Source: Geitlerinema sp. PCC 7407
Lineage (GTDB): Bacteria; Cyanobacteriota; Cyanobacteriia; PCC-7407
DNA: 64,000 bases
Assembly (NCBI RefSeq): GCF_000317045.1
Contig: NC_019703.1
Span: 2,158,501 to 2,222,500, forward strand
Reading direction: 5' to 3'
The notes beneath the pieces were generated by a model. The model had not been told where the DNA came from. It made no database searches and worked only from the letters and a program-made list of their open reading frames with translations. This document shows, piece by piece, positions 1-64,000 of the stretch (positions within the stretch are counted from its first letter, which is position 1; every line of letters starts with the position of its first letter). The position numbers and the translations under genes are program-made.

Positions 1-319
1 ATTTTGGCATCATCCAGTTGGGTCGGCGACAGCTTCAATTCAGATACCTCAGCGCGATCGCTGCCCTGTCAGAGATCCGCTCACCCAAAGCGACCCATCA
101 AAGAGATATCTACCGCAAATCTTATACTCCCAGTCCTCCTCGCAGCGCTGCCTTGACAGCCGCCAGCTCCCTAGCCAGCGATCAGTCAGCCAGATCGATA
201 CCACCCCTTCTGAGATCACCTTTGACTATACGCCCTAGTCCTGTGGTCTCTAGCTCAAAAGCATCATACTCATTCTTCCAGCGTACTTTAATTAAAAATT
301 TTGGGTAAAAGATCGCTCT

Positions 320-386
320 TTTTGGCGGGCGCTAAAGCTCGCAAAAATGCTGATTTTAGGCCTTTTTAGGCGATCGCCCGCCAAAA
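320..386. repeat. 12-bp inverted repeat near the left edge
   Basis: The arm at 320-331 (TTTTGGCGGGCG) is perfectly complementary to the arm at 375-386, with a 43-nt loop. A HIP1 octamer overlaps the right arm. It could be a hairpin in a transcript entering from the left. No gene on either side decides this. Confidence 0.5.
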
Positions 387-429
387 TATAACGCTTAATA
401 AATTTTTCTAGAAAAAGATGAAGATCTAT

Positions 430-880
430 CGCCAAAATGAAACCTTGCTAGGCCCAAGCGAGGGAAAAGAGTATCTTGTGACATACTCCCGCGCTCATGC
501 TGACGCGTAGAGCACGGGCTTCTCAGTGACCCCTGATATCCCATCGGGCGTGTCCTGGGCTTTATCGACGATACGAGATGCCCCACCGCACCGGAACAAT
601 ACTAAAGAGGTTTGTTCATCCTTTGTACTGCTGGACTTTTACCTGCTCACAGAAGCAACGACAAATCGTCTGTTTCCAGGCAGAACCCCCAACTCCAGGT
701 TGTCAAGGGTCAGATGCTAGGGCGGCGATTCGCTCAAATCCTGAGCCTGAGTTTATCAAGCCCGTTTTGCATCATGAACACTTTACTCGTTTGCTCCACC
801 TCTCCGTCCCGCACCTGCGGCATCGGTCAGAGGGGTGTCGTCATCTCGCTCGCATTCACTCAGCGCCAAATCAAAGATGA
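430..880 (-). mobile_element. Possible decayed IS200/IS605-type (TnpB) right end
   Basis: Around 480-525 there is a hairpin (CCCGCGCTC ... GAGCACGGG) followed by CTTCTCAG and preceded by GTGACATACT. As I recall, this arrangement is typical of the end of IS200/IS605 elements downstream of tnpB in cyanobacteria. On the minus strand, 700-850 translates to fragments such as CRRCGTE and SKRVKC that resemble the zinc-ribbon end of TnpB, but several stops interrupt the frame. I infer an old remnant and not a working element. The match rests on memory of the family, so confidence is low. Confidence 0.3.
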
Positions 881-942
881 TGGCGTGAGGCTTCTGCTGC
901 TTTAGTTAAAAAAACTTGCAAGGGCTGGAGGCAAGGATTGTT

Positions 943-1140
943 ATGGTTTTGTTTGACCAACAGGATCAACGCTGGACTAAGGATGGCGCTCTCAAGCAAG
1001 CCTTAGCATTTCTCCCCCAGCAGCGGGGGGAATTTGCGGCCTATATCGACTACATTTGCACCCTTGAGCAGCAGGGCCAATTAGCACCAGAAGCGGCCTA
1101 TGTCCATATCAAGACTTTTTGGCAAAACCAAAAACCATAG
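943..1140 (+). CDS. Small conserved-looking hypothetical protein, 65 aa
   Basis: The ATG at 943 is preceded by a GGAGG-like site (926-931), so I prefer it to the in-frame TTG at 916. The product is soluble with no membrane segment. It has a probable helical stretch (GALKQALAFLPQQRGEFAAYI) and an acidic-aromatic middle. I do not recognise the family. It ends 29 bp from the end of the convergent protease gene. Confidence 0.55.
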   Translation: MVLFDQQDQRWTKDGALKQALAFLPQQRGEFAAYIDYICTLEQQGQLAPEAAYVHIKTFWQNQKP

Positions 1141-1168
1141 GCCACTCATTGTCTGGTTTTCAGAAGCG

Positions 1169-2404
1169 TTAGGAGCTGGGCTGGGCAGGCAGTGTCCCCA
1201 GGCGAGCCGTGAGGCCAAGAGAGCGATCGCCTCTTTGGACCTGGAGCTTCACCTCGTCGCCTACTTTTTGCTGCGACACCAGCTTCTGAATCTCGGCTGC
1301 ATCCTTCACTGATTGACCATCCACCGTCGTTATCACATCCCCGGCCTGCAGGCCGGCTTGAGTCGCTGGGGAGCCCGGCACAACGTTGGTTACCAAAATC
1401 CCAGTGTCGGCGCGGACCGTGAAGGGAAGATCCGTCGTGTTGGCAAGCTCGCGCTGCACATCCGGCGTCAGAGTCACCATTTGGATCCCCAGATAGGTGT
1501 GCTCGGCCCGGCCCGTGGCGATGAGCTGATCGGCGATCTGCTTGGCAGTACTAATCGGAATCGCAAAACCGATGCCCTGGGCTCCCTGAATGATCGCCGT
1601 GTTGACCCCGATCACCTCGCCGCGGCTGTTGAGGAGAGGGCCGCCGGAGTTGCCGGGGTTGATGGCGGCGTCGGTCTGGATAAAGTCGACTCGCTTGTCC
1701 GGGATGCCGACTTGGCCGCTGGATCGCCCGGTGGCGCTGACGATCCCCACAGTGACGGTGTTGTCGAGGCCCAGGGGATTGCCAATGGCGATCGCCCACT
1801 CTCCGGGCTGGATCGCCTCCGAGTCGCTGAGGCGGACGGACGGCAAACCAGTCGCCTCCACCTTGACCACTGCCACATCGGTCACCGGATCGCTTCCGAG
1901 TACCTTACCCTGGAGCGTGCGCCCGTCTTTGAGGGTGACTTCGACGGAGTCTGCTCCCGCCACAACGTGGGCATTGGTGAGGATGTGGCCAGACTGATCG
2001 AGAATGAAGCCCGAACCAATGCCGCGCTGAATCTCTTCAGACGGCCCCTCGGGAATTTCAGCCCCAAAGAAGCGCCGAAAAGCCGGGTCGCGAAAGGCTT
2101 CTGGCAGTTCTGTGTGAACGGTGCGAGAGGCGTTGATACGGACAACGGCGGGTCCTGCCTGCTGGACAACTTGACTAACGAAGTTGCTGTTGGCGGAGAT
2201 CGGCGCGATCGGCGCGGCCTCTCGCGGCTCCGCCTGAGGAAGCTGGGCGATCGACTGGGTCCACGCCGAGACCCGGGAACTTTGCATTCCATAGAGGCCA
2301 ACGGTTGCGGCGCCTGCCCCCAACAGCATCAACGACAGCCCCGTTGCAATGCGTTTGACCGGGGACGTGCCGTCACGAAATGAGTGGGTATGCAGATGAT
2401 CCAT
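1169..2404 (-). CDS. Periplasmic trypsin-like serine protease, DegP/HtrA family (HhoA/HhoB/HtrA type)
   Basis: This 411-residue protein is a Deg-type protease that degrades or refolds damaged extracytoplasmic proteins. Residues 18-40 are a hydrophobic signal or anchor segment ([17 protein letters not shown]). The chymotrypsin-fold domain spans about 75-290, with the catalytic triad visible as His146 (TNAHVV), Asp176 (TDVAVV) and Ser253 (GNSGGPLL). A single PDZ domain covers about 305-400 (YLGIQM ... [15 protein letters not shown]). Length and architecture match the cyanobacterial HhoA/HhoB/HtrA trio, but I cannot tell which of the three it is. A GGGAGAG-like site precedes the start. It stands alone and faces away from the kinase gene. 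Long open frames on the opposite strand here are codon shadows. Confidence 0.93.
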
Positions 2405-3015
2405 AGTGTGGTGGCTCTCCCAACCAAGATTAGGTTCTGGCAGCTCGATGGAAGAAGGTCACCAAGGGTGTGGTTTGATAGTTACCACAGCCCTTCGGTG
2501 ATCACGCAGATGAACCCCGCAGGGTACTCACCGCTTCTTTCATCTCTGCTCTTGAGTTCTACTGTAGAAATTGCTTGTGACAGCGCCGTGACAGTGAAGT
2601 GAAAAGAATGTGTCATGGCGCTTTGCAGCATTTTTTGTCGGAAATTCGGGCGCTGCGATCGCCGAGGGGTCAGACCCCCCATTCCCTTAGCATCCGGTGG
2701 GGCGGCGATCGCAGCAGCTCGTGTCCCAAGAAAATGTGATGTGGATTACTCAAATTTGATCCCAAGATCACAGAGAGACTCGCTTCAATATCACCGGAAC
2801 TCTCGCCAACTTCTGCACAGTATTAGATAGCACTCTATTGTTCTCTCTGATTTTGGACTCGGCCCCGGTTTTGATCTTTCAGGTTGAATGTCATCAGCAA
2901 ACCTGACGGAGGCTCAGCCCAGCATCACCTAGAAAGGAGTTGCTGAACGAATTTAGCCTTGGCAGTGTCCCCAGAAGCACGCGCCGCGGACTCAGTGACC
3001 CCAGGAGTGATCACA
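2405..3015. other. Intergenic region upstream of htrA-type gene
   Basis: No convincing gene is present. It should contain the promoter of the minus-strand protease and that of the small protein at 3016. The one clear structure is a HIP1-containing inverted repeat at 2653-2714. Confidence 0.5.
2653..2714. repeat. HIP1-containing inverted repeat with inner hairpin
   Basis: CTGCGATCGCCG at 2653-2664 is complementary to CGGCGATCGCAG at 2703-2714. The loop contains a second hairpin (GGGGTcagACCCC). Each outer arm carries one HIP1 octamer. There is no T-run, so it is not a standard intrinsic terminator. Confidence 0.5.
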
Positions 3016-3138
3016 ATGATGACGATGCAACGGCCTCGCGTTTCCCAAAAGCCTTTGAAGCAGAACCCTTTCACGAGCTACCGCGACCCGGTAACGGGTA
3101 AATGGATCGTTGTTAAAACGTCCCCCAAGTCTAACTAA
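3016..3138 (+). CDS. Small basic protein, 40 aa
   Basis: ATG at 3016 has an AGGAG site at 3003-3007 with 8-bp spacing. The frame ends at TAA 3136-3138 and is followed at once by a good intrinsic terminator (3175-3214). These three signals together make a real gene likely despite its size. The product has no membrane segment and contains the stretch NPFTSYRDPVTGKW followed by IVVK. I recall similar short cyanobacterial proteins of unknown function with a YRDP-TGKW core, but I assign no function. Confidence 0.6.
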   Translation: MMTMQRPRVSQKPLKQNPFTSYRDPVTGKWIVVKTSPKSN

Positions 3139-3174
3139 GGCTCTCTCAAGACTCCTGCTGAACGCTGCTAAAAC

Positions 3175-3214
3175 GATGCGTAGAAATCCGGTGATGGGTT
3201 TCTGCGCATTTTTT
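3175..3214 (+). terminator. Rho-independent terminator after the 40-aa gene
   Basis: The stem ATGCGTAGAAATCC (from 3176) pairs with GGGTTTCTGCGCAT (to 3208) around a short loop, followed by a T-run to 3214. It isolates the small gene from the kinase gene downstream. Confidence 0.8.
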
Positions 3215-3404
3215 GGGCCTCAGTTTGGCCAGTAACCAAAAACCTATCTGCATCCAAGAAATTTCGGTCCGAAGGGCTAGACGGGCGTTAATCGCTACGG
3301 TTCCTGGGGGACACTAGGGAGCAGTAGGGTTCCCTCCGAGACCTGCCGGGGACTGGAACTCTGCTGGAGATCCTGTTCGTGTTCTGCCTGCTGTATTAGC
3401 CCTC

Positions 3405-6400
3405 ATGTCTTATTTATCCGTCTCGGAGCCCCTGATTGATGAGCCTCTAGTTGCGCTGCCCCAGACAACTTTGGCAGAAGCGATCGCCCTGATGGCTGAG
3501 GCTCAGGTAAGCTGCCTGGTTGTGGTAGATCAGCAAAGACCCGTCGGCATCTTCACAGAGCGAGACTTGGTGCGGCGACTGGCGACAGGCCTCGGGATCG
3601 AGGGCGTGAGCCTGGGGGAGGCGATGGAAACCCGGCTGATCACGCGCCCGCGCCAGAGCGTCAACCGCGATGAGCTTTTTTCGGTGTGGCAGCAGATGCG
3701 CCACCATCGGATCCGGCATCTGCCGGTGGTGGAGGCGACCGGGGAGCTGGCGGGGCTGGTCACCCTAGAGAGTTTGCGGGCTTCCCTCCAGTCGTCGGAC
3801 CTGCTGAAGCTGCGGCGGGTCGAAGAGGTGATGGTGCGATCGCCCGTGTGGGCACCCCCCCAAGCGACGGTCATCGAGCTAGTCCGCAAGATGGGCCACC
3901 ACCGGGTCAGCTGCATCATCGTGGCGCAGCCAGCCCCAGACGGGGGCGATCGCCTCCTGCCCGTAGGCATCCTCACCGAAAGAGACATTGTGCGGCTCCA
4001 GCGCCAAGGGCTCGATACCCACGCGCTGCCAGCGATCGCAGTCATGAGCCACCCGCTCCAGCCCATTCGCCCCCAGGATTCCCTGTGGCTCGCCCACCAA
4101 GCCATCCAGCAGCACCAGATCCGGCGCTTGGTGGTGTGTGACGAGGCGGGGCACCTCGTCGGCCTGCTGACCCAAAGCAGCATCCTAGAAGCGATCAACC
4201 CCCTCGAAGCCGAAGTGGTGATCGAAACCCTGCGCCAAGAGGTTCACCGGCTCCAGGCCGAGAAAATCACCCTGCTGAACAACCGCGCCATCGAGCTAGA
4301 AGAGCAGATCCAGGAGAGCATCAGTCAGTGCCGCCTCCAGGCCGAACAGGACCACCTCCTCTACACCATGGCGCTGCGCATTCGCGCATCCCTCGACCTC
4401 AGCACCATCTTGGGGACGACCGTCGAGGAGCTGCGCCAGGTACTCATGGTCGATCGGGTGGCGATCTATCAGTGCGCTGCGGCCCAGGGCAGCGTCGTTG
4501 TAGAGTCGGCCCACGCGTCCCTCGCCTCGATTTTGGGCCAGCCCTTTGACGAAACGTGCATCGAAGATCTGTGGGGCGCGCCGATCGGGCGGCAAGGAAT
4601 CGCGGTTTCAACCCTGGATCATGGGGACCTGCCGGCCAAATGCATCCAGTTCCTGCGACACTTGGGCGTGCGGGCAGCGCTCATGGTGCCCATCGTCCAG
4701 GGAGAAAGCCTGTGGGGCCTCCTGCTGGCTTTTCAGCATCAAGCAGAGCGCTCCTGGTCAGATACCGAAGTTCAGTTTAGCCATCAGCTGTCGGTGCAGG
4801 TGGGCATCGCGATCCAGCAGGCAATGCTGCTGCGCCAGGTCCAAGAAGCCAATGAAGTGCTGGAGGCCCGGGTCGCAGAGCGGACAGCGGCTCTGGCCGC
4901 CGCCAACGAGCGGCTCCAGCAGGAGCTGCGCCGTAGCCAGCAGGCCGAGGCGCAGCTGCGGGAGCGGGAGGCAGTCCTGGGCGGGCTCTATGACACGTCG
5001 CCCCTGATGATGGGCGTCGTTGAGCTGCTAGAAGACGACATCCTGCACCTGTCTGATAATGCTGCGGCTGCGCGATTTTTTGGCAACTCGGTGGAGCGGA
5101 TGCGCAATCAGAGAGCCAGCGCTCTGGGAGCACCCCGAGAGCACATCCAGCAGTGGATGCGCTATTACCGCCAAAGCTGGGAAACCCGACAGCCGGTGAC
5201 CTTCGAGTATCAGCACATAACGCCCCAAAAGTCTCACTGGCTCTCCGCGACGGTGTATTACGTTGGGACGGAGGAGAGCGGGCGGCCTCGGTTCTCCTAT
5301 GTCGTGGAGGATGTGAGCGATCGCAAGGCAGCCGAGGAGACCCTGCGCCAGCAGGAGATGACCCTGCGCCAGAGTGAAGAGCGGCTCCAGCTAGCCCTAG
5401 AGGGCTCCGGGGACGGCTGGTGGGACTGGAATCTGGCGACGGAAGAGGTCACCTTTAGCGATCGCTGGCTGGAGATGCTCGGGTATCAGCCCGGCGACGT
5501 CCCTCCTCACTTAGAGACCTGGCAGCAGCTGATCCACCCCGACGACCAGACTTGGGTATTTGACACTCTCAATGCCCATCTCCAAGACCCGACCATCCCC
5601 TACGCCTTTGACTATCGGGTGCGCACTCGCTCTGGCGACTGGAAGTGGATCGCAAACTACGGTAAGGTGGTGGCCCGGGACAGCGAGGGGCGCGCGCTGC
5701 GCATGGCTGGCACTCACAAGGACATCAGCGATCGCAAGCAGATTGAAATCACCCTCCAAGAGCGGGAGTCAATGCTGCGATCGCTGGGAGATAACCTGCC
5801 CAATGGCCTGATTTACCAATTTATCGAAGGCCCCAACCAGGAGTATCACTTCCCCTACATCAGCGCCGGGGTGGAGCGGCTCTTTGGCGTCTCCCCCGAA
5901 GCGGTCATGGCCAACCCCCAAGCCCTATTTGACATGGTGGTGGAGGAAGATCGGCCGCGGCTGTTTCGCGCCATGGCGCTCTCGCGCCAATCTTTATCGA
6001 TCTTTGATCTGAAAATTCGCAAACAGTTGCCCTCTGGCGAGATTCGCTGGTCCCATTTTCGCGCTGCACCCCGCCGGCTCGGCGGCGATCGCGTGATCTG
6101 GGACGGCATCGAAATGGACATCACCGAAGCCAAGCAGGCCGAGGAAGCCCTCGAGCGCAGCGAAGCCACCAATCGCGCCCTGATTCACGCCATCCCCGAC
6201 CTGCTGATCCGGATGCGGGTCGACGGCGCCTACCTCGACTGCATCGTCGGCAGCGAATTCCACGTTTTCGCGCCGGAGCAGGGGCGCGCCGGGGCCAATG
6301 TGCGAGACATTTTGCCGCCGGACCTGGCGAGCTTGCGCCTCCACCACGCCCGCCAAGCCACCGAAACCGGCCAAATGCAAAGCTATGAGCACCAAATCTG

Positions 6401-9400
6401 GGTCAACGGCAGCTTGCAGTACGAAGAAACGCGCATTGTGCCGATCCGAGACGAAGAAGTGCTGGTGATGGTGCGAGACATCACCGATCGCAAGCGGATC
6501 GAGGAAGAGCTGCGCCAGAGCGAGGCCCGCTTCCAGACCTTCATGAAGCACACTCCAGTCGCCACCTGGATCATGGATGCCGAGGGGCGTTTTTGTTATT
6601 TCAACGATAACTATGCCCTCAGCGTCCACGTCGGTGCCGATGAAATCACGGGCAAGACGCTATTTGATCTCTTTCCGCCAGAATTCGCCCAGCAGTATTT
6701 TGAAAACAACCAGTATGTCCTAGAGACGGGGCAGGTGCTGGAGACGATCGAGAGTGGTTTCCATATCGATGGCAGCCTCAAGGATTTCTTGGTGTACAAG
6801 TTCCCCATTACGGTAGGAGATGACCCGCCGCTGCTGGGGGGCGTGGCCATTGATATTACTCACCGGCAGCAGGCCGAAAATGCGCTGCGAGAGAGCGAAG
6901 CCAAGTTTCGCCAGCTAGCTGAAAAGATTCGAGAGGTCTTTTTTATTGTCTCCCAGGCCGGAGAGATGATTTATGTCAGTCCAGCCTATGAGGAGATCTG
7001 GGGCCGCAGCTGTGATGAGCTGTATGCCGACTCCAGCGCGTGGATAGAGTCTATCTATCCTGACGATCGAGAGCGAACCACGGCGGCTCTGGTCACTCGC
7101 CATCAGGCAGAAGGGATGGTCTTTGATGAAACCTATCGGATCGTGCGGCCCAGCGGAGAGATCCGGTGGATTCGGGCGCGATCGTTTCCGGTGGCCGATG
7201 AGCCGGATTTCATGCTGCGGTTTGTGGGGATCGCCGAGGATATCACGGAGCGCAAGCACGCTGAGGAAGCCCTGGCGCGACAGCTCCAAAAAACGCTCCT
7301 GTTGCAGCGTCTCACGGAGGAGATCCGCCAAAGCCTAGATCAGCGAGAGATTTTTGAGATTGCAGCCCAGCAGATCGGGGCGGCCTTTGGGGTGGATCGG
7401 TGCCTGATTTATCGCTGCTTGGAAGAGGGTCCGTCCGCTGTTTTGTGCGCGGCGGAGTATTTCCGAGAGGGCTGTGTTTCGTCGATGGGGCAGACGGTGC
7501 AGGGGGCTCACCCGCTGGTGGCGCAGATGATGGCGAGCGATCGCGCGATCGCCCTTTCGGATCGGTCCAACTGCTGTGACGATCGCGAGTTTATTTGCCC
7601 CGCTGAGGCCCAGTCGCTGCTGGGGGTGCGCACGTCTTATTTGGGCGAGGCGAATGGGGCGATCGTGCTGCACCAGTGCGATCGCCAGCGCCAGTGGGCC
7701 ACCGAAGAAGTGGAGCTCTTGGAGGCCGTAGCGGCCCAGATGGGCATTGCCCTGGCCCAGGCCCACCTCCTCGAACAAGCGGTGGAGCAGCGCGAAGAAC
7801 TCGTCGCCAAAAACGCAGCCTTAGAAACGGCAAAGCGAGAAGCTGACGCGGCTAACCGGTCCAAGAGTGACTTTTTGGCCATGATGAGTCACGAGATTCG
7901 CACGCCGATGAATGCGGTGATCGGCATGGCGAGTCTGCTGTTTGACACCGAGCTCAGCCCCCAGCAAATGGACTTCGTAGAGACCATTCGCAGCAGCGGC
8001 GAGGTCCTGCTCACGCTGATCAACGACATTTTGGACTTCTCGAAGATCGAGTCCGGCAAGCTGCACCTGGAGGAGCAGCGGTTTAATCTGCGGCGCTGCG
8101 TGGAGGACGCCCTCGACCTGATCGCCACCCAGGCCACCAAAAAGGGACTGGAGCTGATTTGCTGGATCGCGTCGGGGACTCCGCTGCACTTCCAGGGGGA
8201 CGTGACTCGGCTGCGCCAGGTCCTGGTAAACCTGCTCAGCAACGCCATCAAGTTCACGCAGGCGGGCGAGGTGATGGTGTCGGTGGAGTCCCAGCCTTGC
8301 TCGAATGGGGGGTGCTACAAGCTGCATTTTGCCGTTCACGACACGGGAATCGGCATTCATCCCGATCAGCTGCGGCACCTCTTTCAGCCCTTTAGCCAGG
8401 TCGACAGCTCGATGACGCGGCGCTATGGCGGTACGGGCCTCGGCCTGAGCATCAGCAAGCGGCTCTGCGAGATGATGGGGGGCCGGGTGTGGGTCGAAAG
8501 CGAAGTTGGGGTCGGCTCGACCTTCCACTTTACGGTGCGGCTCCAGAGCATTTCTGAGCCGATGAGTGAGGATGTGTGGTCGAATGTGTTGCCGAAGATG
8601 AAGGGCAAGCGGGTCCTGGTGGCGGATGACAATCAGACGACGCGCGAGACGATCGCCCGGCAGATCCAGGAATGGGAAATGCAGGTCCAAACGGCGGCTT
8701 CTGGGGCCGAGGCGATCGCCCATCTCCATCAGCTCAGCCAGTATGACCTGGTGATTTTGGACCATCAAATGCCCAGCGGCAACGGCTTTGACATAGCAGC
8801 CCAAATTCGGCAGCTGCCGGGTGGGCAGGGCCTGCCCATTGTGGTCATGAGCACGGGGATCGAGTCTCCCTCACCGGAGGCGATCGCCGACATCGGCGTC
8901 ACGGCGCTGCTGGCCAAGCCGCTCAAGCAGTCCCAGTTCTACGACGTGCTGGCCCAGATTTTCCTGACCGGTCAGGTGATGCTGCCCCAGCGATCGGCGC
9001 GGCTGATGTCCGGCGATCGCCTCTCGGAGCAGTATCCCCTGCACATCCTGCTGGTCGAGGACGTCCCGGTCAACCAAAAGCTCGTGCTGCAAATGCTCCA
9101 GCGCCTGGGCTACCGCGCCGACGTAGCCAACAACGGCCACGAGGCGATCGCGGCCCTCCGGCGTCAGCCCTACGACGTGGTGCTGATGGATGTCCAGATG
9201 CCCGAAATGGACGGCCTAGAGGCGACGCGCTGGATTCGGCGTCAAGATCCGACCCTACTCAAAGACCCCTACATCATTGCCATGACGGCCCACGCCATGC
9301 AGGGCGATCGCGAACTGTGCCTAGACGCCGGGATGAACGACTATCTCAGCAAACCCATCCGCCTCGAAGGCCTCGTCAAAGCGCTGCGCCAAGCCTGTTT

Positions 9401-9839
9401 GCAGCTTTGGCCCGTTGCGCCCGCGATCGCCCCCAGCCCTGCCCCAGAAGCGGCCAACGCCGACCCCGCTGCGACCCTCAAAGTCCTCGATACCCAAACC
9501 CTGGCCGATCTCAAGGCGATCGCCGGAGACGGGGGCGATGAGTTTCTCGCCGACGTCATCACCAGTTACTGCGAAGAAGCGCCCCAGCGCCTCCAAAGCA
9601 TCCTGATCGCCATCCAAGCAGCAAACGCTCAGCAGCTTTTTCAGGCAGCCCACGCGCTCAACTCCCTCAGCGCCAGCTTAGGGGCAGAGCGCCTATCTTA
9701 CTTTTGCCGAACGCTAGAGGCGCTTGGGCGTACCGGCGATATTTCGGGAGCCAGTCCTTTATCATCGCAATTGCAGAGCGAATTTGAAGTGGCCCTGAGC
9801 GCGCTTCAGCAAGTCCTTGAGGAGATAGCCAGAACCTAG
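3405..9839 (+). CDS. Giant hybrid sensor histidine kinase: 4xCBS-GAF-6xPAS-GAF-HisKA-HATPase-REC-REC-Hpt
   Basis: This 2144-residue cytoplasmic phosphorelay protein has no membrane segment. Approximate order: two CBS pairs (8-135, 143-265), coiled coil (270-315), GAF (329-475), coiled coil, six PAS/PAC units (530-645, 663-778, 788-908, 920-1028, 1040-1152, 1165-1282), GAF (1302-1455), HisKA (1485-1552; His1496 in MMSHEIRTPMN), HATPase (1597-1713; NLLSNAIKF, HDTGIGI, GGTGLGLS), receiver 1 (phospho-acceptor Asp1786 in VILDHQMP), receiver 2 (Asp1929 in VLMDVQMP) and Hpt (His2083). The Hpt motif reads AAHALNSLSASLGA; the lysine usually next in HxLKG is Asn here. CBS pairs suggest adenylate sensing. 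The downstream diguanylate cyclase gene starts 2 bp after the stop, so it is the likely output partner. No clear Shine-Dalgarno precedes the ATG, so an alternative start is possible. Confidence 0.95.
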   Translation: MSYLSVSEPLIDEPLVALPQTTLAEAIALMAEAQVSCLVVVDQQRPVGIFTERDLVRRLATGLGIEGVSLGEAMETRLITRPRQSVNRDELFSVWQQMRHHRIRHLPVVEATGELAGLVTLESLRASLQSSDLLKLRRVEEVMVRSPVWAPPQATVIELVRKMGHHRVSCIIVAQPAPDGGDRLLPVGILTERDIVRLQRQGLDTHALPAIAVMSHPLQPIRPQDSLWLAHQAIQQHQIRRLVVCDEAGHLVGLLTQSSILEAINPLEAEVVIETLRQEVHRLQAEKITLLNNRAIELEEQIQESISQCRLQAEQDHLLYTMALRIRASLDLSTILGTTVEELRQVLMVDRVAIYQCAAAQGSVVVESAHASLASILGQPFDETCIEDLWGAPIGRQGIAVSTLDHGDLPAKCIQFLRHLGVRAALMVPIVQGESLWGLLLAFQHQAERSWSDTEVQFSHQLSVQVGIAIQQAMLLRQVQEANEVLEARVAERTAALAAANERLQQELRRSQQAEAQLREREAVLGGLYDTSPLMMGVVELLEDDILHLSDNAAAARFFGNSVERMRNQRASALGAPREHIQQWMRYYRQSWETRQPVTFEYQHITPQKSHWLSATVYYVGTEESGRPRFSYVVEDVSDRKAAEETLRQQEMTLRQSEERLQLALEGSGDGWWDWNLATEEVTFSDRWLEMLGYQPGDVPPHLETWQQLIHPDDQTWVFDTLNAHLQDPTIPYAFDYRVRTRSGDWKWIANYGKVVARDSEGRALRMAGTHKDISDRKQIEITLQERESMLRSLGDNLPNGLIYQFIEGPNQEYHFPYISAGVERLFGVSPEAVMANPQALFDMVVEEDRPRLFRAMALSRQSLSIFDLKIRKQLPSGEIRWSHFRAAPRRLGGDRVIWDGIEMDITEAKQAEEALERSEATNRALIHAIPDLLIRMRVDGAYLDCIVGSEFHVFAPEQGRAGANVRDILPPDLASLRLHHARQATETGQMQSYEHQIWVNGSLQYEETRIVPIRDEEVLVMVRDITDRKRIEEELRQSEARFQTFMKHTPVATWIMDAEGRFCYFNDNYALSVHVGADEITGKTLFDLFPPEFAQQYFENNQYVLETGQVLETIESGFHIDGSLKDFLVYKFPITVGDDPPLLGGVAIDITHRQQAENALRESEAKFRQLAEKIREVFFIVSQAGEMIYVSPAYEEIWGRSCDELYADSSAWIESIYPDDRERTTAALVTRHQAEGMVFDETYRIVRPSGEIRWIRARSFPVADEPDFMLRFVGIAEDITERKHAEEALARQLQKTLLLQRLTEEIRQSLDQREIFEIAAQQIGAAFGVDRCLIYRCLEEGPSAVLCAAEYFREGCVSSMGQTVQGAHPLVAQMMASDRAIALSDRSNCCDDREFICPAEAQSLLGVRTSYLGEANGAIVLHQCDRQRQWATEEVELLEAVAAQMGIALAQAHLLEQAVEQREELVAKNAALETAKREADAANRSKSDFLAMMSHEIRTPMNAVIGMASLLFDTELSPQQMDFVETIRSSGEVLLTLINDILDFSKIESGKLHLEEQRFNLRRCVEDALDLIATQATKKGLELICWIASGTPLHFQGDVTRLRQVLVNLLSNAIKFTQAGEVMVSVESQPCSNGGCYKLHFAVHDTGIGIHPDQLRHLFQPFSQVDSSMTRRYGGTGLGLSISKRLCEMMGGRVWVESEVGVGSTFHFTVRLQSISEPMSEDVWSNVLPKMKGKRVLVADDNQTTRETIARQIQEWEMQVQTAASGAEAIAHLHQLSQYDLVILDHQMPSGNGFDIAAQIRQLPGGQGLPIVVMSTGIESPSPEAIADIGVTALLAKPLKQSQFYDVLAQIFLTGQVMLPQRSARLMSGDRLSEQYPLHILLVEDVPVNQKLVLQMLQRLGYRADVANNGHEAIAALRRQPYDVVLMDVQMPEMDGLEATRWIRRQDPTLLKDPYIIAMTAHAMQGDRELCLDAGMNDYLSKPIRLEGLVKALRQACLQLWPVAPAIAPSPAPEAANADPAATLKVLDTQTLADLKAIAGDGGDEFLADVITSYCEEAPQRLQSILIAIQAANAQQLFQAAHALNSLSASLGAERLSYFCRTLEALGRTGDISGASPLSSQLQSEFEVALSALQQVLEEIART

Positions 9840-9841
9840 AC

Positions 9842-10894
9842 ATGCCCCAATCCATGCCCCTTGTGCTTGTTGTTGATGACGAAAAAACTCTGCGCCTAGT
9901 CTTGCAGCGGGCTATGGAGCAGGAGGGCTACCAAACCATCGAGGCCCAGGATGGCCGAAACTGTTTGAATCTTTGTCAGCAGCAGCGACCCGATATCATC
10001 TTGCTCGACGCTGTGATGCCAGAAATGGACGGATTCGAGTGTTGTCGCGCTCTCCACGAACAGTTTGGCGACGCCTGTCCGCCCATTTTGATGATCACGC
10101 GCCTAGATGATACAGAATCGGTGGATCGGGCCTTTGCCGTGGGGGCCGACGACTATGTCACCAAGCCCATTCACTGGGCGGTGCTGCGGCAGCGAGTGCG
10201 GCGCTTGATGCAAACCCAGTGGGTCATGGACGAGCTGCGCCATCGCGTCCAAGAAGAAGAGGCGCTGCGCACCCTGCTCCAAAAGCAAATGCAGCAGGAG
10301 CGCTGTCTCAGCGAGCAGCTAGAGGCCGCCAATCGCCAGCTCGCCGACGCCAACTCCCAGCTTCAGCTCCTGGCCCACGTCGACGGCCTGACCCAGGTGG
10401 CCAATCGCCGCAGCTTTGATGAGTATTTGCAGCAAGAGTGGCAGCGGGCCCTTGTTCAGCGGGCCCCTTTGACTCTCATTCTCTGCGATGTGGATTTCTT
10501 CAAGGCCTATAACGACACCTATGGCCATCAAGCCGGAGATGAGGGTTTGCGGACCGTCGCCCAGTGCCTCCAGTCCTGCGTGCGGGGAGCCGTAGATCTG
10601 GTGGCTCGCTACGGTGGGGAAGAGTTTGCCGTGGTCTTGCCCCGGACCAGCCAGCTCGAAGCGCAGCGCGTCGCAGAGCGCATCCGCAGCGAGGTGCAGG
10701 CCCTGGCGATCGCCCACGAAAAGTCAGCGGTCAGTCCCTACCTCACCCTCAGCCTGGGACTCGCCAGCGCGGTGCCGAGCCCTAGCCTCACCCTAGAAGC
10801 CCTGATCGAACAGGCAGACCAGAGCCTCTACCAGGCCAAGGCCCAGGGCAGAAACTGCGTGGTGGCCTACGGAGGCAGCCTCTCGGAGGTTTAG
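9842..10894 (+). CDS. Response regulator diguanylate cyclase (REC-GGDEF)
   Basis: This 350-residue protein makes cyclic di-GMP when its receiver is phosphorylated. The receiver is at about 6-122 with phospho-acceptor Asp56 (ILLDAVMP) and the usual VVDDE, T and K (YVTKP) residues. A coiled-coil linker (about 128-178) leads to a GGDEF domain (180-345) with an intact GGEEF active-site loop at 258-262. The product-inhibition I-site RxxD is absent: the sequence before the loop is RGAVD, with Arg248 one place out of register. Feedback inhibition by c-di-GMP may therefore be weak (inference). It is 2 bp from the hybrid kinase and surely co-transcribed and co-translated with it. Confidence 0.93.
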   Translation: MPQSMPLVLVVDDEKTLRLVLQRAMEQEGYQTIEAQDGRNCLNLCQQQRPDIILLDAVMPEMDGFECCRALHEQFGDACPPILMITRLDDTESVDRAFAVGADDYVTKPIHWAVLRQRVRRLMQTQWVMDELRHRVQEEEALRTLLQKQMQQERCLSEQLEAANRQLADANSQLQLLAHVDGLTQVANRRSFDEYLQQEWQRALVQRAPLTLILCDVDFFKAYNDTYGHQAGDEGLRTVAQCLQSCVRGAVDLVARYGGEEFAVVLPRTSQLEAQRVAERIRSEVQALAIAHEKSAVSPYLTLSLGLASAVPSPSLTLEALIEQADQSLYQAKAQGRNCVVAYGGSLSEV

Positions 10895-10994
10895 GGCGAT
10901 CGCAGACCGCTGAGGCATTTTCCTTTACCTCGGGAAAGAACGGCGAAGCGGTGTATCCCTTCTGAGAGCTTTGTCCTAGAGAGTGCCTTCGCCT

Positions 10995-13682
10995 ATGCGC
11001 CCCCCAAAGATTGCCCTGCTCGTTTCGCTCCTTGCTCCCCTCCCGGCTGGGCCGTTTTTGCCGCTGCCCTTCGGCGCGATCGCCTCCTCTGCGGCCCAGG
11101 CCCAGACCCCCGACGCTCGCCAGACAGACGCAGACCGCCTCTTTCAGCAGGGCGAGCAGCAGCTCCAAACCAGCCAGTACCCAGCGGCCATCGAGTCTTG
11201 GCAGCAGGCCCTAGAGCAGTACCGAGCAGCCGCAAACCGCAATGGCGAAGCCAAGACCCTGGTGAATCTGGGGAATGCCTATGACTCTCTCTCGGAGTAC
11301 GCAAAGGCGATCGAGTACTACCAGCAAGCGCTCCCGATCTTTCGACAGGTGGGCAATCCCAGCGGCGAAGCGTCGGCCCTCGGCAGCTTGGGCAATATTC
11401 ACCGCGCTGTGTCCCAGTATCCGCGCGCCCTGGAGTATTATCAGCAGGCGCTCTCTATCTTTCAGCAAGTGGGCAATCCCAGCGGCGAAGCGGTGGCCCT
11501 CGCAAATCTGGGGCTGACCTACAGCGCTCTATCCCAGTATCCGCGCGCCCTTGAGTACTATCAGCAAGCGCTCCCGATCTTCCGGCAAATCGGCGATCGC
11601 CGGGGCGAAGCGAGGGCCCTGGTGAATCTGGGCAATGCCTACGGTTTTCTTTCTCAGTACGAGCGGGAGATCGAGGATCACCAGCAGGCCCTGGGGATCT
11701 TTCGGGAGGTGGGCGATCGCCAGGGCACAGCCCTCGCCCTAATGAATTTGGGCAATGCCTATGAGGCCCTGTCCCAGTATCAAAAGGCCATCGAGTATCA
11801 CCAGCAGGCGCTCCCGATCTTCCAGCAAATCGGCGATCGCGGCGGCGAAGGGGCGGCCCTCACCAATCTGGGAAACGTTTTCCAGTCTATCGCCCAGTAC
11901 CCGCGCGCCATCGAGGCTCATCAGCAGGCCCTCGGGATCTTTCAGCAAATCGGCGATCGCAATAGCGCAGCCAGCGCGCTCCTCAATCTCGGCAATGCTT
12001 ACCAGTTTCTCGGTCAGTACCCGCGCGCCGTCGAGGCTCATCAGCAGGCCCTCGGGATCTTTCAGCAAATCGGCGATCGCAAGGGCGAAGCCCTGGCCCT
12101 GATGAACCTGGGCAATGCTTATCGCTCTCTCTCCCAGCCCCAGAAGGCCATCGAATCTCATCAGCAGGCGATCGCGATCTTTCGGCAGGTGGGCGATCGC
12201 AGCGGCGAAGGCTTAGCGCTCAATAACCTCGGCGTGACGCTCTTTGAGTCAGGCAAGACTGATGCTGCCGAAAAGGCCCTCGTTGCGGCGATCGAAATCT
12301 GGGAATCCCTGCGGGCCGGCCTGAGCGATGAGAATAAGATATCGATCTTCGAGGAGCAAGCAAGAAGCTATCGCACCCTGCAACGGGTTCTTATCGCCCA
12401 AAATAAGCCAGGAGCAGCCCTGGCGATCGCCGAGCGGGGACGGGCCAGAGCCTTCGTCGAGCTGCTGGCGCAGAAATTTGGCGATAAGACATCGCTCCCG
12501 AATCAGGCAGCAACGTCAGCCCCTAGCATTCAGCAAATCCAGCAAATTGCCCAAGACCAGAACGCCACGCTGGTGCAGTATTCAATTATTTATGACAACC
12601 TCGCCCGCGAGAACCCAGGGCAAGCCCGGGAATCGGCCCTCTATATCTGGGTGATCCAGCCGGACGGTCAGGTCAGCTTCCGGCCCGTCGATCTCTCCTC
12701 GCTGTGGCAGCAGCACAGCGCCTCCTTGGCGGATGTGGTGGTTGGGCACCAAGCTTTTCTGGCCGGTCGCAACCGCCAGGGCCTTACTGCCGCCTCCGCT
12801 TCGGCTGCTCCCTCTCGCGCTAGCTGGCCGACCCTCCACCAGCTGCTCATTGACCCCATTGCGGACCTGCTGCCCCAAGACCCCGACGCCCACGTGATTT
12901 TTATTCCCCAAGGCTCCCTCTTTCAGGTGCCTTTTCCAGCGCTCCAGGACGCCAAGGGCGACTATCTAATCCAAAAGCACACGATTCTCACAGCGCCTTC
13001 GATCCAGGTGTTGGCCCTGACGCGACAGCAGCGAGAGCGACTGGCTAGCCAGCCAAAGAGTCGCCAGGGTGAAGCGCTCATTTTGGGTAATCCCGCCATG
13101 CCCAGCATGGCCCTGTCGCCGGGAGAGCCGAAAGAACCCCTGTCCCCGCTGCCGGGCGCAGAGGCCGAGGCAAAGGCGATCGCCGCTCTCCTAAAGGTCA
13201 ACGCAATTACCGGGGGCCAAGGCACGGAAACGGCGATCGTCGGAAAAATGCCGCAGGCTCGCCTGATTCACTTAGCCACCCATGGCCTACTGGACAATGT
13301 GCGGGGCCTCGAAAGCGCGATCGCCCTGACGCCGTCCTCAACGGATGACGGCTTCCTGACCGCCGCAGAAATTCTGGACTTGCAGCTCCAGGCAGAGCTA
13401 GTCGTCTTGAGCGCCTGCGACACGGCCCGCGGCAAAATCACCGGGGATGGCGTGATCGGTCTGTCGCGATCGCTAATCTCCGCCGGGGTGCCCAGCGTCC
13501 TGGTCTCGCTGTGGGCGGTCCCGGATGCGCCGACCGCTGACCTGATGACGGCCTTTTACCAAAATCTGCAAACCAACCCCAACAAGGCCCAGGCCCTCCG
13601 CCAAGCGATGCTGAGCACGATGGAAACATACCCCGATCCAGGGGACTGGGCCGCTTTTACCCTTATCGGCGAGGCGGAATAA
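10995..13682 (+). CDS. Exported TPR-CHAT protein (caspase-like)
   Basis: From ATG 10995 the protein has 895 residues (an in-frame GTG lies at 10983). Residues 1-37 look like a signal peptide ending in AAQAQ. About ten tetratricopeptide units of exactly 40 residues follow (roughly 50-430; consensus GNAY-LSQY-AIEYHQQAL-IFQQIGDR), making 120-bp DNA repeats. The C-terminal CHAT domain (about 600-893) carries the clan-CD dyad His763 (LATHGL) and Cys808 (LSACDTA) and ends with the usual GDWAAFTLIGE. Such proteins are abundant in filamentous cyanobacteria and mostly uncharacterised. The export signal suggests a periplasmic or surface role, unlike the cytoplasmic CHAT proteins of the adjacent island. 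Confidence 0.92.
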   Translation: MRPPKIALLVSLLAPLPAGPFLPLPFGAIASSAAQAQTPDARQTDADRLFQQGEQQLQTSQYPAAIESWQQALEQYRAAANRNGEAKTLVNLGNAYDSLSEYAKAIEYYQQALPIFRQVGNPSGEASALGSLGNIHRAVSQYPRALEYYQQALSIFQQVGNPSGEAVALANLGLTYSALSQYPRALEYYQQALPIFRQIGDRRGEARALVNLGNAYGFLSQYEREIEDHQQALGIFREVGDRQGTALALMNLGNAYEALSQYQKAIEYHQQALPIFQQIGDRGGEGAALTNLGNVFQSIAQYPRAIEAHQQALGIFQQIGDRNSAASALLNLGNAYQFLGQYPRAVEAHQQALGIFQQIGDRKGEALALMNLGNAYRSLSQPQKAIESHQQAIAIFRQVGDRSGEGLALNNLGVTLFESGKTDAAEKALVAAIEIWESLRAGLSDENKISIFEEQARSYRTLQRVLIAQNKPGAALAIAERGRARAFVELLAQKFGDKTSLPNQAATSAPSIQQIQQIAQDQNATLVQYSIIYDNLARENPGQARESALYIWVIQPDGQVSFRPVDLSSLWQQHSASLADVVVGHQAFLAGRNRQGLTAASASAAPSRASWPTLHQLLIDPIADLLPQDPDAHVIFIPQGSLFQVPFPALQDAKGDYLIQKHTILTAPSIQVLALTRQQRERLASQPKSRQGEALILGNPAMPSMALSPGEPKEPLSPLPGAEAEAKAIAALLKVNAITGGQGTETAIVGKMPQARLIHLATHGLLDNVRGLESAIALTPSSTDDGFLTAAEILDLQLQAELVVLSACDTARGKITGDGVIGLSRSLISAGVPSVLVSLWAVPDAPTADLMTAFYQNLQTNPNKAQALRQAMLSTMETYPDPGDWAAFTLIGEAE

Positions 13683-13694
13683 GGGCGATCATCC

Positions 13695-13811
13695 TCACAG
13701 AAGAATTCCTGCAATCAACCTTCCGGAAATGCTCAGCGCAATCATAAACTCCAAAAACCGGTCTTCCATTTTTTGGAAAGCCATGAGGATATCTACCATC
13801 GGGTCACTCAT
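13695..13811 (-). CDS. Small hydrophobic-tailed peptide, 38 aa (possible)
   Basis: The frame starts at ATG 13811 and encodes MSDPMVDILMAF ... ending IALSISGRLIAGILL. It is amphipathic, with a possible short membrane helix at the C-terminus. Support comes from a related but decayed copy at 30605-30634, where the upstream 90 bp are also conserved. That would fit a promoter plus start of a small gene family. No family is recognised. It ends 12 bp from the TPR-CHAT stop, in convergent orientation. Confidence 0.4.
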   Translation of the reverse strand: MSDPMVDILMAFQKMEDRFLEFMIALSISGRLIAGILL

Positions 13812-13905
13812 TGTTGTTGTTACTGCATTTCAATAGACTAGGAAACTTCCTATTTTACTCAAATTAGTGATGCGATTCAGCCAGAGATGGTATGCAGCAG
13901 TGTTT
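13806..13905. repeat. Left copy of imperfect ~100-bp direct repeat flanking the island
   Basis: This segment aligns with 30629-30726. Both begin ACTCATTGTTGT and share an identical 21-bp core (13863-13883 and 30684-30704), followed by similar sequence ending GCA(A/G)TG. In each copy the left edge is the start codon of a small minus-strand frame. Confidence 0.7.
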
Positions 13906-13924
13906 CCCATTACGAGTAGTAATG

Positions 13925-14705
13925 CATGGTAATAGTAATTTGATAAGCTAGGAGAATCAAGCATTGCAGCTAAATCGATGAATTGCCCCAAGTGCCAATC
14001 TTCTTAAATTATCAAATACGAGCATACCCATTACAGCAAACCACGATTCCACTGCCGAGACTATGGACGGCAGTTTGTTGAGGGTGCTACCCGACAATCA
14101 ATTGATGAGTCGACTCGCCAACTGATTGATAAGTTGTTGCTCGAACGCCTAGCCCCAGCAGCGATTGCACGGGTGACGGGCGTTTCTCCTCACTGGCTAC
14201 AAATGTATGTCAATCAGAAGTTCTACCAAACACCGAAGACCATCGAAGTCACCCAAAAAACCGGGGACGGTTGACAATTCAGTTGGATGAGATATGGTCC
14301 TATGTTGGCTCTAAAGCAAATAAACACTGGATTTGGTTGGCGATTGATGCTGATAGCCGTGAAATTGTTGGGTTATTTGTCGGTACGCGTTCTCGGCAAG
14401 ATGCAAAGGGGCTTTGGCAATCCTTGCCAGCCGTTTATCGTCAGTGCGCGATCTGCTACACCGATTTTTGGGAAGCTTATCAGCAGGTACTACCGAGGAA
14501 GCGGCATCGAGTAGTTAGCAAAGAAACTGGGCAAACCAGTTACATTGAGCGATTTAACAACACCTTACGGCAGCGAATCGGACGCTTAGTTCGCAAGACC
14601 TTGTCGTTTTCCAAGAAGTTGAGTAACCACATTGGGGCAATTTGGTACTTTGTGCATCATTACAATGACGCTTTGCGCTCCTAACCATTACTATTCATTG
14701 TCACC
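13925..14705 (+). mobile_element. Inactive IS1-family-like insertion sequence
   Basis: The element carries a two-frame transposase of IS1 type (InsA-like then InsB-like). Imperfect inverted ends share AATAGTAAT near 13930 and on the complementary strand near 14690. The exact ends and target duplication are not clear, so the limits are approximate. It sits directly beside the left flanking repeat of the accessory island. Confidence 0.65.
13978..14684 (+). pseudogene. Broken IS1-type transposase (InsA/InsB frames)
   Basis: From ATG 13978 the frame reads MNCPKCQSS and then hits TAA at 14005-14007, where the family has a charged residue. It continues in frame with a zinc-ribbon and helix-turn-helix part (HCRDYGRQFVEGATRQ, IARVTGVSPHWLQ) to TGA 14272. 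The catalytic DDE half lies in the -1 frame to 14684 (LDEIWSYV, YTDFWEAY, YIERFNNTLRQRI). An A6C run at 14255-14261 at the junction resembles the IS1 frameshift site. The early stop makes the gene non-functional even if frameshifting works. Confidence 0.75.
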
Positions 14706-14965
14706 TAATGTGCTACCGTTGTTTAGAACTCTTACAAAAATAACTTGAGTAATTTTTGAAGTACTTCTATTATCATATGAGGCTGATAGGATTTTGGGAA
14801 TGCAACTTAAATTTGCTAGGTTCCCTTAGACAGAGCTAGTACAGGAATATTCGAATCTCTATATAGAATTGAATAGCGAGGAGCTTTCAGTAAGCACATA
14901 ATTATTTTAAAACTTGCCATACTCCCTTCTAGAAAAATTAAAATGCTTATTGAACAGGGTGAATC

Positions 14966-15295
14966 ATGACTATCCGAGTGACGAATTTACCTGCACAGGT
15001 CGCTGAGGGGGATTTGAGGAAGCTTTTTTCAAGCTTCGGTGTAATTCAAAAAATTGATATCAAACTCGAACGTGACGACAACACCGCGTATGTGCAGCTA
15101 GAAGATGGATCTAGTGAAGCTCGTGCTAGGAATGACCTAAATGGAACAGAGTGGTTTGGTCAAATCATTCGTCTTGAGATAATCCGAGAAGGCAGTCGAG
15201 AAGGTGGGCAACCCAAATCCAATCCTATCATTCCTCCTGAGATAATCCAAGAAGGCAGTCGAGAAGATGAACAATCCGAATCTAATCCCGAATAA
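14966..15295 (+). CDS. RRM-type RNA-binding protein with repeated acidic tail, 109 aa
   Basis: Residues 1-75 form one RNA-recognition motif, with RNP2-like IRVTNLP at 3-9 and an RNP1-like NTAYVQLED. The RNP1 lacks one of the usual aromatic residues, so affinity may be altered. The tail has two near-identical units of about 20 residues (EIIREGSREGGQPKSNP, EIIQEGSREDEQSESNP). Ordinary cyanobacterial Rbp proteins have a glycine-rich tail or none, so this is a divergent member. A GGGTG-like site precedes ATG 14966. The next gene on the same strand is a CHAT protease 194 bp on. Linkage to that gene is positional only. Confidence 0.8.
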   Translation: MTIRVTNLPAQVAEGDLRKLFSSFGVIQKIDIKLERDDNTAYVQLEDGSSEARARNDLNGTEWFGQIIRLEIIREGSREGGQPKSNPIIPPEIIQEGSREDEQSESNPE

Positions 15296-15489
15296 GCAAC
15301 CTTAGTAAAAGTGTTGGCACTGAGTACTTAAATCTTGTCTCTTTTTCATAAAGAGATTTCCCCTTTTCTGTGTTAAGCAGCTTGAAAGATGAACCTATCA
15401 GAACTGGCTATTTGACTTGAGGGCGGAAATCTCTACTCGATTGGAAATTTGTCATATTGCACCTATGTAAACTAGAGCGTATTGGGTCT

Positions 15490-16437
15490 ATGACTGGAAC
15501 AAATGTAGCCAAGAAGAAGATTTTGATTCTAGCAGCATTTTCTGCGCAGAGCGATCTGGATTTAGGGAAGGAGATTGAAGAGATTGAAGAGATCATGCAA
15601 GGAGGCTCAAAGAGCTTTGATGTTGATCAACGCACTGCTAAAACTGTTGACAAAGTTCGTCAAGCAATTAGGTATGAATCTCCTCAAATCGTTCATTTTT
15701 GTGGACATGGTTTAGAGGACGGCAGTTTTCTCCTAGATGACGAAAATGATAAGACCAAAAAACACCCCTTGGAACCAAAGGGGCTAGCAGGATTTTTTAG
15801 CAATCTTACTGATGTGGAGTGTGTAATCCTCAATGCTTGCTATTCAGTCAAAGCCGCTGACTTAATTGCAGAGAACATTGCCTATGTGATTGGAATGAAT
15901 CGTGCCATTGGGGATGATGCCGCAATCAAATTTGTTCGAGGCTTTTATGAAGCGTTAAGGGATGAAGCTTTAGGGAATCGACCCGATGTATTTGATAAAG
16001 CTTTTGAGAGGGGGCTACAAGCTCTTGGGGGACATGACCCTTCTCAGCAAGATATTCCAGTTATCCGTAAGAATCTAACAGTCCAAAAACCAGAAGTGCG
16101 ACTCATAAGTCCTGCTGAACATAGCACAGTTCCTATGAGAAGTACGTTCAGTGGTACTTACAAGCATTTAGAAGAAGATATGAGTCTGTGGCTTTTTATT
16201 TTTGCTCCAGGCGAGGGCAAATATTACTTAGATGAAATAGTTAATTATAGAAATGGCAACTGGGAAGTGTCAGGAGTGATTATTGGTGGAGAAGTTGATA
16301 ATCGAGCTACCTATGAAGTAGGAGTGTTGATTGCAGATGCAGAAGCGACGAGAACTCTACGAATAGGTTCGGATGGTTTGAAGGAATTGCCTAGTGGCGT
16401 GAAGAAGTTCAGCGACTACTCAATTTATAGGGAGTAG
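15490..16437 (+). CDS. Small CHAT-domain protease with C-terminal Ig-like domain
   Basis: From ATG 15490 (an in-frame TTG lies at 15457) the protein has 315 residues and no signal peptide. Residues 8-185 are a CHAT (clan CD caspase-like) domain with His73 in VHFCGHG and Cys117 in ILNACYS. Residues about 200-315 are beta-rich and start PEVRLISPAEHSTVP. That opening resembles bacterial Ig/FN3-type modules and is probably a binding module (inference). It has no ATPase or repeat sensor of its own, unlike the two giant CHAT proteins it faces. It may be a downstream protease activated by them or by the RRM partner upstream. It converges on the minus-strand operon with a 62-bp gap and no visible terminator. 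Confidence 0.82.
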   Translation: MTGTNVAKKKILILAAFSAQSDLDLGKEIEEIEEIMQGGSKSFDVDQRTAKTVDKVRQAIRYESPQIVHFCGHGLEDGSFLLDDENDKTKKHPLEPKGLAGFFSNLTDVECVILNACYSVKAADLIAENIAYVIGMNRAIGDDAAIKFVRGFYEALRDEALGNRPDVFDKAFERGLQALGGHDPSQQDIPVIRKNLTVQKPEVRLISPAEHSTVPMRSTFSGTYKHLEEDMSLWLFIFAPGEGKYYLDEIVNYRNGNWEVSGVIIGGEVDNRATYEVGVLIADAEATRTLRIGSDGLKELPSGVKKFSDYSIYRE

Positions 16438-16499
16438 AGTAGCGAGAGGAGCCCAATGAAAATTGGGACAGACGGTCGCCTGCTGTGCAAAATTTACCC

Positions 16500-19400
16500 C
16501 TAATTGCAGAAATGGTGTGAACTGTTGGGTTGGGTTTTTAAGTAATCGCGAATCTGGCTACAGCCTTTCTCCAGCAACTCCTTCAGATTGAGATTTGATA
16601 CTTTCCACAGCAAGACAACTCCATTCAAATCAGCAGAAGCTAACCATTGGTTATCAGGACTGAAACTTACAGCATTCACGTCAGCTTGATGTCCGATTAG
16701 GGTTGTAATTAACGTTCCATCCCGTCGCCAAAGTTTGATCGTCCGATCGCTACTAGCAGAGGCGATGGTTTGTCCATCAGGGCTGAAACTGACCTCAAGC
16801 ACAGCAGCCGTATGTCCTCTCAGCGTTGCAATAACCTTTCCGTCCAGACTCCACAACTTGATGCTTTCATCACTGCTAGCAGAGGCAATTATTTGTCCAT
16901 TGGGGCTGAAACTGACGTGTCGAACTGGATTGGTATGTTCCCGAAATATCTTGAGTTCTTTACCGTCTAAACCCCAAAGTCTCACGGTCCGGTCGTCACC
17001 AGCAGTAGCAATTATTTGTCCATTGGGACTGAAACTGACACTTAATACCCTACCCTGATGCCCCCTAAAGGTTCTAAGCTCTGTACCGTCTGAGCGCCAA
17101 AGCCTTGCGGTTGCATCATCACTAACAGAGGCGATTATTTGTCCATCGGGACTGAAGCTGACCTGATTTACGGCTCCTTGATGACCTTGAAGTATTTTTA
17201 GTGCTTGTCGTTCTACACTCCAGAGCCTCACAGTTTCATCATTACTAGCAGAGGCGATCGTTTGCCCATCTGGGCTGAAGCTTACACTATAAATCTCACT
17301 TTGATGCCCTTTTAGAGTGGAGAGTAACTTACCTGATGGGCTCCAAAGCCTTACCATTTTGTCAGACCCTGCACTCACCACCCATTTACCATCCGGGCTA
17401 AACTGAACGCTATTTACAAAACCATTATGCCCAACCAGCACAGTTAGCCAGCTTCGATTCACCTGCCAAATTTTTGTGAGCTTATCATTACTAGCGGTGA
17501 CAAGCATCTGTCCATCTGGGCTAAAATCCACACTGGGAATTTGTCCTTCATGAGCAGCCCATGTGTCAAGTTTTCTGCCATCTCGCGCCCAAAGATTCAC
17601 ACTGCCATCAGTGCTACTGGAGGCAATCGTTTGTCCATCGCGACTGAATCTGACGCTCCATACTTCTTGAGGATGGTCAAGGGTTTCTAGAAGTTGACCC
17701 TCTTGACTCCAGAGTTTTACTTTTCGATCCAGACTGGCGGTTGCAAACATTTCACCATCTGGGCTGAAGTCTGCACTCGTAACAACGTCAGTATGTGCAC
17801 TGAGGATTTTCTGCAGCGTTCCATCACGTCTCCAGAGCTTTACTGTCCTGTCATCGCTGATTGTAACAATTCGATTTCCGTCAGGGCTGAAACTTACTCC
17901 CCTGACCACGTTACTATGTCCCTGGATAGTGTTGAGCAATTGACCGTCCGTACGCCACAGTTGCACGGTTCCATCATCGCTGCCTGTGGCAATTGTCTGA
18001 CCATCGGGGCTGAATTGGACACTGAAAACCGTGTTCTTATGAGTATTGATCATCCGTATCGGATTGCCGTTACGATCCCAAAGCCTGACTGTTCCATCCT
18101 GACTGCCAGAGGCAATCGTTTGTCCATTGGGACTAAAACTGACGCTCACTACGGGTTCTGTATGTTCCTTTAGGATTTTGATTAGTCTGCCGTCCGAGTG
18201 CCACAGATTCACCGTATTGTCATAGCTGGCTGTGGCAAGTCTGTCACCATTTGGGCTAAATCTAACACTCTGAACCGTAGCTTGATGCCCTTTCAGACGG
18301 TTGTGCTCTCGCGTCCAGTAACCTGCTGCTGCCAACGTTGCCTGCATATCCTCCTGCATTCTCGGATTGCCCCAAAGGAGTGATTGAAAGCGGCTGGCAG
18401 CATCCAAACCAACCAGTAGCCCATCAACTGTATATCGATTGACTGCGAAACGGGCTTCTGAGGTTTGCCGGAGGGCAGTGATCTGTCCAATTTCGGCTCG
18501 CCTATACAGAATAGTTGAAAAAACGGCTAGCGCCGATGCCACTATGGAGAAAATCGAAACTACCATAAACTGACGTTTCTCCTTGCGACGTTGGCGATCG
18601 CGCAACTCGACACAAGCATCTACGTACTCAGCTTCGAGTTGGTTCAAAAACCCAGTTTGCTTGGATAGCACCTCAGCATCCTCCAATCGTCCGCCTCGAT
18701 GCTCCAGATATTCTTCCTTTCGCTGGTTTTCATCCCAATCTAGTGCAGCCTGACGGATAGCCTCCCGCAGTTGCAAGTTGCTGCGATTCTCCTCCAGCCA
18801 TTGTTGTAAACTCGGCCAGTAGCGGATTAACGCCTCATGAGCTACCTCCACTGTTTCTTTATTGGTGGCTGGGCCTGTACTGGTGACGACCAGTCTGGCT
18901 CCTTCATCTGCCAAACGCTTCACCAGTTGCTTTGTCGCCGTTAGGTCGCCTCCTTTGGGTACCAACTCATCGAGCCACACTCGCCGTCTCGTGTCCCGTC
19001 GCTTTTCTCCCTGTACGGTACTCTCGTCCAAGCGAGTGAGGCGCACAAAGATATCCCGGACTTGGTCTTGCTCATTAGATGGCAAGCTATTGTAAACATC
19101 ATCAGCAGTCTTTGCGATCGCCATCCTCACACCGCCGATCGCCTCGTATTCTTTACAGCGTAACCACCGTCCATGTCGCCGCTTCCACAGCTCTAGTAAA
19201 GCATGTTGCAGCAGTGGCATTGCCCCTGGCTCTCCTTGTACCTCATCGAGAATCAAGTGGCTCAAGCCCGCTTCAAAACGTAGATGTACGTGGGATGCTT
19301 GCATTTCAATCGCTTTGCGGAGTTCGCCGGAGTCCATTGGCGCAATCAATTCTTGCCTTGCCTGCATCAGCTCTTTGAGCTGCCGATGGGAGGCGCACTC

Positions 19401-21176
19401 TCCCCAAAAATCTGCCCGCATCGTAATGATTGTTTTCTGCTGCTGGGCAAGGTTTAATAATCGGTCGATGAATTCAACTCGCTTGGCTTCATCAGTACAT
19501 AGAGTAAATAGTTCCTCAAACTGGTCTACCAGCAGTACTGAAGGCTCAGGAGTCAGATGCGAAAGACTTGCATTGAGTTGTACTAGCGGTTCGCTACTTG
19601 GAGTCAGGTAGACTAGCTGTAAATTTGGCTGTTGACTCTGTAGCTGTGGAATCAAACCAGCTAGCAGCACGGATGATTTTCCAGAGCCGGAAGCTCCTAG
19701 CACGGCTAAGAAGTTATGCTTGGTCAACTTCTGTCGCAGTTGCTCAATGAGGCGATCGCGTCCAAAAAAGAACTCTTGGTCTTCGACGCGGAAGGGAGAT
19801 AGCCCTCGGAAAGGACAACGAGAATCATATTTTGGTGGTTGCTGCTCCAATGCCAAAGCGTTGAAGCTCAGGTCGAGGACTTCATCACAGAGGTTGTTGA
19901 CCTCCTCTAAAGTCTCCTTTCGCTCCTGACGTGCTTCTTTGCTTAGTGCGGTTGCATCTGCACCCAGTGTTCTATCCAGGATATCTGCCTGCTGCTTCAA
20001 CTTCTCTTGCAGCACGGGTGCCCGCTCAATCAGCAAGTTTTGCAGACGCTCTAAACCAAACTGAATTTCGGCGTTGGTTAGGTCTCGGTCAAGCTTGTCA
20101 CTGAAAAGGGGGCGTCCCCCCAGACGGCTGAACAAAGCTGGGACAGTGATGTCGTGACGTTCCGCGAGTCCTGCTGTCGCTTCATTCAAAGCTAAGTCTA
20201 CCTCTCCCGACTCCTTCAGTTGACGGTAAAAGCTCTTTGCCAAAGCTTGGGCGGTCTTGATTGTCACTTTTTCAGTCATCGCCACCACCGCAGGCATCCC
20301 CAGATCGCGCACCAAGCGCTGAGCTAATCCCCCTAATGCCTCTTCTGCTTCTGAACTAGCACTCTCACAAGTGGAGAAAAAGGCAAAGTGCGGTAGACCC
20401 CTCGCTCCTCGTAGCGATCGCAACCGTTCTAACAAGCGAGTCCCGGTTACTGGTTCGACGGAATTATCGGCTTTGGCCCAGTAGAGAACCGTCTCTCCTC
20501 CCTCGATCAGCTTGCCGTGGCAGACAACGTGCAGCAAGGTGTATTGCTTGGTTCGGTCGGTGAGCTGCTTGCACAGTTCATCTAAGTTGGGAAGTCCGAT
20601 CGCTCCATTAACGGTAGCCAGCACATCACAAGGAATTTCTCCCAGCGCTTGCCGGACGCTCTCTACAGTCGCCTCTACATCGAAGGAGTCTAAGCTAAAC
20701 CGTCCGAGTCCAGAGGGACTGGCTACTAATACCAGCGATCGCAAGTCCCGCCGTCCAATGGGAGGAAAGCGGCGATCAGTAATGGCGGGGATATACAGGG
20801 AAAAAGGCGTTCGCTGCTCAATGGCTAACAGATACCAACCGTCATCAATGTTGGCGCACAGCCTTTCCCAACGCAAGCTTCTCAGTTCTCTGTCTTCGGC
20901 TTCGATAAACAGCAGTACCCGCAGAGGTTCAGTCGAGTCGCGTAAAGCACAGACAAAGGCATCGCGCACTTCGTCTCGAAACAGTGCTTTGCCCAAGCGC
21001 GTACCGTAGTTCCTCGGCTGTCCTAGTAGGCTAGTGAGTTCCGAAAAATCCTCCTGAGTAAGCTGGAGAAACCCTTCAGCGCGGATAGGTAGAAGCACGC
21101 CCGGTCGGGTATGTTCGACAACAATCGGCCAGTATGCACCTGATTTGCGCTGGATGGTAATCTCGAAGGTGTTCAT
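16500..21176 (-). CDS. CHAT-nSTAND-TM-WD40 protein (paralogue 1), 1558 aa
   Basis: A leading beta-rich region (1-130, MNTFEITIQRKSG) is followed by CHAT at about 140-360, with His220 (HVVCHGK) and Cys270 (FFSTCESA). Next comes an nSTAND1 NTPase (about 450-840) with Walker A GASGSGKS (494-501) and Walker B LLVDQFEE (Asp551). A hydrophobic helix at about 868-890 could be a membrane anchor. Residues about 955-1530 form fourteen WD repeats of about 41 residues, enough for two seven-bladed propellers. By family logic, propellers sense a ligand, the NTPase oligomerises and the CHAT protease is released. It is last in the minus-strand operon and about half identical by eye to the gene upstream in its CHAT-nSTAND half. 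Confidence 0.92.
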   Translation of the reverse strand: MNTFEITIQRKSGAYWPIVVEHTRPGVLLPIRAEGFLQLTQEDFSELTSLLGQPRNYGTRLGKALFRDEVRDAFVCALRDSTEPLRVLLFIEAEDRELRSLRWERLCANIDDGWYLLAIEQRTPFSLYIPAITDRRFPPIGRRDLRSLVLVASPSGLGRFSLDSFDVEATVESVRQALGEIPCDVLATVNGAIGLPNLDELCKQLTDRTKQYTLLHVVCHGKLIEGGETVLYWAKADNSVEPVTGTRLLERLRSLRGARGLPHFAFFSTCESASSEAEEALGGLAQRLVRDLGMPAVVAMTEKVTIKTAQALAKSFYRQLKESGEVDLALNEATAGLAERHDITVPALFSRLGGRPLFSDKLDRDLTNAEIQFGLERLQNLLIERAPVLQEKLKQQADILDRTLGADATALSKEARQERKETLEEVNNLCDEVLDLSFNALALEQQPPKYDSRCPFRGLSPFRVEDQEFFFGRDRLIEQLRQKLTKHNFLAVLGASGSGKSSVLLAGLIPQLQSQQPNLQLVYLTPSSEPLVQLNASLSHLTPEPSVLLVDQFEELFTLCTDEAKRVEFIDRLLNLAQQQKTIITMRADFWGECASHRQLKELMQARQELIAPMDSGELRKAIEMQASHVHLRFEAGLSHLILDEVQGEPGAMPLLQHALLELWKRRHGRWLRCKEYEAIGGVRMAIAKTADDVYNSLPSNEQDQVRDIFVRLTRLDESTVQGEKRRDTRRRVWLDELVPKGGDLTATKQLVKRLADEGARLVVTSTGPATNKETVEVAHEALIRYWPSLQQWLEENRSNLQLREAIRQAALDWDENQRKEEYLEHRGGRLEDAEVLSKQTGFLNQLEAEYVDACVELRDRQRRKEKRQFMVVSIFSIVASALAVFSTILYRRAEIGQITALRQTSEARFAVNRYTVDGLLVGLDAASRFQSLLWGNPRMQEDMQATLAAAGYWTREHNRLKGHQATVQSVRFSPNGDRLATASYDNTVNLWHSDGRLIKILKEHTEPVVSVSFSPNGQTIASGSQDGTVRLWDRNGNPIRMINTHKNTVFSVQFSPDGQTIATGSDDGTVQLWRTDGQLLNTIQGHSNVVRGVSFSPDGNRIVTISDDRTVKLWRRDGTLQKILSAHTDVVTSADFSPDGEMFATASLDRKVKLWSQEGQLLETLDHPQEVWSVRFSRDGQTIASSSTDGSVNLWARDGRKLDTWAAHEGQIPSVDFSPDGQMLVTASNDKLTKIWQVNRSWLTVLVGHNGFVNSVQFSPDGKWVVSAGSDKMVRLWSPSGKLLSTLKGHQSEIYSVSFSPDGQTIASASNDETVRLWSVERQALKILQGHQGAVNQVSFSPDGQIIASVSDDATARLWRSDGTELRTFRGHQGRVLSVSFSPNGQIIATAGDDRTVRLWGLDGKELKIFREHTNPVRHVSFSPNGQIIASASSDESIKLWSLDGKVIATLRGHTAAVLEVSFSPDGQTIASASSDRTIKLWRRDGTLITTLIGHQADVNAVSFSPDNQWLASADLNGVVLLWKVSNLNLKELLEKGCSQIRDYLKTQPNSSHHFCN

Positions 21177-21393
21177 CCGTCACTTGGTTTTGCTGAGGTT
21201 GGTAGTTGCACAGAATTCTTGAGCTTGATGAGAACGAATGAATCAATTAGCGCTGCTGCTGATCTGTACAGATAATCAATGCCATCGCACAGCCGGCGTG
21301 AAGCGCAGCTATTCCCTCCGGAATAGCTCTCACTGAAATCAGCACTGAGGTTGTTCAAATAGCTACCACCCTATTGCAATTATCTAAAATACC

Positions 21394-24300
21394 TTATCGC
21401 TTAAGATTCCAAGCATATTGCTTACAAGTAGCCTTAGCTTCCTTGGCAACCTCTGTTTTAGGTGTAGCAAGAACAGGGTGATAGCGTAATCGTTCACAGG
21501 CAACCTTAAGCCAAGTATCCAAACGGATGTCCCACGATTTCACAGTACCATCACTCCCTCCAATGACAATAGTGTGCCCATCGGCGCTGATGACAGCAGA
21601 ATTGATACCTTTTTCGTGGGAAAACGGTGGACTAAGGGGCTGACCTTCGCGGTTCCACAGGTATATCTCATCTCCATTTAAACTGATGATGCTTTGGTTG
21701 TCGGCGCTGATGTCAACAGACCGAACAGGTGGAGTAGTGCTGCGGGAAATAGAGGGAGATACAATAGTGTTCCCTTTATAGGCTAGAAATGGTATGCGAG
21801 GATGCCACCAAGGTCTGTTCCACAGCATCACCTGACCATGCTCCCCCCCAGCGACAATAGTTTGTCCATCAGGACTGATAGCAACAGAACTAATCTTACT
21901 CTTTGGGAGAGGCGCTACACCGATACGCTGACCCTGGCGGTTCCAAACTTGCACTTGCTTGTCATCCAAACTGGCAATGGTCTGTCCATTAGGGCTGATA
22001 GCAACATAAGAAATCCCTTTCTTCATGGAAAACGGTGAATCGGCAGCCTTTCCTTGTCGGTTCCACTCTTGCACCTTATTTTCTTTTGTATTCAACCCAA
22101 AGATGGTTTGTCCATCTGAGCTAATGGCGAGCTTATAAAGCGATTCATTTTGGGTAAACGATGAAATGGGTGCTCTAGGATTTCTTCCTGGTCGTTTCCA
22201 CAGTTGCAGATTTCCCTCGTAATCGGTGACAAGAATATGTCCATCGGGAGTAATAGCAGTCTTGAGTGAATTGGTGATAAAGGATTCATGGTATCCTTGA
22301 GGTAGAGGTATTTTGAAGGAGTCAGGGAGGGGTTGAGCCTGAACGCTCCAAAGTTTTACGGTGCTATCGCTTCCTCCTGTAACGATAGTGTGTCCATCAG
22401 GGCTGATGGACACACTATGAACATTTGTATCATATTTGCCGAAGACAGAACCAATATAGAGACCGTGGCCTTTAAATGGTTCACTCAGAGGGGAAACTTC
22501 ATGGCTCCGAGCGTTGTAGTGCCACAGTCCTACCTTGCCATCACCTCCCCCAGTAACGATGGTCTGTCCATCAGGACTGATAGCGACAGATGTGACACTA
22601 TGATCGGCAGGGACTGAAAAGTCTGCAACCAGGCGCTTCCCCTGGCGATCCCACAATCGAACGCTGCCATCGAATCCTTTTCCCCCAGACTTAACATCAT
22701 TTCCAGCAGTAACGATGGTCTGTCCATCAGGACTGATAGCTACAGAATTGATGTAACACTGGATGCCCTCATCACAGACTTTGAAGGGTGTAACGAGGGG
22801 TTTACCCAGGCGGTTCCAAAGTCCCACCTTGCCATCATTTCCAGCAGTAACGATGGTTTTTCCATCTGAACTGATAACGATAGACGTGATAGTACTATCA
22901 TGGGCTTTGAATGGTAGAACAAGGGATATACCCTGCCTAGTCCAAATTCCCACTTTGCCATCGTCTTCTCCACTAACAATCATTGTTCCATCTGAGCTGA
23001 TAGCGACAGGTCTAACCTGAGACAGAGTCGCAACTTTGTGTCTAATACTTGCGAAGGAAGAATGGGGAATTATGGGGGTAGAAAATTCTTCTTTAAAGCA
23101 CTGATTGTGGCGGTTCCAAAGTCCCACCTTGCGATTTTGTCCGGCAATGACGATAATCTGCCCATCCCCACTAATGGCAACAGACGTGACAAAACCTGCG
23201 ACTTCACAGGTTTTTTTCAAATCTTGACCCTTACTGTTCAATAATTGCACCTTGCTAGTAGAACTCGTTCCATCACCTCCCACAATGACAATGGTCTGTC
23301 CATCGGTACTAAATGCAACAGCTCTAACTAATTCTGTATTGGTTTCAAAGGAATTTTGTTCCCGACTTATTTGAACCGCAGTGAATAAACTGTTTTGAGC
23401 GGAAGCTGGCATTGAGTAGTTGGGAAAACGGACAAAAAATGACTTAGCTAGTCCAACAGCACTAATAGCATTGACTAACCCTTCTGTAGGATTCGTAGCT
23501 AGTAAAGCTTTTGCTGCTGCTGCATACTGTTCCACCTGCTGTCGTTTTGTCTGTTGGAATGCGTATCCTAGCCAGACAACTAATCCCGTCATGATTACAG
23601 CAACAACAATCACGCCTGTAGTAGCCAGCCGCTGTAGGTTGCGTTGGCGATCGCGCAGCTCCACACAAGCCTTTAAATATTCAGTTTCTTGTGGATTCAG
23701 GTACACAAATTTAGGTTGTTTCAATAGATCTTCGGCATCTTGTAATCGCCCCCCCTGATGAATTAAATAGGTGTCTTTGTCTGGCTGATTCTTGTGTTTT
23801 TCCCAATGCTCTGCTGCTTGACTTATAGTCTCTCGTAATTGCAGGTTGCTGCGGTTCTGATCTAACCAATTCTGCAACATTGACCAGTAACGGATTAAAG
23901 CTTCATGGGCGACTTCCACTTCTTCATTACCCGTGGCGTCGTTCCGACTTGTAACCACCAATCGTGCTCCTTCACCGGCCAACTGCTGCACCAGCTTCTT
24001 TGTCACAGCCAGATCACCACCTTCCGGCACCAGATCCTCTAGCTCCACTCGTCGTCGCGTATCCCGTCGTTTTTCCCCTTGTACGGCACTCTCATCCAAT
24101 CGTGTTAAGCGAAAGAAGATATTCCGGACAAGCTCTTGCTCAGAAGCTGGCAAGCTATTGTAAAAATCATCAGCAGTTTTGGCTATTGCCTGCTGAACTC
24201 TACCGATGGCTTGGTACTCTTCATCACACAACCATCGCCCATGTCGCCGCTTCCACAGTTCCTGCAAAGCATATTGCAGCAGTGGCATCGCCCCTGGCTC

Positions 24301-26283
24301 TTCTTGTACCTCATTGAGAATTGAGTTGCTCAGGCCAGTTTCAAAGCGCAGTCCCGCCTTGTCTGCCTGCATCTTCATTACTGTAATTAGTTCAGCGGGT
24401 TTCATCGTCCCAACTAATTTTGGTCGGGCTTCAATCCGCTTACTCAACTCTGGATAAAAGGTACATTCGCCCAAAAAGTCCGCCCGCATCGTCATGACGA
24501 CTTTCCGCCGGGAGGCAAAGGTTAACAAACTTGTGATGAATTCTTGTCGATTGTCTTTATCCTCACAAAGGGTAAAAAGTTCCTCAAATTGATCTACTAG
24601 CAGTACTGACTGTTGTTCTGATACTTTCGATAGTCTTTCTAATCGTCTTTCTAGTTGTTTGACTGGCTCCCTACCCGGTGTTAGGTAAGCCCACTGTAGG
24701 CTAGGGTTTTGCTCCTTAAGCTTGGGAATCAGCCCAGCTAGCACTACCGATGACTTGCCACTGCCGGAAGGGCCGATAACGGCTAAGAAGTTATCCTTTT
24801 CCAGCTCCTCTTGTAACTCTTTAATCAGCTCATCGCGCCCAAAGAAGAACTTGTGGTATTTTTTGTCGCCGAAGGAATAAAGGCCAGGGAAGGGGCACTC
24901 AGCCTTGTATTCTGGTGGTTCCTTACCCAAGGCTGCCAGAGCATCAAAGCTGAGATCGAGTACTTGGTCACAGATGTTGTCGAGTTCATCTAAAGCCTGA
25001 CGACGCTCATTACGGGCAGCCTGTGAATCTGCTCCTCGTACATTATTCAGTTTTTCGGCATGCGTTTTAAATCTCTGCTTGAGCACAGAAGCATGAGGTG
25101 CCCGCTCTGCGATCAGCTTTTGGAGCTTCCCAATGCCATACCCGATTTCCTCGTCGGTTAGTTCGCGATCTTCGAGGCGATCGCTAAACAAAGGACGACC
25201 ACCCAAGCGGCTAAACAAGGCAGGAACCGTAATATCATAGCGGTCTCCCAGTCCCGCTGTTGCTTCCTGCAACGCTACATCTACTTCTCCCGACTCTCTG
25301 AGTCGTCGATAAAAGCTTTGTCCGATCGCTAAAGCTGTCTTGACGCTCACTTTGCGGGTCATCGCCACTACGGCCGGCATTCCTAAATCCCTCACCAACC
25401 GTTGTGCTAATCCACCTAATGCTTCTTCTGCTCTGGGAATGGCACTTTCGCAAGTGCAGAGGAACGTAAAATGAGGTAAATTTTTCTGATTGCCGACATG
25501 ACGCAGTTCCTCTAGCAATTCTTTGGCAGTAATTGGCAGAACTTGATCATCGGGTGTCGCCCAGTAAAGAACTGTCTCTCCCGTATCAATCAACTTCCCA
25601 TGACAAACAAAATGCAGTAAGGTGTATGGCTTTGGAGCATTTGTCAATTGTTTGGATAGTTCTTGTAGAGTGGGTGGACCGAGCGCACCTTCAACATTAT
25701 TTGCTAGAAAGTTATAAGGAATTTCACCCAGCGCTTCTTTGACTCCTGACAAAGCTGTCTCAACATCAAAAGATGCTAATTTATATGTTTCTAAATTGGA
25801 GGGACTCGCCACAAGTATCAACGCCCTTAAGTCTCGCCGTCCAATGGGAGAAAAGCAGCGATCGATAATTGTAGGGATGTAGAGTGAAAAGGGTACGCGG
25901 CGATCACGGGCTAACAGATTCCATCCCCCATCAGCATCAATGGGAGCGCATAATCTTTCCCAATGCAAGGTTTTTACTTGGTCTTTTTGGGATGCTTCGA
26001 TCGCGAGTAATATTCGCAGGCGGTTGTCCTGGCTGCTTTTGGAAAATGCGCGGATAAATGTATCTCGCACTTCTTCTCGAAACAGAGCTTTGCCCAGGAG
26101 TGTACCGTATGCTTTCTCGTTTTCGCTCTCTTCTATGAGTTTTTCAAAGTCATCCTGAGTGAGACGGAGAATTCCTTTGGCATGAATGGTTAAACCATCC
26201 GGTTGCTTACACCTGATAACAATGGGCCAGCTATTATCACCTGACTTGCTCTGAATGGCAATCTCGAACTCAAAGGTGTTCAT
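21394..26283 (-). CDS. CHAT-nSTAND-TM-WD40 protein (paralogue 2), 1629 aa
   Basis: Same architecture as paralogue 1. N-terminal region 1-140 begins MNTFEFEIAIQSKSG. CHAT is at about 150-370 with His228 (HFVCHGK) and Cys278 (FLCTCESA). nSTAND1 spans about 460-855 with Walker A GPSGSGKS (504-511) and Walker B LLVDQFEE (Asp564). A hydrophobic helix lies at about 884-908. The WD region (about 990-1600) has about thirteen to fourteen units. They are much more irregular than in paralogue 1, with insertions and long linkers and a consensus of VAISPDGQTIV-GGDGKVGLWNR. The protease and NTPase halves are conserved between paralogues while the sensor halves differ, which points to different ligands. The gap to the downstream gene is 217 bp. 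Confidence 0.92.
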   Translation of the reverse strand: MNTFEFEIAIQSKSGDNSWPIVIRCKQPDGLTIHAKGILRLTQDDFEKLIEESENEKAYGTLLGKALFREEVRDTFIRAFSKSSQDNRLRILLAIEASQKDQVKTLHWERLCAPIDADGGWNLLARDRRVPFSLYIPTIIDRCFSPIGRRDLRALILVASPSNLETYKLASFDVETALSGVKEALGEIPYNFLANNVEGALGPPTLQELSKQLTNAPKPYTLLHFVCHGKLIDTGETVLYWATPDDQVLPITAKELLEELRHVGNQKNLPHFTFLCTCESAIPRAEEALGGLAQRLVRDLGMPAVVAMTRKVSVKTALAIGQSFYRRLRESGEVDVALQEATAGLGDRYDITVPALFSRLGGRPLFSDRLEDRELTDEEIGYGIGKLQKLIAERAPHASVLKQRFKTHAEKLNNVRGADSQAARNERRQALDELDNICDQVLDLSFDALAALGKEPPEYKAECPFPGLYSFGDKKYHKFFFGRDELIKELQEELEKDNFLAVIGPSGSGKSSVVLAGLIPKLKEQNPSLQWAYLTPGREPVKQLERRLERLSKVSEQQSVLLVDQFEELFTLCEDKDNRQEFITSLLTFASRRKVVMTMRADFLGECTFYPELSKRIEARPKLVGTMKPAELITVMKMQADKAGLRFETGLSNSILNEVQEEPGAMPLLQYALQELWKRRHGRWLCDEEYQAIGRVQQAIAKTADDFYNSLPASEQELVRNIFFRLTRLDESAVQGEKRRDTRRRVELEDLVPEGGDLAVTKKLVQQLAGEGARLVVTSRNDATGNEEVEVAHEALIRYWSMLQNWLDQNRSNLQLRETISQAAEHWEKHKNQPDKDTYLIHQGGRLQDAEDLLKQPKFVYLNPQETEYLKACVELRDRQRNLQRLATTGVIVVAVIMTGLVVWLGYAFQQTKRQQVEQYAAAAKALLATNPTEGLVNAISAVGLAKSFFVRFPNYSMPASAQNSLFTAVQISREQNSFETNTELVRAVAFSTDGQTIVIVGGDGTSSTSKVQLLNSKGQDLKKTCEVAGFVTSVAISGDGQIIVIAGQNRKVGLWNRHNQCFKEEFSTPIIPHSSFASIRHKVATLSQVRPVAISSDGTMIVSGEDDGKVGIWTRQGISLVLPFKAHDSTITSIVISSDGKTIVTAGNDGKVGLWNRLGKPLVTPFKVCDEGIQCYINSVAISPDGQTIVTAGNDVKSGGKGFDGSVRLWDRQGKRLVADFSVPADHSVTSVAISPDGQTIVTGGGDGKVGLWHYNARSHEVSPLSEPFKGHGLYIGSVFGKYDTNVHSVSISPDGHTIVTGGSDSTVKLWSVQAQPLPDSFKIPLPQGYHESFITNSLKTAITPDGHILVTDYEGNLQLWKRPGRNPRAPISSFTQNESLYKLAISSDGQTIFGLNTKENKVQEWNRQGKAADSPFSMKKGISYVAISPNGQTIASLDDKQVQVWNRQGQRIGVAPLPKSKISSVAISPDGQTIVAGGEHGQVMLWNRPWWHPRIPFLAYKGNTIVSPSISRSTTPPVRSVDISADNQSIISLNGDEIYLWNREGQPLSPPFSHEKGINSAVISADGHTIVIGGSDGTVKSWDIRLDTWLKVACERLRYHPVLATPKTEVAKEAKATCKQYAWNLKR

Positions 26284-26324
26284 AATGCAATGTACCCTGT
26301 TTATTTCTTGATTGTTTATCAGCT

Positions 26325-26405
26325 TTACAAGTCTGGCGGTGCGAAAAATTCAGTTGTGAAGCGATCGCCACTCTTGCCTTGATTAGTAATCTCAAAGGCG
26401 TTCAT
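26325..26405 (-). pseudogene. Vestigial third start of a CHAT-nSTAND-WD40 gene
   Basis: The 26-codon frame starts MNAFEITNQGKSGDRF and then stops. It matches the opening of both giant genes (MNTFEITIQRKSG, MNTFEFEIAIQSKSGD) and lies just upstream of paralogue 2. I read it as the remnant of a third tandem copy, or a partial duplication of the 5' end. An independent leader-peptide role is possible but unsupported. Confidence 0.55.
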
Positions 26406-26426
26406 TAAGCATTGCTAAAACTGTTA

Positions 26427-28103
26427 TTAACTTTGCTGCTTCAACTTATTAAGTAGATTAATTACATCTGACACTGTTGCCTGAAGTCTTTCGGCCTGAG
26501 GGACTGAAACTTTCTGAACTCTCTCTAGAAATTGTTCCAGAGATTTAACTAAGTCCATCTGAGCTTGCTTCAAGAAAGGTTCATCAAAGGTGGCTTCCTC
26601 ATTTAGAGGCGATATTGCAGGCGCAGACTGCAAAGTCACTGATTCAAGGACTGGTCGCTCAGTAATTACATCACCAACAGCTAGCCGCACTGCTGGATCG
26701 CCGATAATCGTATAGCTGCGGGCATCATTGTTAGCTGTCCACATACTAGCTAAAGACAAGTGATGAACCTCTGCACCACAATTTACATCTTCTAGTACAG
26801 CACTCAAGTCGGAGGAGAGTTCTGCATAGCGTTGGTTGAAAAACTCTAGAGCTGATCCCACCGGATGACCTTCCATCAGTCGCTTCAAAGCACTTTGAAA
26901 TACTCCCAACTGTGGTCCGGTGTTCTGCCACACAAAAGAACAACCCCAAGCTCGCTCCACATGACCGACTACGGCCAACGCCCCCCCTTTGGGATGACCA
27001 AGCAAGCGCTGCGGCAAGCGAGCAACAAATGCGTGAGGTGCAATAGTTGACTGTTTGCTGAAAGCATCTTTGTGAGCAAAATCATCCAACTTAGGCGTAC
27101 CCGCACCATAGCAGGCAAAGTGAAATGCGATTAATCCCAGCAATCGAGCGTCGTCACTAACGTCATCAGCACAAAAATAAAAATCTTCTGGAATGGCTCC
27201 TTGCCACTGGAGTGGACCCGGCCAGTCCTGACATATCAGTGCCCCTTGATGGCTTAACTGCCGTGAGTCGCCATTCGGAAAGCCCATACCATGACTAGCT
27301 GTAAACAGCAGGCTAGGAGTTTCGCTACCACCTAACAATTGCTCCAATCGCGCCTTGGTGCTTTCATCTTTGAGTAGGGTTTGCACAGTCCAGCTTGGCT
27401 GGTCTTTGAGCATTAATTCAGCCAGTGGTTTAATGAGGTGGTTAGCACTGAGTTGAGTAGCTTTGTCAGCATTGTTCCACACCCCAAAGAAGCTAGCGTG
27501 GCGAGGCAGTGAGAGCTCGCCTGTTTCTGCCTCTACTACACTGCGAGCATACTGAGCATACTCCTCCGGAGTGTCAAAGTGAATGCGACCCACTGCATAC
27601 TGCACGTCGAGTTGGTACTGAAAGCGATAAGGAATTGTCTTTGGGTCGCCAACGATAAGCAAGTAGTAGGGCATTTTGTCTGGATCGGCGGGACCCGGAC
27701 CTACTTTGTGACGAGCTAGAAACTTATCTTTTGACTCACCTGGACGATAAGCTTTGACACCCTCAAATTCTTGATAGTAATGTTCATTCTTCTTTGTTGC
27801 TTGCTCTCGGCGAAGATTCAGCAGCGGGCTGAGGGCTTCTTTAATTGCAGGGTCAACATTATGAGCGAAAATGACTCCCCAACCTGTTTCTGCCAGGTTT
27901 TTCGGGTCTACTCCTTCTACAGGAGCAAACTCTGGCTCTATACCTTTAATGTGCAGATTTTTTTTCTGAAGTTCAAGGAGGTGTGCTTCGTCAAACTTCT
28001 CACCACAAGCAATTTGGGAGACTTGCTCAGATGTTAGTGGTGGTAGCAAATACTCGCCAGTTGCCCCATCAATTCCATTGAAAAAGAACTGCTCTGTACT
28101 CAT
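26427..28103 (-). CDS. C25 (gingipain-like) clan-CD cysteine peptidase, 558 aa
   Basis: The protein has features of C25-type caspase-fold peptidases: a GDP motif in [16 protein letters not shown] (147-162), catalytic His271 in [15 protein letters not shown], catalytic Cys331 in [12 protein letters not shown], and the terminal [11 protein letters not shown] (464-474). Classical gingipains are secreted proenzymes with long adhesin tails; this one has no signal peptide and no tail, so it is predicted cytoplasmic. The C-terminus (about 500-558) is a helical, coiled-coil-like stretch. It lies between the hydrolase gene (43-bp gap) and the giant CHAT genes on the same strand. It could be a substrate activated by their proteolysis, or a second effector (inference). 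Confidence 0.82.
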
Positions 28104-28146
28104 ATAGCTTACACCCTATTAAGTTGACATCAAAGCCACTGTTTGT

Positions 28147-29502
28147 TTAACTGCAAAGTGCTGCCTGCCACACAGCATGAGCCACTTCCGGTTTAGCAAT
28201 GTCGTTGTGAGCCCCCCCCAGCCCACCACCACTTTTATCGCAAATATAGGATGTTCCGTTCAAGTTATAGATTTTTCCTATCTCATACCCATACTGTTGG
28301 TCCGTGGGCAGCATCGGCATCATCACAATTTCAAGCCCCGGCCCTTGTGCTCCAAACGTACCCATGCTGCCATAGATAGGCAGTAATCCAGGGGAATAAT
28401 CATACTGCCCTGCAACTTCTACGCCGAGGGGATACATAATTCGCACCGCCGTATCATGAACAGATTGAGTTGTGACGATCGGTCCCCTCACCCGTCGATC
28501 GCGGATCAGGTCATGGAAATAGCCTGGTCTTCCTGGTTTAGGGGGAATATTCGAGCAGTATGACCAAAGTGACAGCGCCCCCTGAACTAGCACCACAGAA
28601 TCCACAGGTCGCAGCAGGTTGCTTTTTGAGGTTGTGCCTGCCAGCATTGCTGACACCACAATGCAGCCAAAGCTATGTCCCATCAGGTGAAATTGCACTT
28701 GCTTATCCGTTGCTTGTTGTAATCGTATTAGGAGCTGAGCGCCACCCGTTTCCCCAAACTGTCGTGCCCGATCCTTCATCTTCCAGAAAGACAATGTTCG
28801 CAAGGGAGCCAGCACACGATCGAAATTCCAGCTAGAACTGCCAAAGCTGATATCTCCATCACTCTCAAAATCTGCCTCTTCATAAATCTGCCCTGGGTCA
28901 AACACGTCGCGATCAAATCCTGGAGCTGCCCCTTCGCCTTCAGCAGTTAAACCCGCTTCCTGCTGCAATACTCTATAGGCATCTTGGACTTCTAGTGGCA
29001 ATTCGTCAGGCATGGGATCTTCGCTGGCGGCAGTCAAAATTGTGCGAAGTGCCTGTCGGGATGGGGTAGTATTGGCAATTCGATCGGCATATTGCTCAAC
29101 AAGTGAATCAATAAAGTCAGGCGTTTTAGTTGCTGCATCAGCTTCCGGTCCAGCAAAACTCACGCCTGCGTTCTCCAGTTCCTCATTCCCCCAGGGCTTA
29201 CTAGGCCAGTGCAAACCAATCAGTAGCGGCTTAAATTTAGGTCTGGCTTGTCGCATGCGATCGATATCCTGCTTTTGCCTTGCCATCACGGTCAGCCATC
29301 GGTTGTACTGGTCACGTGCTCCAGGGATATCCCCCAGCCAGCCATGACTGAAAATAAAAATATCTGTGCTCGGTTCAGTTTCCAGAACTTCCAGTAGCTT
29401 TTGACTCATCTTGCCATCCGCTTCCTCTCGCTCTTGACCTAGCGCATCAAAAGCAATTAGGTAATATTGCAGCCCAGATTCCGGTACAGTCTCGATCGGC
29501 AT
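28147..29502 (-). CDS. Alpha/beta hydrolase (lipase/esterase-like), first gene of the CHAT operon
   Basis: This 451-residue protein has an alpha/beta-hydrolase fold. The nucleophile elbow is GHSFG with Ser277 (HLMGHSFGCIVVS). An HG oxyanion-type motif lies at 52-55 (IFSHGWLGD), and a C-terminal candidate catalytic His is in GGAHNDIAKPEVAHAVW. A region of about 130 residues between strand parts (about 110-240), rich in acidic residues, may be a lid or a protease-sensitive linker. There is no signal peptide. A strong GGAGGTG site precedes ATG 29502, so this is the operon's first gene. The substrate cannot be read from sequence; lipid, ester or amide are all possible. In this setting a membrane-lipid effector is an attractive inference. 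Confidence 0.8.
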   Translation of the reverse strand: MPIETVPESGLQYYLIAFDALGQEREEADGKMSQKLLEVLETEPSTDIFIFSHGWLGDIPGARDQYNRWLTVMARQKQDIDRMRQARPKFKPLLIGLHWPSKPWGNEELENAGVSFAGPEADAATKTPDFIDSLVEQYADRIANTTPSRQALRTILTAASEDPMPDELPLEVQDAYRVLQQEAGLTAEGEGAAPGFDRDVFDPGQIYEEADFESDGDISFGSSSWNFDRVLAPLRTLSFWKMKDRARQFGETGGAQLLIRLQQATDKQVQFHLMGHSFGCIVVSAMLAGTTSKSNLLRPVDSVVLVQGALSLWSYCSNIPPKPGRPGYFHDLIRDRRVRGPIVTTQSVHDTAVRIMYPLGVEVAGQYDYSPGLLPIYGSMGTFGAQGPGLEIVMMPMLPTDQQYGYEIGKIYNLNGTSYICDKSGGGLGGAHNDIAKPEVAHAVWQAALCS

Positions 29503-29759
29503 GATTTCACCTCCGTTTCAGGAATTTTAAAGAGAACTTCACTGAATGCCCAACTTTTTAATACAAAGTCCAGGATTTCTCTTGCAGCCTTTCTTTGGGA
29601 TCAGTAGCAGATCGGTCAATCAGCAAAACTGTAGGAAAATTTATTCTGTAAAAGGACTTTAAACAACAGATTAGGGGTTTGAGTAGTAATGGAACAGAAA
29701 TTTACGCTAAGGCCATAACGCATGCCATATAGTATTTTCAGCTATTGAAGTAGGTTAAG
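29503..29759. other. Promoter region of the CHAT operon
   Basis: This AT-rich stretch lies between the hydrolase start and the pseudogene. It should hold the operon promoter reading leftwards. I could not fix a -35/-10 pair or an operator. Confidence 0.4.
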
Positions 29760-30220
29760 TCATTTAGGAATTATTTTGAGCTGGGGATTCACGTCATCTA
29801 ATTCAGGGTCTTTTGGGTCAAAGAAGACCCCAAATCATTTCAGCATCTCCTCATGTTCTAGATGTTCTGGGTCTTGAATGATTTCTAAGAAGTTCTGACA
29901 GCCCCAAACACCACCACAATCTTCATACGGACAAGCACGCTTGCCTATAATACAGTTAGGATAGTGCAAACTTGGATCAGTCTCTAATACCTTTTCAACC
30001 AAGATTTCGTGCTCTCAGGAATCACCAAAGTCATAGAGGTAGGAGAACTTGAACTTTTCCCCTGGTATGACTTTGCTCAGTTTCACAGGTTGCTCGTCAA
30101 GAACTTCCATATCATCAAATCGAATTCGTGCATTGGTCCGCCGTACTTATTGCCTTGAATATTGAAGGAATAGAAATGGAAATTGTCCACACCATCGACA
30201 TTTGAATTACCCAATGCAGT
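29760..30220 (-). pseudogene. PRiA4_ORF3-like protein, decayed
   Basis: Minus-strand translation gives clear pieces of the plasmid pRiA4b ORF-3-like family: VKLSKVIPGEKFKF, then YLYDFGDS-stop-EHEI, GKRACPYEDCGGVWG, and EHEEMLK-stop. The tryptophan of the family motif GDSWEHE is a TGA stop. A frameshift near 30135 moves the N-terminal part to another frame, and the 5' end is missing. The frame closes at TGA 29760-29762. At least three lesions make it a pseudogene. The family is often found on mobile elements, which fits the island setting. Confidence 0.7.
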
Positions 30221-30270
30221 TGAGCTAGGGCTGCATCGCTACAAGCCTAGGCTCGCTTCCAAATTGGTGA

Positions 30271-30483
30271 TCAAATATCTTTTAGTTTAATTTTTAATTG
30301 ATAAATCGCTGGTGATCTCGATTGCTTTCGAGTTGTCATAGTTAATTTTTTAATTAGGGAATCAGGATATGCTTGGTTCTGAATGAGCGATTTCAACCCT
30401 TTGTAGGTATCTGAAACTGTCTCGCCCGCTACCGTAGCTGCACCGGCAACTAGAGCATTGAGAATGAGTGTTACTGGATCCAT
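30271..30483 (-). CDS. Truncated small protein starting MDPVTLILNALVAGA, 70 aa
   Basis: ATG 30483 is preceded by a good TAGGAG site (CTTAGGAGATTGAACACC). The first 40 residues (MDPVTLILNALVAGAATVAG then ETVSDTYKGLKSLI) resemble a recurring N-terminal module of bacterial proteins of unknown function. I recall it mainly in NLR-like and other conflict-associated settings. In those proteins the module runs on into a longer acidic part. Here the sequence after residue 40 becomes basic and unrelated, so the gene looks truncated by a frameshift or deletion. If still made, it could be a short hydrophobic peptide. The family recollection is from memory and unverified. Confidence 0.5.
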   Translation of the reverse strand: MDPVTLILNALVAGAATVAGETVSDTYKGLKSLIQNQAYPDSLIKKLTMTTRKQSRSPAIYQLKIKLKDI

Positions 30484-30604
30484 GGTGTTCAATCTCCTAA
30501 GTTGTGAAAGTCATGACAGCAAACAAAGCACAAGGCTATTCATTGGATCTAGAAGTTATTCTGCCTTAGGCAAAGCCATTCAAAAGGCATTTATTCAAAT
30601 TCTT

Positions 30605-30634
30605 TCAGAGGGTATCCACAATTGATTTACTCAT
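30605..30634 (-). pseudogene. Decayed copy of the 38-aa small gene
   Basis: The frame from ATG 30634 reads MSKSIVDTL then TGA. It compares with MSDPMVDIL at the start of the small gene at 13811. The sequence upstream (30629-30726) is the right copy of the flanking direct repeat. Later similarity (KEFE-like) is in another frame. Confidence 0.5.
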
Positions 30635-30726
30635 TGTTGTCACTGTACCTCACTAGATCAAAAAATGCTCTATTTCACTCAGGATTAGTGATGCGATTCA
30701 GCCAAAGACAGCATACAGCAATGCTT
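30629..30726. repeat. Right copy of imperfect ~100-bp direct repeat flanking the island
   Basis: It aligns with 13806-13905 in the same orientation, with an identical 21-bp core at 30684-30704. The two copies lie 16.8 kb apart and bracket the IS1-like element, the RRM/CHAT pair, the CHAT operon and the pseudogene. Confidence 0.7.
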
Positions 30727-30746
30727 TTTATCTTGCATTCATAATA

Positions 30747-30795
30747 TGAGATTTTATAGGATTTATATGAGATTTTATATGAGTTTTATAGATTT
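30747..30795. repeat. Short AT-rich tandem repeats
   Basis: ATGAGATTTTATA-like units recur three times in a row (ATATGAGATTTTATA, ATGAGTTTTATAG). Probably slippage-prone intergenic DNA; it may lie in the promoter of the gene at 30903. Confidence 0.5.
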
Positions 30796-30902
30796 AAACA
30801 ACTAGAACGAATTGACAAGATAGGAAGCACCAGAGCAATAGTGTTTCACGACAGAAATCACAAAAGCTTTGAATGCATCCACTTCTTAAGGAATTGTCTA
30901 AA

Positions 30903-31148
30903 ATGTTGAATCGTACTGGTGCAATTGTAGCCTCTACCACTTTAGTTACTATAGGAGCTCTTGCATTTTTGGGTGTGGTTCCAGGTAGCAAATTTAGCTT
31001 TGGCTCCGAAAATACTGACCATGGACAATTAGCTTCGTCGTTGTTCACAAGCGATCGCTCTAATCTTAAAATTCCTACGCTCTCTAACTTAGGCGAACCG
31101 AATGCTTGGGGGCGTTGGTGTATTTGGAACTTCTGCGGAAGAAGATAG
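30903..31148 (+). CDS. Small putative secreted or membrane protein, 81 aa
   Basis: ATG 30903 has an AAGGA site at 30888-30892 with 10-bp spacing, which I prefer to the upstream in-frame ATG at 30873. Residues 5-28 (GAIVASTTLVTIGALAFLGV) form a signal-like or membrane helix. A hydrophilic region follows, ending in a Trp/Cys-rich tail (NAWGRWCIWNFC). No family is recognised. A long open frame on the other strand over this region lacks such signals and is rejected. Confidence 0.45.
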   Translation: MLNRTGAIVASTTLVTIGALAFLGVVPGSKFSFGSENTDHGQLASSLFTSDRSNLKIPTLSNLGEPNAWGRWCIWNFCGRR

Positions 31149-31256
31149 CGATCGCCATTTTCTACAGTCATCAGCATAGAGAATCAGCTAAACCAGGAGA
31201 GCAAGCTTATATTACAAGCTACTCAATCTTCTAGCTCGATTACTGAAGAGTCCTGA

Positions 31257-31844
31257 CTAGAACTGCTCAAACTAATTAATGAATTTACCTTTACATCTGA
31301 GGAGCACTACAACAGCAATGTTGCTCTAAATCAGATTGTCTATAGCGACATTATTATATTGAACAAAACGGATTTGCTAACCAGTTCAAAAGTCGAATCG
31401 CTAGAACAAGATCTTCACTCAATCAAGGAAGGTGCTAGGATCTTGCGATCGGAGTATGGAAAGGTACCTCTCTCCTTAATTTTGGATATCAATCTGTCCA
31501 AAGCAAGCTCTTTTGAACCAGTTGAGGGAGAACCTGAGCAAGTTTATCCACACCTAAACAACGATGGATTCATGGCGGTCTCCTTTCAGAGCGATCGCCC
31601 GCTGGCTTTGAAGAAATTTCAAGAGTTTCTAGACCACCAACTTCCGCATAACGTATTCCGCGCTAAGGGAATTCTGTGGTTTTCTGAAAGCCCCAAACAG
31701 CACTTATTTCAATTGAGTGGCAAACGATTTACGGTCAACGACCGAGAGTGGAAAACCACCAAAAACAATCAAATAGTATTTATTGGTCGCAATCTAGATG
31801 CATTTTTTCTAACCCAGTCCTTGAATAACTGTCTTACTCGCTAA
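31257..31844 (+). pseudogene. C-terminal fragment of a COG0523 (CobW-type) GTPase
   Basis: The open frame begins after a stop at 31254 and reads EEHYNSNVALNQIVYSD, then NKTDLL (the NKxD guanine-specificity motif). The CobW C-terminal domain follows: GARILRSEYGKVPLSLI, GFMAVSFQSDRP, FRAKGILWFSESP, HLFQLSGKRFTV. The N-terminal half with the P-loop and the CxCC metal-binding motif is missing, so the protein cannot bind GTP normally. COG0523 proteins are metallochaperones, often for zinc. This is a truncated relic at the island's right edge; a TTG at 31359 could still allow translation of 161 residues. Confidence 0.75.
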
Positions 31845-32823
31845 GATTTAAACAACACAGAAATACTACTTAAAGTCTGGTAAAGCGGCACCATTGCTAC
31901 GAAATCCCCTCCAGAAAAGTACAAATATTTGTTCCACCACGCTCTGGAAGCTGATTGAAGGCTCAAACGAGCCGCTTCCGATAGGCTCCCCTGATAGCGC
32001 GATCGCTACTCGACACAGTTGCCAGCAGGAGAGGCCGTCGCGGGGCTCGGCAATGACCAAGCCACTCTAGGCGTCAAAACGAAACTCTGCACCGAACGCC
32101 AGAATACACCGGTGATACTATTTTTTATCGACAGGGAATACTGACGCAGACAATTCACCCAAGAGTTTTATACGCTTCTCCACCGTTGCCGCCCCTGCGA
32201 TCGCCGCTGTCCTTGCCAGCACCAGCGCCACCTCCCCTAATCACGCTGCCGCCACCCAATCAAGGGCTCAGAACAGGTCGTGCAGCTCGTTTGGGCTGGC
32301 AGTGCTTCCGGCGTCCTGATCGATTGCAAAAAGCCGCTCTGAAAACTTTTTGGGAAAACTTTCATGAGCGTCGTAGGCGCGATCGCCCTGGGAAAGCATT
32401 TTCAGCGCTCTGACACATCCCCCATTCAGGTGAGGCAACTGAGACAAGAAAGGTGAGACAAACGTTGAGACATTCTACCTATTGATTTCACGCACAGTAA
32501 TAGTACGGCAGTGCTCGCGAGACAATGTGATCAGCTTCCTGCTCTGGGCTTTGGCCGTGCCGAAGCTTCAGCGCAGGTTCCTCTCGTCGAGCACCGCCAC
32601 AAACAGTTGAGCGGACAGTGATTCTCCCCAGGGTCACTGTTAAGCACTACCCCTGACTCAATAGCGGCCTGCAGCGGGCTTAGGGACTCTTGGGCACAAC
32701 CAAGAGATTCCCTCACTACGCTACAGGCCGTTTCACTGTGCGGGCTGAGCTCCCGCCAACGCGAGATTTCAGCCCTATTTCAGATTGATTTGCGGTCTCT
32801 CTTCTCTTTCTCTTCAGAGAGCC
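31845..32823. other. Long intergenic region without a supported gene
   Basis: Short frames here have no ribosome site or recognisable product. One stretch (about 32170-32330) reads as an Ala/Ser-rich piece in one frame, perhaps the relic of an exported protein, but stops follow at once. HIP1 sites reappear, which suggests a return to core chromosome. Confidence 0.5.
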
Positions 32824-33684
32824 CTAGGCGTTCACGACCACCCCGCCATTGGGATGGAGGACCTGCCCCGCCATATAGGACGCATCCTCCGACGCCAAGA
32901 AGACAAAGCTGGTCGCGACCTCTCGGGGCTGGCCGGGCCGCTTCATCGGCACCTGCTGACCAAAGTCTTTCACCTTGTCCGGTGGGAAAGCATCCGGAAT
33001 GAAGGGCGTCCAAATCGGCCCAGGCGCCACACCATTGACTCGAATGCCCCGCTCCAGCATCGGCTCCGAGAGCGATCGCGTAAAGGCCAAAATCGCGCCC
33101 TTAGTCGTCGAGTAGCTCAGCAGGGTCGAGTGCCCCTTGTAGGCATTGATCGACGTCGTGTTGATAATCGAGCTGCCCGGCCTAAGGTGGGGCAGCGCCG
33201 CCTTGGTGAAATAGAACATCGAGAAGATATTGGTCGCAAAGGTACTCCCCAAGCGGGCCGAATCGATCTCATCGAGACTCTCTTCGAGATACTGCTCTGC
33301 CGCATTATTCACCAAGATATCTAGGCGGCCCAAAGTCTTCACCGTCTGCTGGACCGCTTGATGACAGAAGTTTTCGCTGCGAATATCACCCGGAATTAAC
33401 AAACAGCGCTGGCCGTAGGACTCCACCGCTTGCTTCGTTTCTTCAGCGTCGCCGTGCTCATCCAGGTAGACAATGGCAACGTCTGCGCCTTCCTTGGCGT
33501 AGTACACCGCCACCGAGCGGCCAATGCCGCTGTCGCCGCCTGTAATCAGGGCCACTTTGCCCCGCAGTTTGTCACTGCCGCGATAGTTGGGGTCGTCATA
33601 CTCTGGCCGCGGCGTCATTTCTGACTCCAGAGCAGGCTTACGCTCCTGGGTCTGGGGGGGAATTTTGTCAGGGGTGAGGGTCAT
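32824..33684 (-). CDS. SDR-family oxidoreductase (general-stress type, YghA/GSP39-like)
   Basis: This 286-residue short-chain dehydrogenase has a hydrophilic N-terminal extension (1-42) typical of the YghA/general-stress-protein-39 group. The Rossmann motif is ITGGDSGIGRS (about 48-58), the NAG-like motif is VNNAAEQYL, and the catalytic Tyr and Lys are in YSTTKGA. The C-terminus ends MAGQVLHPNGGVVVN. It uses NAD(P)H; the substrate is unknown. It is the distal gene of a stress pair with the hemerythrin-like gene (33759-34784), separated by a perfect palindrome, and has a GGAGGAT site before its ATG. Confidence 0.92.
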   Translation of the reverse strand: MTLTPDKIPPQTQERKPALESEMTPRPEYDDPNYRGSDKLRGKVALITGGDSGIGRSVAVYYAKEGADVAIVYLDEHGDAEETKQAVESYGQRCLLIPGDIRSENFCHQAVQQTVKTLGRLDILVNNAAEQYLEESLDEIDSARLGSTFATNIFSMFYFTKAALPHLRPGSSIINTTSINAYKGHSTLLSYSTTKGAILAFTRSLSEPMLERGIRVNGVAPGPIWTPFIPDAFPPDKVKDFGQQVPMKRPGQPREVATSFVFLASEDASYMAGQVLHPNGGVVVNA

Positions 33685-33708
33685 CGGTATCCTCCAAAAA
33701 ATCAGGAC

Positions 33709-33734
33709 GCCAAGGGGGCGATCGCCCCCTTGGC
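33709..33734. repeat. 26-bp perfect palindrome centred on HIP1
   Basis: GCCAAGGGGGCG then its complement, centred on GCGATCGC. In leftward transcripts it forms a very stable hairpin between the hemerythrin-like and SDR genes; a T-run (TTTTTT) follows 8 nt later. It may attenuate or terminate transcription between the two genes. Confidence 0.65.
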
Positions 33735-33758
33735 AAAGTTCACGTCATCAAAGCAGCT

Positions 33759-34784
33759 TTACATCTGGGTTTGGAGCTGCTTCTTGGCTTCCTTAAACCG
33801 CTGCGCCAGATCTTCTCGCTGCTTGTCCGAGAGATTCTTGCGCATGGCCGCAAACATCGTGCTCTCTTCTTGGCGCGTATGATCACCCACCATCTGCTTC
33901 ACCTGGTGGAGATGACTGCGAAAAGTCTCATTATCCGGAGAGAGAGACCGCATCTCCTTCAGCACGCGCTCCAGCTCAGCCTGCTCAGTGTAGAGCTCCT
34001 GAGTATCCTCCTCCCCATAGAAAGGCCGCACCGCTGGATAAACCACCTCCTCTTCAGCCTTGGAGTGGACCAAGAGATCTTTAAAGAGCTGGCCGAAGAA
34101 CTCGCGAGCCTCCTGAGGATTATCCGCCTTGCGAATTTCCCGAATCAGCGTTTTGGCCTTTTGGTGATCCATGAAGATCAGGCTCATGATGTCCGTGGAG
34201 TCGTCCGACGCCTGGGTCGTGGCGCTGCCGACAGCCCCCGTCATCGCGGCCATCGCGTCTCGCACGCGGCCCCAGATACCCTGATCCGGCGTTTCGCCCG
34301 TCAGTTCCTGGGTGCCCAGATATTCCAGCATTCCTTTGAGCTGCTCCTGGTGAGCGCGGTTCTCAAAGTTGACCGTATTCAGGGGAGCCAGAGCAGCCTC
34401 GACATCCGATCCAGCAATCTGCGCCGCCTTGTGGACCACTAAGCCCGAGACCACCTGACCATGCTTGAGCAGCTCATGCTGAGCCACTTTTTCATACAGT
34501 GTCAGGCCAGAGCCCTGCATTATCTGCTGGGTTTGGTCCAGAACTTGTCGAATTTCAGGCTTGGGACTTTCCTGAATTCCATACTGGGTGATGGCGGTCT
34601 CGATGATATCGAGATTTTTCTGGTCATCTTCTAACATCTCTTCCAGGCGATCGCGCATTTTGGCGTCGCGACACTCCTGCAAGAACTGTCTTTCATTCGC
34701 GATAAGCAGATTTTGGACTGCGCGAATATCCGCCAGCTTCTCGGCGATCGCAGCACGCTTGTCGCTTGTCAAACTAGCAACCAT
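33759..34784 (-). CDS. Hemerythrin-like (HHE) cation-binding protein, 341 aa
   Basis: The protein is fully helical. The C-terminal part (about 190-330) contains a hemerythrin HHE unit with probable di-iron ligands in MDHQKAKTLI, LLVHSKAEEEVVYPAV and GDHTRQEEST. The N-terminal half (1-130) resembles a DUF892-like or ferritin-like bundle (RQFLQECRD ... QHELLKHGQVV). Likely roles are iron storage, oxygen or nitric-oxide sensing, or redox stress protection, but none is shown by the sequence. Its neighbours (SDR, MscS, SRPBCC, zinc ADH) are typical stress genes. Confidence 0.85.
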   Translation of the reverse strand: MVASLTSDKRAAIAEKLADIRAVQNLLIANERQFLQECRDAKMRDRLEEMLEDDQKNLDIIETAITQYGIQESPKPEIRQVLDQTQQIMQGSGLTLYEKVAQHELLKHGQVVSGLVVHKAAQIAGSDVEAALAPLNTVNFENRAHQEQLKGMLEYLGTQELTGETPDQGIWGRVRDAMAAMTGAVGSATTQASDDSTDIMSLIFMDHQKAKTLIREIRKADNPQEAREFFGQLFKDLLVHSKAEEEVVYPAVRPFYGEEDTQELYTEQAELERVLKEMRSLSPDNETFRSHLHQVKQMVGDHTRQEESTMFAAMRKNLSDKQREDLAQRFKEAKKQLQTQM

Positions 34785-34991
34785 TAGGGTGTTCTCCTCT
34801 CTTGGGGCCTATACAACCCAAGTCTCCAGATTTTCTGACAGGTCTCATCACTCCAATGAGGGATCTAACGGAATCAGGATCTTCGTGCCTTTAGGTAGAC
34901 AAATTCCTAAATTTTTGCGCCACAATGAATGGTTTCTACCCTTCTTAGAAAGGGCAGCAAACCATCGGGCAAACTCGCTACACAAGTCCAC

Positions 34992-35017
34992 AAAAAAAGC
35001 ACCCAGAAAGCGGTGCT
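34992..35017 (-). terminator. Intrinsic terminator downstream of the mscS-type gene
   Basis: On the minus strand AGCACC-GCTTTCT-GGGTGCT is followed by a run of seven T. It lies about 40 bp past the MscS stop codon. Confidence 0.75.
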
Positions 35018-35053
35018 AAAGTTTGCTATTCTGAGCCTTTTTTAGGGTAAATT

Positions 35054-36046
35054 TCAGGATTTATCCTGCTCCTTGCCGTTGGCGTGGGATTGGGCCTCCG
35101 CTAGCTTGCGTAGAGAGCCACTAATACTGCGGGGCTTGGGAATCTCTCGCCTGCCCGCAGGCCATCCTTCCCGCTGACGGGTGCGATCGCCGTCGCTCTC
35201 CTCGGTCTGATCGTGAAAGAGCACCTGCTGAGTCGGAAAGGGCAGATCGATTCCGTGGGCCGTCAGCTTATTCTTGATCGCCGTCAAAACGCGATCTTGC
35301 AGATTCAGCACATCCGCTCGATAGGGCGGATGGATCCACCAGCGCGCCCGTAGGTTCACGGTGCTATCTGCCAATGCCACCACCAGGACATCCGGCGCTG
35401 GCTCTTGCAACACCCCCTCCGTCTCGCGCATTGCTTCTAGCATCAGCCCCTTCGCCTCATCAATATCGTCTCCATAGCCAATCCCCACATCGTATTCCAG
35501 GCGACGATTTTCAAAGGCCGTATTGACCGTCACCGAGTTGGTAAACAGCTCCGAATTAGGAATCACAATTCGCCGCCCGTCATAAGTCCGAATCGTCGTG
35601 GCTCGAGTTTGAATATTCTCAACCGTCCCTTCAAAATCTTTGAAAATAATCTGGTCGCCGATCTGGAAGGGTTCAGTCAATAAAATTAGAATGCCCGCCA
35701 GGAAGTTTTGCAAAATGTCCCGAAAGGCAAAGCCGATCGCCACACCGCTAATGCCTAAAAGCTGAACCAGATCATCAGCCCGCAACGTCGGAAAGATAAT
35801 GGACAGAGAGATAAATAAGCCAATGAGAATCGTCGTCCATTGGGCAAGGCGGCCCAAAATCAGCCCTAAATTGCGAGCATGACGGCGATCGCGCGTCAAG
35901 CCTTTGACCAAGCGGCGAATGACGCTAGCTATCCCAAAAAACAGGGCGAAAATGATCAGCGCCAGCACCAGATTGGGCAGCAGTGTCACCAGCCCCTGGA
36001 TCATGCCTTGGACCTTTGTCCAAGCAGCTGAAATTTGTATATTCAT
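35054..36046 (-). CDS. MscS-family mechanosensitive ion channel
   Basis: This 330-residue inner-membrane protein has three or four predicted helices: about 20-40, 65-85, 92-110 and the pore helix at 95-125 (LLGISGVAIGFAFRDILQNF). The MscS beta domain follows with the signature PFQIGDQIIFKDFEGTVE and IPNSELFTNSV. A C-terminal alpha/beta domain runs to about 270, and then a charged unstructured tail. Length is close to E. coli MscS (286 aa). The role is release of solutes on hypo-osmotic shock. Monocistronic, with its own terminator. Confidence 0.93.
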   Translation of the reverse strand: MNIQISAAWTKVQGMIQGLVTLLPNLVLALIIFALFFGIASVIRRLVKGLTRDRRHARNLGLILGRLAQWTTILIGLFISLSIIFPTLRADDLVQLLGISGVAIGFAFRDILQNFLAGILILLTEPFQIGDQIIFKDFEGTVENIQTRATTIRTYDGRRIVIPNSELFTNSVTVNTAFENRRLEYDVGIGYGDDIDEAKGLMLEAMRETEGVLQEPAPDVLVVALADSTVNLRARWWIHPPYRADVLNLQDRVLTAIKNKLTAHGIDLPFPTQQVLFHDQTEESDGDRTRQREGWPAGRREIPKPRSISGSLRKLAEAQSHANGKEQDKS

Positions 36047-36371
36047 TCATTCGATCGATCTGAACCGTTGCCGAGGATATTAATCAAAATGCGCTATCCA
36101 ATCCTCTACCAGAAGTTCAGAACTTTCGAGTCCAGCCAATTCAAAGCTCTAAAGTAATCCCAGAAAAATTCAGCATCTTTCCTCTACAGATCGAATACTT
36201 CCATAGCAAGACGCAATCTCACCGTCTCTCTCCTAGGGTTAGGGAGTTTAGGCGGCAAATTTGGCTATCAGAAATTTGCTCTTGTGCCATCAAGGGCCTA
36301 TTTTTCGCGCAGATTCTTTGCCAAGCCACAAAGAATGACCGCTACCCAAGCCGCTCCTGGAGAGCATCCCT
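36047..36371. other. Divergent promoter region between mscS-type and SRPBCC genes
   Basis: AT-rich, no gene seen. It must hold the promoters for the channel gene (leftward) and the SRPBCC gene (rightward). I found no operator I could defend. Confidence 0.45.
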
Positions 36372-36854
36372 ATGAGCCAGCCCATTAAGGTTGAAAAGAC
36401 GCTTACCGTCAACAAACCAGCTGCTGAACTTTATCAGTTTTGGCATAAATTTGAAAATTTACCGCACTTCATGAAGCATCTCAAGCAGGTGCAAGTTTAC
36501 GATGCCCAGCGATCGCACTGGATCACCCAGGGCCCCCTCAACCAAAGGGTCGAATGGGATGCCCTGATCACCGAAGATCGCGAAAATGAGCTGATTTCCT
36601 GGCGCTCCGTAGAAGACTCAAGCATTGATCATGCAGGAATTATTCGGTTTCAGCCTGCTCCCGGCAATCGCGGCACCCAGGTCAAAATCACCCTGGAATA
36701 CAAGCCCCTAGGAGGCGTCGTTGGCGATGTCCTCAGCAAACTCTTTGGAGAATCTCCCAAACAGCAAATTGGCGATGATTTGCGGCGCTTCAAAATGATC
36801 ATGGAAACCGGGGAAATTGCCACCACAGAAGGGCAGACTAGCGGACGAAATTAG
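36372..36854 (+). CDS. SRPBCC (polyketide-cyclase/START-like) family protein, 160 aa
   Basis: The sequence KVEKTLTVNKPAAELYQFWHKFENLPHFMKHL is diagnostic for the bacterial YPO-type SRPBCC/cyclase group. The helix-grip fold follows (WDALITEDRENELISWRS, GTQVKITLEYKPLGG). It is predicted to bind a hydrophobic small molecule; no ligand can be inferred. It precedes the zinc dehydrogenase gene by 64 bp on the same strand, and such pairs recur in stress islands, so co-transcription is likely. Confidence 0.85.
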   Translation: MSQPIKVEKTLTVNKPAAELYQFWHKFENLPHFMKHLKQVQVYDAQRSHWITQGPLNQRVEWDALITEDRENELISWRSVEDSSIDHAGIIRFQPAPGNRGTQVKITLEYKPLGGVVGDVLSKLFGESPKQQIGDDLRRFKMIMETGEIATTEGQTSGRN

Positions 36855-36918
36855 AGCGTTTCAAAAGCTCCAAGAAGCGCCCAAACAAATTATTTAGATT
36901 CTAATTTTGGAGAAATTC

Positions 36919-38103
36919 ATGAAAGCAGTTTGCTGGGAAGGCGCCCACAAGATCAAGGTTGAAACCGTTCCCGATCCAACCATCTTGAATCCCCGAGACG
37001 CGATTATTAAAATTACCTCCACCGCCATCTGCGGCTCGGATCTCCATCTCTACAACGGCTGGAACCCCACCATGAAAGCCGGGGATATCTTGGGTCACGA
37101 GTTTATGGGAGAGATCGTCGATCTGGGGAGAGACATTCAAAACCAGCACCTCAAAGTCGGCGATCGCGTTGTGGTTCCCTTCACCATTTCCTGCGGGAGC
37201 TGCTTCTTCTGCAACCGCCAGCTCTGGTCCCTGTGCGACAACTCCAACCCCAACGCCTGGATGGCCGAGCAAATGATGGGCCACTCTCCCGCGGGATTAT
37301 TTGGCTATTCTCACCTCACGGGTGGCTACGCCGGCGGCCAGGCAGAATATGCTCGGGTGCCCTTCGCCGATGTGGGACTGTTCAAGATCCCAGACGGGCT
37401 CGACGATGAGCAGGTCCTGTTTTTCACCGACATTTTCCCCACGGGCTACATGGCCGCCGAAAACTGCGACATTCAGCCCGGCGACACAGTGGCCATCTGG
37501 GGCTGCGGTCCGGTGGGACAGTTCGCCATTCGCAGCGCCCTCATGCTGGGAGCGGAGCGCGTGATCGCCATCGATCGGATTCCGGAGCGCCTCCAGCTGG
37601 CCAAAGACGGCGGCGCAGAGATCTTGAACTACGAAGAGGTCGAGGTGGGCGAAGCCCTCAAGGAAATGACGGGGGGCCTAGGCCCTGACTCAGTCATGGA
37701 TGCCGTCGGCATGGAGGCCCACGGCCTCGGGCTCGAGGGCTTCTACGACAAGGCAAAGCAGATCGCCCGCCTAGAAACCGATCGCCCCAACGTGCTGCGT
37801 CAGGCGATCGTGGCCTGCCGCAAGGGAGGGACGGTATCAGTGCCAGGGGTTTACACCGGCTTTGTCGACAAGATGCCCATGGGGGCTTTCATGAACAAAG
37901 GTCTCACCATGAAAACCGGCCAAACCCATGTCCATCGATATCTACAGCCCCTGCTCAATCGCGTTCAGAACGGCGAAATCGATCCCTCTTTTGTCATTAC
38001 CCATCGCCTCCCCCTAGAGCAAGCGGCCCACGGCTACGAGATTTTTAATGACAAAAAAGATAGCTGCATCAAGGTTGTTCTCAAGCCGGAAATTGCGGCC
38101 TAA
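36919..38103 (+). CDS. Zinc-dependent alcohol dehydrogenase (formaldehyde-dehydrogenase-like MDR)
   Basis: From ATG 36919, preceded by TTGGAG with good spacing, the protein has 394 residues. Catalytic-zinc ligands are Cys38 (AICGSDLH) and His60-Glu61 (LGHEFMG). The structural-zinc cysteines are Cys92, 95, 98 and 106 ([16 protein letters not shown]). The NAD-binding motif is WGCGPVGQ. The long insert with [19 protein letters not shown] and [13 protein letters not shown] is typical of glutathione-independent formaldehyde dehydrogenase-like enzymes. The true substrate may be another short alcohol or aldehyde. The upstream in-frame TTG at 36907 lies inside the ribosome site and is rejected. Confidence 0.92.
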
Positions 38104-38137
38104 TTTCCCTTAGCAATCGAGAACTTTTTGACTCTAT

Positions 38138-38166
38138 CAGCAGCGCTCATTTTTGGGGCGCTGCTG
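38138..38166. terminator. Hairpin between convergent genes
   Basis: CAGCAGCGC (38138-38146) pairs with GCGCTGCTG (38158-38166). The 11-nt loop contains the stop codon of the Nudix gene and a T-run. It could end transcription from the dehydrogenase side. Confidence 0.5.
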
Positions 38167-38719
38167 TCGCATATTGCCACCACCACGTCAGCAAGACAGC
38201 CCGACACTGCAAGCACAGCAGCCGATCTAGAAGGATTTCTAGCCCCTCCCGAGTAGCGGGATAAGTATCAGCCAGAGCATCCGATTCGGCTAGCGCAGCG
38301 CTCTCCAAATAGGCAACAAATCCATAGAGCTTTTGGTTAGAAAAAGAGCTGTTGATGGGCCAGCCTTGGGGGCTCAAAGGACACAGCTGGGTCACCAGCG
38401 CTGCATCCACTCCCAGCTCTCGCTGCAAAGTGGCGATCGCAGCTTGCTCAGGCGGCTGATCCGGGGCAACGCGTCCGCCCGGAAAGTCCAGCGTCGCGGT
38501 CCCCAGGCCGGGACGATAGCTGGGGCGGGGCAGCAAAAGGCGATCGCCTGCGATCGGCAAAACAACCACCGAATCTGCTTTCTCGACACGCCAGTATTCC
38601 AGGGGATTTCCCTGGGAGTCCTGCAAGTGCTCACCAACGAGGGTCAACCAGCGCGATCGCAGCTCTAAAAATCGGTCTTTGACCAGCCAACGGGATTCTG
38701 GCTCGGGCTGTTTCTCCAT
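38147..38719 (-). CDS. Nudix-fold protein with degenerate Nudix box, 190 aa
   Basis: The fold is recognisable: an N-terminal strand pair (WRVEKADSVVVLPIAGDRLLL) leads to FPGGRVAPDQPPEQAAIATL and QRELGVDA. The canonical box GX5EX7REUXEEXGU is damaged. The positions normally Arg-Glu read Ala-Thr, and the catalytic Glu-Glu reads Arg-Glu. Pyrophosphohydrolase activity is therefore doubtful, and it may be a binding or regulatory member. The C-terminus has a Trp-rich stretch (LLTWWWQYA). It converges with the dehydrogenase gene. Confidence 0.75.
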   Translation of the reverse strand: MEKQPEPESRWLVKDRFLELRSRWLTLVGEHLQDSQGNPLEYWRVEKADSVVVLPIAGDRLLLPRPSYRPGLGTATLDFPGGRVAPDQPPEQAAIATLQRELGVDAALVTQLCPLSPQGWPINSSFSNQKLYGFVAYLESAALAESDALADTYPATREGLEILLDRLLCLQCRAVLLTWWWQYATAAPQK

Positions 38720-38835
38720 TCACCCATTCCTCCACTGAGCAACAAAGCTAGATTCATCCAGCGACTGCGAACAGGACAATCCACTCGCTTCTCCATCTTT
38801 TGACAACCAGTCGCAAAGGCTCGTTCATCCTCTTC

Positions 38836-38922
38836 GCTCTCATCCCCAGCCCTTCTCCCAGGGGGAGAAGGGAGCACATCCGGTCCCCCTCTCCTCGAGG
38901 GAGAGAGGCTAGGGGTGAGGGG
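38836..38922. repeat. Complex inverted repeat of cyanobacterial interspersed type
   Basis: CTCATCCCCAGCC near 38838 pairs with GGCTAGGGGTGAGG near 38907. Between them are two smaller palindromes (CCTTCTCCC/GGGGAGAAGG and CTCTCC-TCGA-GGGAGAG). Such CCCAGCCC...GGGTGAGG hairpins are scattered widely in cyanobacterial genomes. It sits upstream of the siderophore promoter. Confidence 0.65.
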
Positions 38923-38947
38923 CCAGCAAATAAAGCGCTCAATTTTC

Positions 38948-38977
38948 TTGACATAGATTCTCAACTAGCTCTATGCT
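38948..38977 (+). promoter_or_regulatory. Predicted sigma-70 promoter of the siderophore operon
   Basis: TTGACA at 38948-38953 and TATGCT at 38972-38977 are 18 bp apart. The spacer contains GATTCTCA, the half-site core of cyanobacterial Fur boxes, so repression by Fur under iron sufficiency would block RNA polymerase here. Confidence 0.6.
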
Positions 38978-38998
38978 CCTAACCTTAGTGGGGTCGTT

Positions 38999-39017
38999 GT
39001 TGAAATTAATTCTCAAC
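38999..39017. promoter_or_regulatory. Fur-box-like operator
   Basis: The 19-bp near-palindrome GTTGAAATTAATTCTCAAC resembles cyanobacterial iron boxes (AT-rich with a TTCTCA core). It lies 50 bp upstream of the first siderophore gene and downstream of the predicted -10. No binding data can be inferred beyond the match. Confidence 0.6.
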
Positions 39018-39066
39018 TGCTCTGCCAATCTTTTGGTTTTTAGATGCACCCACGAGGTACGTTGTC

Positions 39067-40512
39067 ATGCAACAGATTCAGCACGGTCCAGGCACCCTAG
39101 CTCCCACTCCCGGCGAGGCCCTCGCACCCTGGAGCTATCCGGAACCCGAAAACACCCTGCCCGGACCGCGATCGCTGCCCTACCTGGAACGTCAGGCCCA
39201 GCGTGAGTCCAACGCCCGCAGCTATCCCCGCCGCATTCCCCTAGCCATCCGCGAGGCCCAGGGGATCTACGTCACCGACGCCGACGGTCAGCGCTACATC
39301 GACTGCCTCGCCGGGGCAGGCACCCTGGCCCTCGGCCACAACCACCCCGTGGTCATCGAGGCCATGCAGCGCACCCTCGCTAGCAAAAGTCCTCTGCACA
39401 CGCTGGATCTGACCACGCCGATCAAAGACGAATTTGTGAGCGCGCTGTTTGATAGCTTGCCAGCGGAGTTTGCCCAGCGGGCGCGGGTGCAGTTCTGCGG
39501 TCCGTCCGGGGCCGACGCCGTCGAGGCAGCCGTCAAGCTGGTGAAAACGGCCACCGGGCGGCGCAGCATGCTGTCGTTCCAGGGCGGCTACCACGGCATG
39601 ACCCACGGCGCCCTCAGCCTGACCGGCAACCTCGGCCCGAAAACGGCGATCGCGGGGCTCATGGGCGAAGTGCATTTCCTGCCCTACCCCTACGCCTACC
39701 GCTGCCCCCTGGGCCTGGGCGGGGAGCTGGGTCACCGGGCCATCAGCCGCTACATCGAGAACCTGCTCGACGATCCCGAAAGCGGCGTGGTGAAACCGGC
39801 GGGCATCATTTTGGAGGTGGTGCAGGGCGAGGGGGGCGTGATCCCCGCGCCGGTGGAGTGGCTGCGGGAGCTGCGCCGCATCACCCGCGATCGCCAAATT
39901 CCGCTGATTATTGACGAAATTCAGACTGGCTGGGGCCGCACTGGCAAGCTTTACGCCTTCGAGCACGCGGGCATCACGCCGGATGTCGTCTTGCTGTCCA
40001 AGGCGATCGGCGGCAGCCTGCCCCTGTCGGTGGTGCTCTACGACCAGTCCCTCGACCAGTGGGGGCCAGGAGCCCACGCGGGCACCTTCCGGGGCAACCA
40101 GCTGGCCATGGCGGCAGGCACCGCGACGCTCCAGTACCTCCAGGAGCACCACCTCGTCGAGCAGGCCCAGACCTTGGGCGATCGCCTGATGGCCCACCTC
40201 TACCAGGTGCAGGCGGAGTTTCCCGCCCTGGGCGAGGTGCGGGGCCGCGGCCTGATGGTGGGGGTCGAAGTGGTGAACCGCGCCGCCACTCCCAACTTCC
40301 AGGGCAGCTATCCCGCCCATCCCGCCCTGGCTCGCCACATTCAGGCCGAGTGTCTGCGCCGGGGCCTGATCCTGGAGCTCGGCGGTCGCCACGGCAGCGT
40401 GGTGCGCTTTTTGCCGCCGCTGATCGTCACCGCCACCGACATCGATCGCATTGCCGACATTTTCCATAGCGCGGTTACCGCCGCCACCGAAAGCCTGGAA
40501 GCAGCGGCCTAG
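39067..40512 (+). CDS. rhbA: Diaminobutyrate-2-oxoglutarate aminotransferase (RhbA type)
   Basis: This class III PLP aminotransferase of 481 residues makes L-2,4-diaminobutyrate from aspartate semialdehyde, with glutamate as amino donor. Signature sequences include YIDCLAGAGTLALGHNHP, VQFCGPSGADAVEAAVKL, IIDEIQTGWGRTG and the PLP-lysine Lys312 in LLSKAIGG. First gene of the operon; a GAGGT site precedes ATG 39067. It is followed 21 bp later by the decarboxylase. The pairing of aminotransferase with decarboxylase is the standard route to 1,3-diaminopropane, the backbone of schizokinen, rhizobactin 1021 and synechobactin. Confidence 0.93.
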   Translation: MQQIQHGPGTLAPTPGEALAPWSYPEPENTLPGPRSLPYLERQAQRESNARSYPRRIPLAIREAQGIYVTDADGQRYIDCLAGAGTLALGHNHPVVIEAMQRTLASKSPLHTLDLTTPIKDEFVSALFDSLPAEFAQRARVQFCGPSGADAVEAAVKLVKTATGRRSMLSFQGGYHGMTHGALSLTGNLGPKTAIAGLMGEVHFLPYPYAYRCPLGLGGELGHRAISRYIENLLDDPESGVVKPAGIILEVVQGEGGVIPAPVEWLRELRRITRDRQIPLIIDEIQTGWGRTGKLYAFEHAGITPDVVLLSKAIGGSLPLSVVLYDQSLDQWGPGAHAGTFRGNQLAMAAGTATLQYLQEHHLVEQAQTLGDRLMAHLYQVQAEFPALGEVRGRGLMVGVEVVNRAATPNFQGSYPAHPALARHIQAECLRRGLILELGGRHGSVVRFLPPLIVTATDIDRIADIFHSAVTAATESLEAAA

Positions 40513-40533
40513 AACGCTCAAGAGACTTTAACA

Positions 40534-42069
40534 ATGCTTTTGGATACCCTTTCCCAAACATCCGGGACTACTTCTCCCTTCGATCGCTATTTTTTGAGCG
40601 CCGAACCCGAGAGTCTGGCCGCCTACCAAGAGGCGATCGCCCTGGCCCAGCAGGTGCTGCTGGACGACGTGAGAAATCACCCGCAGCCCTACAGCGGCCA
40701 GGATCCGCGCGCCCTAGAGCAGGCCATTGGCGATCGCTTTAGCGACCCTTTTTTTGAGCAAAATTTGCAACAAATTCTCATTAATGTAGGTGAAAAAATT
40801 CTCAGTAGTAGTGTGCGCGTGGCTGAGCCAACCTGCATGGCTCATCTCCACTGCCCGCCGCTAATTCCGGCGCTAGCCGCTGAGGTGCTGGTCAACGCCA
40901 CCAACCAGTCCATGGACTCCTGGGACCAGAGCCCGAGCGCCACGATCCTGGAGCAGCGCCTGGTGACCTGGCTCTGCAAGATCTACGGCTACGGCGCTCA
41001 GGCGGACGGCGTTTTCACCAGTGGCGGCACCCAGTCAAATTTCATGGGGCTGCTGCTAGCCCGCGATCGCGCCTGTCGCGATCGCCTCGGCTGGTCGGTC
41101 CAGCAGCAGGGCCTGCCCCCCGAGGCGCGCCGGTTTCGCATTCTCTGCTCTGAGGTGGCCCACTTCACGATCCGCCAGGGGGCGTCACTCCTGGGACTGG
41201 GCGAGCAGGCCGTGGTGCCGGTGAAAACCGACGCGGCTTTCCGGATGTGTCCCCAGGACGCGGCGGAGAAGCTGGCCGAGCTGCGCTGTCAGGACCTCTG
41301 GCCCATTGCCCTAGTGGCCACCGCTGGCACCACGGACTTTGGCAGCATCGACCCCCTGGAGCCCCTGGCGGCGATCGCCCGGGAAGCGGGCCTCTGGTTC
41401 CACGTAGACGCGGCCTTTGGCGGGGCGCTGATCCTGAGCGATCGCCATCGGCCCAAGCTGGCGGGCATCGACGCCGCCGACTCCCTGACCGTGGACTTCC
41501 ACAAGCTGTTTTATCAGCCCATTAGCTGCGGCGCGTTCCTGGTCCGGGACCGGGCGGCCTTCGAGCTGATGCGGGTCCACGCCGACTATCTCAATCCCGA
41601 GGGCAACGAAGCCCAGGGCATTCCGGATTTGGTGACCAAGTCGGTCCAGACCACGCGCCGGTTTGACGCCCTGAAGCTGTGGGTGTCCCTCCAGGCCGTG
41701 GGTCGCCAGACCTTCGGCGAGATGATCGACACCACCATCACTACGGCCCATCAAGCGGCCCAGGCCATCGACGCGGCCCCCGACCTGGAGCTAGTCAACT
41801 GGCCCGAAATCAACGCCGTGGTATTTCGCTACGCGCCCCCGGCCCTGCGCCAGGATCCGGCCGCCCGCGATCGCCTGAACCAGATTAATCGCGAGGTGCG
41901 CTGGGCCTTGCTGCGCCAGGGCCGCGCTGTGATCGCCCAAACCCAAATCGGCGATCGCGTCTATCTGAAATTCACCCTGCTCAACCCCCGCACCACGCTG
42001 GCTCACCTGACGGACCTGCTTCAGGAGATCCAGCGGCTGGGGACCACTTTGGAGATTTCCCATGGTTGA
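40534..42069 (+). CDS. rhbB: L-2,4-diaminobutyrate decarboxylase (RhbB type)
   Basis: This 511-residue group II PLP decarboxylase removes CO2 from 2,4-diaminobutyrate to give 1,3-diaminopropane. Visible motifs: TSGGTQSNFMGLLLARD, the substrate-binding region ATAGTTDFGSIDP, the cofactor Asp in WFHVDAAFGGALIL, and Lys324 in VDFHKLFYQP, which binds PLP. Its last 8 bases overlap the start of the next gene (ATGGTTGA), a sign of translational coupling. Confidence 0.93.
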   Translation: MLLDTLSQTSGTTSPFDRYFLSAEPESLAAYQEAIALAQQVLLDDVRNHPQPYSGQDPRALEQAIGDRFSDPFFEQNLQQILINVGEKILSSSVRVAEPTCMAHLHCPPLIPALAAEVLVNATNQSMDSWDQSPSATILEQRLVTWLCKIYGYGAQADGVFTSGGTQSNFMGLLLARDRACRDRLGWSVQQQGLPPEARRFRILCSEVAHFTIRQGASLLGLGEQAVVPVKTDAAFRMCPQDAAEKLAELRCQDLWPIALVATAGTTDFGSIDPLEPLAAIAREAGLWFHVDAAFGGALILSDRHRPKLAGIDAADSLTVDFHKLFYQPISCGAFLVRDRAAFELMRVHADYLNPEGNEAQGIPDLVTKSVQTTRRFDALKLWVSLQAVGRQTFGEMIDTTITTAHQAAQAIDAAPDLELVNWPEINAVVFRYAPPALRQDPAARDRLNQINREVRWALLRQGRAVIAQTQIGDRVYLKFTLLNPRTTLAHLTDLLQEIQRLGTTLEISHG

Positions 42070-43909
42070 ACAAACCCTTGTTCGTCAAACCCTTGATCCG
42101 GTCCAGCCCCTCAGCGATCGCCAAATCGCCGAAGAAGCCACGCTGCACAGCTTTCTCAACTGCTACCTGCGGGAAACAGGACGGGGCGATCGCCTCGGGG
42201 CCGGTCAACGGGCGATCGCGCCCGTGCTGGAAAAAACCGGCGCTGCGGAAGGGCTGCGGGTCGAGCTGACCCACCAAAGCATCGAAATCTTGATCGCTCT
42301 GCGCTACTGGTCACCCACGGGTCGCCACCGGTTCGCCTGCCCAATCTACTACCGCGCGCTAGGCAGCGATCGCCTGCTGGAGTTGGACTATCTCACCCTC
42401 GCCGCCCTCGTCACCAAGGAGCTGAGCCTCGAGCAGGGACAGTCAGGGGGCCAAGAGGAGCTGCTGCTGCGGATCATCCAGAGCTGCCAAAATATCCAGC
42501 ATTTCGTTCGCGATCGCCGCCCCCACGCGTCGGATCTCTATCGCTTTCGCCAAACCTTTCGCGAGACCGAGCAGGCCCTAGTCCTCGGTCACCACCTCCA
42601 CCCCACCCCCAAGAGCCGCCAAGGATTTGACGACGAAGAGCGCGATCGCTACTCCCCCGAAACCCAGAGTGCCTTTCCCCTGCACTACTTTCGCGCCCAT
42701 CGCTCCCTGGTCGAAGAAGGATCGGCCCTCGAGCAGTCCGCCACAGACCTGATCAAAGCCGATTTACGCGTAGACCCCGAGGTTGACCCTAATTTTCAGG
42801 CGCTTTATTGCCAGAAGGACGAGTACAGCCTGATTCCCGTCCATCCCTGGCAGGCCCAGCAATTACTGCATCAGCCCGAGGTGGAGGCCCTCTTGCAGTC
42901 CGGCCAGCTCCAAGACCTCGGCCCCCAGGGGCGCGCCTTTTACCCCACCAGCTCGGTGCGTACGGTCTATCACCCAGACGCTCCCTTCATGGTGAAGCTC
43001 TCCCTCAACATCAAGATCACCAACTCCATCCGCACCAATCTCTACAAAGAGCTAGCGCGCGGCGTCGAAGTCTCCCAAATTCTCGACAGCCCCATCGGCC
43101 AAGATCTCCACTATCACTTCCCCAACTTTGGGGTGATCCGGGACCCGGCCTACATCACCGTTCGCCTCCCCGGCGAAACGGAGTCCTCGGCCTTTGCGGC
43201 GGTGCTGCGCGCCAATCCCTTTTGGGAAGCCCCCGACACCGATGCCACCTGTCTCATTTCTCTGTGTCAGGACGCCATCGACGGCTCGGGTTCACGGCTG
43301 GCGGCCATCATTCGCACCCTCGCTGCCCAAGAAAATCGCTCTACGCAAGAGGTCAGCCTGGACTGGTTCCGGGGCTATCTTCAGATCGCTCTCAAGCCCA
43401 TTTTGTGGCTCTACTTCACCTATGGCATCGCCGTAGAAGCCCACCAGCAAAACAGCGTCCTCCAGCTCCAAGACGGCTATCCCACCCAGTTTCTCTACCG
43501 AGACAACCAGGGGTATTACTATCGCCGATCTTTCCACCACTTGCTGAACAGCATCTTGCCGGGTATCAGTGCACAAAGTCAGACCGTCTGCGAAGACGCA
43601 GTCTCCGATGAGCGCCTCACCTACTACTTCTTTTTAAATAATCTCCTGGGTCTGGTGAATGCCTTTGGGGTAGCGGGGCTCATCGACGAGGAGTTGCTGC
43701 TGGCGGAGGTGCGGCGCGCCCTGGCCGAAGTCGCGCCCTGGGACAAGGGAGACTCGGTGCTGCTCCGGAATCTGAGTCAGCCGCGCCTGCGCTGCAAAGC
43801 CAATCTCCTCACCCGCTTCCATGATATGGACGAGCTCGTGGGTCCCATGGCGACCCAGTCGGTCTACGTCGAAATCGACAATCCCTTGATGCTGGCGCAG
43901 ACCCGTTAA
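42062..43909 (+). CDS. rhbC: NIS siderophore synthetase, IucA/IucC family (RhbC-like)
   Basis: This 615-residue NRPS-independent synthetase uses ATP to join citrate to an N-hydroxy-N-acyl diamine. IucA/IucC landmarks are present: IPVHPWQAQQLL, SSVRTVYHPDAPFMVKLSLN, IKITNSIRTN and the C-terminal FhuF-like domain (about 430-600, with RCKANLLTRFHDMD). By analogy with the rhizobactin 1021 cluster it would carry out the first or second condensation; sequence alone cannot order the two synthetases. It overlaps rhbB by 8 bp. Confidence 0.92.
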   Translation: MVEQTLVRQTLDPVQPLSDRQIAEEATLHSFLNCYLRETGRGDRLGAGQRAIAPVLEKTGAAEGLRVELTHQSIEILIALRYWSPTGRHRFACPIYYRALGSDRLLELDYLTLAALVTKELSLEQGQSGGQEELLLRIIQSCQNIQHFVRDRRPHASDLYRFRQTFRETEQALVLGHHLHPTPKSRQGFDDEERDRYSPETQSAFPLHYFRAHRSLVEEGSALEQSATDLIKADLRVDPEVDPNFQALYCQKDEYSLIPVHPWQAQQLLHQPEVEALLQSGQLQDLGPQGRAFYPTSSVRTVYHPDAPFMVKLSLNIKITNSIRTNLYKELARGVEVSQILDSPIGQDLHYHFPNFGVIRDPAYITVRLPGETESSAFAAVLRANPFWEAPDTDATCLISLCQDAIDGSGSRLAAIIRTLAAQENRSTQEVSLDWFRGYLQIALKPILWLYFTYGIAVEAHQQNSVLQLQDGYPTQFLYRDNQGYYYRRSFHHLLNSILPGISAQSQTVCEDAVSDERLTYYFFLNNLLGLVNAFGVAGLIDEELLLAEVRRALAEVAPWDKGDSVLLRNLSQPRLRCKANLLTRFHDMDELVGPMATQSVYVEIDNPLMLAQTR

Positions 43910-43946
43910 TTTCCCGATATTTCTCACCCATTTCTTACCCAGAATC

Positions 43947-44534
43947 ATGTCTCGTGTCACTACTCGCAGCGCGATCGCCTTCGAAACCTTCGATCGCACC
44001 CTGCAAAAAACCATTGCCTTTCGGCCCGTCGTCCTGGGCGAAGATCTCCAGCGTCTCCATCAGTGGATGAATCACCCCCACGTGATCCCCTTTTGGAAGC
44101 TGAATTTCTCCCTCGGCAAGTTCCAAGATCACCTCGAAAAGGCCCTATCAGATAGCCATCAAACGCTCTATATTGGCCTGCTGGATGGCGTCCCCATGAG
44201 CTACTGGGAGTCCTACTGGGCAGCGGATGATATCGTCGCTCGGCACTACCCCGCCTTGGCGAGCGATCAGGGAATCCATCTGCTGATCGGGCCGCCGGAG
44301 TATCTCGGTAAGGGCTACGCGCTGCCCCTCCTGCGGGCCATGACGCGCTTCCAGCTCCAGCACCCCGCCACCGAAAAAATCATCGCCGAGCCCGACATCC
44401 GCAATGCCAAGATGATCCACGTTTTCGAGCGGTGCGGCTTTGTCTTCCAGAAACCGATTGCTCTGCCCGACAAAACCGGGGCGCTGATGATGTGCGATCG
44501 CACAAAATTTGAGGAGAGATGGGGCCATGCATAA
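43947..44534 (+). CDS. rhbD: GNAT N-acyltransferase of siderophore pathway (RhbD/IucB type)
   Basis: This 195-residue GNAT of the siderophore group acylates the N-hydroxylated diamine, giving the hydroxamate. Features include RPVVLGEDLQRLHQWMNHPHVIPFW (the group's opening motif), the CoA-binding stretch GPPEYLGKGYALPLLRAM and the closing IAEPDIRNAKMIHVFERCGF. Acetyl-CoA would give schizokinen; a longer acyl donor would give a synechobactin-like amphiphile. The sequence does not decide. It overlaps the next gene by 8 bp (ATGCATAA). Confidence 0.9.
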   Translation: MSRVTTRSAIAFETFDRTLQKTIAFRPVVLGEDLQRLHQWMNHPHVIPFWKLNFSLGKFQDHLEKALSDSHQTLYIGLLDGVPMSYWESYWAADDIVARHYPALASDQGIHLLIGPPEYLGKGYALPLLRAMTRFQLQHPATEKIIAEPDIRNAKMIHVFERCGFVFQKPIALPDKTGALMMCDRTKFEERWGHA

Positions 44535-45858
44535 TCGAGAAATCTATGATCTGCTGGGGGTGGGCTTAGGCCCCTTTAACCTGGGCTTGGCGGCGCTGCT
44601 AGCACCCGTTGCAGAACTTCGGGCAGTCTTCCTGGAGCAAAAGCCCACCTTCCAGTGGCATCCGGGACTTTTGATCGAAGGATCGACCATTCAGGTGCCC
44701 TTCCTGGCCGACTTGGTCACCATGGCCGACCCTTGCAGCCCCTACAGCTTTTTGAACTATCTGCGGGCTCAGTCCCGGCTCTATCATTTCTACTTTTTAG
44801 AGTCTTTTCACATTCCCCGCCGCGAGTATAACCACTATTGCCAGTGGGTGGCGGAGCAGTTGCCGAGCTGCCAGTTTGGCCAGCGGGTGGAGGCCATTCA
44901 CCTGTGCGAAGACGGTGCAGAAACCTACTTTGAGGTGCGATCGCGCAACGGAGAGACCGGGGCCGAGGAGCGCTATTATGCGCGCCATCTGGTCCTGGGA
45001 GTGGGCAGCGTTCCTCAGGTGCCGCCCTGCTTCCGCGATCGCCTGGGCTCAGAAACGATCTTCCACTCAGCGGAGTTTCTCCAGAAGCGCGATCGCGCTC
45101 AGCAGGGCCAGTCCATTGTGGTGATTGGCTCCGGCCAGAGCGCCGCCGAGGTCTTTTATGAGCTGCTCCAAGCTCAGCCAGCACACGGCTACCGTCTGGC
45201 GTGGCACACGCGCTCAGCGGGCTTTTTTCCCATGGAGTATTCCAAGCTGGGCCTTGAGCACTTCTCCCCCGACTATATCCACTATTTCCACCATCTCCCC
45301 GCCGCCAAGCGCGATGAGATCCTGGCGCAGCAGGGCCTCTTGTATAAGGGGATTAGCTTTGCCATGATCGGGCAGATTTATGATCTGCTCTATGAGCGGA
45401 CCGTGGCCGGGGAGTGTCCCCCCGTGGAGCTGCGATCGCTTTTAGAGGTCAAAGAGATCGAAGACATAGAGCCCCTGGGAGAAACAGCCAGTCCTCGCTA
45501 TCGCCTCAGCTATCGCCACGGCCAGCAGGAGAGCCGGTGGAGCCATGACGCAGACTGCGTGATTTTGGCCACGGGCTACCGCCATGGGATTCCGGCCTGC
45601 GTGGAGGGCGTGCGATCGCTGATTGCCTGGGACGACCAAGGCCGCTACAGCGTCGACGCCAACTATCGTCTGGCGCTCACCCGCGACGTTGATCACCAAA
45701 TTTTTGTGCAAAATGGCGAGCTGCACACCCACGGCATTGGCGCGCCGGACCTGGGTCTGGGAGCGCACCGCAGCGCCGTGATTATTAATACGCTCCTGGG
45801 CGAAGAGCGCTATCCTGTGCGATCGCGCAATGTCTTTCAGTCCTTCGGAGTCGCCTGA
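44527..45858 (+). CDS. rhbE: Diamine N-monooxygenase (RhbE/IucD type)
   Basis: From ATG 44527 the protein has 443 residues. It is a flavin- and NADPH-dependent N-hydroxylating monooxygenase acting on 1,3-diaminopropane. FAD motif GVGLGPFNLGLAALL is near the N-terminus, the NADPH motif is VIGSGQSAAEVFYELL, and the family end motif is ATGYRHGIPAC. The start overlaps the acyltransferase stop by 8 bp and has a GGAGAGA site inside that gene. A TTG at 44509 is less likely. Confidence 0.93.
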   Translation: MHNREIYDLLGVGLGPFNLGLAALLAPVAELRAVFLEQKPTFQWHPGLLIEGSTIQVPFLADLVTMADPCSPYSFLNYLRAQSRLYHFYFLESFHIPRREYNHYCQWVAEQLPSCQFGQRVEAIHLCEDGAETYFEVRSRNGETGAEERYYARHLVLGVGSVPQVPPCFRDRLGSETIFHSAEFLQKRDRAQQGQSIVVIGSGQSAAEVFYELLQAQPAHGYRLAWHTRSAGFFPMEYSKLGLEHFSPDYIHYFHHLPAAKRDEILAQQGLLYKGISFAMIGQIYDLLYERTVAGECPPVELRSLLEVKEIEDIEPLGETASPRYRLSYRHGQQESRWSHDADCVILATGYRHGIPACVEGVRSLIAWDDQGRYSVDANYRLALTRDVDHQIFVQNGELHTHGIGAPDLGLGAHRSAVIINTLLGEERYPVRSRNVFQSFGVA

Positions 45859-47081
45859 TGCAAAGCTCCCATCGGCTGACCTCCACGGCTCTATTTCTGT
45901 GCGTCTTTTTGGCGGTCTTCACCGAAGTTCTCCTGTCTCCTTTCTATCCCCAGTTCTTTCGCAAGGTCTTTGGGGTCGAGGACCTTCAGTACACCGGCTA
46001 CTATATCTTTGTGTGTCGGTTGACCGTGGTGATCTGCGCGCCGCTGTGGGGGTGGCTCTCTCGCCGAGTCGCGGTGAGATACCTGCTGTGTGCAGGTCAG
46101 GCCGGGACGGCCATCATGACGGCCCTGATGGCGACCGCCACCAGCGCGGAGCAGTTTTTGATTTACACCATTGCCCTGCTGCTCTTCAAAAGTAGCTATC
46201 TCATGGTGTATCCCCTGATCATCCAGATAGCAGGCACCGAGAGGCGATCGGCGATCGCCGGTCTCTATCAGGCGGTGTTTCACGGGGCGATTATTGCCGC
46301 TACGGTGGCGGGTGCCTGGATGGTCAACCTAGACGCGCCGCTGTTTCTCTTCTACTGGATCGCCCTGGCGGATCTGTTGCAGCTGGGTCTGTGTCTCTGG
46401 GTGCTGCGATCGCCCTCGGCCCCCCAGGAGATCCCCAGCTCCGAGAGCACCGCTCAGCCCTCCTCTGGGGGCGATCGCTGGGGGTTCATGGTGATTTTGG
46501 GCGTCGTGATTCTCACCTTTCAGCTCGCCAACAATCTGGTGCGCCCCTTTTTCACCGAATATATCCTGGCCCCTGAACCCTTCGGCATTGACCTGCTCTC
46601 TAGCAGCGTTGTTTTCCTCATTCCGAGTCTCATGGCGATCGCCGCCATGCCCTTTATCCGGCGGGTAGCCCATCCGCCCCGGCTGCCGCTGCTATACACC
46701 GTCGGTATGGGCTGCTTGGCCCTGAGCCTGCTGGGTCAGGGCTGGGGACAGAGCCTGGGGATTTTGATTTTCTCTCGGGTGGTCTACGGTTTCTTTTTGG
46801 CGGTCACCCAGGCGGTGCTGGAGCTGCATTTATTTAGCCAGAGCAGCCAGCAGAAACTGCATTTCAACTACAGCCTGATCACGGCCTTTGGCAATGTGGG
46901 GCACCTGGGCGCGCCGCTGCTGGCCTCTCAGCTCGTCAGCACCTATACCCTGGCCTCCCCCCTGATTGCGGCGGGTCTCCTGAGTCTGGCCAATGTGCTG
47001 TTTGCGCGGTTCGTGCTGTTTTCGCCTCAGCTCACCCCTTCAGAAAGCTCCAAACCCAAGCTCAACTCTGAAGTGAGTTAG
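45858..47081 (+). CDS. MFS transporter, probable siderophore exporter
   Basis: This 407-residue major-facilitator protein has about 12 predicted membrane helices. It starts at ATG 45858, sharing one base with the preceding stop (TGATG). The loop 2-3 region reads WGWLSRRVAVRYLL, the usual MFS motif A position. Its place inside the biosynthetic operon, between monooxygenase and second synthetase, makes export of the finished siderophore the best guess. Import cannot be excluded, but the usual TonB-dependent receptor is not in this window. Confidence 0.87.
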   Translation: MQSSHRLTSTALFLCVFLAVFTEVLLSPFYPQFFRKVFGVEDLQYTGYYIFVCRLTVVICAPLWGWLSRRVAVRYLLCAGQAGTAIMTALMATATSAEQFLIYTIALLLFKSSYLMVYPLIIQIAGTERRSAIAGLYQAVFHGAIIAATVAGAWMVNLDAPLFLFYWIALADLLQLGLCLWVLRSPSAPQEIPSSESTAQPSSGGDRWGFMVILGVVILTFQLANNLVRPFFTEYILAPEPFGIDLLSSSVVFLIPSLMAIAAMPFIRRVAHPPRLPLLYTVGMGCLALSLLGQGWGQSLGILIFSRVVYGFFLAVTQAVLELHLFSQSSQQKLHFNYSLITAFGNVGHLGAPLLASQLVSTYTLASPLIAAGLLSLANVLFARFVLFSPQLTPSESSKPKLNSEVS

Positions 47082-47135
47082 CTGAATTAGAACGTCTGGT
47101 TAATCCCTTTTTATCTTGTTTAAGAGGATCTTTCG

Positions 47136-48953
47136 ATGACTGCTTTTCCCTCCCTTCCAGTTCTCACCCAAGCTCTCACACCCCAGCGCTGGCAGAGCGT
47201 TGGGCGATCGCTCCTCACCAAGATGATCGCTGAATTTCTCTACGAAGAGATCTTGCAGCCGAGTCTTACTGAGCAAAAAGGCGATCGCCATCACTATCAC
47301 CTGCCTCTCCCCGAGGGCATTGCCTATCGCTTCCAGGCCCAGCCCCGACTCTTCGACAGCTATCGCGTTTTCCCAGACACCATCGAGCGCTGGGACGGCC
47401 AAACTTGGAGCCTGGCCACCAATCCCTTTCAGTTTGTCTTGGATATTCATACGCAGGTGGGGATGACGCCAGAAACGGCGGCCCACCTGATCAAGGAACT
47501 GAGCAATACCCTTTTGGCCGATGCCCATATCCAAACCCACAAAGCCGATCGCCAAACCGATCTCCTACAGACCGACTATGCCCATCTCGAAGGAGAGATG
47601 GAAGGGCACCCCTGGATCACCTTTAATAAGGGTCGAATCGGCTTCGGCTATGATGACTACTTGGCCCACGCCCCGGAAAATCAGGCCCCTGTGCAGCTTT
47701 TTTGGATCGCCGTCCACCGCGATCGCGCTCAGTTTTCGGCGATCGCCTCTCTCTCCTACGAAGCGCTAATCCAAGAAGAACTGGGAGAGCAGGCGGCCCA
47801 TTTTTCTCAGCTTCTGGAGCAGCGCGACCTCGATCCTCACCAGTATTTCTTCTGCCCGGTCCATGATTGGCAGTGGACCAATATTCTGGTGCCGATCTTC
47901 ACCGAGGAGATCGCCCTCCAGACCATTGTCCCCCTCGATCGCGGCGCAGACACCTATCTCCCCCAGCAGTCTATCCGGACCTTCGTCAACACCAGCCACC
48001 CCCAAAAGCGCCACGTCAAGCTTCCCCTGAGCATTCTCAATACCTTGGTGTATCGGGGGTTGCCGGGAGAGCGGACGGCGATCGCCCCTAAGGTCACCGA
48101 GTGGGTCAAAAGTATCTGCGATGGCGATCCCTTTTTGCGCGATGAATGCCGCCTGATCTTGCCAGGAGAGATTGCCACCATCAACTACGATCACCCCTAC
48201 TACAGCCAGCTTCCGGGCGCGCCCTACCAGTACAAAGAGATGCTGGGATGCCTCTGGCGCGAAAGCGTTCTCTCCTATATCGACGCTGATGAGCGCGCTA
48301 TCACCCTCGCCTCCCTGGTTCACGTTGATCACGCGGGCAAACCCTTTGTTTCTCAGCTGATCGAGCAGTCCGGCCTCTCGACCGAAGCGTGGCTCCAGCG
48401 CCTGTTTAACACGATCTTGCCGCCCCTGCTGCACTATCTCTATCGCTATGGCGTCGTCTTCTCACCCCACGGCGAAAACACCATTTTGGTTCTCAAAGAT
48501 CACATTCCCCATCGTCTGGCCATGAAAGACTTTGTGGATGATGTGAATATCAGTCAGCATCCCCTCCCAGAGCTGGAGTCTCTCTCAGATGATTTGCGGG
48601 CCGTGCTGCTCACCGAGCCTCCCGAGGGACTCTGCCAGTTTATCTGGGCTGGCTTGCTGATCTGTCACCATCGCTATCTGGCCGACCTCCTGGAAGTCCA
48701 TCACGGCTACTCGGAAACGCAGTTTTGGCAGCAGGTGCGGCGCGCGATTCTCGACTACCAGGCCCGCTTCCCAGAGATGGGCGATCGCTTCCGGCTCTTC
48801 AACATGCTGGCCCCCCGCTTCACCAAGCTCTGCCTCAACCGCAATCGCCTGATCACCTACGGCTACGCAGATGACGGCGATCGCCCCCACGCAGCGGCCT
48901 TCGGCACGGTACGAAACGCCCTAGACGCTGTCGCAGAGAGTGTTTCTGCCTAG
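47136..48953 (+). CDS. rhbF: NIS siderophore synthetase, IucC type (RhbF-like)
   Basis: This second IucA/IucC-family synthetase (605 residues) completes the bis-hydroxamate citrate siderophore. Motifs: HPWITFNKGRIGFGYDDY, PVHDWQWTNILVPIF, QQSIRTFVNTSHPQKRHVKL and the FhuF-like C-terminal domain (PHGENTILVLKDHIPHRLAMKDF). Last gene of the operon, with an intrinsic terminator 28 bp after the stop. The last 14 codons and the terminator recur at 51816-51958 with only synonymous differences. Confidence 0.92.
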   Translation: MTAFPSLPVLTQALTPQRWQSVGRSLLTKMIAEFLYEEILQPSLTEQKGDRHHYHLPLPEGIAYRFQAQPRLFDSYRVFPDTIERWDGQTWSLATNPFQFVLDIHTQVGMTPETAAHLIKELSNTLLADAHIQTHKADRQTDLLQTDYAHLEGEMEGHPWITFNKGRIGFGYDDYLAHAPENQAPVQLFWIAVHRDRAQFSAIASLSYEALIQEELGEQAAHFSQLLEQRDLDPHQYFFCPVHDWQWTNILVPIFTEEIALQTIVPLDRGADTYLPQQSIRTFVNTSHPQKRHVKLPLSILNTLVYRGLPGERTAIAPKVTEWVKSICDGDPFLRDECRLILPGEIATINYDHPYYSQLPGAPYQYKEMLGCLWRESVLSYIDADERAITLASLVHVDHAGKPFVSQLIEQSGLSTEAWLQRLFNTILPPLLHYLYRYGVVFSPHGENTILVLKDHIPHRLAMKDFVDDVNISQHPLPELESLSDDLRAVLLTEPPEGLCQFIWAGLLICHHRYLADLLEVHHGYSETQFWQQVRRAILDYQARFPEMGDRFRLFNMLAPRFTKLCLNRNRLITYGYADDGDRPHAAAFGTVRNALDAVAESVSA

Positions 48954-49052
48954 TTTCTCTCGCTTTATTTCTCCCATTTCCGAGGGATGAGAACTGGTTT
49001 CTCATCCCTCTTTTTTGCTGGGAAATTGGGTACTGTCGATCGAAGATCCCCC
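48911..49052 (+). repeat. Direct repeat copy A: rhbF 3' end plus terminator
   Basis: This 142-bp segment aligns over its full length with 51816-51958 in the same orientation. It includes the coding end RNALDAVAESVSA, the stop codon, the terminator and the sequence to GATCCCCC. All coding differences from copy B are at third codon positions. Confidence 0.9.
48982..49016 (+). terminator. Intrinsic terminator of the siderophore operon
   Basis: GAGGGATGAGAA (48982-48993) pairs with TTCTCATCCCTC (48999-49010), followed by six T. A second copy is at 51887-51921. Confidence 0.9.
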
Positions 49053-49178
49053 GCTGTCGCCGCCCCCTTTAGCAACAGCGACCAGGCACAACCTGTCGCC
49101 AGGACATCCAGAACGGTTAGGCAACAGGCAATTACATTCGTTTTCACCGATGCCGAAGCCACCACCTTTTTGCAAGCG

Positions 49179-49379
49179 ATGATGGAGCCACTGAGCGATC
49201 GCGAACTGGAGGTATTAACCTATCTGGCGACGGGCATGACCAACCAGGCGATCGCCGATGAGCTATACGTCAGCCTCGCCGCCATCAAATGGCACGCCCG
49301 CAACATCTACGGCAAGTTAGAAGTGACCAATCGCACCCAGGAAGTCGCAAAAGCCAGGGAATTGGGGCTGCCACCTTAA
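49179..49379 (+). pseudogene. C-terminal fragment of a LuxR/MalT-type regulator
   Basis: The 66-codon frame from ATG 49179 encodes only a LuxR helix-turn-helix: PLSDRELEVLTYLATGMTN, then QAIADELYVSLAAIKWHARN and IYGKLEVTNRTQEVA. It matches the end of large MalT/LAL regulators (KWHxRNIYGKL). No sensor or ATPase part precedes it. The frame upstream runs back through the rhbF terminator, so it is not natural coding sequence. It could still make a free DNA-binding domain. Confidence 0.7.
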
Positions 49380-49459
49380 ACGTGGCAACGAATGCAACGT
49401 CTATCCTTTTAGCTAGGGGCACTCAGAAGCGAGCTCGCCAAACTAACTAAGGGAATCCA

Positions 49460-50008
49460 ATGAAAATTGAAACTCGAAGATTTCTGTTGCGCGACTTTAT
49501 CCCAGCGGATGACGCGGCATTCTTGGCTTACCATGTCGAACCTCGCTTTGCCGAATTCTGTTCGCCTGCGGAAATAACCCCCAGCTTTAACCGCAACCTG
49601 CTCCAGCAATTTAATCAGTGGGCCAATGAATACCCTCGGCATAACTACCAATTGGCCATTGTCAGTCGCCGCGATTCAGCGCTTATTGGCTGTGGTGGAT
49701 TGCGGCAGAGTGGCTGTGACTCTGGAGAGGCAGAACTCGGAATTGAGTTGGCACCCCAGTTTTGGGGCCGTTATGCCTATGCTCTTGAAGTGGGGCAAGC
49801 CTTGATTAACTTCGGGTTTGGCACATTGAACCTGAGCAAAATTCGCGGCATATCGGTCAGCGAAAATCAACGCGTGTCCCGCTTAGCCGAGCGGTATGGA
49901 TTTGTGGCCATCAACACTTTCCCTGGCCCGGATTGGATGACGGCGCGGGGGTGGCACCAGGTTGAGTGGCAGCTCACCCGAGAAACGTGGCAGCAGTTCC
50001 AGACATAG
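49460..50008 (+). CDS. GNAT N-acetyltransferase, RimJ/RimL type, 182 aa
   Basis: The sequence begins TRRFLLRDFIPADDAAFLAY, the usual RimJ/RimL opening. It continues through the acetyl-CoA loop region (LAPQFWGRYAYALEVGQALI) to ISVSENQRVSRLAERYGFV. The substrate may be a ribosomal protein N-terminus, an amino acid or an antibiotic; sequence does not decide. AAGGGA precedes ATG 49460. It is the first intact gene of the cargo block between the two rhbF-end repeats. Confidence 0.85.
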   Translation: MKIETRRFLLRDFIPADDAAFLAYHVEPRFAEFCSPAEITPSFNRNLLQQFNQWANEYPRHNYQLAIVSRRDSALIGCGGLRQSGCDSGEAELGIELAPQFWGRYAYALEVGQALINFGFGTLNLSKIRGISVSENQRVSRLAERYGFVAINTFPGPDWMTARGWHQVEWQLTRETWQQFQT

Positions 50009-50022
50009 AAGAGGTATTTTCG

Positions 50023-50649
50023 ATGGAGAAACAGATTGTTTATCTTTTCGTATTCGACACCCTGGCCGATTGGGAGACCGGCTATGCGATCGCAGCCATC
50101 AACAACCCCGCCGACCAAAAACATCCCGGACGCTACAGCGTACAAACTTTGGGGTTGACCAGTGACCCCGTTACGACCATCGGCGGTGTGACCATTCTGC
50201 CCGATGTCTCCCTCGATGAAGTAGATGCCGGTGCCATGCTGATTCTGCCCGGTGGAGAAGCCTGGGATGACGGCAAAAATACCCAGATCTTAGAAACAGC
50301 TAAAGCTTTTGTGCAAGCAGACATCCCCATTGCGGCAATCTGTGGAGCGACCGCCGGGCTAGCCCGAGCTGGGCTTTTAGATGATAGGCCCCATACCAGC
50401 AATGCTGCCGAATACCTGCAAGCCACCGGCTATCGAGGGGCAGCCCATTACCAAAACCAGCCTGCCGTCACCGCCGACAACGTGATTACAGCAAATTCAA
50501 CGGCGCCAGTCGAATTTGCCTACCACATCTTGAAAGCGCTAGATCTATACGATGCGCCCGTTTTAGACGCATGGTTTGGCCTCTTCAAGACCGGTGATCC
50601 GGCTTACTATTTCATGCTACAGCAGCTCACCGCCCCACCTGAACGTTAG
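50023..50649 (+). CDS. DJ-1/PfpI family protein, 208 aa
   Basis: Class I glutamine-amidotransferase-like fold. It starts at ATG 50023 after an AGAAGAGG site. The nucleophile elbow is IAAICGATAGLARAGLL with the conserved Cys, and ILPGGEAWDD is the upstream acidic motif. Relatives include transcriptional regulators, glyoxalases and isonitrile hydratases. There is no AraC domain, so it is a stand-alone member. It begins 14 bp after the acetyltransferase stop, suggesting co-transcription. Confidence 0.88.
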   Translation: MEKQIVYLFVFDTLADWETGYAIAAINNPADQKHPGRYSVQTLGLTSDPVTTIGGVTILPDVSLDEVDAGAMLILPGGEAWDDGKNTQILETAKAFVQADIPIAAICGATAGLARAGLLDDRPHTSNAAEYLQATGYRGAAHYQNQPAVTADNVITANSTAPVEFAYHILKALDLYDAPVLDAWFGLFKTGDPAYYFMLQQLTAPPER

Positions 50650-50660
50650 CGGAGGAACCT

Positions 50661-51005
50661 ATGAAAGCGATGATCCGGCAACACTTTGAATCAGAACTTG
50701 CTAGGGCAAAAGCGGCCACGGCAGAGCAAGACTTTGAGGCGGCTTGGACGGCTCTACAGCGGGCTCATCTGCTGGGGCAGAGAGATGCGATCGCCCACAC
50801 CGTCGCCCACTGGCACATGCTCACCCTGGCCTGGCAACAACGGGATTTCAAGGAAATAAGAGGACAGATTATGCCGACCTTGCTGGCCTTTCCCCTCACA
50901 CTTCTGCTTGGGCCAGTCAGACAGTTAAGAGGCGGCAAGGCTAACTCTAATTCCTCTGAAAATAGTTCAATTCCTGAAGACATCCAGCAGCTTCTAGAGC
51001 AGTAA
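50661..51005 (+). CDS. DUF3703-like protein, 114 aa
   Basis: Helical sequence with FESELARAKAATAEQDFEAAW, QRAHLLGQRDAIAHTVAHWHML and WQQRDFKEIRGQI, the pattern I know as DUF3703 (uncharacterised). A short hydrophobic stretch (TLLAFPLTLLLGPV) follows. It starts 11 bp after the DJ-1 gene behind a GGAGGAA site, so it is in the same transcript. Confidence 0.78.
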   Translation: MKAMIRQHFESELARAKAATAEQDFEAAWTALQRAHLLGQRDAIAHTVAHWHMLTLAWQQRDFKEIRGQIMPTLLAFPLTLLLGPVRQLRGGKANSNSSENSSIPEDIQQLLEQ

Positions 51006-51117
51006 ATAGACCATTCAAGTCTGGCCAACTATCCTCCTAACTATCCATTAGATTAGGGATTTAACTGGGATAGAGAGCGACTGTGTAACTACAGTTGCAA
51101 TACTCGGAGATTGTCCA

Positions 51118-51801
51118 ATGGAATGGACCATTGGTTGGTGGCAAGTCTCAGTCCAGCGGGTTTATCCCAACAGTTCGGAACTTACCAAAACCTACAATCA
51201 GGCTGCCGGATGGTGGCATCAGCATCTTCAACTTCTGGGCTATGGTCGGGCGTATCGGCAGCTCTGGCGATCGCTACGCAAAGCAGACTATCTCCAGGAT
51301 GGATTTGAACCCAAGAATATCTGCGATTGCGGCATTGGTACCGCCGCCTTCAGCTTGGCTTTGGCTCAGACCATCGCCCCAAACACACAGATAATTGGCG
51401 TTGATCTTTCGCCTGAGATGCTTAAAACAGCGCAGGCAAAACTGGCTAAAGCCCACATTCAGCATCAGGTATGTCGCGGCGATGTAAGAACTCTACCCTT
51501 TGAAAATAGTGTCTTTGATGCCGTGATCAGCGCTCACATGCTAGAGCACCTCCCTGACCCCAGAGAAGGGCTCAAAGAAATGTTCAGAGTTCTGCGGCCC
51601 GGCGCTCCCCTCATTCTGGTGGTGACCCGCTCAGGAATCCTCGGTTCACTGATTCAGTGGCACTGGGGCAACCGCTGCTTTAGTCCCAACGAATTGGTTG
51701 CCCTGATGGATGAGGCAGGGTTTAGCAACTTAAAGGTTATCCCTTTTCCCCTTGGGCTAACCCGGTTTACCAGTTCTGCTTACCTTGGTTTTCGACCGTG
51801 A
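51118..51801 (+). CDS. Class I SAM-dependent methyltransferase, 227 aa
   Basis: Motif I is ICDCGIGTAAFSLALA, followed by IIGVDLSPEMLKTA and the post-motif pair DVRTLPFENSVFDAVISAH and MLEHLPDP. This is a small-molecule methyltransferase of UbiE/Methyltransf_11 type; the substrate is unknown. No strong ribosome site lies before ATG 51118, so the exact start is uncertain. It ends 15 bp before the second copy of the rhbF-end repeat and is the last cargo gene. Confidence 0.87.
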   Translation: MEWTIGWWQVSVQRVYPNSSELTKTYNQAAGWWHQHLQLLGYGRAYRQLWRSLRKADYLQDGFEPKNICDCGIGTAAFSLALAQTIAPNTQIIGVDLSPEMLKTAQAKLAKAHIQHQVCRGDVRTLPFENSVFDAVISAHMLEHLPDPREGLKEMFRVLRPGAPLILVVTRSGILGSLIQWHWGNRCFSPNELVALMDEAGFSNLKVIPFPLGLTRFTSSAYLGFRP

Positions 51802-51815
51802 AAGCGGCTGACGAC

Positions 51816-51958
51816 ACGAAATGCCCTAGACGCCGTCGCCGAGAGCGTCTCCGCCTAGTTTCTCTCGCTTTATTTCTCCCATTTTCGAGGGATGAGAAAT
51901 CAGTTCTCATCCCTCTTTTTTGCTGGGAAATTTGGGTACTGCCGATTAAAGATCCCCC
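51816..51958 (+). repeat. Direct repeat copy B: relic of a second rhbF 3' end plus terminator
   Basis: It reads through RNALDAVAESVSA and a stop (51816-51858), then the same leader and terminator (51887-51921) as after rhbF. Six of the 14 coding triplets differ from copy A and all six changes are silent. The gene body upstream is missing; a methyltransferase gene stands there instead. Confidence 0.9.
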
Positions 51959-51989
51959 CGTCCCCCTTTCTCAAGGGGGGACGGGGGGG
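51954..51989. repeat. C/G-rich inverted repeat
   Basis: CCCCCCGTCCCCCTTT pairs with AAGGGGGGACGGGGGG around a 3-nt loop. GATCCCCC...GGGGGGATT hairpins are common interspersed repeats in cyanobacteria. It directly follows repeat copy B. Confidence 0.7.
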
Positions 51990-52439
51990 ATTATTCAGAA
52001 GCTGAGCCTGTAGTCCAGGTCTGAGAATTGCTATTGGGTGTGCCATCGGGCGATCGCCCAATGGTGAAGGCTAAAATCAGACGAGCAGGTGCCCTGAACC
52101 GGGACTCAGGCCAGTCTCGCGGGGTCAGTCGTGCCGATCGCCTTTCTCCAGAGACGCGATCGCTCGGGCCAGAGCCGTCAGCGCGGAGGTCGTCGCCTGG
52201 ACCAGGTTCGCCAGGGCGTTGAGGGCTTCGTCGGTGTTGCCGAGCAGCAGCGTCAGCAGAAATATCTCCGATCTTCAGCGATGGGTTTTTATCAGGCGAT
52301 CGCCGCTATCCAGAGGCGCTATGGGTTTTACAACTATGACCTTATGCAGAAAGCACAAAATCTAGACAGCGATCGCCCATGATAGAGCTAGCTTTGTTTT
52401 GAGCGCTTCCGTCCCTCCCTCTCTCGATCGCCCTCCCTC
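51990..52439. other. Intergenic region with a possible coding relic
   Basis: There is no complete gene. On the minus strand, 52125 to about 52250 reads as a helical piece (NTDEALNALANLVQATTS, ALTALARAIASLEKG) ending at a stop, but it has no start codon. It may be the tail of a lost gene. Several HIP1 sites are present. Confidence 0.35.
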
Positions 52440-53285
52440 ATGGACAACCCCATCACCAGCTTCTTCGCCGGAGCCACCTACCCCCTGCGCGCCGCCCACT
52501 TCCTGACCAAAAATCCCTCCCTCCTCGGCTACGTCGCCATGCCCATCGGCGTGAACGTCATCGTCGGCGTCGCCCTCTACCTCAGCCTTCTGCTCCCCGG
52601 CCTGCGCACCATCGACCAGTGGGCGATCGCCTTCTCCGGACGACTGGCCCAGTGGGTCGCCGCCCTGCCCGTCTGGCTGGCCTTCCTCGGCGGCCTCGGC
52701 GCTGGCCTGGGCTGGATTTTGCAGGGACTGCTGATCTTGCTGCTCCTCGTGGCCATCGGGTTTCTGCTCGTGCAGTTCGGCACCCTCCTCGGCGCACCCT
52801 GGTACGGCAAACTCTCCGAAAAACTCGAAACCCTGCGCACCGGCCAGCTCGAAAGCATCGAAGTTGGCATCGTCCGAGACATTGGCCGCGCCCTCCTATT
52901 TGAGCTAAAAAAACTCTGCCTCGCCCTGGGTCTCGGCGTTGGCCTCACCCCCCTAGGCGCCGTCCCTGGCCTCAGCGCCATCGTGGCCACCAGCGGCGGC
53001 GTGGCGATCGCCTCCCTCCTCGTCTGCCTAGACTTCCTCGACCCCGCCCTCGAGCGGCGACGCCTGCGCTTCCGCCAAAAGCTCGGCCTGATCCTCCGCA
53101 GCTGCCCCGCCAGCACCAGCTTCGGCCTCGTCTGCCTCACCCTCGTCAGCATTCCCCTCCTCAACCTCGTTATGGTGCCCCTCTGCATCACCGCAGGAAC
53201 CCTCTTTTTCTGCGATCGCCTCCAGCCGCGCCTTCTCAGCAGCGATCGCACTTCCCCAGAAAACCTCCCCAAACCAGAAAACTAG
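52440..53285 (+). CDS. EI24/CysZ-like integral membrane protein, 281 aa
   Basis: Four to six hydrophobic segments (about 28-52, 75-115, 165-200, 230-260) and the opening GATYPLRAAHFLTKNPSL, followed by GTLLGAPWYGKLSEKLE, place it in the EI24/CysZ (DUF540) family. E. coli CysZ takes up sulfate, but most bacterial relatives are uncharacterised, so substrate is left open. Upstream and downstream genes are not sulfur genes. It stands alone. Confidence 0.85.
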   Translation: MDNPITSFFAGATYPLRAAHFLTKNPSLLGYVAMPIGVNVIVGVALYLSLLLPGLRTIDQWAIAFSGRLAQWVAALPVWLAFLGGLGAGLGWILQGLLILLLLVAIGFLLVQFGTLLGAPWYGKLSEKLETLRTGQLESIEVGIVRDIGRALLFELKKLCLALGLGVGLTPLGAVPGLSAIVATSGGVAIASLLVCLDFLDPALERRRLRFRQKLGLILRSCPASTSFGLVCLTLVSIPLLNLVMVPLCITAGTLFFCDRLQPRLLSSDRTSPENLPKPEN

Positions 53286-53589
53286 GCTTAGGGTGAGCTG
53301 AGCCATTGGCCAACCCTAAGCAGAATTTGGGGCTAGCAGACGGCAACCAGTCTTCCTATGCCTCACCACCAACAAATTATTTAATTAACTAATAGACAAA
53401 TAGGCAGTCTGAATTTCTTTATCTCTCAGCAAAATCACCCGGATGGCCGTGTTTCCAAGGATTTCCCCCTTGAGAGATACGGCGTAAATCCGCAGATACC
53501 CCAATTTGCAGATTATTTCAACCGATCTTCTCAGTATCATCAATAACATCAAGCGCAATTGCTTGTGCCAGTCAAAGGAGATTTTTATC
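53286..53589. other. Upstream region of the CsbD gene
   Basis: No gene seen. It should hold the promoter of the stress-type CsbD gene. An AAAGGAG site at 53574-53580 belongs to that gene. Confidence 0.45.
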
Positions 53590-53772
53590 ATGTCTATTGA
53601 AGATAGAGTTAAAGCTACTGCCAAAAACGTCGAAGGCAAGATCCAAGAAGTCGTCGGCGATGTCACCGGCAACCCCCAAGACAAAGCCGAAGGACAAGCC
53701 AAGCAGGCCGAGGCCGAAACGCGCCACACGGTCGAAAATATCAAGGATCAAGCCAAGAGAATGATCGACTAG
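53590..53772 (+). CDS. CsbD-family stress protein, 60 aa
   Basis: Start at ATG 53590, 9 bp after a strong AAAGGAG. The sequence IEDRVKATAKNVEGKIQEVV, then GDVTGNPQDKAEGQAKQAEAE, is the CsbD pattern. CsbD proteins are small, hydrophilic, general-stress-induced and of unknown mechanism. A strong terminator follows, so the gene is monocistronic. Confidence 0.92.
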   Translation: MSIEDRVKATAKNVEGKIQEVVGDVTGNPQDKAEGQAKQAEAETRHTVENIKDQAKRMID

Positions 53773-53816
53773 ATCCTCACTTAGATCATTGTTTTCATCT
53801 TTCCCTTCCGACAGCA

Positions 53817-53884
53817 GGACAAAGAGAAAAGCTTGAAACATCACAGATATCGAAGTGATATCTAATTTCTCTTTGTCCTTTTCC
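53817..53884 (+). terminator. Two-part hairpin terminator after csbD-type gene
   Basis: The outer stem GGACAAAGAGAAA (53817-53829) pairs with TTTCTCTTTGTCC (53866-53878) and is followed by a T-rich run. Inside, AGATATC and GATATCT (53845-53863) form a second hairpin. Confidence 0.8.
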
Positions 53885-54042
53885 ATTGGACTGTCTTATG
53901 AGGGACGTCTTTGTCCCTCTTTTTTCAAATTCTTTTCAGGCGTTTCTTGATTTTGTATCTCCCGTGCTTCTCCCCACTGCGAGAGAGATCTGCCAAGGCG
54001 CTGCTCATAGACATCACGGTCTTCACACAACGGAGTACGGCC

Positions 54043-54270
54043 ATGCCTAGACTTGTAGGCCGACAGTCGAATGTCGGCGCTTATATTCTTTCGTCGCTCG
54101 TCCTGATTATCGCGGCTGGGGGCTTGCTGCAGTACGCAGGTCTGATCGACATCCCGGGTCTCGTCCAGGATATAGACAACTCTCTGGAAGATGACTCCAC
54201 TTCCCAGAGCCCCTCAGGGACCTTCTTGGCCTATCAGGATCTCATCGCACAGGAGCAAAATAATGTATAG
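54043..54270 (+). CDS. Small single-span membrane protein, 75 aa
   Basis: I choose ATG 54043 (GGAG at 54032) over an in-frame start at 53911. The protein has a basic N-terminus (PRLVGRQ), one membrane helix (about 12-32, YILSSLVLIIAAGGLL) and an acidic tail. No family is recognised. Its last 8 bases overlap the PRC-barrel gene, so the two are translated together and probably act together, perhaps anchoring the PRC protein to a membrane (inference). Confidence 0.7.
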   Translation: MPRLVGRQSNVGAYILSSLVLIIAAGGLLQYAGLIDIPGLVQDIDNSLEDDSTSQSPSGTFLAYQDLIAQEQNNV

Positions 54271-56101
54271 AGGTAGCAATATTCTTGGAAAAGTCGTCGT
54301 CACCTACGACACCGGCGAGCGGGTCGAGCGCATTCACGATCTCATTTTTGACCAAGAAAGAAACCAAATTTTAGGCTTTTTGGTGCGAGAAGGGAGCCTA
54401 TTCCAGAGCGCTCGCGTGATTCCCTTTGAAAACGTTGCGGCTATTGGCAACAGCGCGGTGGTAATTCCTTCGCGGGAAGTCATTATTTCGGCCCGTGAGC
54501 ACGACCGAATTCACAGCATTCTCAAGGGCGATAATATTTTGCGCGGTACCCGAATTCTCACCGTGAAAGGGCAAGATTTGGGCACCATTGTCGATCTCTA
54601 TTTTGATCCTCAAACCGGTAACGTTGAGGGATACGAAGTTTCGGGGGGTGTCTTTGCCGATGCCTACTCGGGACGATCCTTTGTGCCAGCGCCTCAAACC
54701 CTGCACATTGGGGAACATGTTGCCTTTGTGCCGGTCGAGATTGCTGATCTGATGGACGAGCAGCTCGGCGGCCTGCGGGCAGCGGTCCAGACGACCAACA
54801 AGAACCTCTCCGAGAGCTCCGAGGCAGCCAGCCGCAAGCTCCAGGAGGTCGCGCAGGCAACTCAAGCCAAGCTCCAGGAGACCGCCGAGATGGCAAACCG
54901 GACCCTCCAGGAGTCTTCGCGCATGGCGATCGCCTCCCTTACCAACGCGGTGGTCGACCCCAACGAGCAGAAAGCCTTCATGCTCGGACGCGTCGCCAAT
55001 GAAAACGTGGTGTCGACCGATGGCGTTTTCGTGGTGTCCGAAGGACAGATCGTAAGGAGCGAGGATATCCTCCGCGCCGAGGAGAATGGCGTTTTGGACT
55101 TGGTGTATCGAGCAACCGGCGGGCGCGTCACCGAGGAGCTCAACCGACGCCTCCAGGAGACTACCGACGTCACCAGCCGCAAGCTGCAAGAGATTACTCG
55201 CGTCGCCAGCGATCGCTTGCAAAGCAGCAGCGGCGCAGCTTCCGAGAAGCTCCAAGACATCACCCGCAGCACCGCCGCCGCCCTCACCAATGCGGTGGTG
55301 GACCCCGCTGAACAGAAGGCGTTGGTCATCGGCAAACAGGTCTCACGGGACGTCTACGCTCCCGATGGCAGCCTGGTGGCCGCAGAGGGCCAGCAGGTCA
55401 CTACCTGGATGGTCAGCGAAGCTGAGCGCTACGGGGTCTTGGATGATCTATTTCGGGCAGCCGGGGGCAGTCTCACGACGGAGCTAACCCGCGCCGCCAA
55501 CAATATCCTGGCCAGCCGCTTGCTGGAGCAGGCAAAGGGTCGCCGAGTGCGCCACACGGTGCAGACCCCCGACGGTCTGATCGTGGCGGCTCCCGGCCAG
55601 ATCGTGACTAGCACGGTCGTTGAGCGCGCCCGCCAGTTTGACCAAGAGGAGTCGCTGCTGGTGGCGGTGGGCCTGACGCCATCCGAGGCCGCTCGGGCCG
55701 GCGCCAAAGATAACTTCGCCTCGACCCGCGAGCAGGTACAGGAAGGCTTTAGCCAGCTCAGTGATACCGCCAGCAGCTTAGTGGATAATCTCCAGCGCCA
55801 GTTTTCGGTGTGGCAGGTGCAGGCCAGCCAGCGCTATGAGGACTATCAAATCAAGCGGGCCCTGGGTCGCCCGGTGAGCCGCGTGATCCTCGATCGCAAC
55901 GACAACGTGATTTTGAATGTGGGAGATCTGATCACCCACCGAGCGATCGCCCGCGCTCGCGACGCAGGCGTTCTGGATGTCCTGCTGGACTCGATCTACA
56001 CCAAGCGGCCGGATCTGGCGATCGCCGATGTGCACCTGCCCGAGGAGAGCGGCGAAGCTGCCCGGGGCCGCGTCCCGGTAATCCACCAAATCAGCTCTTA
56101 G
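54263..56101 (+). CDS. PRC-barrel protein with internal repeats, 612 aa
   Basis: Start at ATG 54263 with AGGAG at 54251. Two PRC-barrel domains (about 1-80 and 85-165) begin GKVVVTYDTGERVERIHDL and GTRILTVKGQDLGTIVDL. The rest is built from repeated modules: helical KLQE/TLQE coiled-coil stretches, and a unit with TNAVVDPxEQKA, then V...DG..V..EGQ.V....A...GVLD, seen clearly twice and in weaker form twice more. PRC barrels bind proteins or stabilise complexes (photosystem H subunit, RimM). A scaffold role at a membrane, with the coupled small protein, is plausible but not shown. A terminator follows. Confidence 0.85.
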   Translation: MYRGSNILGKVVVTYDTGERVERIHDLIFDQERNQILGFLVREGSLFQSARVIPFENVAAIGNSAVVIPSREVIISAREHDRIHSILKGDNILRGTRILTVKGQDLGTIVDLYFDPQTGNVEGYEVSGGVFADAYSGRSFVPAPQTLHIGEHVAFVPVEIADLMDEQLGGLRAAVQTTNKNLSESSEAASRKLQEVAQATQAKLQETAEMANRTLQESSRMAIASLTNAVVDPNEQKAFMLGRVANENVVSTDGVFVVSEGQIVRSEDILRAEENGVLDLVYRATGGRVTEELNRRLQETTDVTSRKLQEITRVASDRLQSSSGAASEKLQDITRSTAAALTNAVVDPAEQKALVIGKQVSRDVYAPDGSLVAAEGQQVTTWMVSEAERYGVLDDLFRAAGGSLTTELTRAANNILASRLLEQAKGRRVRHTVQTPDGLIVAAPGQIVTSTVVERARQFDQEESLLVAVGLTPSEAARAGAKDNFASTREQVQEGFSQLSDTASSLVDNLQRQFSVWQVQASQRYEDYQIKRALGRPVSRVILDRNDNVILNVGDLITHRAIARARDAGVLDVLLDSIYTKRPDLAIADVHLPEESGEAARGRVPVIHQISS

Positions 56102-56134
56102 TTACCTCAGCGACAACTCACTAGCAGCAAGACT

Positions 56135-56156
56135 GGGGGCTTTGGCCCCCTTTTTT
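56135..56156 (+). terminator. Intrinsic terminator of the PRC-barrel operon
   Basis: GGGGGC-TTTG-GCCCCC followed by six T, 34 bp past the stop codon. Confidence 0.9.
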
Positions 56157-56201
56157 CTGGCGATCGCTCCAGGATTTGCAAGCACTAGCGCCCGCTCCGG
56201 C

Positions 56202-56993
56202 TCAAGCCACCGTGTCTGCGGGCGTCTGCACCGGCAAAAAGGCCAGCGGAGCGCTCATATCCGCCGCAAAGCCCAAAATTGCCCGATCGCGATGCTCGTA
56301 GATCAGCTCTCCCTGGGCATCAAACAGAAACGTCGCGCCCCGCTGAGTCAAATAGGCCGAATCTGGCACGTAGGTTTTCCAGTGGCTCAGCACCTCGGCC
56401 ATATTTCGCAGCCGCAGCGTCGCCAGCTCAAAGGGCCGCTGGAAGCCTCTACCGCCCGCCCACTGAAAGAAAGATCCCTTCAGCGGCGGCAGCGGCGCGG
56501 CCTTGACCACTTCGTCGTCCCCGATCAGCTGGGGAGCCCGGCGATCGCCCCGATAGCCCCGAAGCACCTCCGCCAGCGTGCCCGGACTGCCGATCCCCGC
56601 ACACATCAGCATCAGGTTGAGCCAGGCGTTTTGGCCCGTCGAGAGGCCAGGCAGCTTGAGAGAAAGGCCCGGATAGAGCTCAAGGGTCTGGTGCAGCTCC
56701 GCCGTCGGATCCACAAACAAATGCTCCGCCGGAAACCCCGTATAGCGACCAAACTGCTCCCCAGAAGCGCGATCGCCAATGCCCACCGCTCGCACTGCAA
56801 CCCCCGCCGCCTTCAGGCTTTCGGCCTCCCGCTGTAGCCACCAGGCATACTCCAGACTGTCAAAATCCCCCAGCTGCGGCAGCACAATCACTAGCTGCAG
56901 CGGCGCTGATCCCGCACTCTCCAAAATCGGGGCGATCGCCCCGTCGCTCACCCGTTGTCGCTCAGTTTGCCGAAAAAACGTATAGAAATTCAT
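56202..56993 (-). CDS. Peroxiredoxin-like (AhpC/TSA-related) protein, 263 aa
   Basis: The thioredoxin-like core is seen in LQLVIVLPQLGDFDSLEYAWWL, VAVRAVGIGDRASGEQFGRY and GATFLFDAQGELIYEHRDRAIL. The active-site Cys of true peroxiredoxins (PxxxTxxC) is absent; that region reads LPQLGDFDS. It belongs to the AhpC/TSA-related group found in cyanobacteria and plastids whose function is unknown. Peroxidase activity by the usual mechanism is unlikely. Monocistronic. Confidence 0.75.
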   Translation of the reverse strand: MNFYTFFRQTERQRVSDGAIAPILESAGSAPLQLVIVLPQLGDFDSLEYAWWLQREAESLKAAGVAVRAVGIGDRASGEQFGRYTGFPAEHLFVDPTAELHQTLELYPGLSLKLPGLSTGQNAWLNLMLMCAGIGSPGTLAEVLRGYRGDRRAPQLIGDDEVVKAAPLPPLKGSFFQWAGGRGFQRPFELATLRLRNMAEVLSHWKTYVPDSAYLTQRGATFLFDAQGELIYEHRDRAILGFAADMSAPLAFLPVQTPADTVA

Positions 56994-57281
56994 CAGAATC
57001 GCTCTATTCCAAAAAGAAGCAGATTTCCTAGATTTTAGGAATCACAAGCCCATCGCTCTCTCAAAAACTGTAGCAACCTTCAAGAAATCTTTCTTTTCAG
57101 TCGAACTCCGGCAAGGTGACTAGGATCAAGGTAGGCTGGCATTTCCACACTCCCACCTTCAAAAAGAATCGGATTCACAATTGGGTTAACCGATTTCGGT
57201 GCAGCACGCCCCTCAACAAATAACCTGGCAGGTAACGAAGATGCCCACAGGATAATCACCCCCGCAAAGGATGCCCTCACT

Positions 57282-57608
57282 ATGACCCATGACCCAGAAA
57301 ACACCCTGTTGCAATCCCTTGACTCTCTAGCAGATCTCGAAATAGACACCTACATCATGCGCCTCTACGTCGCAGATCACAGCCCCAAGTCTCTGCGGGC
57401 AATTCAGCGGATTCAGGCCCTCTGCAACGATCGCCTAGAGGGGCGATACGAACTAGAAATTATCGATATCTATCAAGATCCAGAGCGACTTGAAAAAGAT
57501 CAGGTTTTTGCCATTCCGACCCTGATCAAAGAGCTGCCTCTACCCATTCAGCGACTCATTGGCGACATGACCAACACCGAGAAGCTGATTGTCTGCCTCG
57601 ATCTTTAA
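57282..57608 (+). CDS. KaiB-like protein, 108 aa
   Basis: The KaiB thioredoxin-like domain is clear: YIMRLYVADHSPKSLRAIQR, LEIIDIYQDPERLEKDQVFA, and PTLIKELPLPIQRLIGDM. Compared with clock KaiB, the N-terminus is extended by about 20 residues. The LYVAG...N motif is LYVADHS, and the acidic C-terminal tail is missing (it ends at LIVCLDL). No kaiA or kaiC is adjacent. It is probably a KaiB paralogue outside the core clock. An AAGGA site precedes ATG 57282. Confidence 0.85.
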   Translation: MTHDPENTLLQSLDSLADLEIDTYIMRLYVADHSPKSLRAIQRIQALCNDRLEGRYELEIIDIYQDPERLEKDQVFAIPTLIKELPLPIQRLIGDMTNTEKLIVCLDL

Positions 57609-57732
57609 ACCTTGATCTTTAAAAACTTCTCTCAAAGTCATTCCTTGAGAGAAATTAGAGAAATTGCTGTAGACTTGGGCAAAGAGTTGATTACCGTTTG
57701 GCGGGCGATCGCGCCCCCCTGAGAAGAGAGCA

Positions 57733-58110
57733 ATGGCAGAAGCACGCAACGTCCTAGGCGGTCCCCTAGAAACCTGCTGTACCGACCCTGTGACGGGTTT
57801 CTATCGCGATGGCAAATGCAACACCGGCGCAGGAGACTTTGGAGCCCACGTGGTGTGTGCCCAGGTCACCGAGGCGTTTCTGGAATTCACGCGATCGCGC
57901 GGCAACGACCTGACCACCCCCGCCCCCGCCTTCGGCTTTCCGGGCCTCAAGCCGGGCGATCGCTGGTGTCTGTGCGCCGCCCGCTGGAAAGAAGCCCTTG
58001 ACGCTGGCGCAGCGCCCCCCGTCGTGCTAGCTTCCACCCACGCTTTGGCCCTCGAATATATTTCCTTAGATGAGCTAGAGCAGCACGCAGTAGAGAGTCG
58101 CCAAGACTAG
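57733..58110 (+). CDS. DUF2237 family protein, 125 aa
   Basis: Sequence NVLGGPLETCCTDPVTGFYR, then CNTGAGDFGAHVVCAQVT and GLKPGDRWCLCAARWKEAL, identifies DUF2237. It has six conserved-looking cysteines, which suggests metal binding or disulfides. The function is unknown. GAGAAGAGAG precedes ATG. It is convergent with the transporter gene 10 bp away. Confidence 0.9.
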   Translation: MAEARNVLGGPLETCCTDPVTGFYRDGKCNTGAGDFGAHVVCAQVTEAFLEFTRSRGNDLTTPAPAFGFPGLKPGDRWCLCAARWKEALDAGAAPPVVLASTHALALEYISLDELEQHAVESRQD

Positions 58111-58119
58111 CGGCCTCCC

Positions 58120-58530
58120 CTAAAGCGCCACCAGCACAATCGACACCACCGCCAGGGCGATTCCAGCGACCTGACGCAGGTTAATGCTCTCATTCAGCAG
58201 AAAAACCGCCAGCAACACGCTGATCACCGGATAGAGCGCAGAGAGAGGCGCAACCAGCGTAACCGGCCCCTTAGAGACCGCCATCAAAAACATCAGCGCC
58301 CCCAAAAATCCCATCATGCCCGTCGAGAGCGCCAGCAAAATGCCGCGGGGATGAACCTGGGGCTGGAAATCCAGCGAAATCAAGACCATCAGCGCAATGA
58401 TCAAGCTGCCAATCACCTCGTACACGATGGCGCTGCGGGGCGTCAGGTATTGCGTCGTCAGCTTGGGAATAAATCCCCAAAAACCCCACAAGACCAAGGT
58501 TCCAAAGGTCGGCAAGATCCAATCTTTCAT
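58120..58530 (-). CDS. Half-size EamA/DMT transporter, 136 aa
   Basis: Four to five hydrophobic helices; opens LPTFGTLVLWGFWGFIPKL and ends with SALYPVISVLLAVFLLNESI and the following helix. This is one EamA unit of about 137 residues, half of the common ten-helix DMT exporter, so it should act as a dimer or with a partner. The substrate is unknown. Confidence 0.88.
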   Translation of the reverse strand: MKDWILPTFGTLVLWGFWGFIPKLTTQYLTPRSAIVYEVIGSLIIALMVLISLDFQPQVHPRGILLALSTGMMGFLGALMFLMAVSKGPVTLVAPLSALYPVISVLLAVFLLNESINLRQVAGIALAVVSIVLVAL

Positions 58531-58839
58531 AGTGAGTCAGTGGATGCGCGATCGCGTTCAGTAGCAACAGTCCGACTCCTCTGCGCTATGGGCACAGGAG
58601 TCTAGGGTCTCATTCTGACAGACTTTTCCCGGATGCAGCGGATACCCCGCATCTCTTCAGATTCTGGCGAGACACCCACAGGAAACTCTCCCAAAGGTTG
58701 TAGGCTAGAAAACTGCGGTTCCTTCTCAGAGCGCGTTGGCTATCTCAAAACAGACCCAGCAGCTCCCACCTCTCTTATTCCTAACCCAAGAGAATTGCGA
58801 AGGCGATCGAGAAACCTGGAGGCAAAAGAGCGCGATCGT

Positions 58840-59838
58840 ATGCGGAAACTGTACTTTTTGGTGCCGGGAACCAGTGGCCCCTTTGCCTGTGGCGGCCTGT
58901 GGGCCGAGCTGAAAACGCTGCAGCTGGCTCAGCAGGTGTGCGAGGCCGCCGTGGTCACCTACCGCCAGCGCGAGGCGGGGGTTCTGTTTCTGGGCGATCT
59001 GCTCTCCGGGCAGCGGCTTGACGACGGGATTTTTGTCGTGAGCTGGGGCTTTGATGTGCCCAAGCTGGTCGCTCGGCTCAAGGGACAGCAGGTGATCTAC
59101 CATGCCCACAGTGCAGGCTACGGCTTCCGGCTTCCGGCCAGCATCCCCATCGTGACCGTCAGCCGCAACACCCTCGGCTACTGGGGACAGCGATCGCCCC
59201 ACTCCCTGCTCTACTACCTCCCCAACCAAATCTCCGACGAGTTTTGCAACCTCCACCAGCCCCGCGATATCGACGTCCTGGTTCAGGCGCGCAAATCCTC
59301 TACCTATCTGCTCCAGCAGCTCATCCCCGCCCTCCAAGCGGTTTGCAGCGTCCAGGTCGTCGAGAGCTATGTCGAAGATCTGCCCGGTCTTTTTAATCGG
59401 GCCAAGGTTTATCTCTACGACTCCGCAGAATATTGGGCACAGCAGGGCGTCACCGAGGGCTTTGGCCTCCAGCCCATGGAAGCCATGGCCTGCGGATGCC
59501 AAGTTTTCTCCAGCGTTAATGGCGGTCTCTCAGACTACTTTGATCCAGGATTCAATGGCCAAAAAATCGCCGGCTATGCCACCGGCTACGACGTCCAGCG
59601 CATTCTAGACGCGGTGCGATCGCCCATCCCTGACATCCCTGAAACGTTCTTTGCAGAGTACCGCACCGCCAACATCATTCAGCGCCTAGAGCACATCTTG
59701 ACCGACATCAATCGTTTCTTTGACTACCAGCGCGACCACGCAGGCGACATCCCAGAGCTCACGCCTCGTCGTATCTGGAGCCTCCGGGTCCAGCAGCTCT
59801 TCAAAAAAGTCCAGAAGAAACTAGCCAAGCGCTCCTAA
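58840..59838 (+). CDS. GT-B glycosyltransferase (GT4-like), 332 aa
   Basis: I place the start at ATG 58840, where MRKLYFLVPGTSGPFACGG begins. The frame is open further upstream to 58633, but that part is not protein-like. The C-terminal nucleotide-sugar site is GVTEGFGLQPMEAMACGCQV, followed by FSSVNGGLSDYF (E-x7-E type GT4 motif). It is probably involved in cell-surface polysaccharide or glycolipid synthesis; no other envelope genes are adjacent, so the acceptor is unknown. Confidence 0.88.
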   Translation: MRKLYFLVPGTSGPFACGGLWAELKTLQLAQQVCEAAVVTYRQREAGVLFLGDLLSGQRLDDGIFVVSWGFDVPKLVARLKGQQVIYHAHSAGYGFRLPASIPIVTVSRNTLGYWGQRSPHSLLYYLPNQISDEFCNLHQPRDIDVLVQARKSSTYLLQQLIPALQAVCSVQVVESYVEDLPGLFNRAKVYLYDSAEYWAQQGVTEGFGLQPMEAMACGCQVFSSVNGGLSDYFDPGFNGQKIAGYATGYDVQRILDAVRSPIPDIPETFFAEYRTANIIQRLEHILTDINRFFDYQRDHAGDIPELTPRRIWSLRVQQLFKKVQKKLAKRS

Positions 59839-59949
59839 CTACAAAAATAGGTCCCGATTAAAACAACCAACAGATGCCCCTTGATTCCATTGCTTAGCCC
59901 AACTTTGGCCAGCGATAGGTCAATGAATTTACCAAGGGTCACCTCAAGG

Positions 59950-60111
59950 GGGCTTAGAAATAATAGAGTGCAGTTCTTTGGGCCATCGCTTGTTGGCTTC
60001 ACTCCCATCAAATCTATCTATCAGGAATCATTCTTTGAGCGAAATCAGCCTGAAATCAGTCATTACCATCCTGATGATGGGAGTGAAGCCCTTGCGCTAG
60101 TGACTAAGCCC
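59950..60111. repeat. Nested palindromic element, possibly a MITE
   Basis: The outer arms GGGCTTAG (59950-59957) and CTAAGCCC (60104-60111) enclose perfect 16-bp inner arms: GGCTTCACTCCCATCA at 59995-60010 and its complement at 60075-60090. The 64-bp centre has no gene. A run of seven T follows the right arm. It could be a small non-autonomous element or a terminator region between convergent genes. Confidence 0.6.
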
Positions 60112-60123
60112 TTTTTTTGAGCA

Positions 60124-60660
60124 TTATTGGCGCCAATAGTGGGCAGTCATAAACTGCTGCCATTGCCCATCGTCGCCCAACATGTGGGAAGTCATCACCC
60201 GATGATGATCATCCTTGAACTCGATCACATCTTTGTATTTTGCCAACTTGTTTTCTCCAGACATCGAGGGTCCTTCATTATTCAGCGTTAGAACCGTTTC
60301 AGAAGCATCCAATTCACCCTCATAGTGGAAGAGATAAGTCATCATGGACCCGATCCAGGTGCCCACATAGCGCTGCTTCTGCGGATCATAGCCAAGGGTC
60401 ATCAGGGTTGTCGCGTGCCCCGCACAGGGCATCTCGCCTTGCCCTTCTGCCAGTATCCAAAGTGCGCCCGATGAGGAGTTTTCAGCTGCTCCAAGGGAGC
60501 GCACAGTCTCAGTCCCCGTTGATTTCACGGGAGGTTGATCAGGTCCCATGAGCGCTTCGGTTTCATAGCGCCACTCACCCACGAGTTTCTGAAGCCACTG
60601 ATGTTCTTTTTGAGGCTGAGCGAGCATAGAGGAGGTTTGTTCAGTTTGAATGGATTCCAT
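60124..60660 (-). CDS. DUF1579 family protein, 178 aa
   Basis: Start at ATG 60660 with GGAGAC just upstream; an in-frame ATG at 60717 is less likely. DUF1579 pattern: HQWLQKLVGEWRYETEALM, then TLGYDPQKQRYVGTWIGSM and a closing VMTSHMLGDDGQW. A lipocalin-like fold is expected, function unknown. Such proteins accompany ECF sigma factors and YCII genes in many genomes, as here. Confidence 0.88.
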   Translation of the reverse strand: MESIQTEQTSSMLAQPQKEHQWLQKLVGEWRYETEALMGPDQPPVKSTGTETVRSLGAAENSSSGALWILAEGQGEMPCAGHATTLMTLGYDPQKQRYVGTWIGSMMTYLFHYEGELDASETVLTLNNEGPSMSGENKLAKYKDVIEFKDDHHRVMTSHMLGDDGQWQQFMTAHYWRQ

Positions 60661-60821
60661 TTTTGTCTCCTTGTGATGCGTGATGGAGGATTGCGATCGC
60701 TCTAAAACTGGGATCATGGGTTATTCGTTACCGGTCCTTTGTGGGTGATTGGTGAGCTGCCAATTTGTGAATAACAAATCACTCATCCCTCAGAAGCAAT
60801 GACAAAAAACCCAGCATGAGC

Positions 60822-61232
60822 TCAAGCGGCCTGTTCACAGTTGACCATCCACGGTGTCCCAAACTGATCAACCAACATGCCAAAACGAACAGACCAAAAC
60901 GTTTTGGCGATCGGCATTTGTACGTTGCCGTTTTCTGCAAGAGCATGAAAAATTCGCTCTGCCTCAGCGGGTTCAGGAACGCTGACCTGCACATAGAAAC
61001 CCTGAGGTATTTCAAAATGTTCCGGAGGGCAGTCAGACCCCATCAAGAGGCGATCTTCTAATTCAAGGCAGGCGTGCATAATTTTGTCGTGCCACCCCGG
61101 AGGAACATCCTCTTCAGAGGGTGCCTCTTTGTGAGTCATCATCGTCGTGATCTTGCCGCCGAGGCATTGTTCATAGAACTTGAAGGCTGCCTCACAGTTA
61201 CCATCGAACATTAGGTAAGAGTTGATTTTCAT
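60822..61232 (-). CDS. PhnB-like VOC (glyoxalase-fold) protein, 136 aa
   Basis: Opens INSYLMFDGNCEAAFKFYEQ and CLGGKI, the PhnB-type VOC signature. It continues HDKIMHACLELEDRLLMGSD and ends FGMLVDQFGTPWMVN. VOC proteins bind a metal and a small substrate; PhnB-like ones are mostly uncharacterised. It is part of the ECF-linked minus-strand set, 57 bp downstream of the fusion gene. Confidence 0.92.
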   Translation of the reverse strand: MKINSYLMFDGNCEAAFKFYEQCLGGKITTMMTHKEAPSEEDVPPGWHDKIMHACLELEDRLLMGSDCPPEHFEIPQGFYVQVSVPEPAEAERIFHALAENGNVQMPIAKTFWSVRFGMLVDQFGTPWMVNCEQAA

Positions 61233-61289
61233 GGTCTATTCCTGTATTTCATCCAATAGACAACGTCGTGGAGTGAGAGAGGAAACTGC

Positions 61290-62114
61290 CTAGGCGTTGG
61301 CAGGATCGAGCGGTGCTGAAATGTGTTCATGGAGAATCTGCCAGGTACCCTGATTTTTCTGGCATATGGTGGTGACACGCATCCACATCTGCATCGCAGG
61401 ATGATCTGGTTCTCCTGTGAAGTGAAATAACCAGTGGGCGGTCGCTAAGTTCTCATTCACCGTAATAGTGAGATCTTGTGTTTCCATGTCAAACGAGTCT
61501 GGCAAGCAAGGCAGCGACTCCTCCCACAACTGACGAATCGCTTGTTTACCTTTGGTTTGGAGAGGCGGTTTGACATCAAAAATCACGCTATCAGCAGCAT
61601 AGAGAGACATGATTTTCTCTAGATCTTTGCTGGAAATGGCCCGTTGCTGATCGGCAATCAGTTGGCGAATCTCAGCTTCGTGGGGTGTGGAGGGATTAGT
61701 CGGGGTGGAGTGAGAGAAGGACTCTGTGAATTCGGCTGCGGCTTGCTGGACATCCTCTGGGAAATCCTCAAACTCTTGCACCTGGCGGACTTCGATCGTC
61801 TCATTGCTTGCGGCAGGACAGCGAGAAGCCCACTCAATGGCCTCCTCCTTTGAGTTCACTTGAATCATCCAGTAGCCGCCAAGCACTTCTTTTCCATTTG
61901 AGGCAGCTCCCTCGGTTATTTTTGGTTCGCTGCCGTTGAACGTTACCCGCGCTCCCATGGAGGGCGGATGCAGCCCTTCTAGGGAAATCAGGACACCAGC
62001 CTCCTGTAGAGACTCGTTGTATTTCATCATGGCCTCAACCGCCTTTGCATCCGGCATCGCTCCTGGAGCGGCATTCTCGTAACCCTTGGGAATCATGAGC
62101 AGCATAAATCGCAT
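61290..62114 (-). CDS. YCII (DGPF)-SnoaL-like fusion protein, 274 aa
   Basis: Residues 1-118 are a YCII/DGPF domain (MRFMLLMIPKGYE, GGYWMIQVNSKEEAIEWASR). A Ser/Thr/Pro linker (about 130-145) joins it to a SnoaL/DUF4440-like domain (147-270; IADQQRAISSKDLEKIMSLY, then ATAHWLFHFTGEP). DGPF proteins are the hallmark partners of ECF42 sigma factors, as their targets or possible modulators. Separate YCII and SnoaL genes are usual, so the fusion supports a joint role. Confidence 0.9.
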   Translation of the reverse strand: MRFMLLMIPKGYENAAPGAMPDAKAVEAMMKYNESLQEAGVLISLEGLHPPSMGARVTFNGSEPKITEGAASNGKEVLGGYWMIQVNSKEEAIEWASRCPAASNETIEVRQVQEFEDFPEDVQQAAAEFTESFSHSTPTNPSTPHEAEIRQLIADQQRAISSKDLEKIMSLYAADSVIFDVKPPLQTKGKQAIRQLWEESLPCLPDSFDMETQDLTITVNENLATAHWLFHFTGEPDHPAMQMWMRVTTICQKNQGTWQILHEHISAPLDPANA

Positions 62115-62180
62115 ATAGATCTCCTTGGTTCTCGGGTTCTCGGAAGAGATTGTGGACAGTGAATCGGGGCGATCGGCAGC

Positions 62181-62564
62181 CTAAAGGGAAAGAGAGCGAG
62201 AAAACGCGGTCGTTTCTGGCAGGCCTGCAACTTCGATCACAGGACGGATTTCAACTGTGCCCACTCGCGCACCTGGAATCTGAGAGGCGATCGCGATCGC
62301 CTCATCGAGATCCTGAGCATTAACGAGGAAGAATCCGCCCAGCTGTTCGCGGGTTTCGGCAAATGGGCCGTCCGTTACCAGTGGTTTGCCGTCACGCACG
62401 CGGACACTCGTCGCCGTGGACACGGGATGGAGAGGAGTGGCTGCGAGATACTGTCCTTTGGCGTCGAGCTCTTGGGCGAGCTGGGTTGATTCCCCATAGC
62501 AATGCTCTCGTTCGGCTTCGCTCAGGACGTTTTCGTCGGTATAAATCAGCAGCAAATATTTCAT
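62181..62564 (-). CDS. YCII-related (DGPF) protein, 127 aa
   Basis: Sequence MKYLLLIYTDENVLSEAERE, then SVRVRDGKPLVTDGPFAETREQLGG, contains the DGPF signature. It continues LVNAQDLDEAIAIASQIPG. It is a dimeric ferredoxin-like fold. First gene of the minus-strand set, GGAGG 5-9 bases before the ATG, and 22 bp downstream of the nearer of two ECF-type promoter motifs. This fits control by the divergent sigma factor. Confidence 0.92.
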   Translation of the reverse strand: MKYLLLIYTDENVLSEAEREHCYGESTQLAQELDAKGQYLAATPLHPVSTATSVRVRDGKPLVTDGPFAETREQLGGFFLVNAQDLDEAIAIASQIPGARVGTVEIRPVIEVAGLPETTAFSRSLSL

Positions 62565-62583
62565 GCGCTTGCCTCCTTTATCA

Positions 62584-62617
62584 GTCAGTCGAGCGGGGAT
62601 TGCTCAAATCGACAGCT
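62584..62617 (-). promoter_or_regulatory. ECF-type promoter motif, proximal copy
   Basis: On the minus strand TGTCGA (62609-62614) and CGACTG (62586-62591) are 17 bp apart, pointing at the YCII gene. TGTCGA-type -35 with CG(T/A)C-type -10 is what I recall for ECF42 targets. The whole 34-bp block recurs at 62665-62698. Confidence 0.6.
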
Positions 62618-62664
62618 CGCTAAAATTTTTCAATGAGTACGATCGAGCTTTGCCTCTTTTGTAA

Positions 62665-62698
62665 GTCAGTCGAAGGAAAGCAGATCAGATCGACAGCT
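62665..62698 (-). promoter_or_regulatory. ECF-type promoter motif, distal copy
   Basis: Same arrangement as the proximal copy: TGTCGA (62690-62695), 17-bp spacer, CGACTG (62667-62672) on the minus strand. The outer 9-10 bases are identical while the spacer differs, so the boxes are what is conserved. Confidence 0.55.
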
Positions 62699-62785
62699 TT
62701 AGATAAATCAAATTATATAGTACAACTGTTCTGTCTTGTCGTCGACACCCAGTTCAAAAAACTTTGATGTCTTTTCGTGACAGCT

Positions 62786-64000
62786 ATGACTTCACCCCTA
62801 CAGGCAGATGTCACCCAAGCGATCGCACACACATACCGCACTGAGTGGGGAAGTATTGTCGCTATCTTGATTCGGTTAATCGGAGACTTTGAACTGGCGG
62901 AAGAGGCAGCCCAAGAGGCTTTTGCCGCCGCAGTTAACCAGTGGAAAACCAGCGGTATTCCCGATCTTCCCCGCGCCTGGATTATCCGAACCGCTCGATA
63001 CAAAGCGATCGATCGCCTGCGACGACGAACGCGATTGGCCGAAAAGCTGGAGTCCTACGCGGCATCCGAGTTAGGAACGGCGAGCGAGGAACCCGCCTAT
63101 GACAGTGATGAGATTCCCGACGATCGCTTGCGGTTGATCTTCACCTGTTGCCATCCTGCCCTGGCGATCGAGACTCAGGTTGCATTGACTCTACGAATGC
63201 TGGGGGGACTAGAAACTGACGAAATTGCCCGCGCGTTTCTCGTACCGACCGCCACAATGGCGCAACGCCTCGTACGCGCTAAACGAAAGATTCGCCATGC
63301 GGGCATTCCTTTTAAAGTGCCTGAAACAACTGATCTCCCCCTCCGGATAGAAGCCGTACTAGCAGTCATTTATCTCATCTTCAATGAAGGCTACGCGGCA
63401 ACCAAAGGAGATTTGATGGCGCGGGCCGATCTCTGCACCGAGGCGATTCGGCTAGGGCAGCTGCTGCGACAATTGCTGGCCCCTCACCCCCCGTCTGAGG
63501 TCACGGCGCTGGTGGCGCTGATGTTGCTCCATGATTCGAGGCGAGAAGCCCGTCTAGATGCAGATGGCGATCTCATTTTGCTGGAAGACCAGGATCGAAG
63601 TCGCTGGAATCATCAACAGATTGCTGAGGCGTTACCCTTGGTCGAAGAGGCCCTGCGCGGCGGAACGGGGGTCTATGCCCTGCAAGCTGCGATCGCCGCT
63701 CTCCACTGTCAAGCGGCGATCGCCGAAGAAACAGACTGGGCGCAAATCGCGCGGCTCTATGAGGTATTGGAGCGATCGCAGCCTTCACCCATCGTGACCT
63801 TAAATCGGGCCGTGGCGATCGCGATGGCAGACCATCCTCAAGCAGCCCTAGATCTCATTGATAGGCTGACCCCAGATCTCGACAGTTACCATCTCTTTCA
63901 CGCGACCCGTGCAGACCTATTGCGGCGCATCGGAGCATTCGAGGCAGCAGCCCAGAGCTATACCCAGGCTCTACAGCTGGTTACCAATGACAGTGAGCGT
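62786..64000 (+). CDS. ECF42-type RNA polymerase sigma factor with C-terminal extension (partial)
   Basis: The gene starts at ATG 62786 and is open to the window edge (405 codons seen). Sigma region 2 spans about 12-85 ([20 protein letters not shown] ... [19 protein letters not shown]). Region 4 is at about 115-175 ([32 protein letters not shown]). A long C-terminal extension follows ([42 protein letters not shown]), with TPR-like helices, as in group ECF42. No anti-sigma gene is adjacent, which is normal for this group. It is divergent from the YCII gene. Confidence 0.93.

Follow-up and report, generated by a model that had tools for sequence, protein, structure and literature searches.

The window, by which we mean the whole 64,000-nt stretch of Geitlerinema sp. 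PCC 7407 DNA analyzed, contains a set of four minus-strand genes. These encode an alpha/beta-hydrolase of 451 aa (28147–29502), a 558-aa cysteine peptidase of the C25 gingipain fold (26427–28103), and two CHAT-nSTAND1-TM-WD40 proteins, CHAT2 (1629 aa, 21394–26283) and CHAT1 (1558 aa, 16500–21176), with intergenic gaps of 43, 143, and 217 bp. Outside this set, on the plus strand, lie genes for a small CHAT protein (15496–16437; Pfam CHAT, 1.5e-12), whose reading frame is also open from a TTG at 15457, and an RRM protein (14966–15295; Pfam RRM_1, 6.9e-11). An earlier note on this DNA had read all six neighbors as one protease-cascade system with intact active sites. An ORF check of the window found the six frames open at these positions, as that note had them, and a residue check agrees that the His/Cys dyads of the four proteases, the Walker motifs of both NTPases, and the GHSFG nucleophile motif of the hydrolase are intact. 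The four minus-strand genes do form a set, but the other two are not conserved members: no blastp match to the RRM protein was listed in related loci, and for the small CHAT protein they contain one relative (40%), adjoining the system in L014. We treat both as neighbors whose membership is unsupported.

GC content is 40–51% over 14–32 kb, compared with 50–65% in the rest of the window. This low-GC stretch adjoins, at its edge, an IS1-family transposase in two reading frames (14134–14684, plus strand; NCBIfam transpos_IS1, 6.5e-34 on 14271–14684, with 14134–14274 presumably the first frame). No convincing inverted repeats were found flanking the stretch. An additional TPR-CHAT gene lies beyond it, at 10983–13682.

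Both large proteins match Pfam nSTAND1 (~1e-112) and WD40 and have intact Walker A and B motifs. CHAT2 also matches Pfam CHAT (5.5e-12); CHAT is not among the best 25 Pfam families listed for CHAT1, for which the assignment comes from alignment with CHAT2 and from the residues present. The CHAT His and Cys are intact in the small CHAT protein, CHAT1, and CHAT2, and all 21 relatives conserve the Cys. With a CHAT dyad, Walker A and B motifs, and C-terminal repeats all present, CHAT1 and CHAT2 have the make-up of NLR-like CHAT-nSTAND proteins and are candidate sensor/initiators, in which, by analogy, the WD40 repeats would do the sensing. A hydrophobic, TM-like helix lies between nSTAND1 and WD40 in both proteins and in 16 of 18 relatives, so the sensors may be membrane-tethered. 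Paired CHAT-nSTAND genes also occur on a Nostoc MS1 plasmid and in another locus (L015), and CHAT is found fused to SIR2 in relatives.

The C25 peptidase matches Pfam Peptidase_C25 above the cut-off (3.7e-9), and its active-site SHG and FACYG motifs are intact. Cys331 is present in all 51 relatives and His271 in 98% of them, a count that leaves out C25 pieces shorter than 400 aa; the dyad is likewise present in 46 of 46 sequences of alignment A2, which omits L037, L055, L056, L059, and the first C25 ORF of L057. A Chloroflexota clade of ~930–1000-aa C25 proteins with other neighbors (L181, L183, L184, L193–L196, L198, L203, and L204) was left out. The structure model (pLDDT 89) matches RgpB (4ief) at a VIA Z of 25.3 (308 residues aligned, rmsd 3.3) and Kgp at 23.5; a PDB sequence search returned no relative. 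By a hydropathy scan alone, the protein has no 19-residue window with a mean above 1.6 and hence no strongly hydrophobic, signal-like stretch. No C25 relative was found in 50,697 phage records, an IMG/VR pattern search returned two stretches, neither of them a C25 relative. Blastn against E. coli genomes gave no match.

Sequence searches with the hydrolase returned only a sub-threshold Abhydrolase_6 match in Pfam (0.0092) and three weak PDB matches to the capsule export protein KpsC, and PHROGs and NCBIfam yielded no family for it or for C25. Ser277, in the GHSFG motif, is kept in 21 of 21 relatives. The best VIA matches of the structure model (pLDDT 72, pTM 0.80) are the DDHD (NirD) domains of Nir1/Nir2 (Z 14.1, 229–253 residues aligned, rmsd 4.3–5.0), and many lipases and esterases match at Z ~12; Foldseek alone gave no match at E≤0.001. 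These structural matches, together with lipoxygenase genes neighboring related loci, make the earlier suggestion that the hydrolase attacks lipids more plausible, and we regard it as a putative, probably lipid-splitting enzyme. Its predicted structure includes a helical insert (approximately residues 105–230; 28813–29190), the presumed gate or lid, in which pLDDT falls below 50 at 105–122, 188–199, and 212–227, around helices within 123–209.

The earlier note had staked its proposal on this neighborhood recurring elsewhere, and the hydrolase-C25-CHAT set does recur: it is present in cyanobacteria, Chloroflexota, Alphaproteobacteria, and Embleya, with some copies plasmid-borne. Among 291 cyanobacterial genomes, four carry the hydrolase, the window's own included, and the same four carry C25, which occurs additionally as one fragment; the pair is adjacent each time. 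All 26 loci with both genes have them on one strand, ≤700 bp apart in 23, and hydrolase and C25 distances are congruent (r=0.90 over 25 loci, with 0 of 2000 permutations as high, shared ancestry ignored). A CHAT-nSTAND gene is also present in 17 of 20 cyanobacterial hydrolase loci (only the nSTAND-WD40 part in L030); one locus with both hydrolase and C25 (L022) has no CHAT within 10.5 kb. Loci L010–L013, which represent the same places as later loci, were dropped before counting, and L020, a near copy of L018, during it. In cyanobacteria most CHAT domains belong to a fusion with nSTAND1 and repeats; CHAT directly precedes C25 on Bradyrhizobium and Gemmobacter plasmids and shares one polypeptide with C25 in an acidobacterial protein (L189) and, more weakly, in L192. 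In Rhizobium and Rhodococcus an S8 peptidase takes C25's genomic slot beside the same hydrolase family; C25 is thus, judging from gene order, most likely the protease that would cut the hydrolase. In other phyla, C25 has enzyme neighbors such as patatin, muramidase, GH108, and NUC1 nuclease. No published description of the hydrolase, C25, and CHAT combination was among the literature matches listed, which covered few subscription papers or preprints.

The analysis adds a new element: on either side of the helical insert, the two loops predicted to be disordered carry a short motif, V-[SD]-F-[GSAD]. In the window's hydrolase the copies are VSFA at residues 114–117 (site 1; 29152–29163) and ISFG at 218–221 (site 2; 28840–28851), each in a loop with pLDDT below 50; these are candidate cut sites in the presumed lid, which had been proposed as a cleavage target. 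Two partner families unrelated to the hydrolase carry it too, likewise in linkers predicted to be disordered or inserted: an uncharacterized Chloroflexota protein encoded beside C25 and the lipoxygenases encoded at the loci. Searching with [VILA]SF[GAD], we counted 34 copies in 27 hydrolase ORFs (2.8 in shuffles) and 27 copies in 23 Chloroflexota-family proteins (1.1 in shuffles). Several copies occur per protein at a set spacing, the residues after the Phe are also biased (V/I/T, G/T, D/E), and in most Chloroflexota-family members the last copy directly precedes the C-terminal module.

Two controls back the motif. In the first, which compared hydrolases by partner and left out L020 and L016, where the hydrolase is split in two, the second-loop motif was present in 25 of 27 C25-partnered but 0 of 6 S8-partnered hydrolases, shared ancestry ignored, and the site-1 motif in 21 of 27 and 2 of 6, respectively. 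Within the slice tested, the second motif is missing from the C25-partnered hydrolases of L096 and L192, the latter showing by eye a DFG just beyond the slice, and the first is missing from six; site 1 reads DFD in two S8-partnered hydrolases, and site 2 reads xFG in another two. In the second control, locus-associated lipoxygenases had 19 copies in 1,616 N-terminal aa (n=6, without L028, whose lipoxygenase is in two pieces), compared with 1 in 4,472 aa of 30 others, again with shared ancestry ignored; these 30 are the lipoxygenases in loci returned by the 291-genome search, a subset of all matches. The two closest non-associated lipoxygenases have gaps at three (L079) and two (L094) of four motif sites and unlike residues elsewhere.

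Of the 20 cyanobacterial hydrolase loci, nine have lipoxygenase genes or pieces; no lipoxygenase was found in the window's own genome. Because lipoxygenases are common in locus-carrying genomes (14 of 19 searched, compared with 45 of 291 in the cyanobacterial sample), their association with the locus may be partly taxonomic. On the Nostoc MS1 plasmid a peroxidase is encoded next to the hydrolase; reading its sequence revealed no clear motif copy. Other genes near C25 showed no motif enrichment by distance (12 in 37,389 aa and 22 in 83,807 aa, p=0.58); regrouping the genes by operon run lowered p to 0.006, a weak result in that this grouping was chosen after the distance test failed. Single cases include a papain-like enzyme (L033), muramidase-like proteins and a patatin (L054), and NUC1 (L059), which we treat as anecdotes. 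We set aside a VSFS in CHAT1, which sits in WD40 repeats, an SFG inside the RRM domain match, and an LSF between CHAT and nSTAND1, where the rest of the consensus is mismatched.

Our preferred reading, with a probability of roughly 0.55, is that the locus is an NLR-like module for cell death or defense, gated by proteases and spread horizontally, in which sensor-triggered CHAT/C25 proteolysis un-gates lipid-attacking proenzymes. In this proposal, a trigger sensed by the repeat domain would cause the nSTAND protein to assemble and switch on CHAT, which would activate C25 or act with it as one complex. C25, CHAT, or both would then cut at the motifs, and cuts on both sides of the hydrolase insert would open the active site. 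The freed hydrolase, with lipoxygenase where present, would attack membrane lipids, killing or arresting the cell. Part of the earlier interpretation is retained here, favored by the recurrence, the candidate cut sites, and the plausibility of lipid attack; its inclusion of the RRM and small CHAT genes is not. The module may act in phage defense. A more specific version, which we consider speculative and on balance unlikely, is a lipid-peroxidation death pathway, in which one NLR-like CHAT/C25 cascade would act on a lipoxygenase along with a phospholipase-like hydrolase by cutting the motif common to them, coupling fatty-acid release to oxidation, while in Chloroflexota the same site would gate an unrelated, possibly membrane-active protein.

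The module could instead serve stress-related or developmental cell death, lysis, or lipid turnover in filamentous bacteria and not be directed at phage, a possibility that we consider rather unlikely. Many carriers are filamentous or gliding by habit (Nostoc, Scytonema, Microcoleus, and Nannocystis), the phage records and the two IMG/VR pattern matches contain no C25 relative, and lipoxygenase suggests oxylipin signaling. However, the spread is patchy and includes carriage on plasmids, some of them conjugative, the window's locus combines low GC with an IS element, the lytic enzymes are interchangeable, and a fusion to SIR2 occurs; these traits are more typical of conflict systems.

A second alternative concerns the motif itself. 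Charged P1 residues are more familiar as clan CD cleavage sites, and Phe or Ser is rarely known to be cut by these enzymes; the motif might thus serve to dock C25, CHAT, or a chaperone rather than mark a cut site, with the hydrolase regulated by binding within a standing complex. Multiple copies at set spacing and the bias extending past the Phe would suit such a role. However, in the similarly laid-out HamM, cuts are mapped after Ile in two disordered insertions (PMC12799240), and the motifs here border folded segments: two flank the hydrolase insert, and the last usually precedes the Chloroflexota-family C-terminal module. We therefore think docking doubtful. Finally, a chance cluster of CHAT and WD40 genes, which are frequent in cyanobacteria and here include the TPR-CHAT gene outside the low-GC stretch, beside an unrelated hydrolase-protease pair is highly improbable given the CHAT-nSTAND genes at most cyanobacterial loci, the CHAT genes preceding C25 on Bradyrhizobium and Gemmobacter plasmids, the CHAT-C25 fusion, and the correlated hydrolase-C25 distances.

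If protease gating of lipid-attacking proenzymes is correct, protease-gated immunity would reach beyond nucleases to lipid enzymes, and the lipid-peroxidation pathway, if true, would be a regulated counterpart of the eukaryotic lipase-lipoxygenase wound response or of ferroptosis-like death. Under the proposal, cytoplasmic C25 peptidases and a hydrolase family still without a name would gain a function, and a role is suggested for lipoxygenases located in bacterial conflict loci. One predicted cut-site motif across three unrelated partner families also offers a search handle for further substrates.

At E≤0.01, PADLOC-DB contains no family for the hydrolase or C25; its other matches are partial, to CHAT or NTPase regions and, for HEAT-ARM_XIII, to the WD40 region. 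C25 shares its fold (Z 25.3) and His/Cys dyad with the gingipains (MEROPS C25) but, unlike those secreted enzymes, lacks a hydrophobic N-terminal stretch, is partnered with CHAT-nSTAND, and is only ~14% identical. In Craspase (gRAMP/Cas7-11 with TPR-CHAT/Csx29), a CHAT protease acts on a partner protein, and our C25 model matches TPR-CHAT at Z 14.6. Here, however, the candidate sensor is nSTAND1-WD40 and not a CRISPR effector, C25 is a second protease, and the hydrolase is the candidate effector; the family listings of the six proteins include no gRAMP/Cas7-11. Bacterial gasdermins are likewise membrane-attacking effectors released by proteolysis, whereas the candidate effector here is an enzyme, and no gasdermin model appears in the family listings of the six proteins.

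Of the VMAP/MoxR-vWA ternary and GAP1-N1 conflict systems described in PMC7159879, the VMAP systems resemble the set here in that their caspase-superfamily domains always come with an alpha/beta-hydrolase gene as neighbor. The NTPase here is nSTAND1, unlike in VMAP systems, the window's genome (G000) has no match to VMAP-C (PF20028), and 0 of 13 cyanobacterial VMAP-C loci (19–20 kb) have a significant match to the hydrolase or C25; on this sample, we reject VMAP membership.

The closest parallels are the gated pro-nuclease/protease pairs HamM-HamA (Hachiman), the AVAST pair, and Canu/CanABC, as described in PMC12799240, whose authors expect further classes of proteolytically activated enzymes. 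There, as here, effector and protease genes are adjacent and the protease partner varies among systems. The effector also has two disordered insertions, each with a conserved short site, and the protease is tied to a sensor NTPase in AVAST and is of the caspase family in Canu, comparable to CHAT-nSTAND here. Unlike the MBL-fold nuclease effectors of those pairs, the candidate effector here is predicted to have an alpha/beta-hydrolase fold, with or without a lipoxygenase; there are two clan CD proteases, CHAT and C25, and the motif is common to three unrelated partner families. The module is not one of those nuclease pairs but may, by analogy, work like HamM and Canu with another class of effector.

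The 451-aa alpha/beta-hydrolase (28147-29502, minus strand) is the first gene of a four-gene minus-strand set. It is followed after 43 bp by the gene for a 558-aa C25 peptidase (26427-28103), after a further 143 bp by CHAT-nSTAND1-WD40 protein 2 (21394-26283), and after another 217 bp by CHAT-nSTAND1-WD40 protein 1 (16500-21176). An earlier note had joined these genes to an RRM gene and a small CHAT gene in a six-gene protease cascade. ORF, Pfam, and residue checks confirmed all six open reading frames and the active-site residues claimed for them, but not the six-gene scope; the RRM and small CHAT genes both lie on the plus strand. The two large proteins each have a transmembrane-like helix between nSTAND1 and WD40, also found in 16 of 18 relatives. 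The stretch carrying the set has a lower GC content than its surroundings and starts beside an IS1-family transposase in two frames (14134-14684, plus strand); the genome, one 4.68-Mb contig, has a single copy of the hydrolase. Just beyond the low-GC stretch is a TPR-CHAT protein (10983-13682, plus strand; CHAT, 9.6e-74). The window also encodes a 2144-aa hybrid histidine kinase (3405-9839, plus strand) that combines CBS, GAF, PAS, receiver, and Hpt domains, with a response regulator-GGDEF gene after it, and, in gene-poor, AT-rich surroundings, a 73-aa ORF (30271-30492, minus strand) resembling the truncated N-terminus of a larger protein.

The hydrolase is found in 4 of 291 sampled genomes of the phylum, this one included, and C25 in the same four, adjoining the hydrolase in each, plus one fragment. 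Across loci holding both, the two genes share a strand in 26 of 26 cases and lie no more than 700 bp apart in 23, and their distance matrices are correlated (r=0.90, 25 loci), as are those of the hydrolase and CHAT-nSTAND (0.80, 15 loci). A CHAT-nSTAND gene is present at 17 of 20 cyanobacterial hydrolase loci, one of them (L030, at a contig end) counted on its nSTAND-WD40 part alone; of the other three, L021 and L028 stop at a contig end and L022 lacks the gene. Scanning with C25 yielded 51 loci with titles from cyanobacteria, Chloroflexi, Acidobacteria, Planctomycetota, Desulfatirhabdium, proteobacteria, and Nannocystis. C25 relatives occur in 8 of 247 genomes in the phylum of an Acidobacterium bin (G321) and in 22 of 301 in that of a Thermoflexia bin (G317), some of these relatives in a clade with other neighbors. 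One Chloroflexota clade of ~930-1000-aa C25 proteins (L181, L183, L184, L193-L196, L198, L203, L204) has recurrent 220-280-aa neighbors and no CHAT label nearby. The set is plasmid-borne in Nostoc MS1, Planktothrix (with 7.8 kb between hydrolase and C25), Sinorhizobium, Bradyrhizobium, and Gemmobacter, and an Embleya plasmid groups homologs of hydrolase, CHAT, and C25. On the Bradyrhizobium and Gemmobacter plasmids C25 is just 26-27% identical, yet it comes right after a CHAT gene, and upstream there is a hydrolase from this family (profile E 7.8e-33 and 1.1e-30).

The hydrolase contains a short motif, read from the alignment as approximately V-[SD]-F-[GSAD]-[VIT]-[GT]-[DES], once in each of two loops that flank a helical insert in the structure model: VSFA in 105-122 and ISFG in 212-227. 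The model is of moderate quality overall, these loops are among its least certain, and few of their other residues are conserved. On Rhizobium and Rhodococcus plasmids, hydrolases of the same family instead lie downstream of an S8 peptidase that replaces C25 (L238:5655-8669, L241:5511-8609, L242:3453-6293; also L243, L245, and a fragment in L239), a candidate sister system. The second-loop motif, [SDEN][FY][GSA], occurs in 25 of 27 C25-partnered versus none of 6 S8-partnered hydrolases, and of the two C25-partnered proteins lacking it, L192 shows DFG, by eye, just beyond the slice. At this second loop a relaxed xFG pattern gives 20/27 versus 2/6, and the first-loop motif is found in 21/27 versus 2/6. 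The P values computed in this analysis ignore common descent. An unrelated, uncharacterized Chloroflexota family found beside C25 carries the motif at fixed positions, in as many as three copies, one of which often comes immediately ahead of the family's C-terminal module; one member of 22 (L209) has none. Among other genes near C25, the motif was no richer as a function of distance. The motif could be a docking site only, with no cleavage. As a candidate cut site, its distribution strengthens the earlier note's idea, made without the motif, that proteolysis may activate the hydrolase. We favor C25 as the cutter because it occupies the slot of the S8 peptidase; cutting of C25 by CHAT, also proposed earlier, was not supported.

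Single chains combine some of these domains. An acidobacterial protein (L189) joins TPR, CHAT (8.4e-66), and C25 (3.2e-4), and a Chloroflexota protein (L192) has weak C25 (2.9e-3) and CHAT (9.9e-4) matches; both C25 matches and the L192 CHAT match fall below curated cut-offs, and a profile built on the window's C25 family scores both proteins strongly. Outside cyanobacteria, CHAT at these loci often carries a fused SIR2-like half (8 proteins across 7 loci, counting that of the query; Pfam SIR2_2 2e-24 in L048), with ThsA-type PADLOC matches in L045, L048, L050, and L053. There, C25 has a C-terminal module of ~110 aa in common with a partner of mostly 240-290 aa and with a small protein about as long as the module itself, as in L036 (C-termini of 9974-11977 and 11974-12852; stand-alone, 12842-13186). 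The module has 74 matches across loci, gave no Pfam or NCBIfam match in the members tested, and is possibly an adaptor. The gene run L033:737-6171 comprises a patatin-like protein (by reading), C25, a motif-rich partner, a small module protein, and a papain-like peptidase, with SFG/SFA also in the patatin-like and papain-like end genes.

Nine of 20 cyanobacterial hydrolase loci also contain lipoxygenase genes or pieces of them (six full, three cut or in pieces; Pfam 8.8e-59 in L027), in varying positions and orientations. These lipoxygenases have several motif copies in their N-terminal region. S[FY][GADS], a pattern fixed from the hydrolase and Chloroflexota family, occurs 15 times in the six associated lipoxygenases (1,616 aa) versus 4 times in 30 others (4,472 aa); for [VIL][SD][FY][GASD], widened after inspecting the associated proteins, the counts are 19 and 1. 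The two closest non-associated lipoxygenases, when aligned (four included), have gaps at 3/4 (L079) and 2/4 (L094) sites, with the remaining residues unlike. All six full proteins keep a His-x4-His stretch and a C-terminal Ile, residues with ligand roles in lipoxygenases. As lipoxygenases occur in 45 of 291 sampled genomes versus 14 of 19 genomes or records with the locus, the association may be partly taxonomic; repeated chance adjacency is unlikely because genomes have few lipoxygenase copies. None was found in the window's own genome, so lipoxygenase action cannot belong to this copy. Upstream of the Nostoc MS1 plasmid hydrolase is an animal-haem-peroxidase gene (L095:7947-9722, plus strand; An_peroxidase 8.1e-24), perhaps another fatty-acid oxidizing enzyme, in which reading found no clear motif copy.

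In structure comparisons, the hydrolase model matched best with the DDHD (NirD) domains of Nir1 and Nir2 (Z 14.1; rmsd 4.3-5.0 over 229-253 residues) and then with many lipases and esterases (Z about 12). DDHD domains are part of phospholipase A1-type enzymes. At the level of sequence, we have established the gene set, the conservation of its active sites, and the distribution of the motif. We propose that WD40 or other repeats would sense a trigger and nSTAND would then assemble, with CHAT as initiator and C25 in the role of executioner; the hydrolase, once cut at the motif, would open, attack lipids, and cause death. Prior art includes PMC8195603, PMC10907252, and the papers on Craspase. According to PMC7159879, caspase domains of VMAP systems are always accompanied by an alpha/beta-hydrolase gene next door. 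PMC12799240 describes Canu, a caspase-nuclease system, and HamM, a pro-nuclease with two disordered insertions that is cut after conserved Ile residues; its authors expect further enzyme classes.

Follow-up and report, generated by a model that had tools for sequence, protein, structure and literature searches.

nSTAND1 is named in the work of Kaur et al. (2020/2021) on STAND/EAD-type conflict systems of multicellular prokaryotes (main texts of PMC7159879 and PMC8195603). Receptors that join nSTAND1 to variable C-terminal sensors are a theme described in the main texts of PMC8195603 and PMC10907252, and FGE/C-type-lectin folds are targets of diversity-generating retroelements in other systems (PMC10907252). 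In the VMAP/MoxR-vWA ternary systems, as given in the main text of PMC7159879, genes for caspase-family peptidases invariably lie beside one for an alpha/beta-hydrolase; it was suggested by the authors that the two operate together, and proteolytic activation was proposed. A CHAT-nSTAND1-TM-WD40 receptor accompanied by a C25 peptidase and the hydrolase set out below was not found in the main texts of PMC7159879 and PMC8195603, and no description of the transmembrane (TM) topology or cysteine pattern of such receptors was found in the literature searched (main texts).

The window, the whole 64,000-nt stretch of Geitlerinema sp. PCC 7407 DNA analysed here, contains one copy of an operon that is conserved and patchy in its distribution and that consists of a hydrolase gene (HYD), a caspase-like peptidase gene (C25) and then at least one CHAT-nSTAND1 receptor gene. 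All genes of the operon lie on the minus strand in this order, with HYD and C25 preceding receptor B. The features are as follows.

28147-29502, minus strand: HYD, 451-aa predicted alpha/beta-hydrolase-fold protein, first operon gene, with GHSFG nucleophile elbow
26427-28103, minus strand: C25, 558-aa predicted caspase-like peptidase (Peptidase_C25), second operon gene
26325-26405, minus strand: likely vestigial start of a third CHAT receptor gene, 26-codon open reading frame, A-type and not B-type, homology in the first ~15 codons
21394-26283, minus strand: receptor B, CHAT-nSTAND1-TM-irregular double WD40 propeller, 1629 aa
25258-25869, minus strand: putative CHAT protease domain of B (His in LHFVCHGKL, Cys in FLCTCES; PF12770, residues 139-342)
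23782-24894, minus strand: nSTAND1 NTPase of B (Walker A GPSGSGKS, Walker B VLLVDQFEE; PF20703, residues 464-834)
23557-23613, minus strand: predicted single transmembrane helix of B, VIVVAVIMTGLVVWLGYAF, mean hydropathy 2.44
21514-23361, minus strand: irregular propeller set of B, 13 recognisable WD motifs plus insertions
16500-21176, minus strand: receptor A, CHAT-nSTAND1-TM-regular 14-unit WD40 array, 1558 aa
20061-20771, minus strand: putative CHAT protease domain of A (LHVVCHGKL, FFSTCES), from 68% identity to the CHAT of B and the motifs
18714-19814, minus strand: nSTAND1 NTPase of A (Walker A GASGSGKS, Walker B VLLVDQFEE; PF20703, residues 455-821)
18507-18563, minus strand: predicted single transmembrane helix of A, VVSIFSIVASALAVFSTIL, with 7 K/R in the preceding 15 residues and 3 in the following 15
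16587-18305, minus strand: regular array of A, 14 WD40 units of ~41 aa each, cysteine-free

The sequence-only reading of this DNA had described two giant neighbouring CHAT-nSTAND-WD40 genes, one with a regular and the other with an irregular propeller set, and both points are borne out. The two open reading frames are uninterrupted and lie head to tail, separated by 217 nt, and in each the product starts with an N-terminal region, continues with the CHAT protease and the nSTAND1 NTPase, and ends, after a single hydrophobic helix, in a sensor of beta-propeller type. In Pfam, nSTAND1 (PF20703) was matched in both A and B with E of about 1e-112 and CHAT (PF12770) in B with E of 5e-12, while the CHAT of A, which is not among the Pfam matches listed, was assigned by its identity to that of B and its His/Cys motifs; with a His/Cys dyad in each, both domains are putative proteases. 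A and B thus combine an nSTAND1 domain carrying Walker A and B motifs (GxSGSGKS, VLLVDQFEE) with a C-terminal repeat sensor, as STAND NTPase receptors do. Among the Pfam matches listed, WD40 stretches number 14 in A and only 6 significant ones in B. The AlphaFold model of the B sensor has ~50 strands, compatible with two propellers; its best PDB match is 2YMU, a highly repetitive propeller, and Apaf-1 structures are among the top matches. A PDB search for sequence relatives of the N half of A gave none.

For C25, the Pfam profile PF01364 matched residues 366-474 (E 3.7e-9, above the cut-off), and His271 and Cys331 are invariant in 11 homologues at 65-76% identity; by profile and catalytic His/Cys, it is a predicted clan CD caspase-like peptidase. 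A PDB search for its sequence relatives gave none. HYD had no Pfam match and no significant Foldseek match (E 0.067). Its AlphaFold model (pTM 0.77) retrieved alpha/beta hydrolases in the top rows of VIA-align at Z 10-13.6, lipases and esterases included, with the best Z of 13.6 to the Nir1/DDHD domain. GHSFG and H432 are invariant in the HYD alignment. On the model, HYD is a predicted alpha/beta-hydrolase fold with a GxSxG nucleophile elbow, lipase-like in character.

Several further genes lie close by. A short way downstream of receptor A is an IS1-type transposase gene at 14271-14684 (PF03400, E 2e-23), a possible sign of locus mobility. A plus-strand gene for a short CHAT protein (PF12770, 15457-16437) adjoins receptor A, and one for a small RRM-type RNA-binding protein (14966-15295) lies between it and the transposase gene. 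A short homologue of the CHAT protein, 38% identical, adjoins the operon of genome G435 (L096:3816-4325). A further CHAT protease, an 899-aa TPR-CHAT protein at 10983-13682, is encoded less than 10 kb from the operon. A giant hybrid histidine kinase of 2144 aa with CBS, GAF, PAS, receiver and Hpt domains is found at 3405-9839, and a receiver-GGDEF gene comes next at 9842-10894.

The HYD-C25-receptor arrangement was found again in more than 25 loci, mostly of Nostocaceae. C25 occurs with CHAT-nSTAND1 genes in 28 loci and is adjoined by a HYD homologue in about 25 loci; receptor, C25 and HYD are the only gene families common to most loci, and no other neighbour recurs as widely. Some receptors have no C25 or HYD nearby, namely those of L097 and of L053/L054, the last two on short contigs. 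Across 390 genomes of the class, seven have a C25 homologue (four of these close, at ≥69% identity) and five have a strong CHAT-nSTAND1 match, and all four genomes with a close C25 are among these five; the three distant C25 homologues each adjoin a WD40 gene. In the family of G204, the source of the Nostoc loci, a strong receptor match is present in 18 of 193 genomes. One receptor copy sits on a Nostoc plasmid, and receptor relatives also occur in Parabeggiatoa and Chloroflexota. The distant C25 homologues of L123, L124 and L125 (43-45% identity) come from three other cyanobacterial families and lie directly beside WD40-repeat genes in a different gene order. The trees of HYD and C25 are concordant, and in both the window joins G435, whose operon carries a B-type receptor, and three Nostoc-type genomes whose operons have tandem receptors (support 97-98), while these tandem receptors themselves fall elsewhere in the receptor tree. 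Since the HYD and C25 trees agree but the receptors group differently, receptors come and go beside a HYD-C25 backbone that is steadier. The locus defines a compact three-part unit of lipase-like hydrolase, C25 caspase and CHAT-STAND receptor.

The protease-NTPase halves of A and B are closely similar, as the sequence-only reading had it, with 62.5% identity across CHAT and nSTAND1 versus about 30% in the propeller halves. Alignment by domain gives a divergence that is unequal along the length: the N-terminal region is 57% identical, CHAT 68%, the linker 51% and nSTAND1 63%, and the values then drop to 37% around the TM helix and 32% in the propellers, with no identity left at the C-terminus; the collapse comes at about residue 865. 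Such a pattern, together with adjacency on the same strand and a common architecture, is what a recent tandem duplication of one receptor gene with subsequent divergence of the sensor could leave, and duplication followed by sensor diversification was the history originally proposed. However, both genes have closer relatives elsewhere: Nostoc receptors match A at 72-73% identity, and receptors or receptor fragments of other cyanobacteria match B at 76-80%, versus 62% between A and B. Separate, anciently split clades, which the proposal had itself set beforehand as the case against it, are what the N-half tree gives, with A as the first branch beside the Nostoc receptors (support 84) and B inside another clade with G435, G471, Oscillatoriales and Microcoleaceae receptors (support 100). 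Forcing A and B as sisters is 340 lnL units worse (AU p 0.0174). Synonymous divergence between A and B is near saturation, the window identities are flat and the longest exact common tract is 20 nt, with no tract pointing to gene conversion between them; conversion within the regular WD array of A, suggested as a check, was not seen either, its best unit pair reaching 67% DNA and 61% protein identity. The recently duplicated pair was accordingly rejected, as A and B are not each other's closest relatives in tree or identities, and we regard such an origin as very improbable. By these comparisons, A and B apparently descend from two lineages that separated long ago and came to lie behind a single HYD-C25 pair; as the relatives compared with the window's genome belong to the same class only and the host is phylogenetically isolated, recent events and the order of gains at the locus are not datable. 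Similar receptors in tandem can thus mislead, here having been assembled from old lineages and not newly duplicated.

The proposed history also included a third vestige repeating the shared N-terminus. Its open reading frame starts 21 nt past the C25 stop codon and keeps the start frame. Against its best relative, the start of L113_4210, 37 of 45 nt are identical, with a score of 60 versus a shuffled maximum of 41. The repetition stands for the first ~15 codons, only the first 46 nt being clearly homologous to the start sites of the family; no convincing homology was found past codon 15, nor did comparison with gene ends as a deletion junction give anything convincing. The octamer GCGATCGC, which makes up part of the match, is very common in cyanobacteria, and the shortness of the frame and the confinement of the match to its start could also suit a functional leader peptide or a chance reading frame. 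Against such an origin, which we consider quite improbable, the frame, the start codon and the site directly past C25 fit a receptor start, the score exceeds that of any shuffled sequence, and a scan of the whole window with the first 45 nt of A matched A itself, the vestige and B only. The vestige is therefore likely the stump of a third receptor since lost. It lacks the FEFEI insertion at the start of B-type genes, and it is best matched by the receptor that comes second in Nostoc tandem operons.

The idea of a constant effector with diversifying sensors, which does not describe how the A and B pair arose, is upheld in their relatives. N and C halves are decoupled across 703 pairs of relatives. 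L107_1885 shares 89% identity with L098_6210/L047_8001 in the N halves but 25% in the C halves, where a WD40 sensor stands against an FGE-sulfatase/C-type-lectin fold, and between L056 and L057 identity is 92% in the N and 47% in the C half, with dS leaping from 0.30 to 1.9. CHAT-nSTAND1 receptors with FGE-sulfatase/C-type-lectin sensors in place of WD40 are located at L098:6210-9614, L047:8001-11405 and L047:3100-6543. Because synonymous sites between A and B are nearly saturated and dS of the sensors is not computable, dN/dS was taken from close pairs of relatives. In several of these, dN/dS is about 0.05-0.1 in the switch half versus about 0.3 in the sensor half, with local dN of 0.3-0.4 in the sensor, while in the pair-type receptors L052, L107_6799 and L098_9627 the excess in the sensor is small or absent. 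Nowhere does dN/dS exceed 1 over a broad region, and there were no clear hot positions of hypervariability within the WD unit; in the long Nostoc sensors, changes are denser outside the recognised WD units. These data support a sensor half that often evolves faster than the switch half and is replaced outright across the family, a pattern of replacement and faster change that stops short of demonstrated positive selection. By analogy with NLRs, an arms-race reading is plausible. The sensor is a natural cassette, and near-identical switches with unrelated sensors offer good material for ligand finding by swaps.

Most family members have one TM helix between switch and sensor, and within the junction and the N half no segment other than this helix, which follows nSTAND1, is strongly hydrophobic. 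In 32 of 33 members, more K/R residues precede the helix than follow it (190 versus 83). Behind the helix, 27 of 34 propellers are cysteine-free, and the C-terminal tail holds exactly two cysteines in 31 of 33 proteins with a helix, though these proteins are related and the counts are not independent. In A, the only two cysteines behind the helix are both in the tail, at residues 1539 and 1557; B has six after the helix, an even number, four in the propellers and two in the tail, and is with L060 (a relative with a helix and 14 cysteines) an exception to the cysteine-free propeller. The helix-less members (two Oscillatoria genes, G435 and G434; four in all, two of them nearly identical) have 5-11 propeller cysteines and are scattered over different parts of the receptor tree. 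Propellers without a TM helix contain 1.3-1.8% cysteine, control proteins from four genomes included: the 4 control WD40 proteins with a clear helix have no cysteine in the 1881 residues behind it, and the 10 without one have 94 in 5138 residues, 2 of the 10 being cysteine-free. In the cyanobacterial controls L157-L176, 14-blade propellers that follow a TM helix hold almost no cysteine and come with two in the tail, and most of those without one hold about 12-15 cysteines. The cysteine pattern may be a general topology signature.

The reading that we favour, with moderate confidence, is of a HYD-C25-receptor operon with a constant CHAT-NTPase switch, a replaceable sensor, anciently diverged A and B, extracytoplasmic sensing and a protease cascade. 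The CHAT-NTPase half would be the constant switch, and the C-terminal half would be an exchangeable sensor, most often a WD40 double propeller and at times an FGE/C-type-lectin fold. The bias in charge, the depletion of cysteine and the pair of tail cysteines suggest, from composition, that the sensor lies in the oxidising environment outside the cytoplasm, is tethered through a single TM helix to the NTPase inside and drives a cytoplasmic protease cascade. Here we infer a ligand, the protease cascade, a lipid target and a role in defence: a ligand bound outside would cluster the receptors, and NTP binding would drive oligomerisation; the CHAT proteases, activated by proximity, would process C25, possibly themselves and perhaps HYD; processed C25 would release or activate the lipase-like HYD, which would attack lipids and cause membrane damage or cell death. 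More tentatively, and at slightly under even confidence, the locus could represent a membrane-spanning class of STAND receptors whose interchangeable periplasm-facing sensors, WD40 double propellers or C-type-lectin folds, switch on a cytoplasmic CHAT-C25-lipase cascade; as an inflammasome-like system, it would detect threats before or during entry and not once they are inside the cell. If the sensors do face outside, the purely cytosolic picture of bacterial STAND immunity needs a second, receptor-like mode.

Two other explanations bear on topology and function. A point against the favoured reading is that STAND proteins are usually held by intramolecular autoinhibition, with which a TM helix between switch and sensor conflicts. 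Known STAND and NLR receptors with WD40 sensors are cytosolic. The complex might be cytoplasmic, with the helix buried or a mere anchor and the propellers, like those of Apaf-1 or fungal HET-E, sensing a ligand inside the cell, a picture to which the Apaf-1 structures among the top matches of the B sensor and the several members wholly without a helix would also lend themselves. It is nevertheless unlikely, given the charge bias across the helix in all but one of the members and the nearly cysteine-free propellers with paired tail cysteines behind it, as opposed to the mostly cysteine-rich helix-less propellers. As to function, PADLOC gave weak or generic matches only and NCBIfam no specific match to a known defence system. 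The operon might serve developmental or self-recognition signalling (HetF-like control of division or differentiation, or filament recognition) and not anti-phage defence. The CHAT region is weakly similar to HetF (E 2e-5, far below the cut-off), the carriers found are mostly Nostocaceae, and variable WD40 sensors would also suit allorecognition as in the fungal HET genes (PMC4986451). We find this doubtful: presence is very patchy even within the class and the G204 family, the plasmid copy and the relatives in Parabeggiatoa and Chloroflexota point the same way, and sensor replacement speaks against a core developmental role.

The operon can be set beside several known systems. It resembles the STAND/EAD-type conflict systems, as described in the main texts of PMC7159879 and PMC8195603, in its STAND switch, caspase-type proteases, patchy presence and multicellular hosts, and in its variable C-terminal sensors, FGS/C-type-lectin domains included. 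The caspase-hydrolase pairing in the VMAP systems makes the HYD-C25 pair, by analogy, likely a shared effector module; judged by the families common to the loci, the remaining window genes having been scanned in part, most loci here share receptor, C25 and HYD only, unlike the VMAP systems with their core of MoxR, vWA and VMAP (main text of PMC7159879). As in the DGR-diversified nSTAND1/CLec sensors (PMC10907252), some relatives combine nSTAND1 with FGE/CLec-fold sensors, but the sensors in the window are WD40. The fungal NACHT-WD40 proteins HET-E/D/R (PMC4986451) share the effector-NTPase-WD40 layout and variable repeats; however, they have high internal repeat identity and concerted evolution, whereas the units of A are at most 67% alike, so that a HET-E-like concerted array was rejected for A, and variation among the relatives here includes whole-module replacement. 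In Craspase, the type III-E CRISPR TPR-CHAT protease (PMC9729208), a CHAT protease is likewise turned on by a non-self signal, but through CRISPR RNA-guided target binding and without a STAND NTPase. The operon looks, by analogy, like a bacterial inflammasome. It shares with the Apaf-1 apoptosome an NTPase switch with two WD40 propellers, which in Apaf-1 recruits caspases; unlike Apaf-1, its receptors fuse an N-terminal CHAT protease in cis, have a C25-type caspase as partner and carry a TM helix between switch and sensor.
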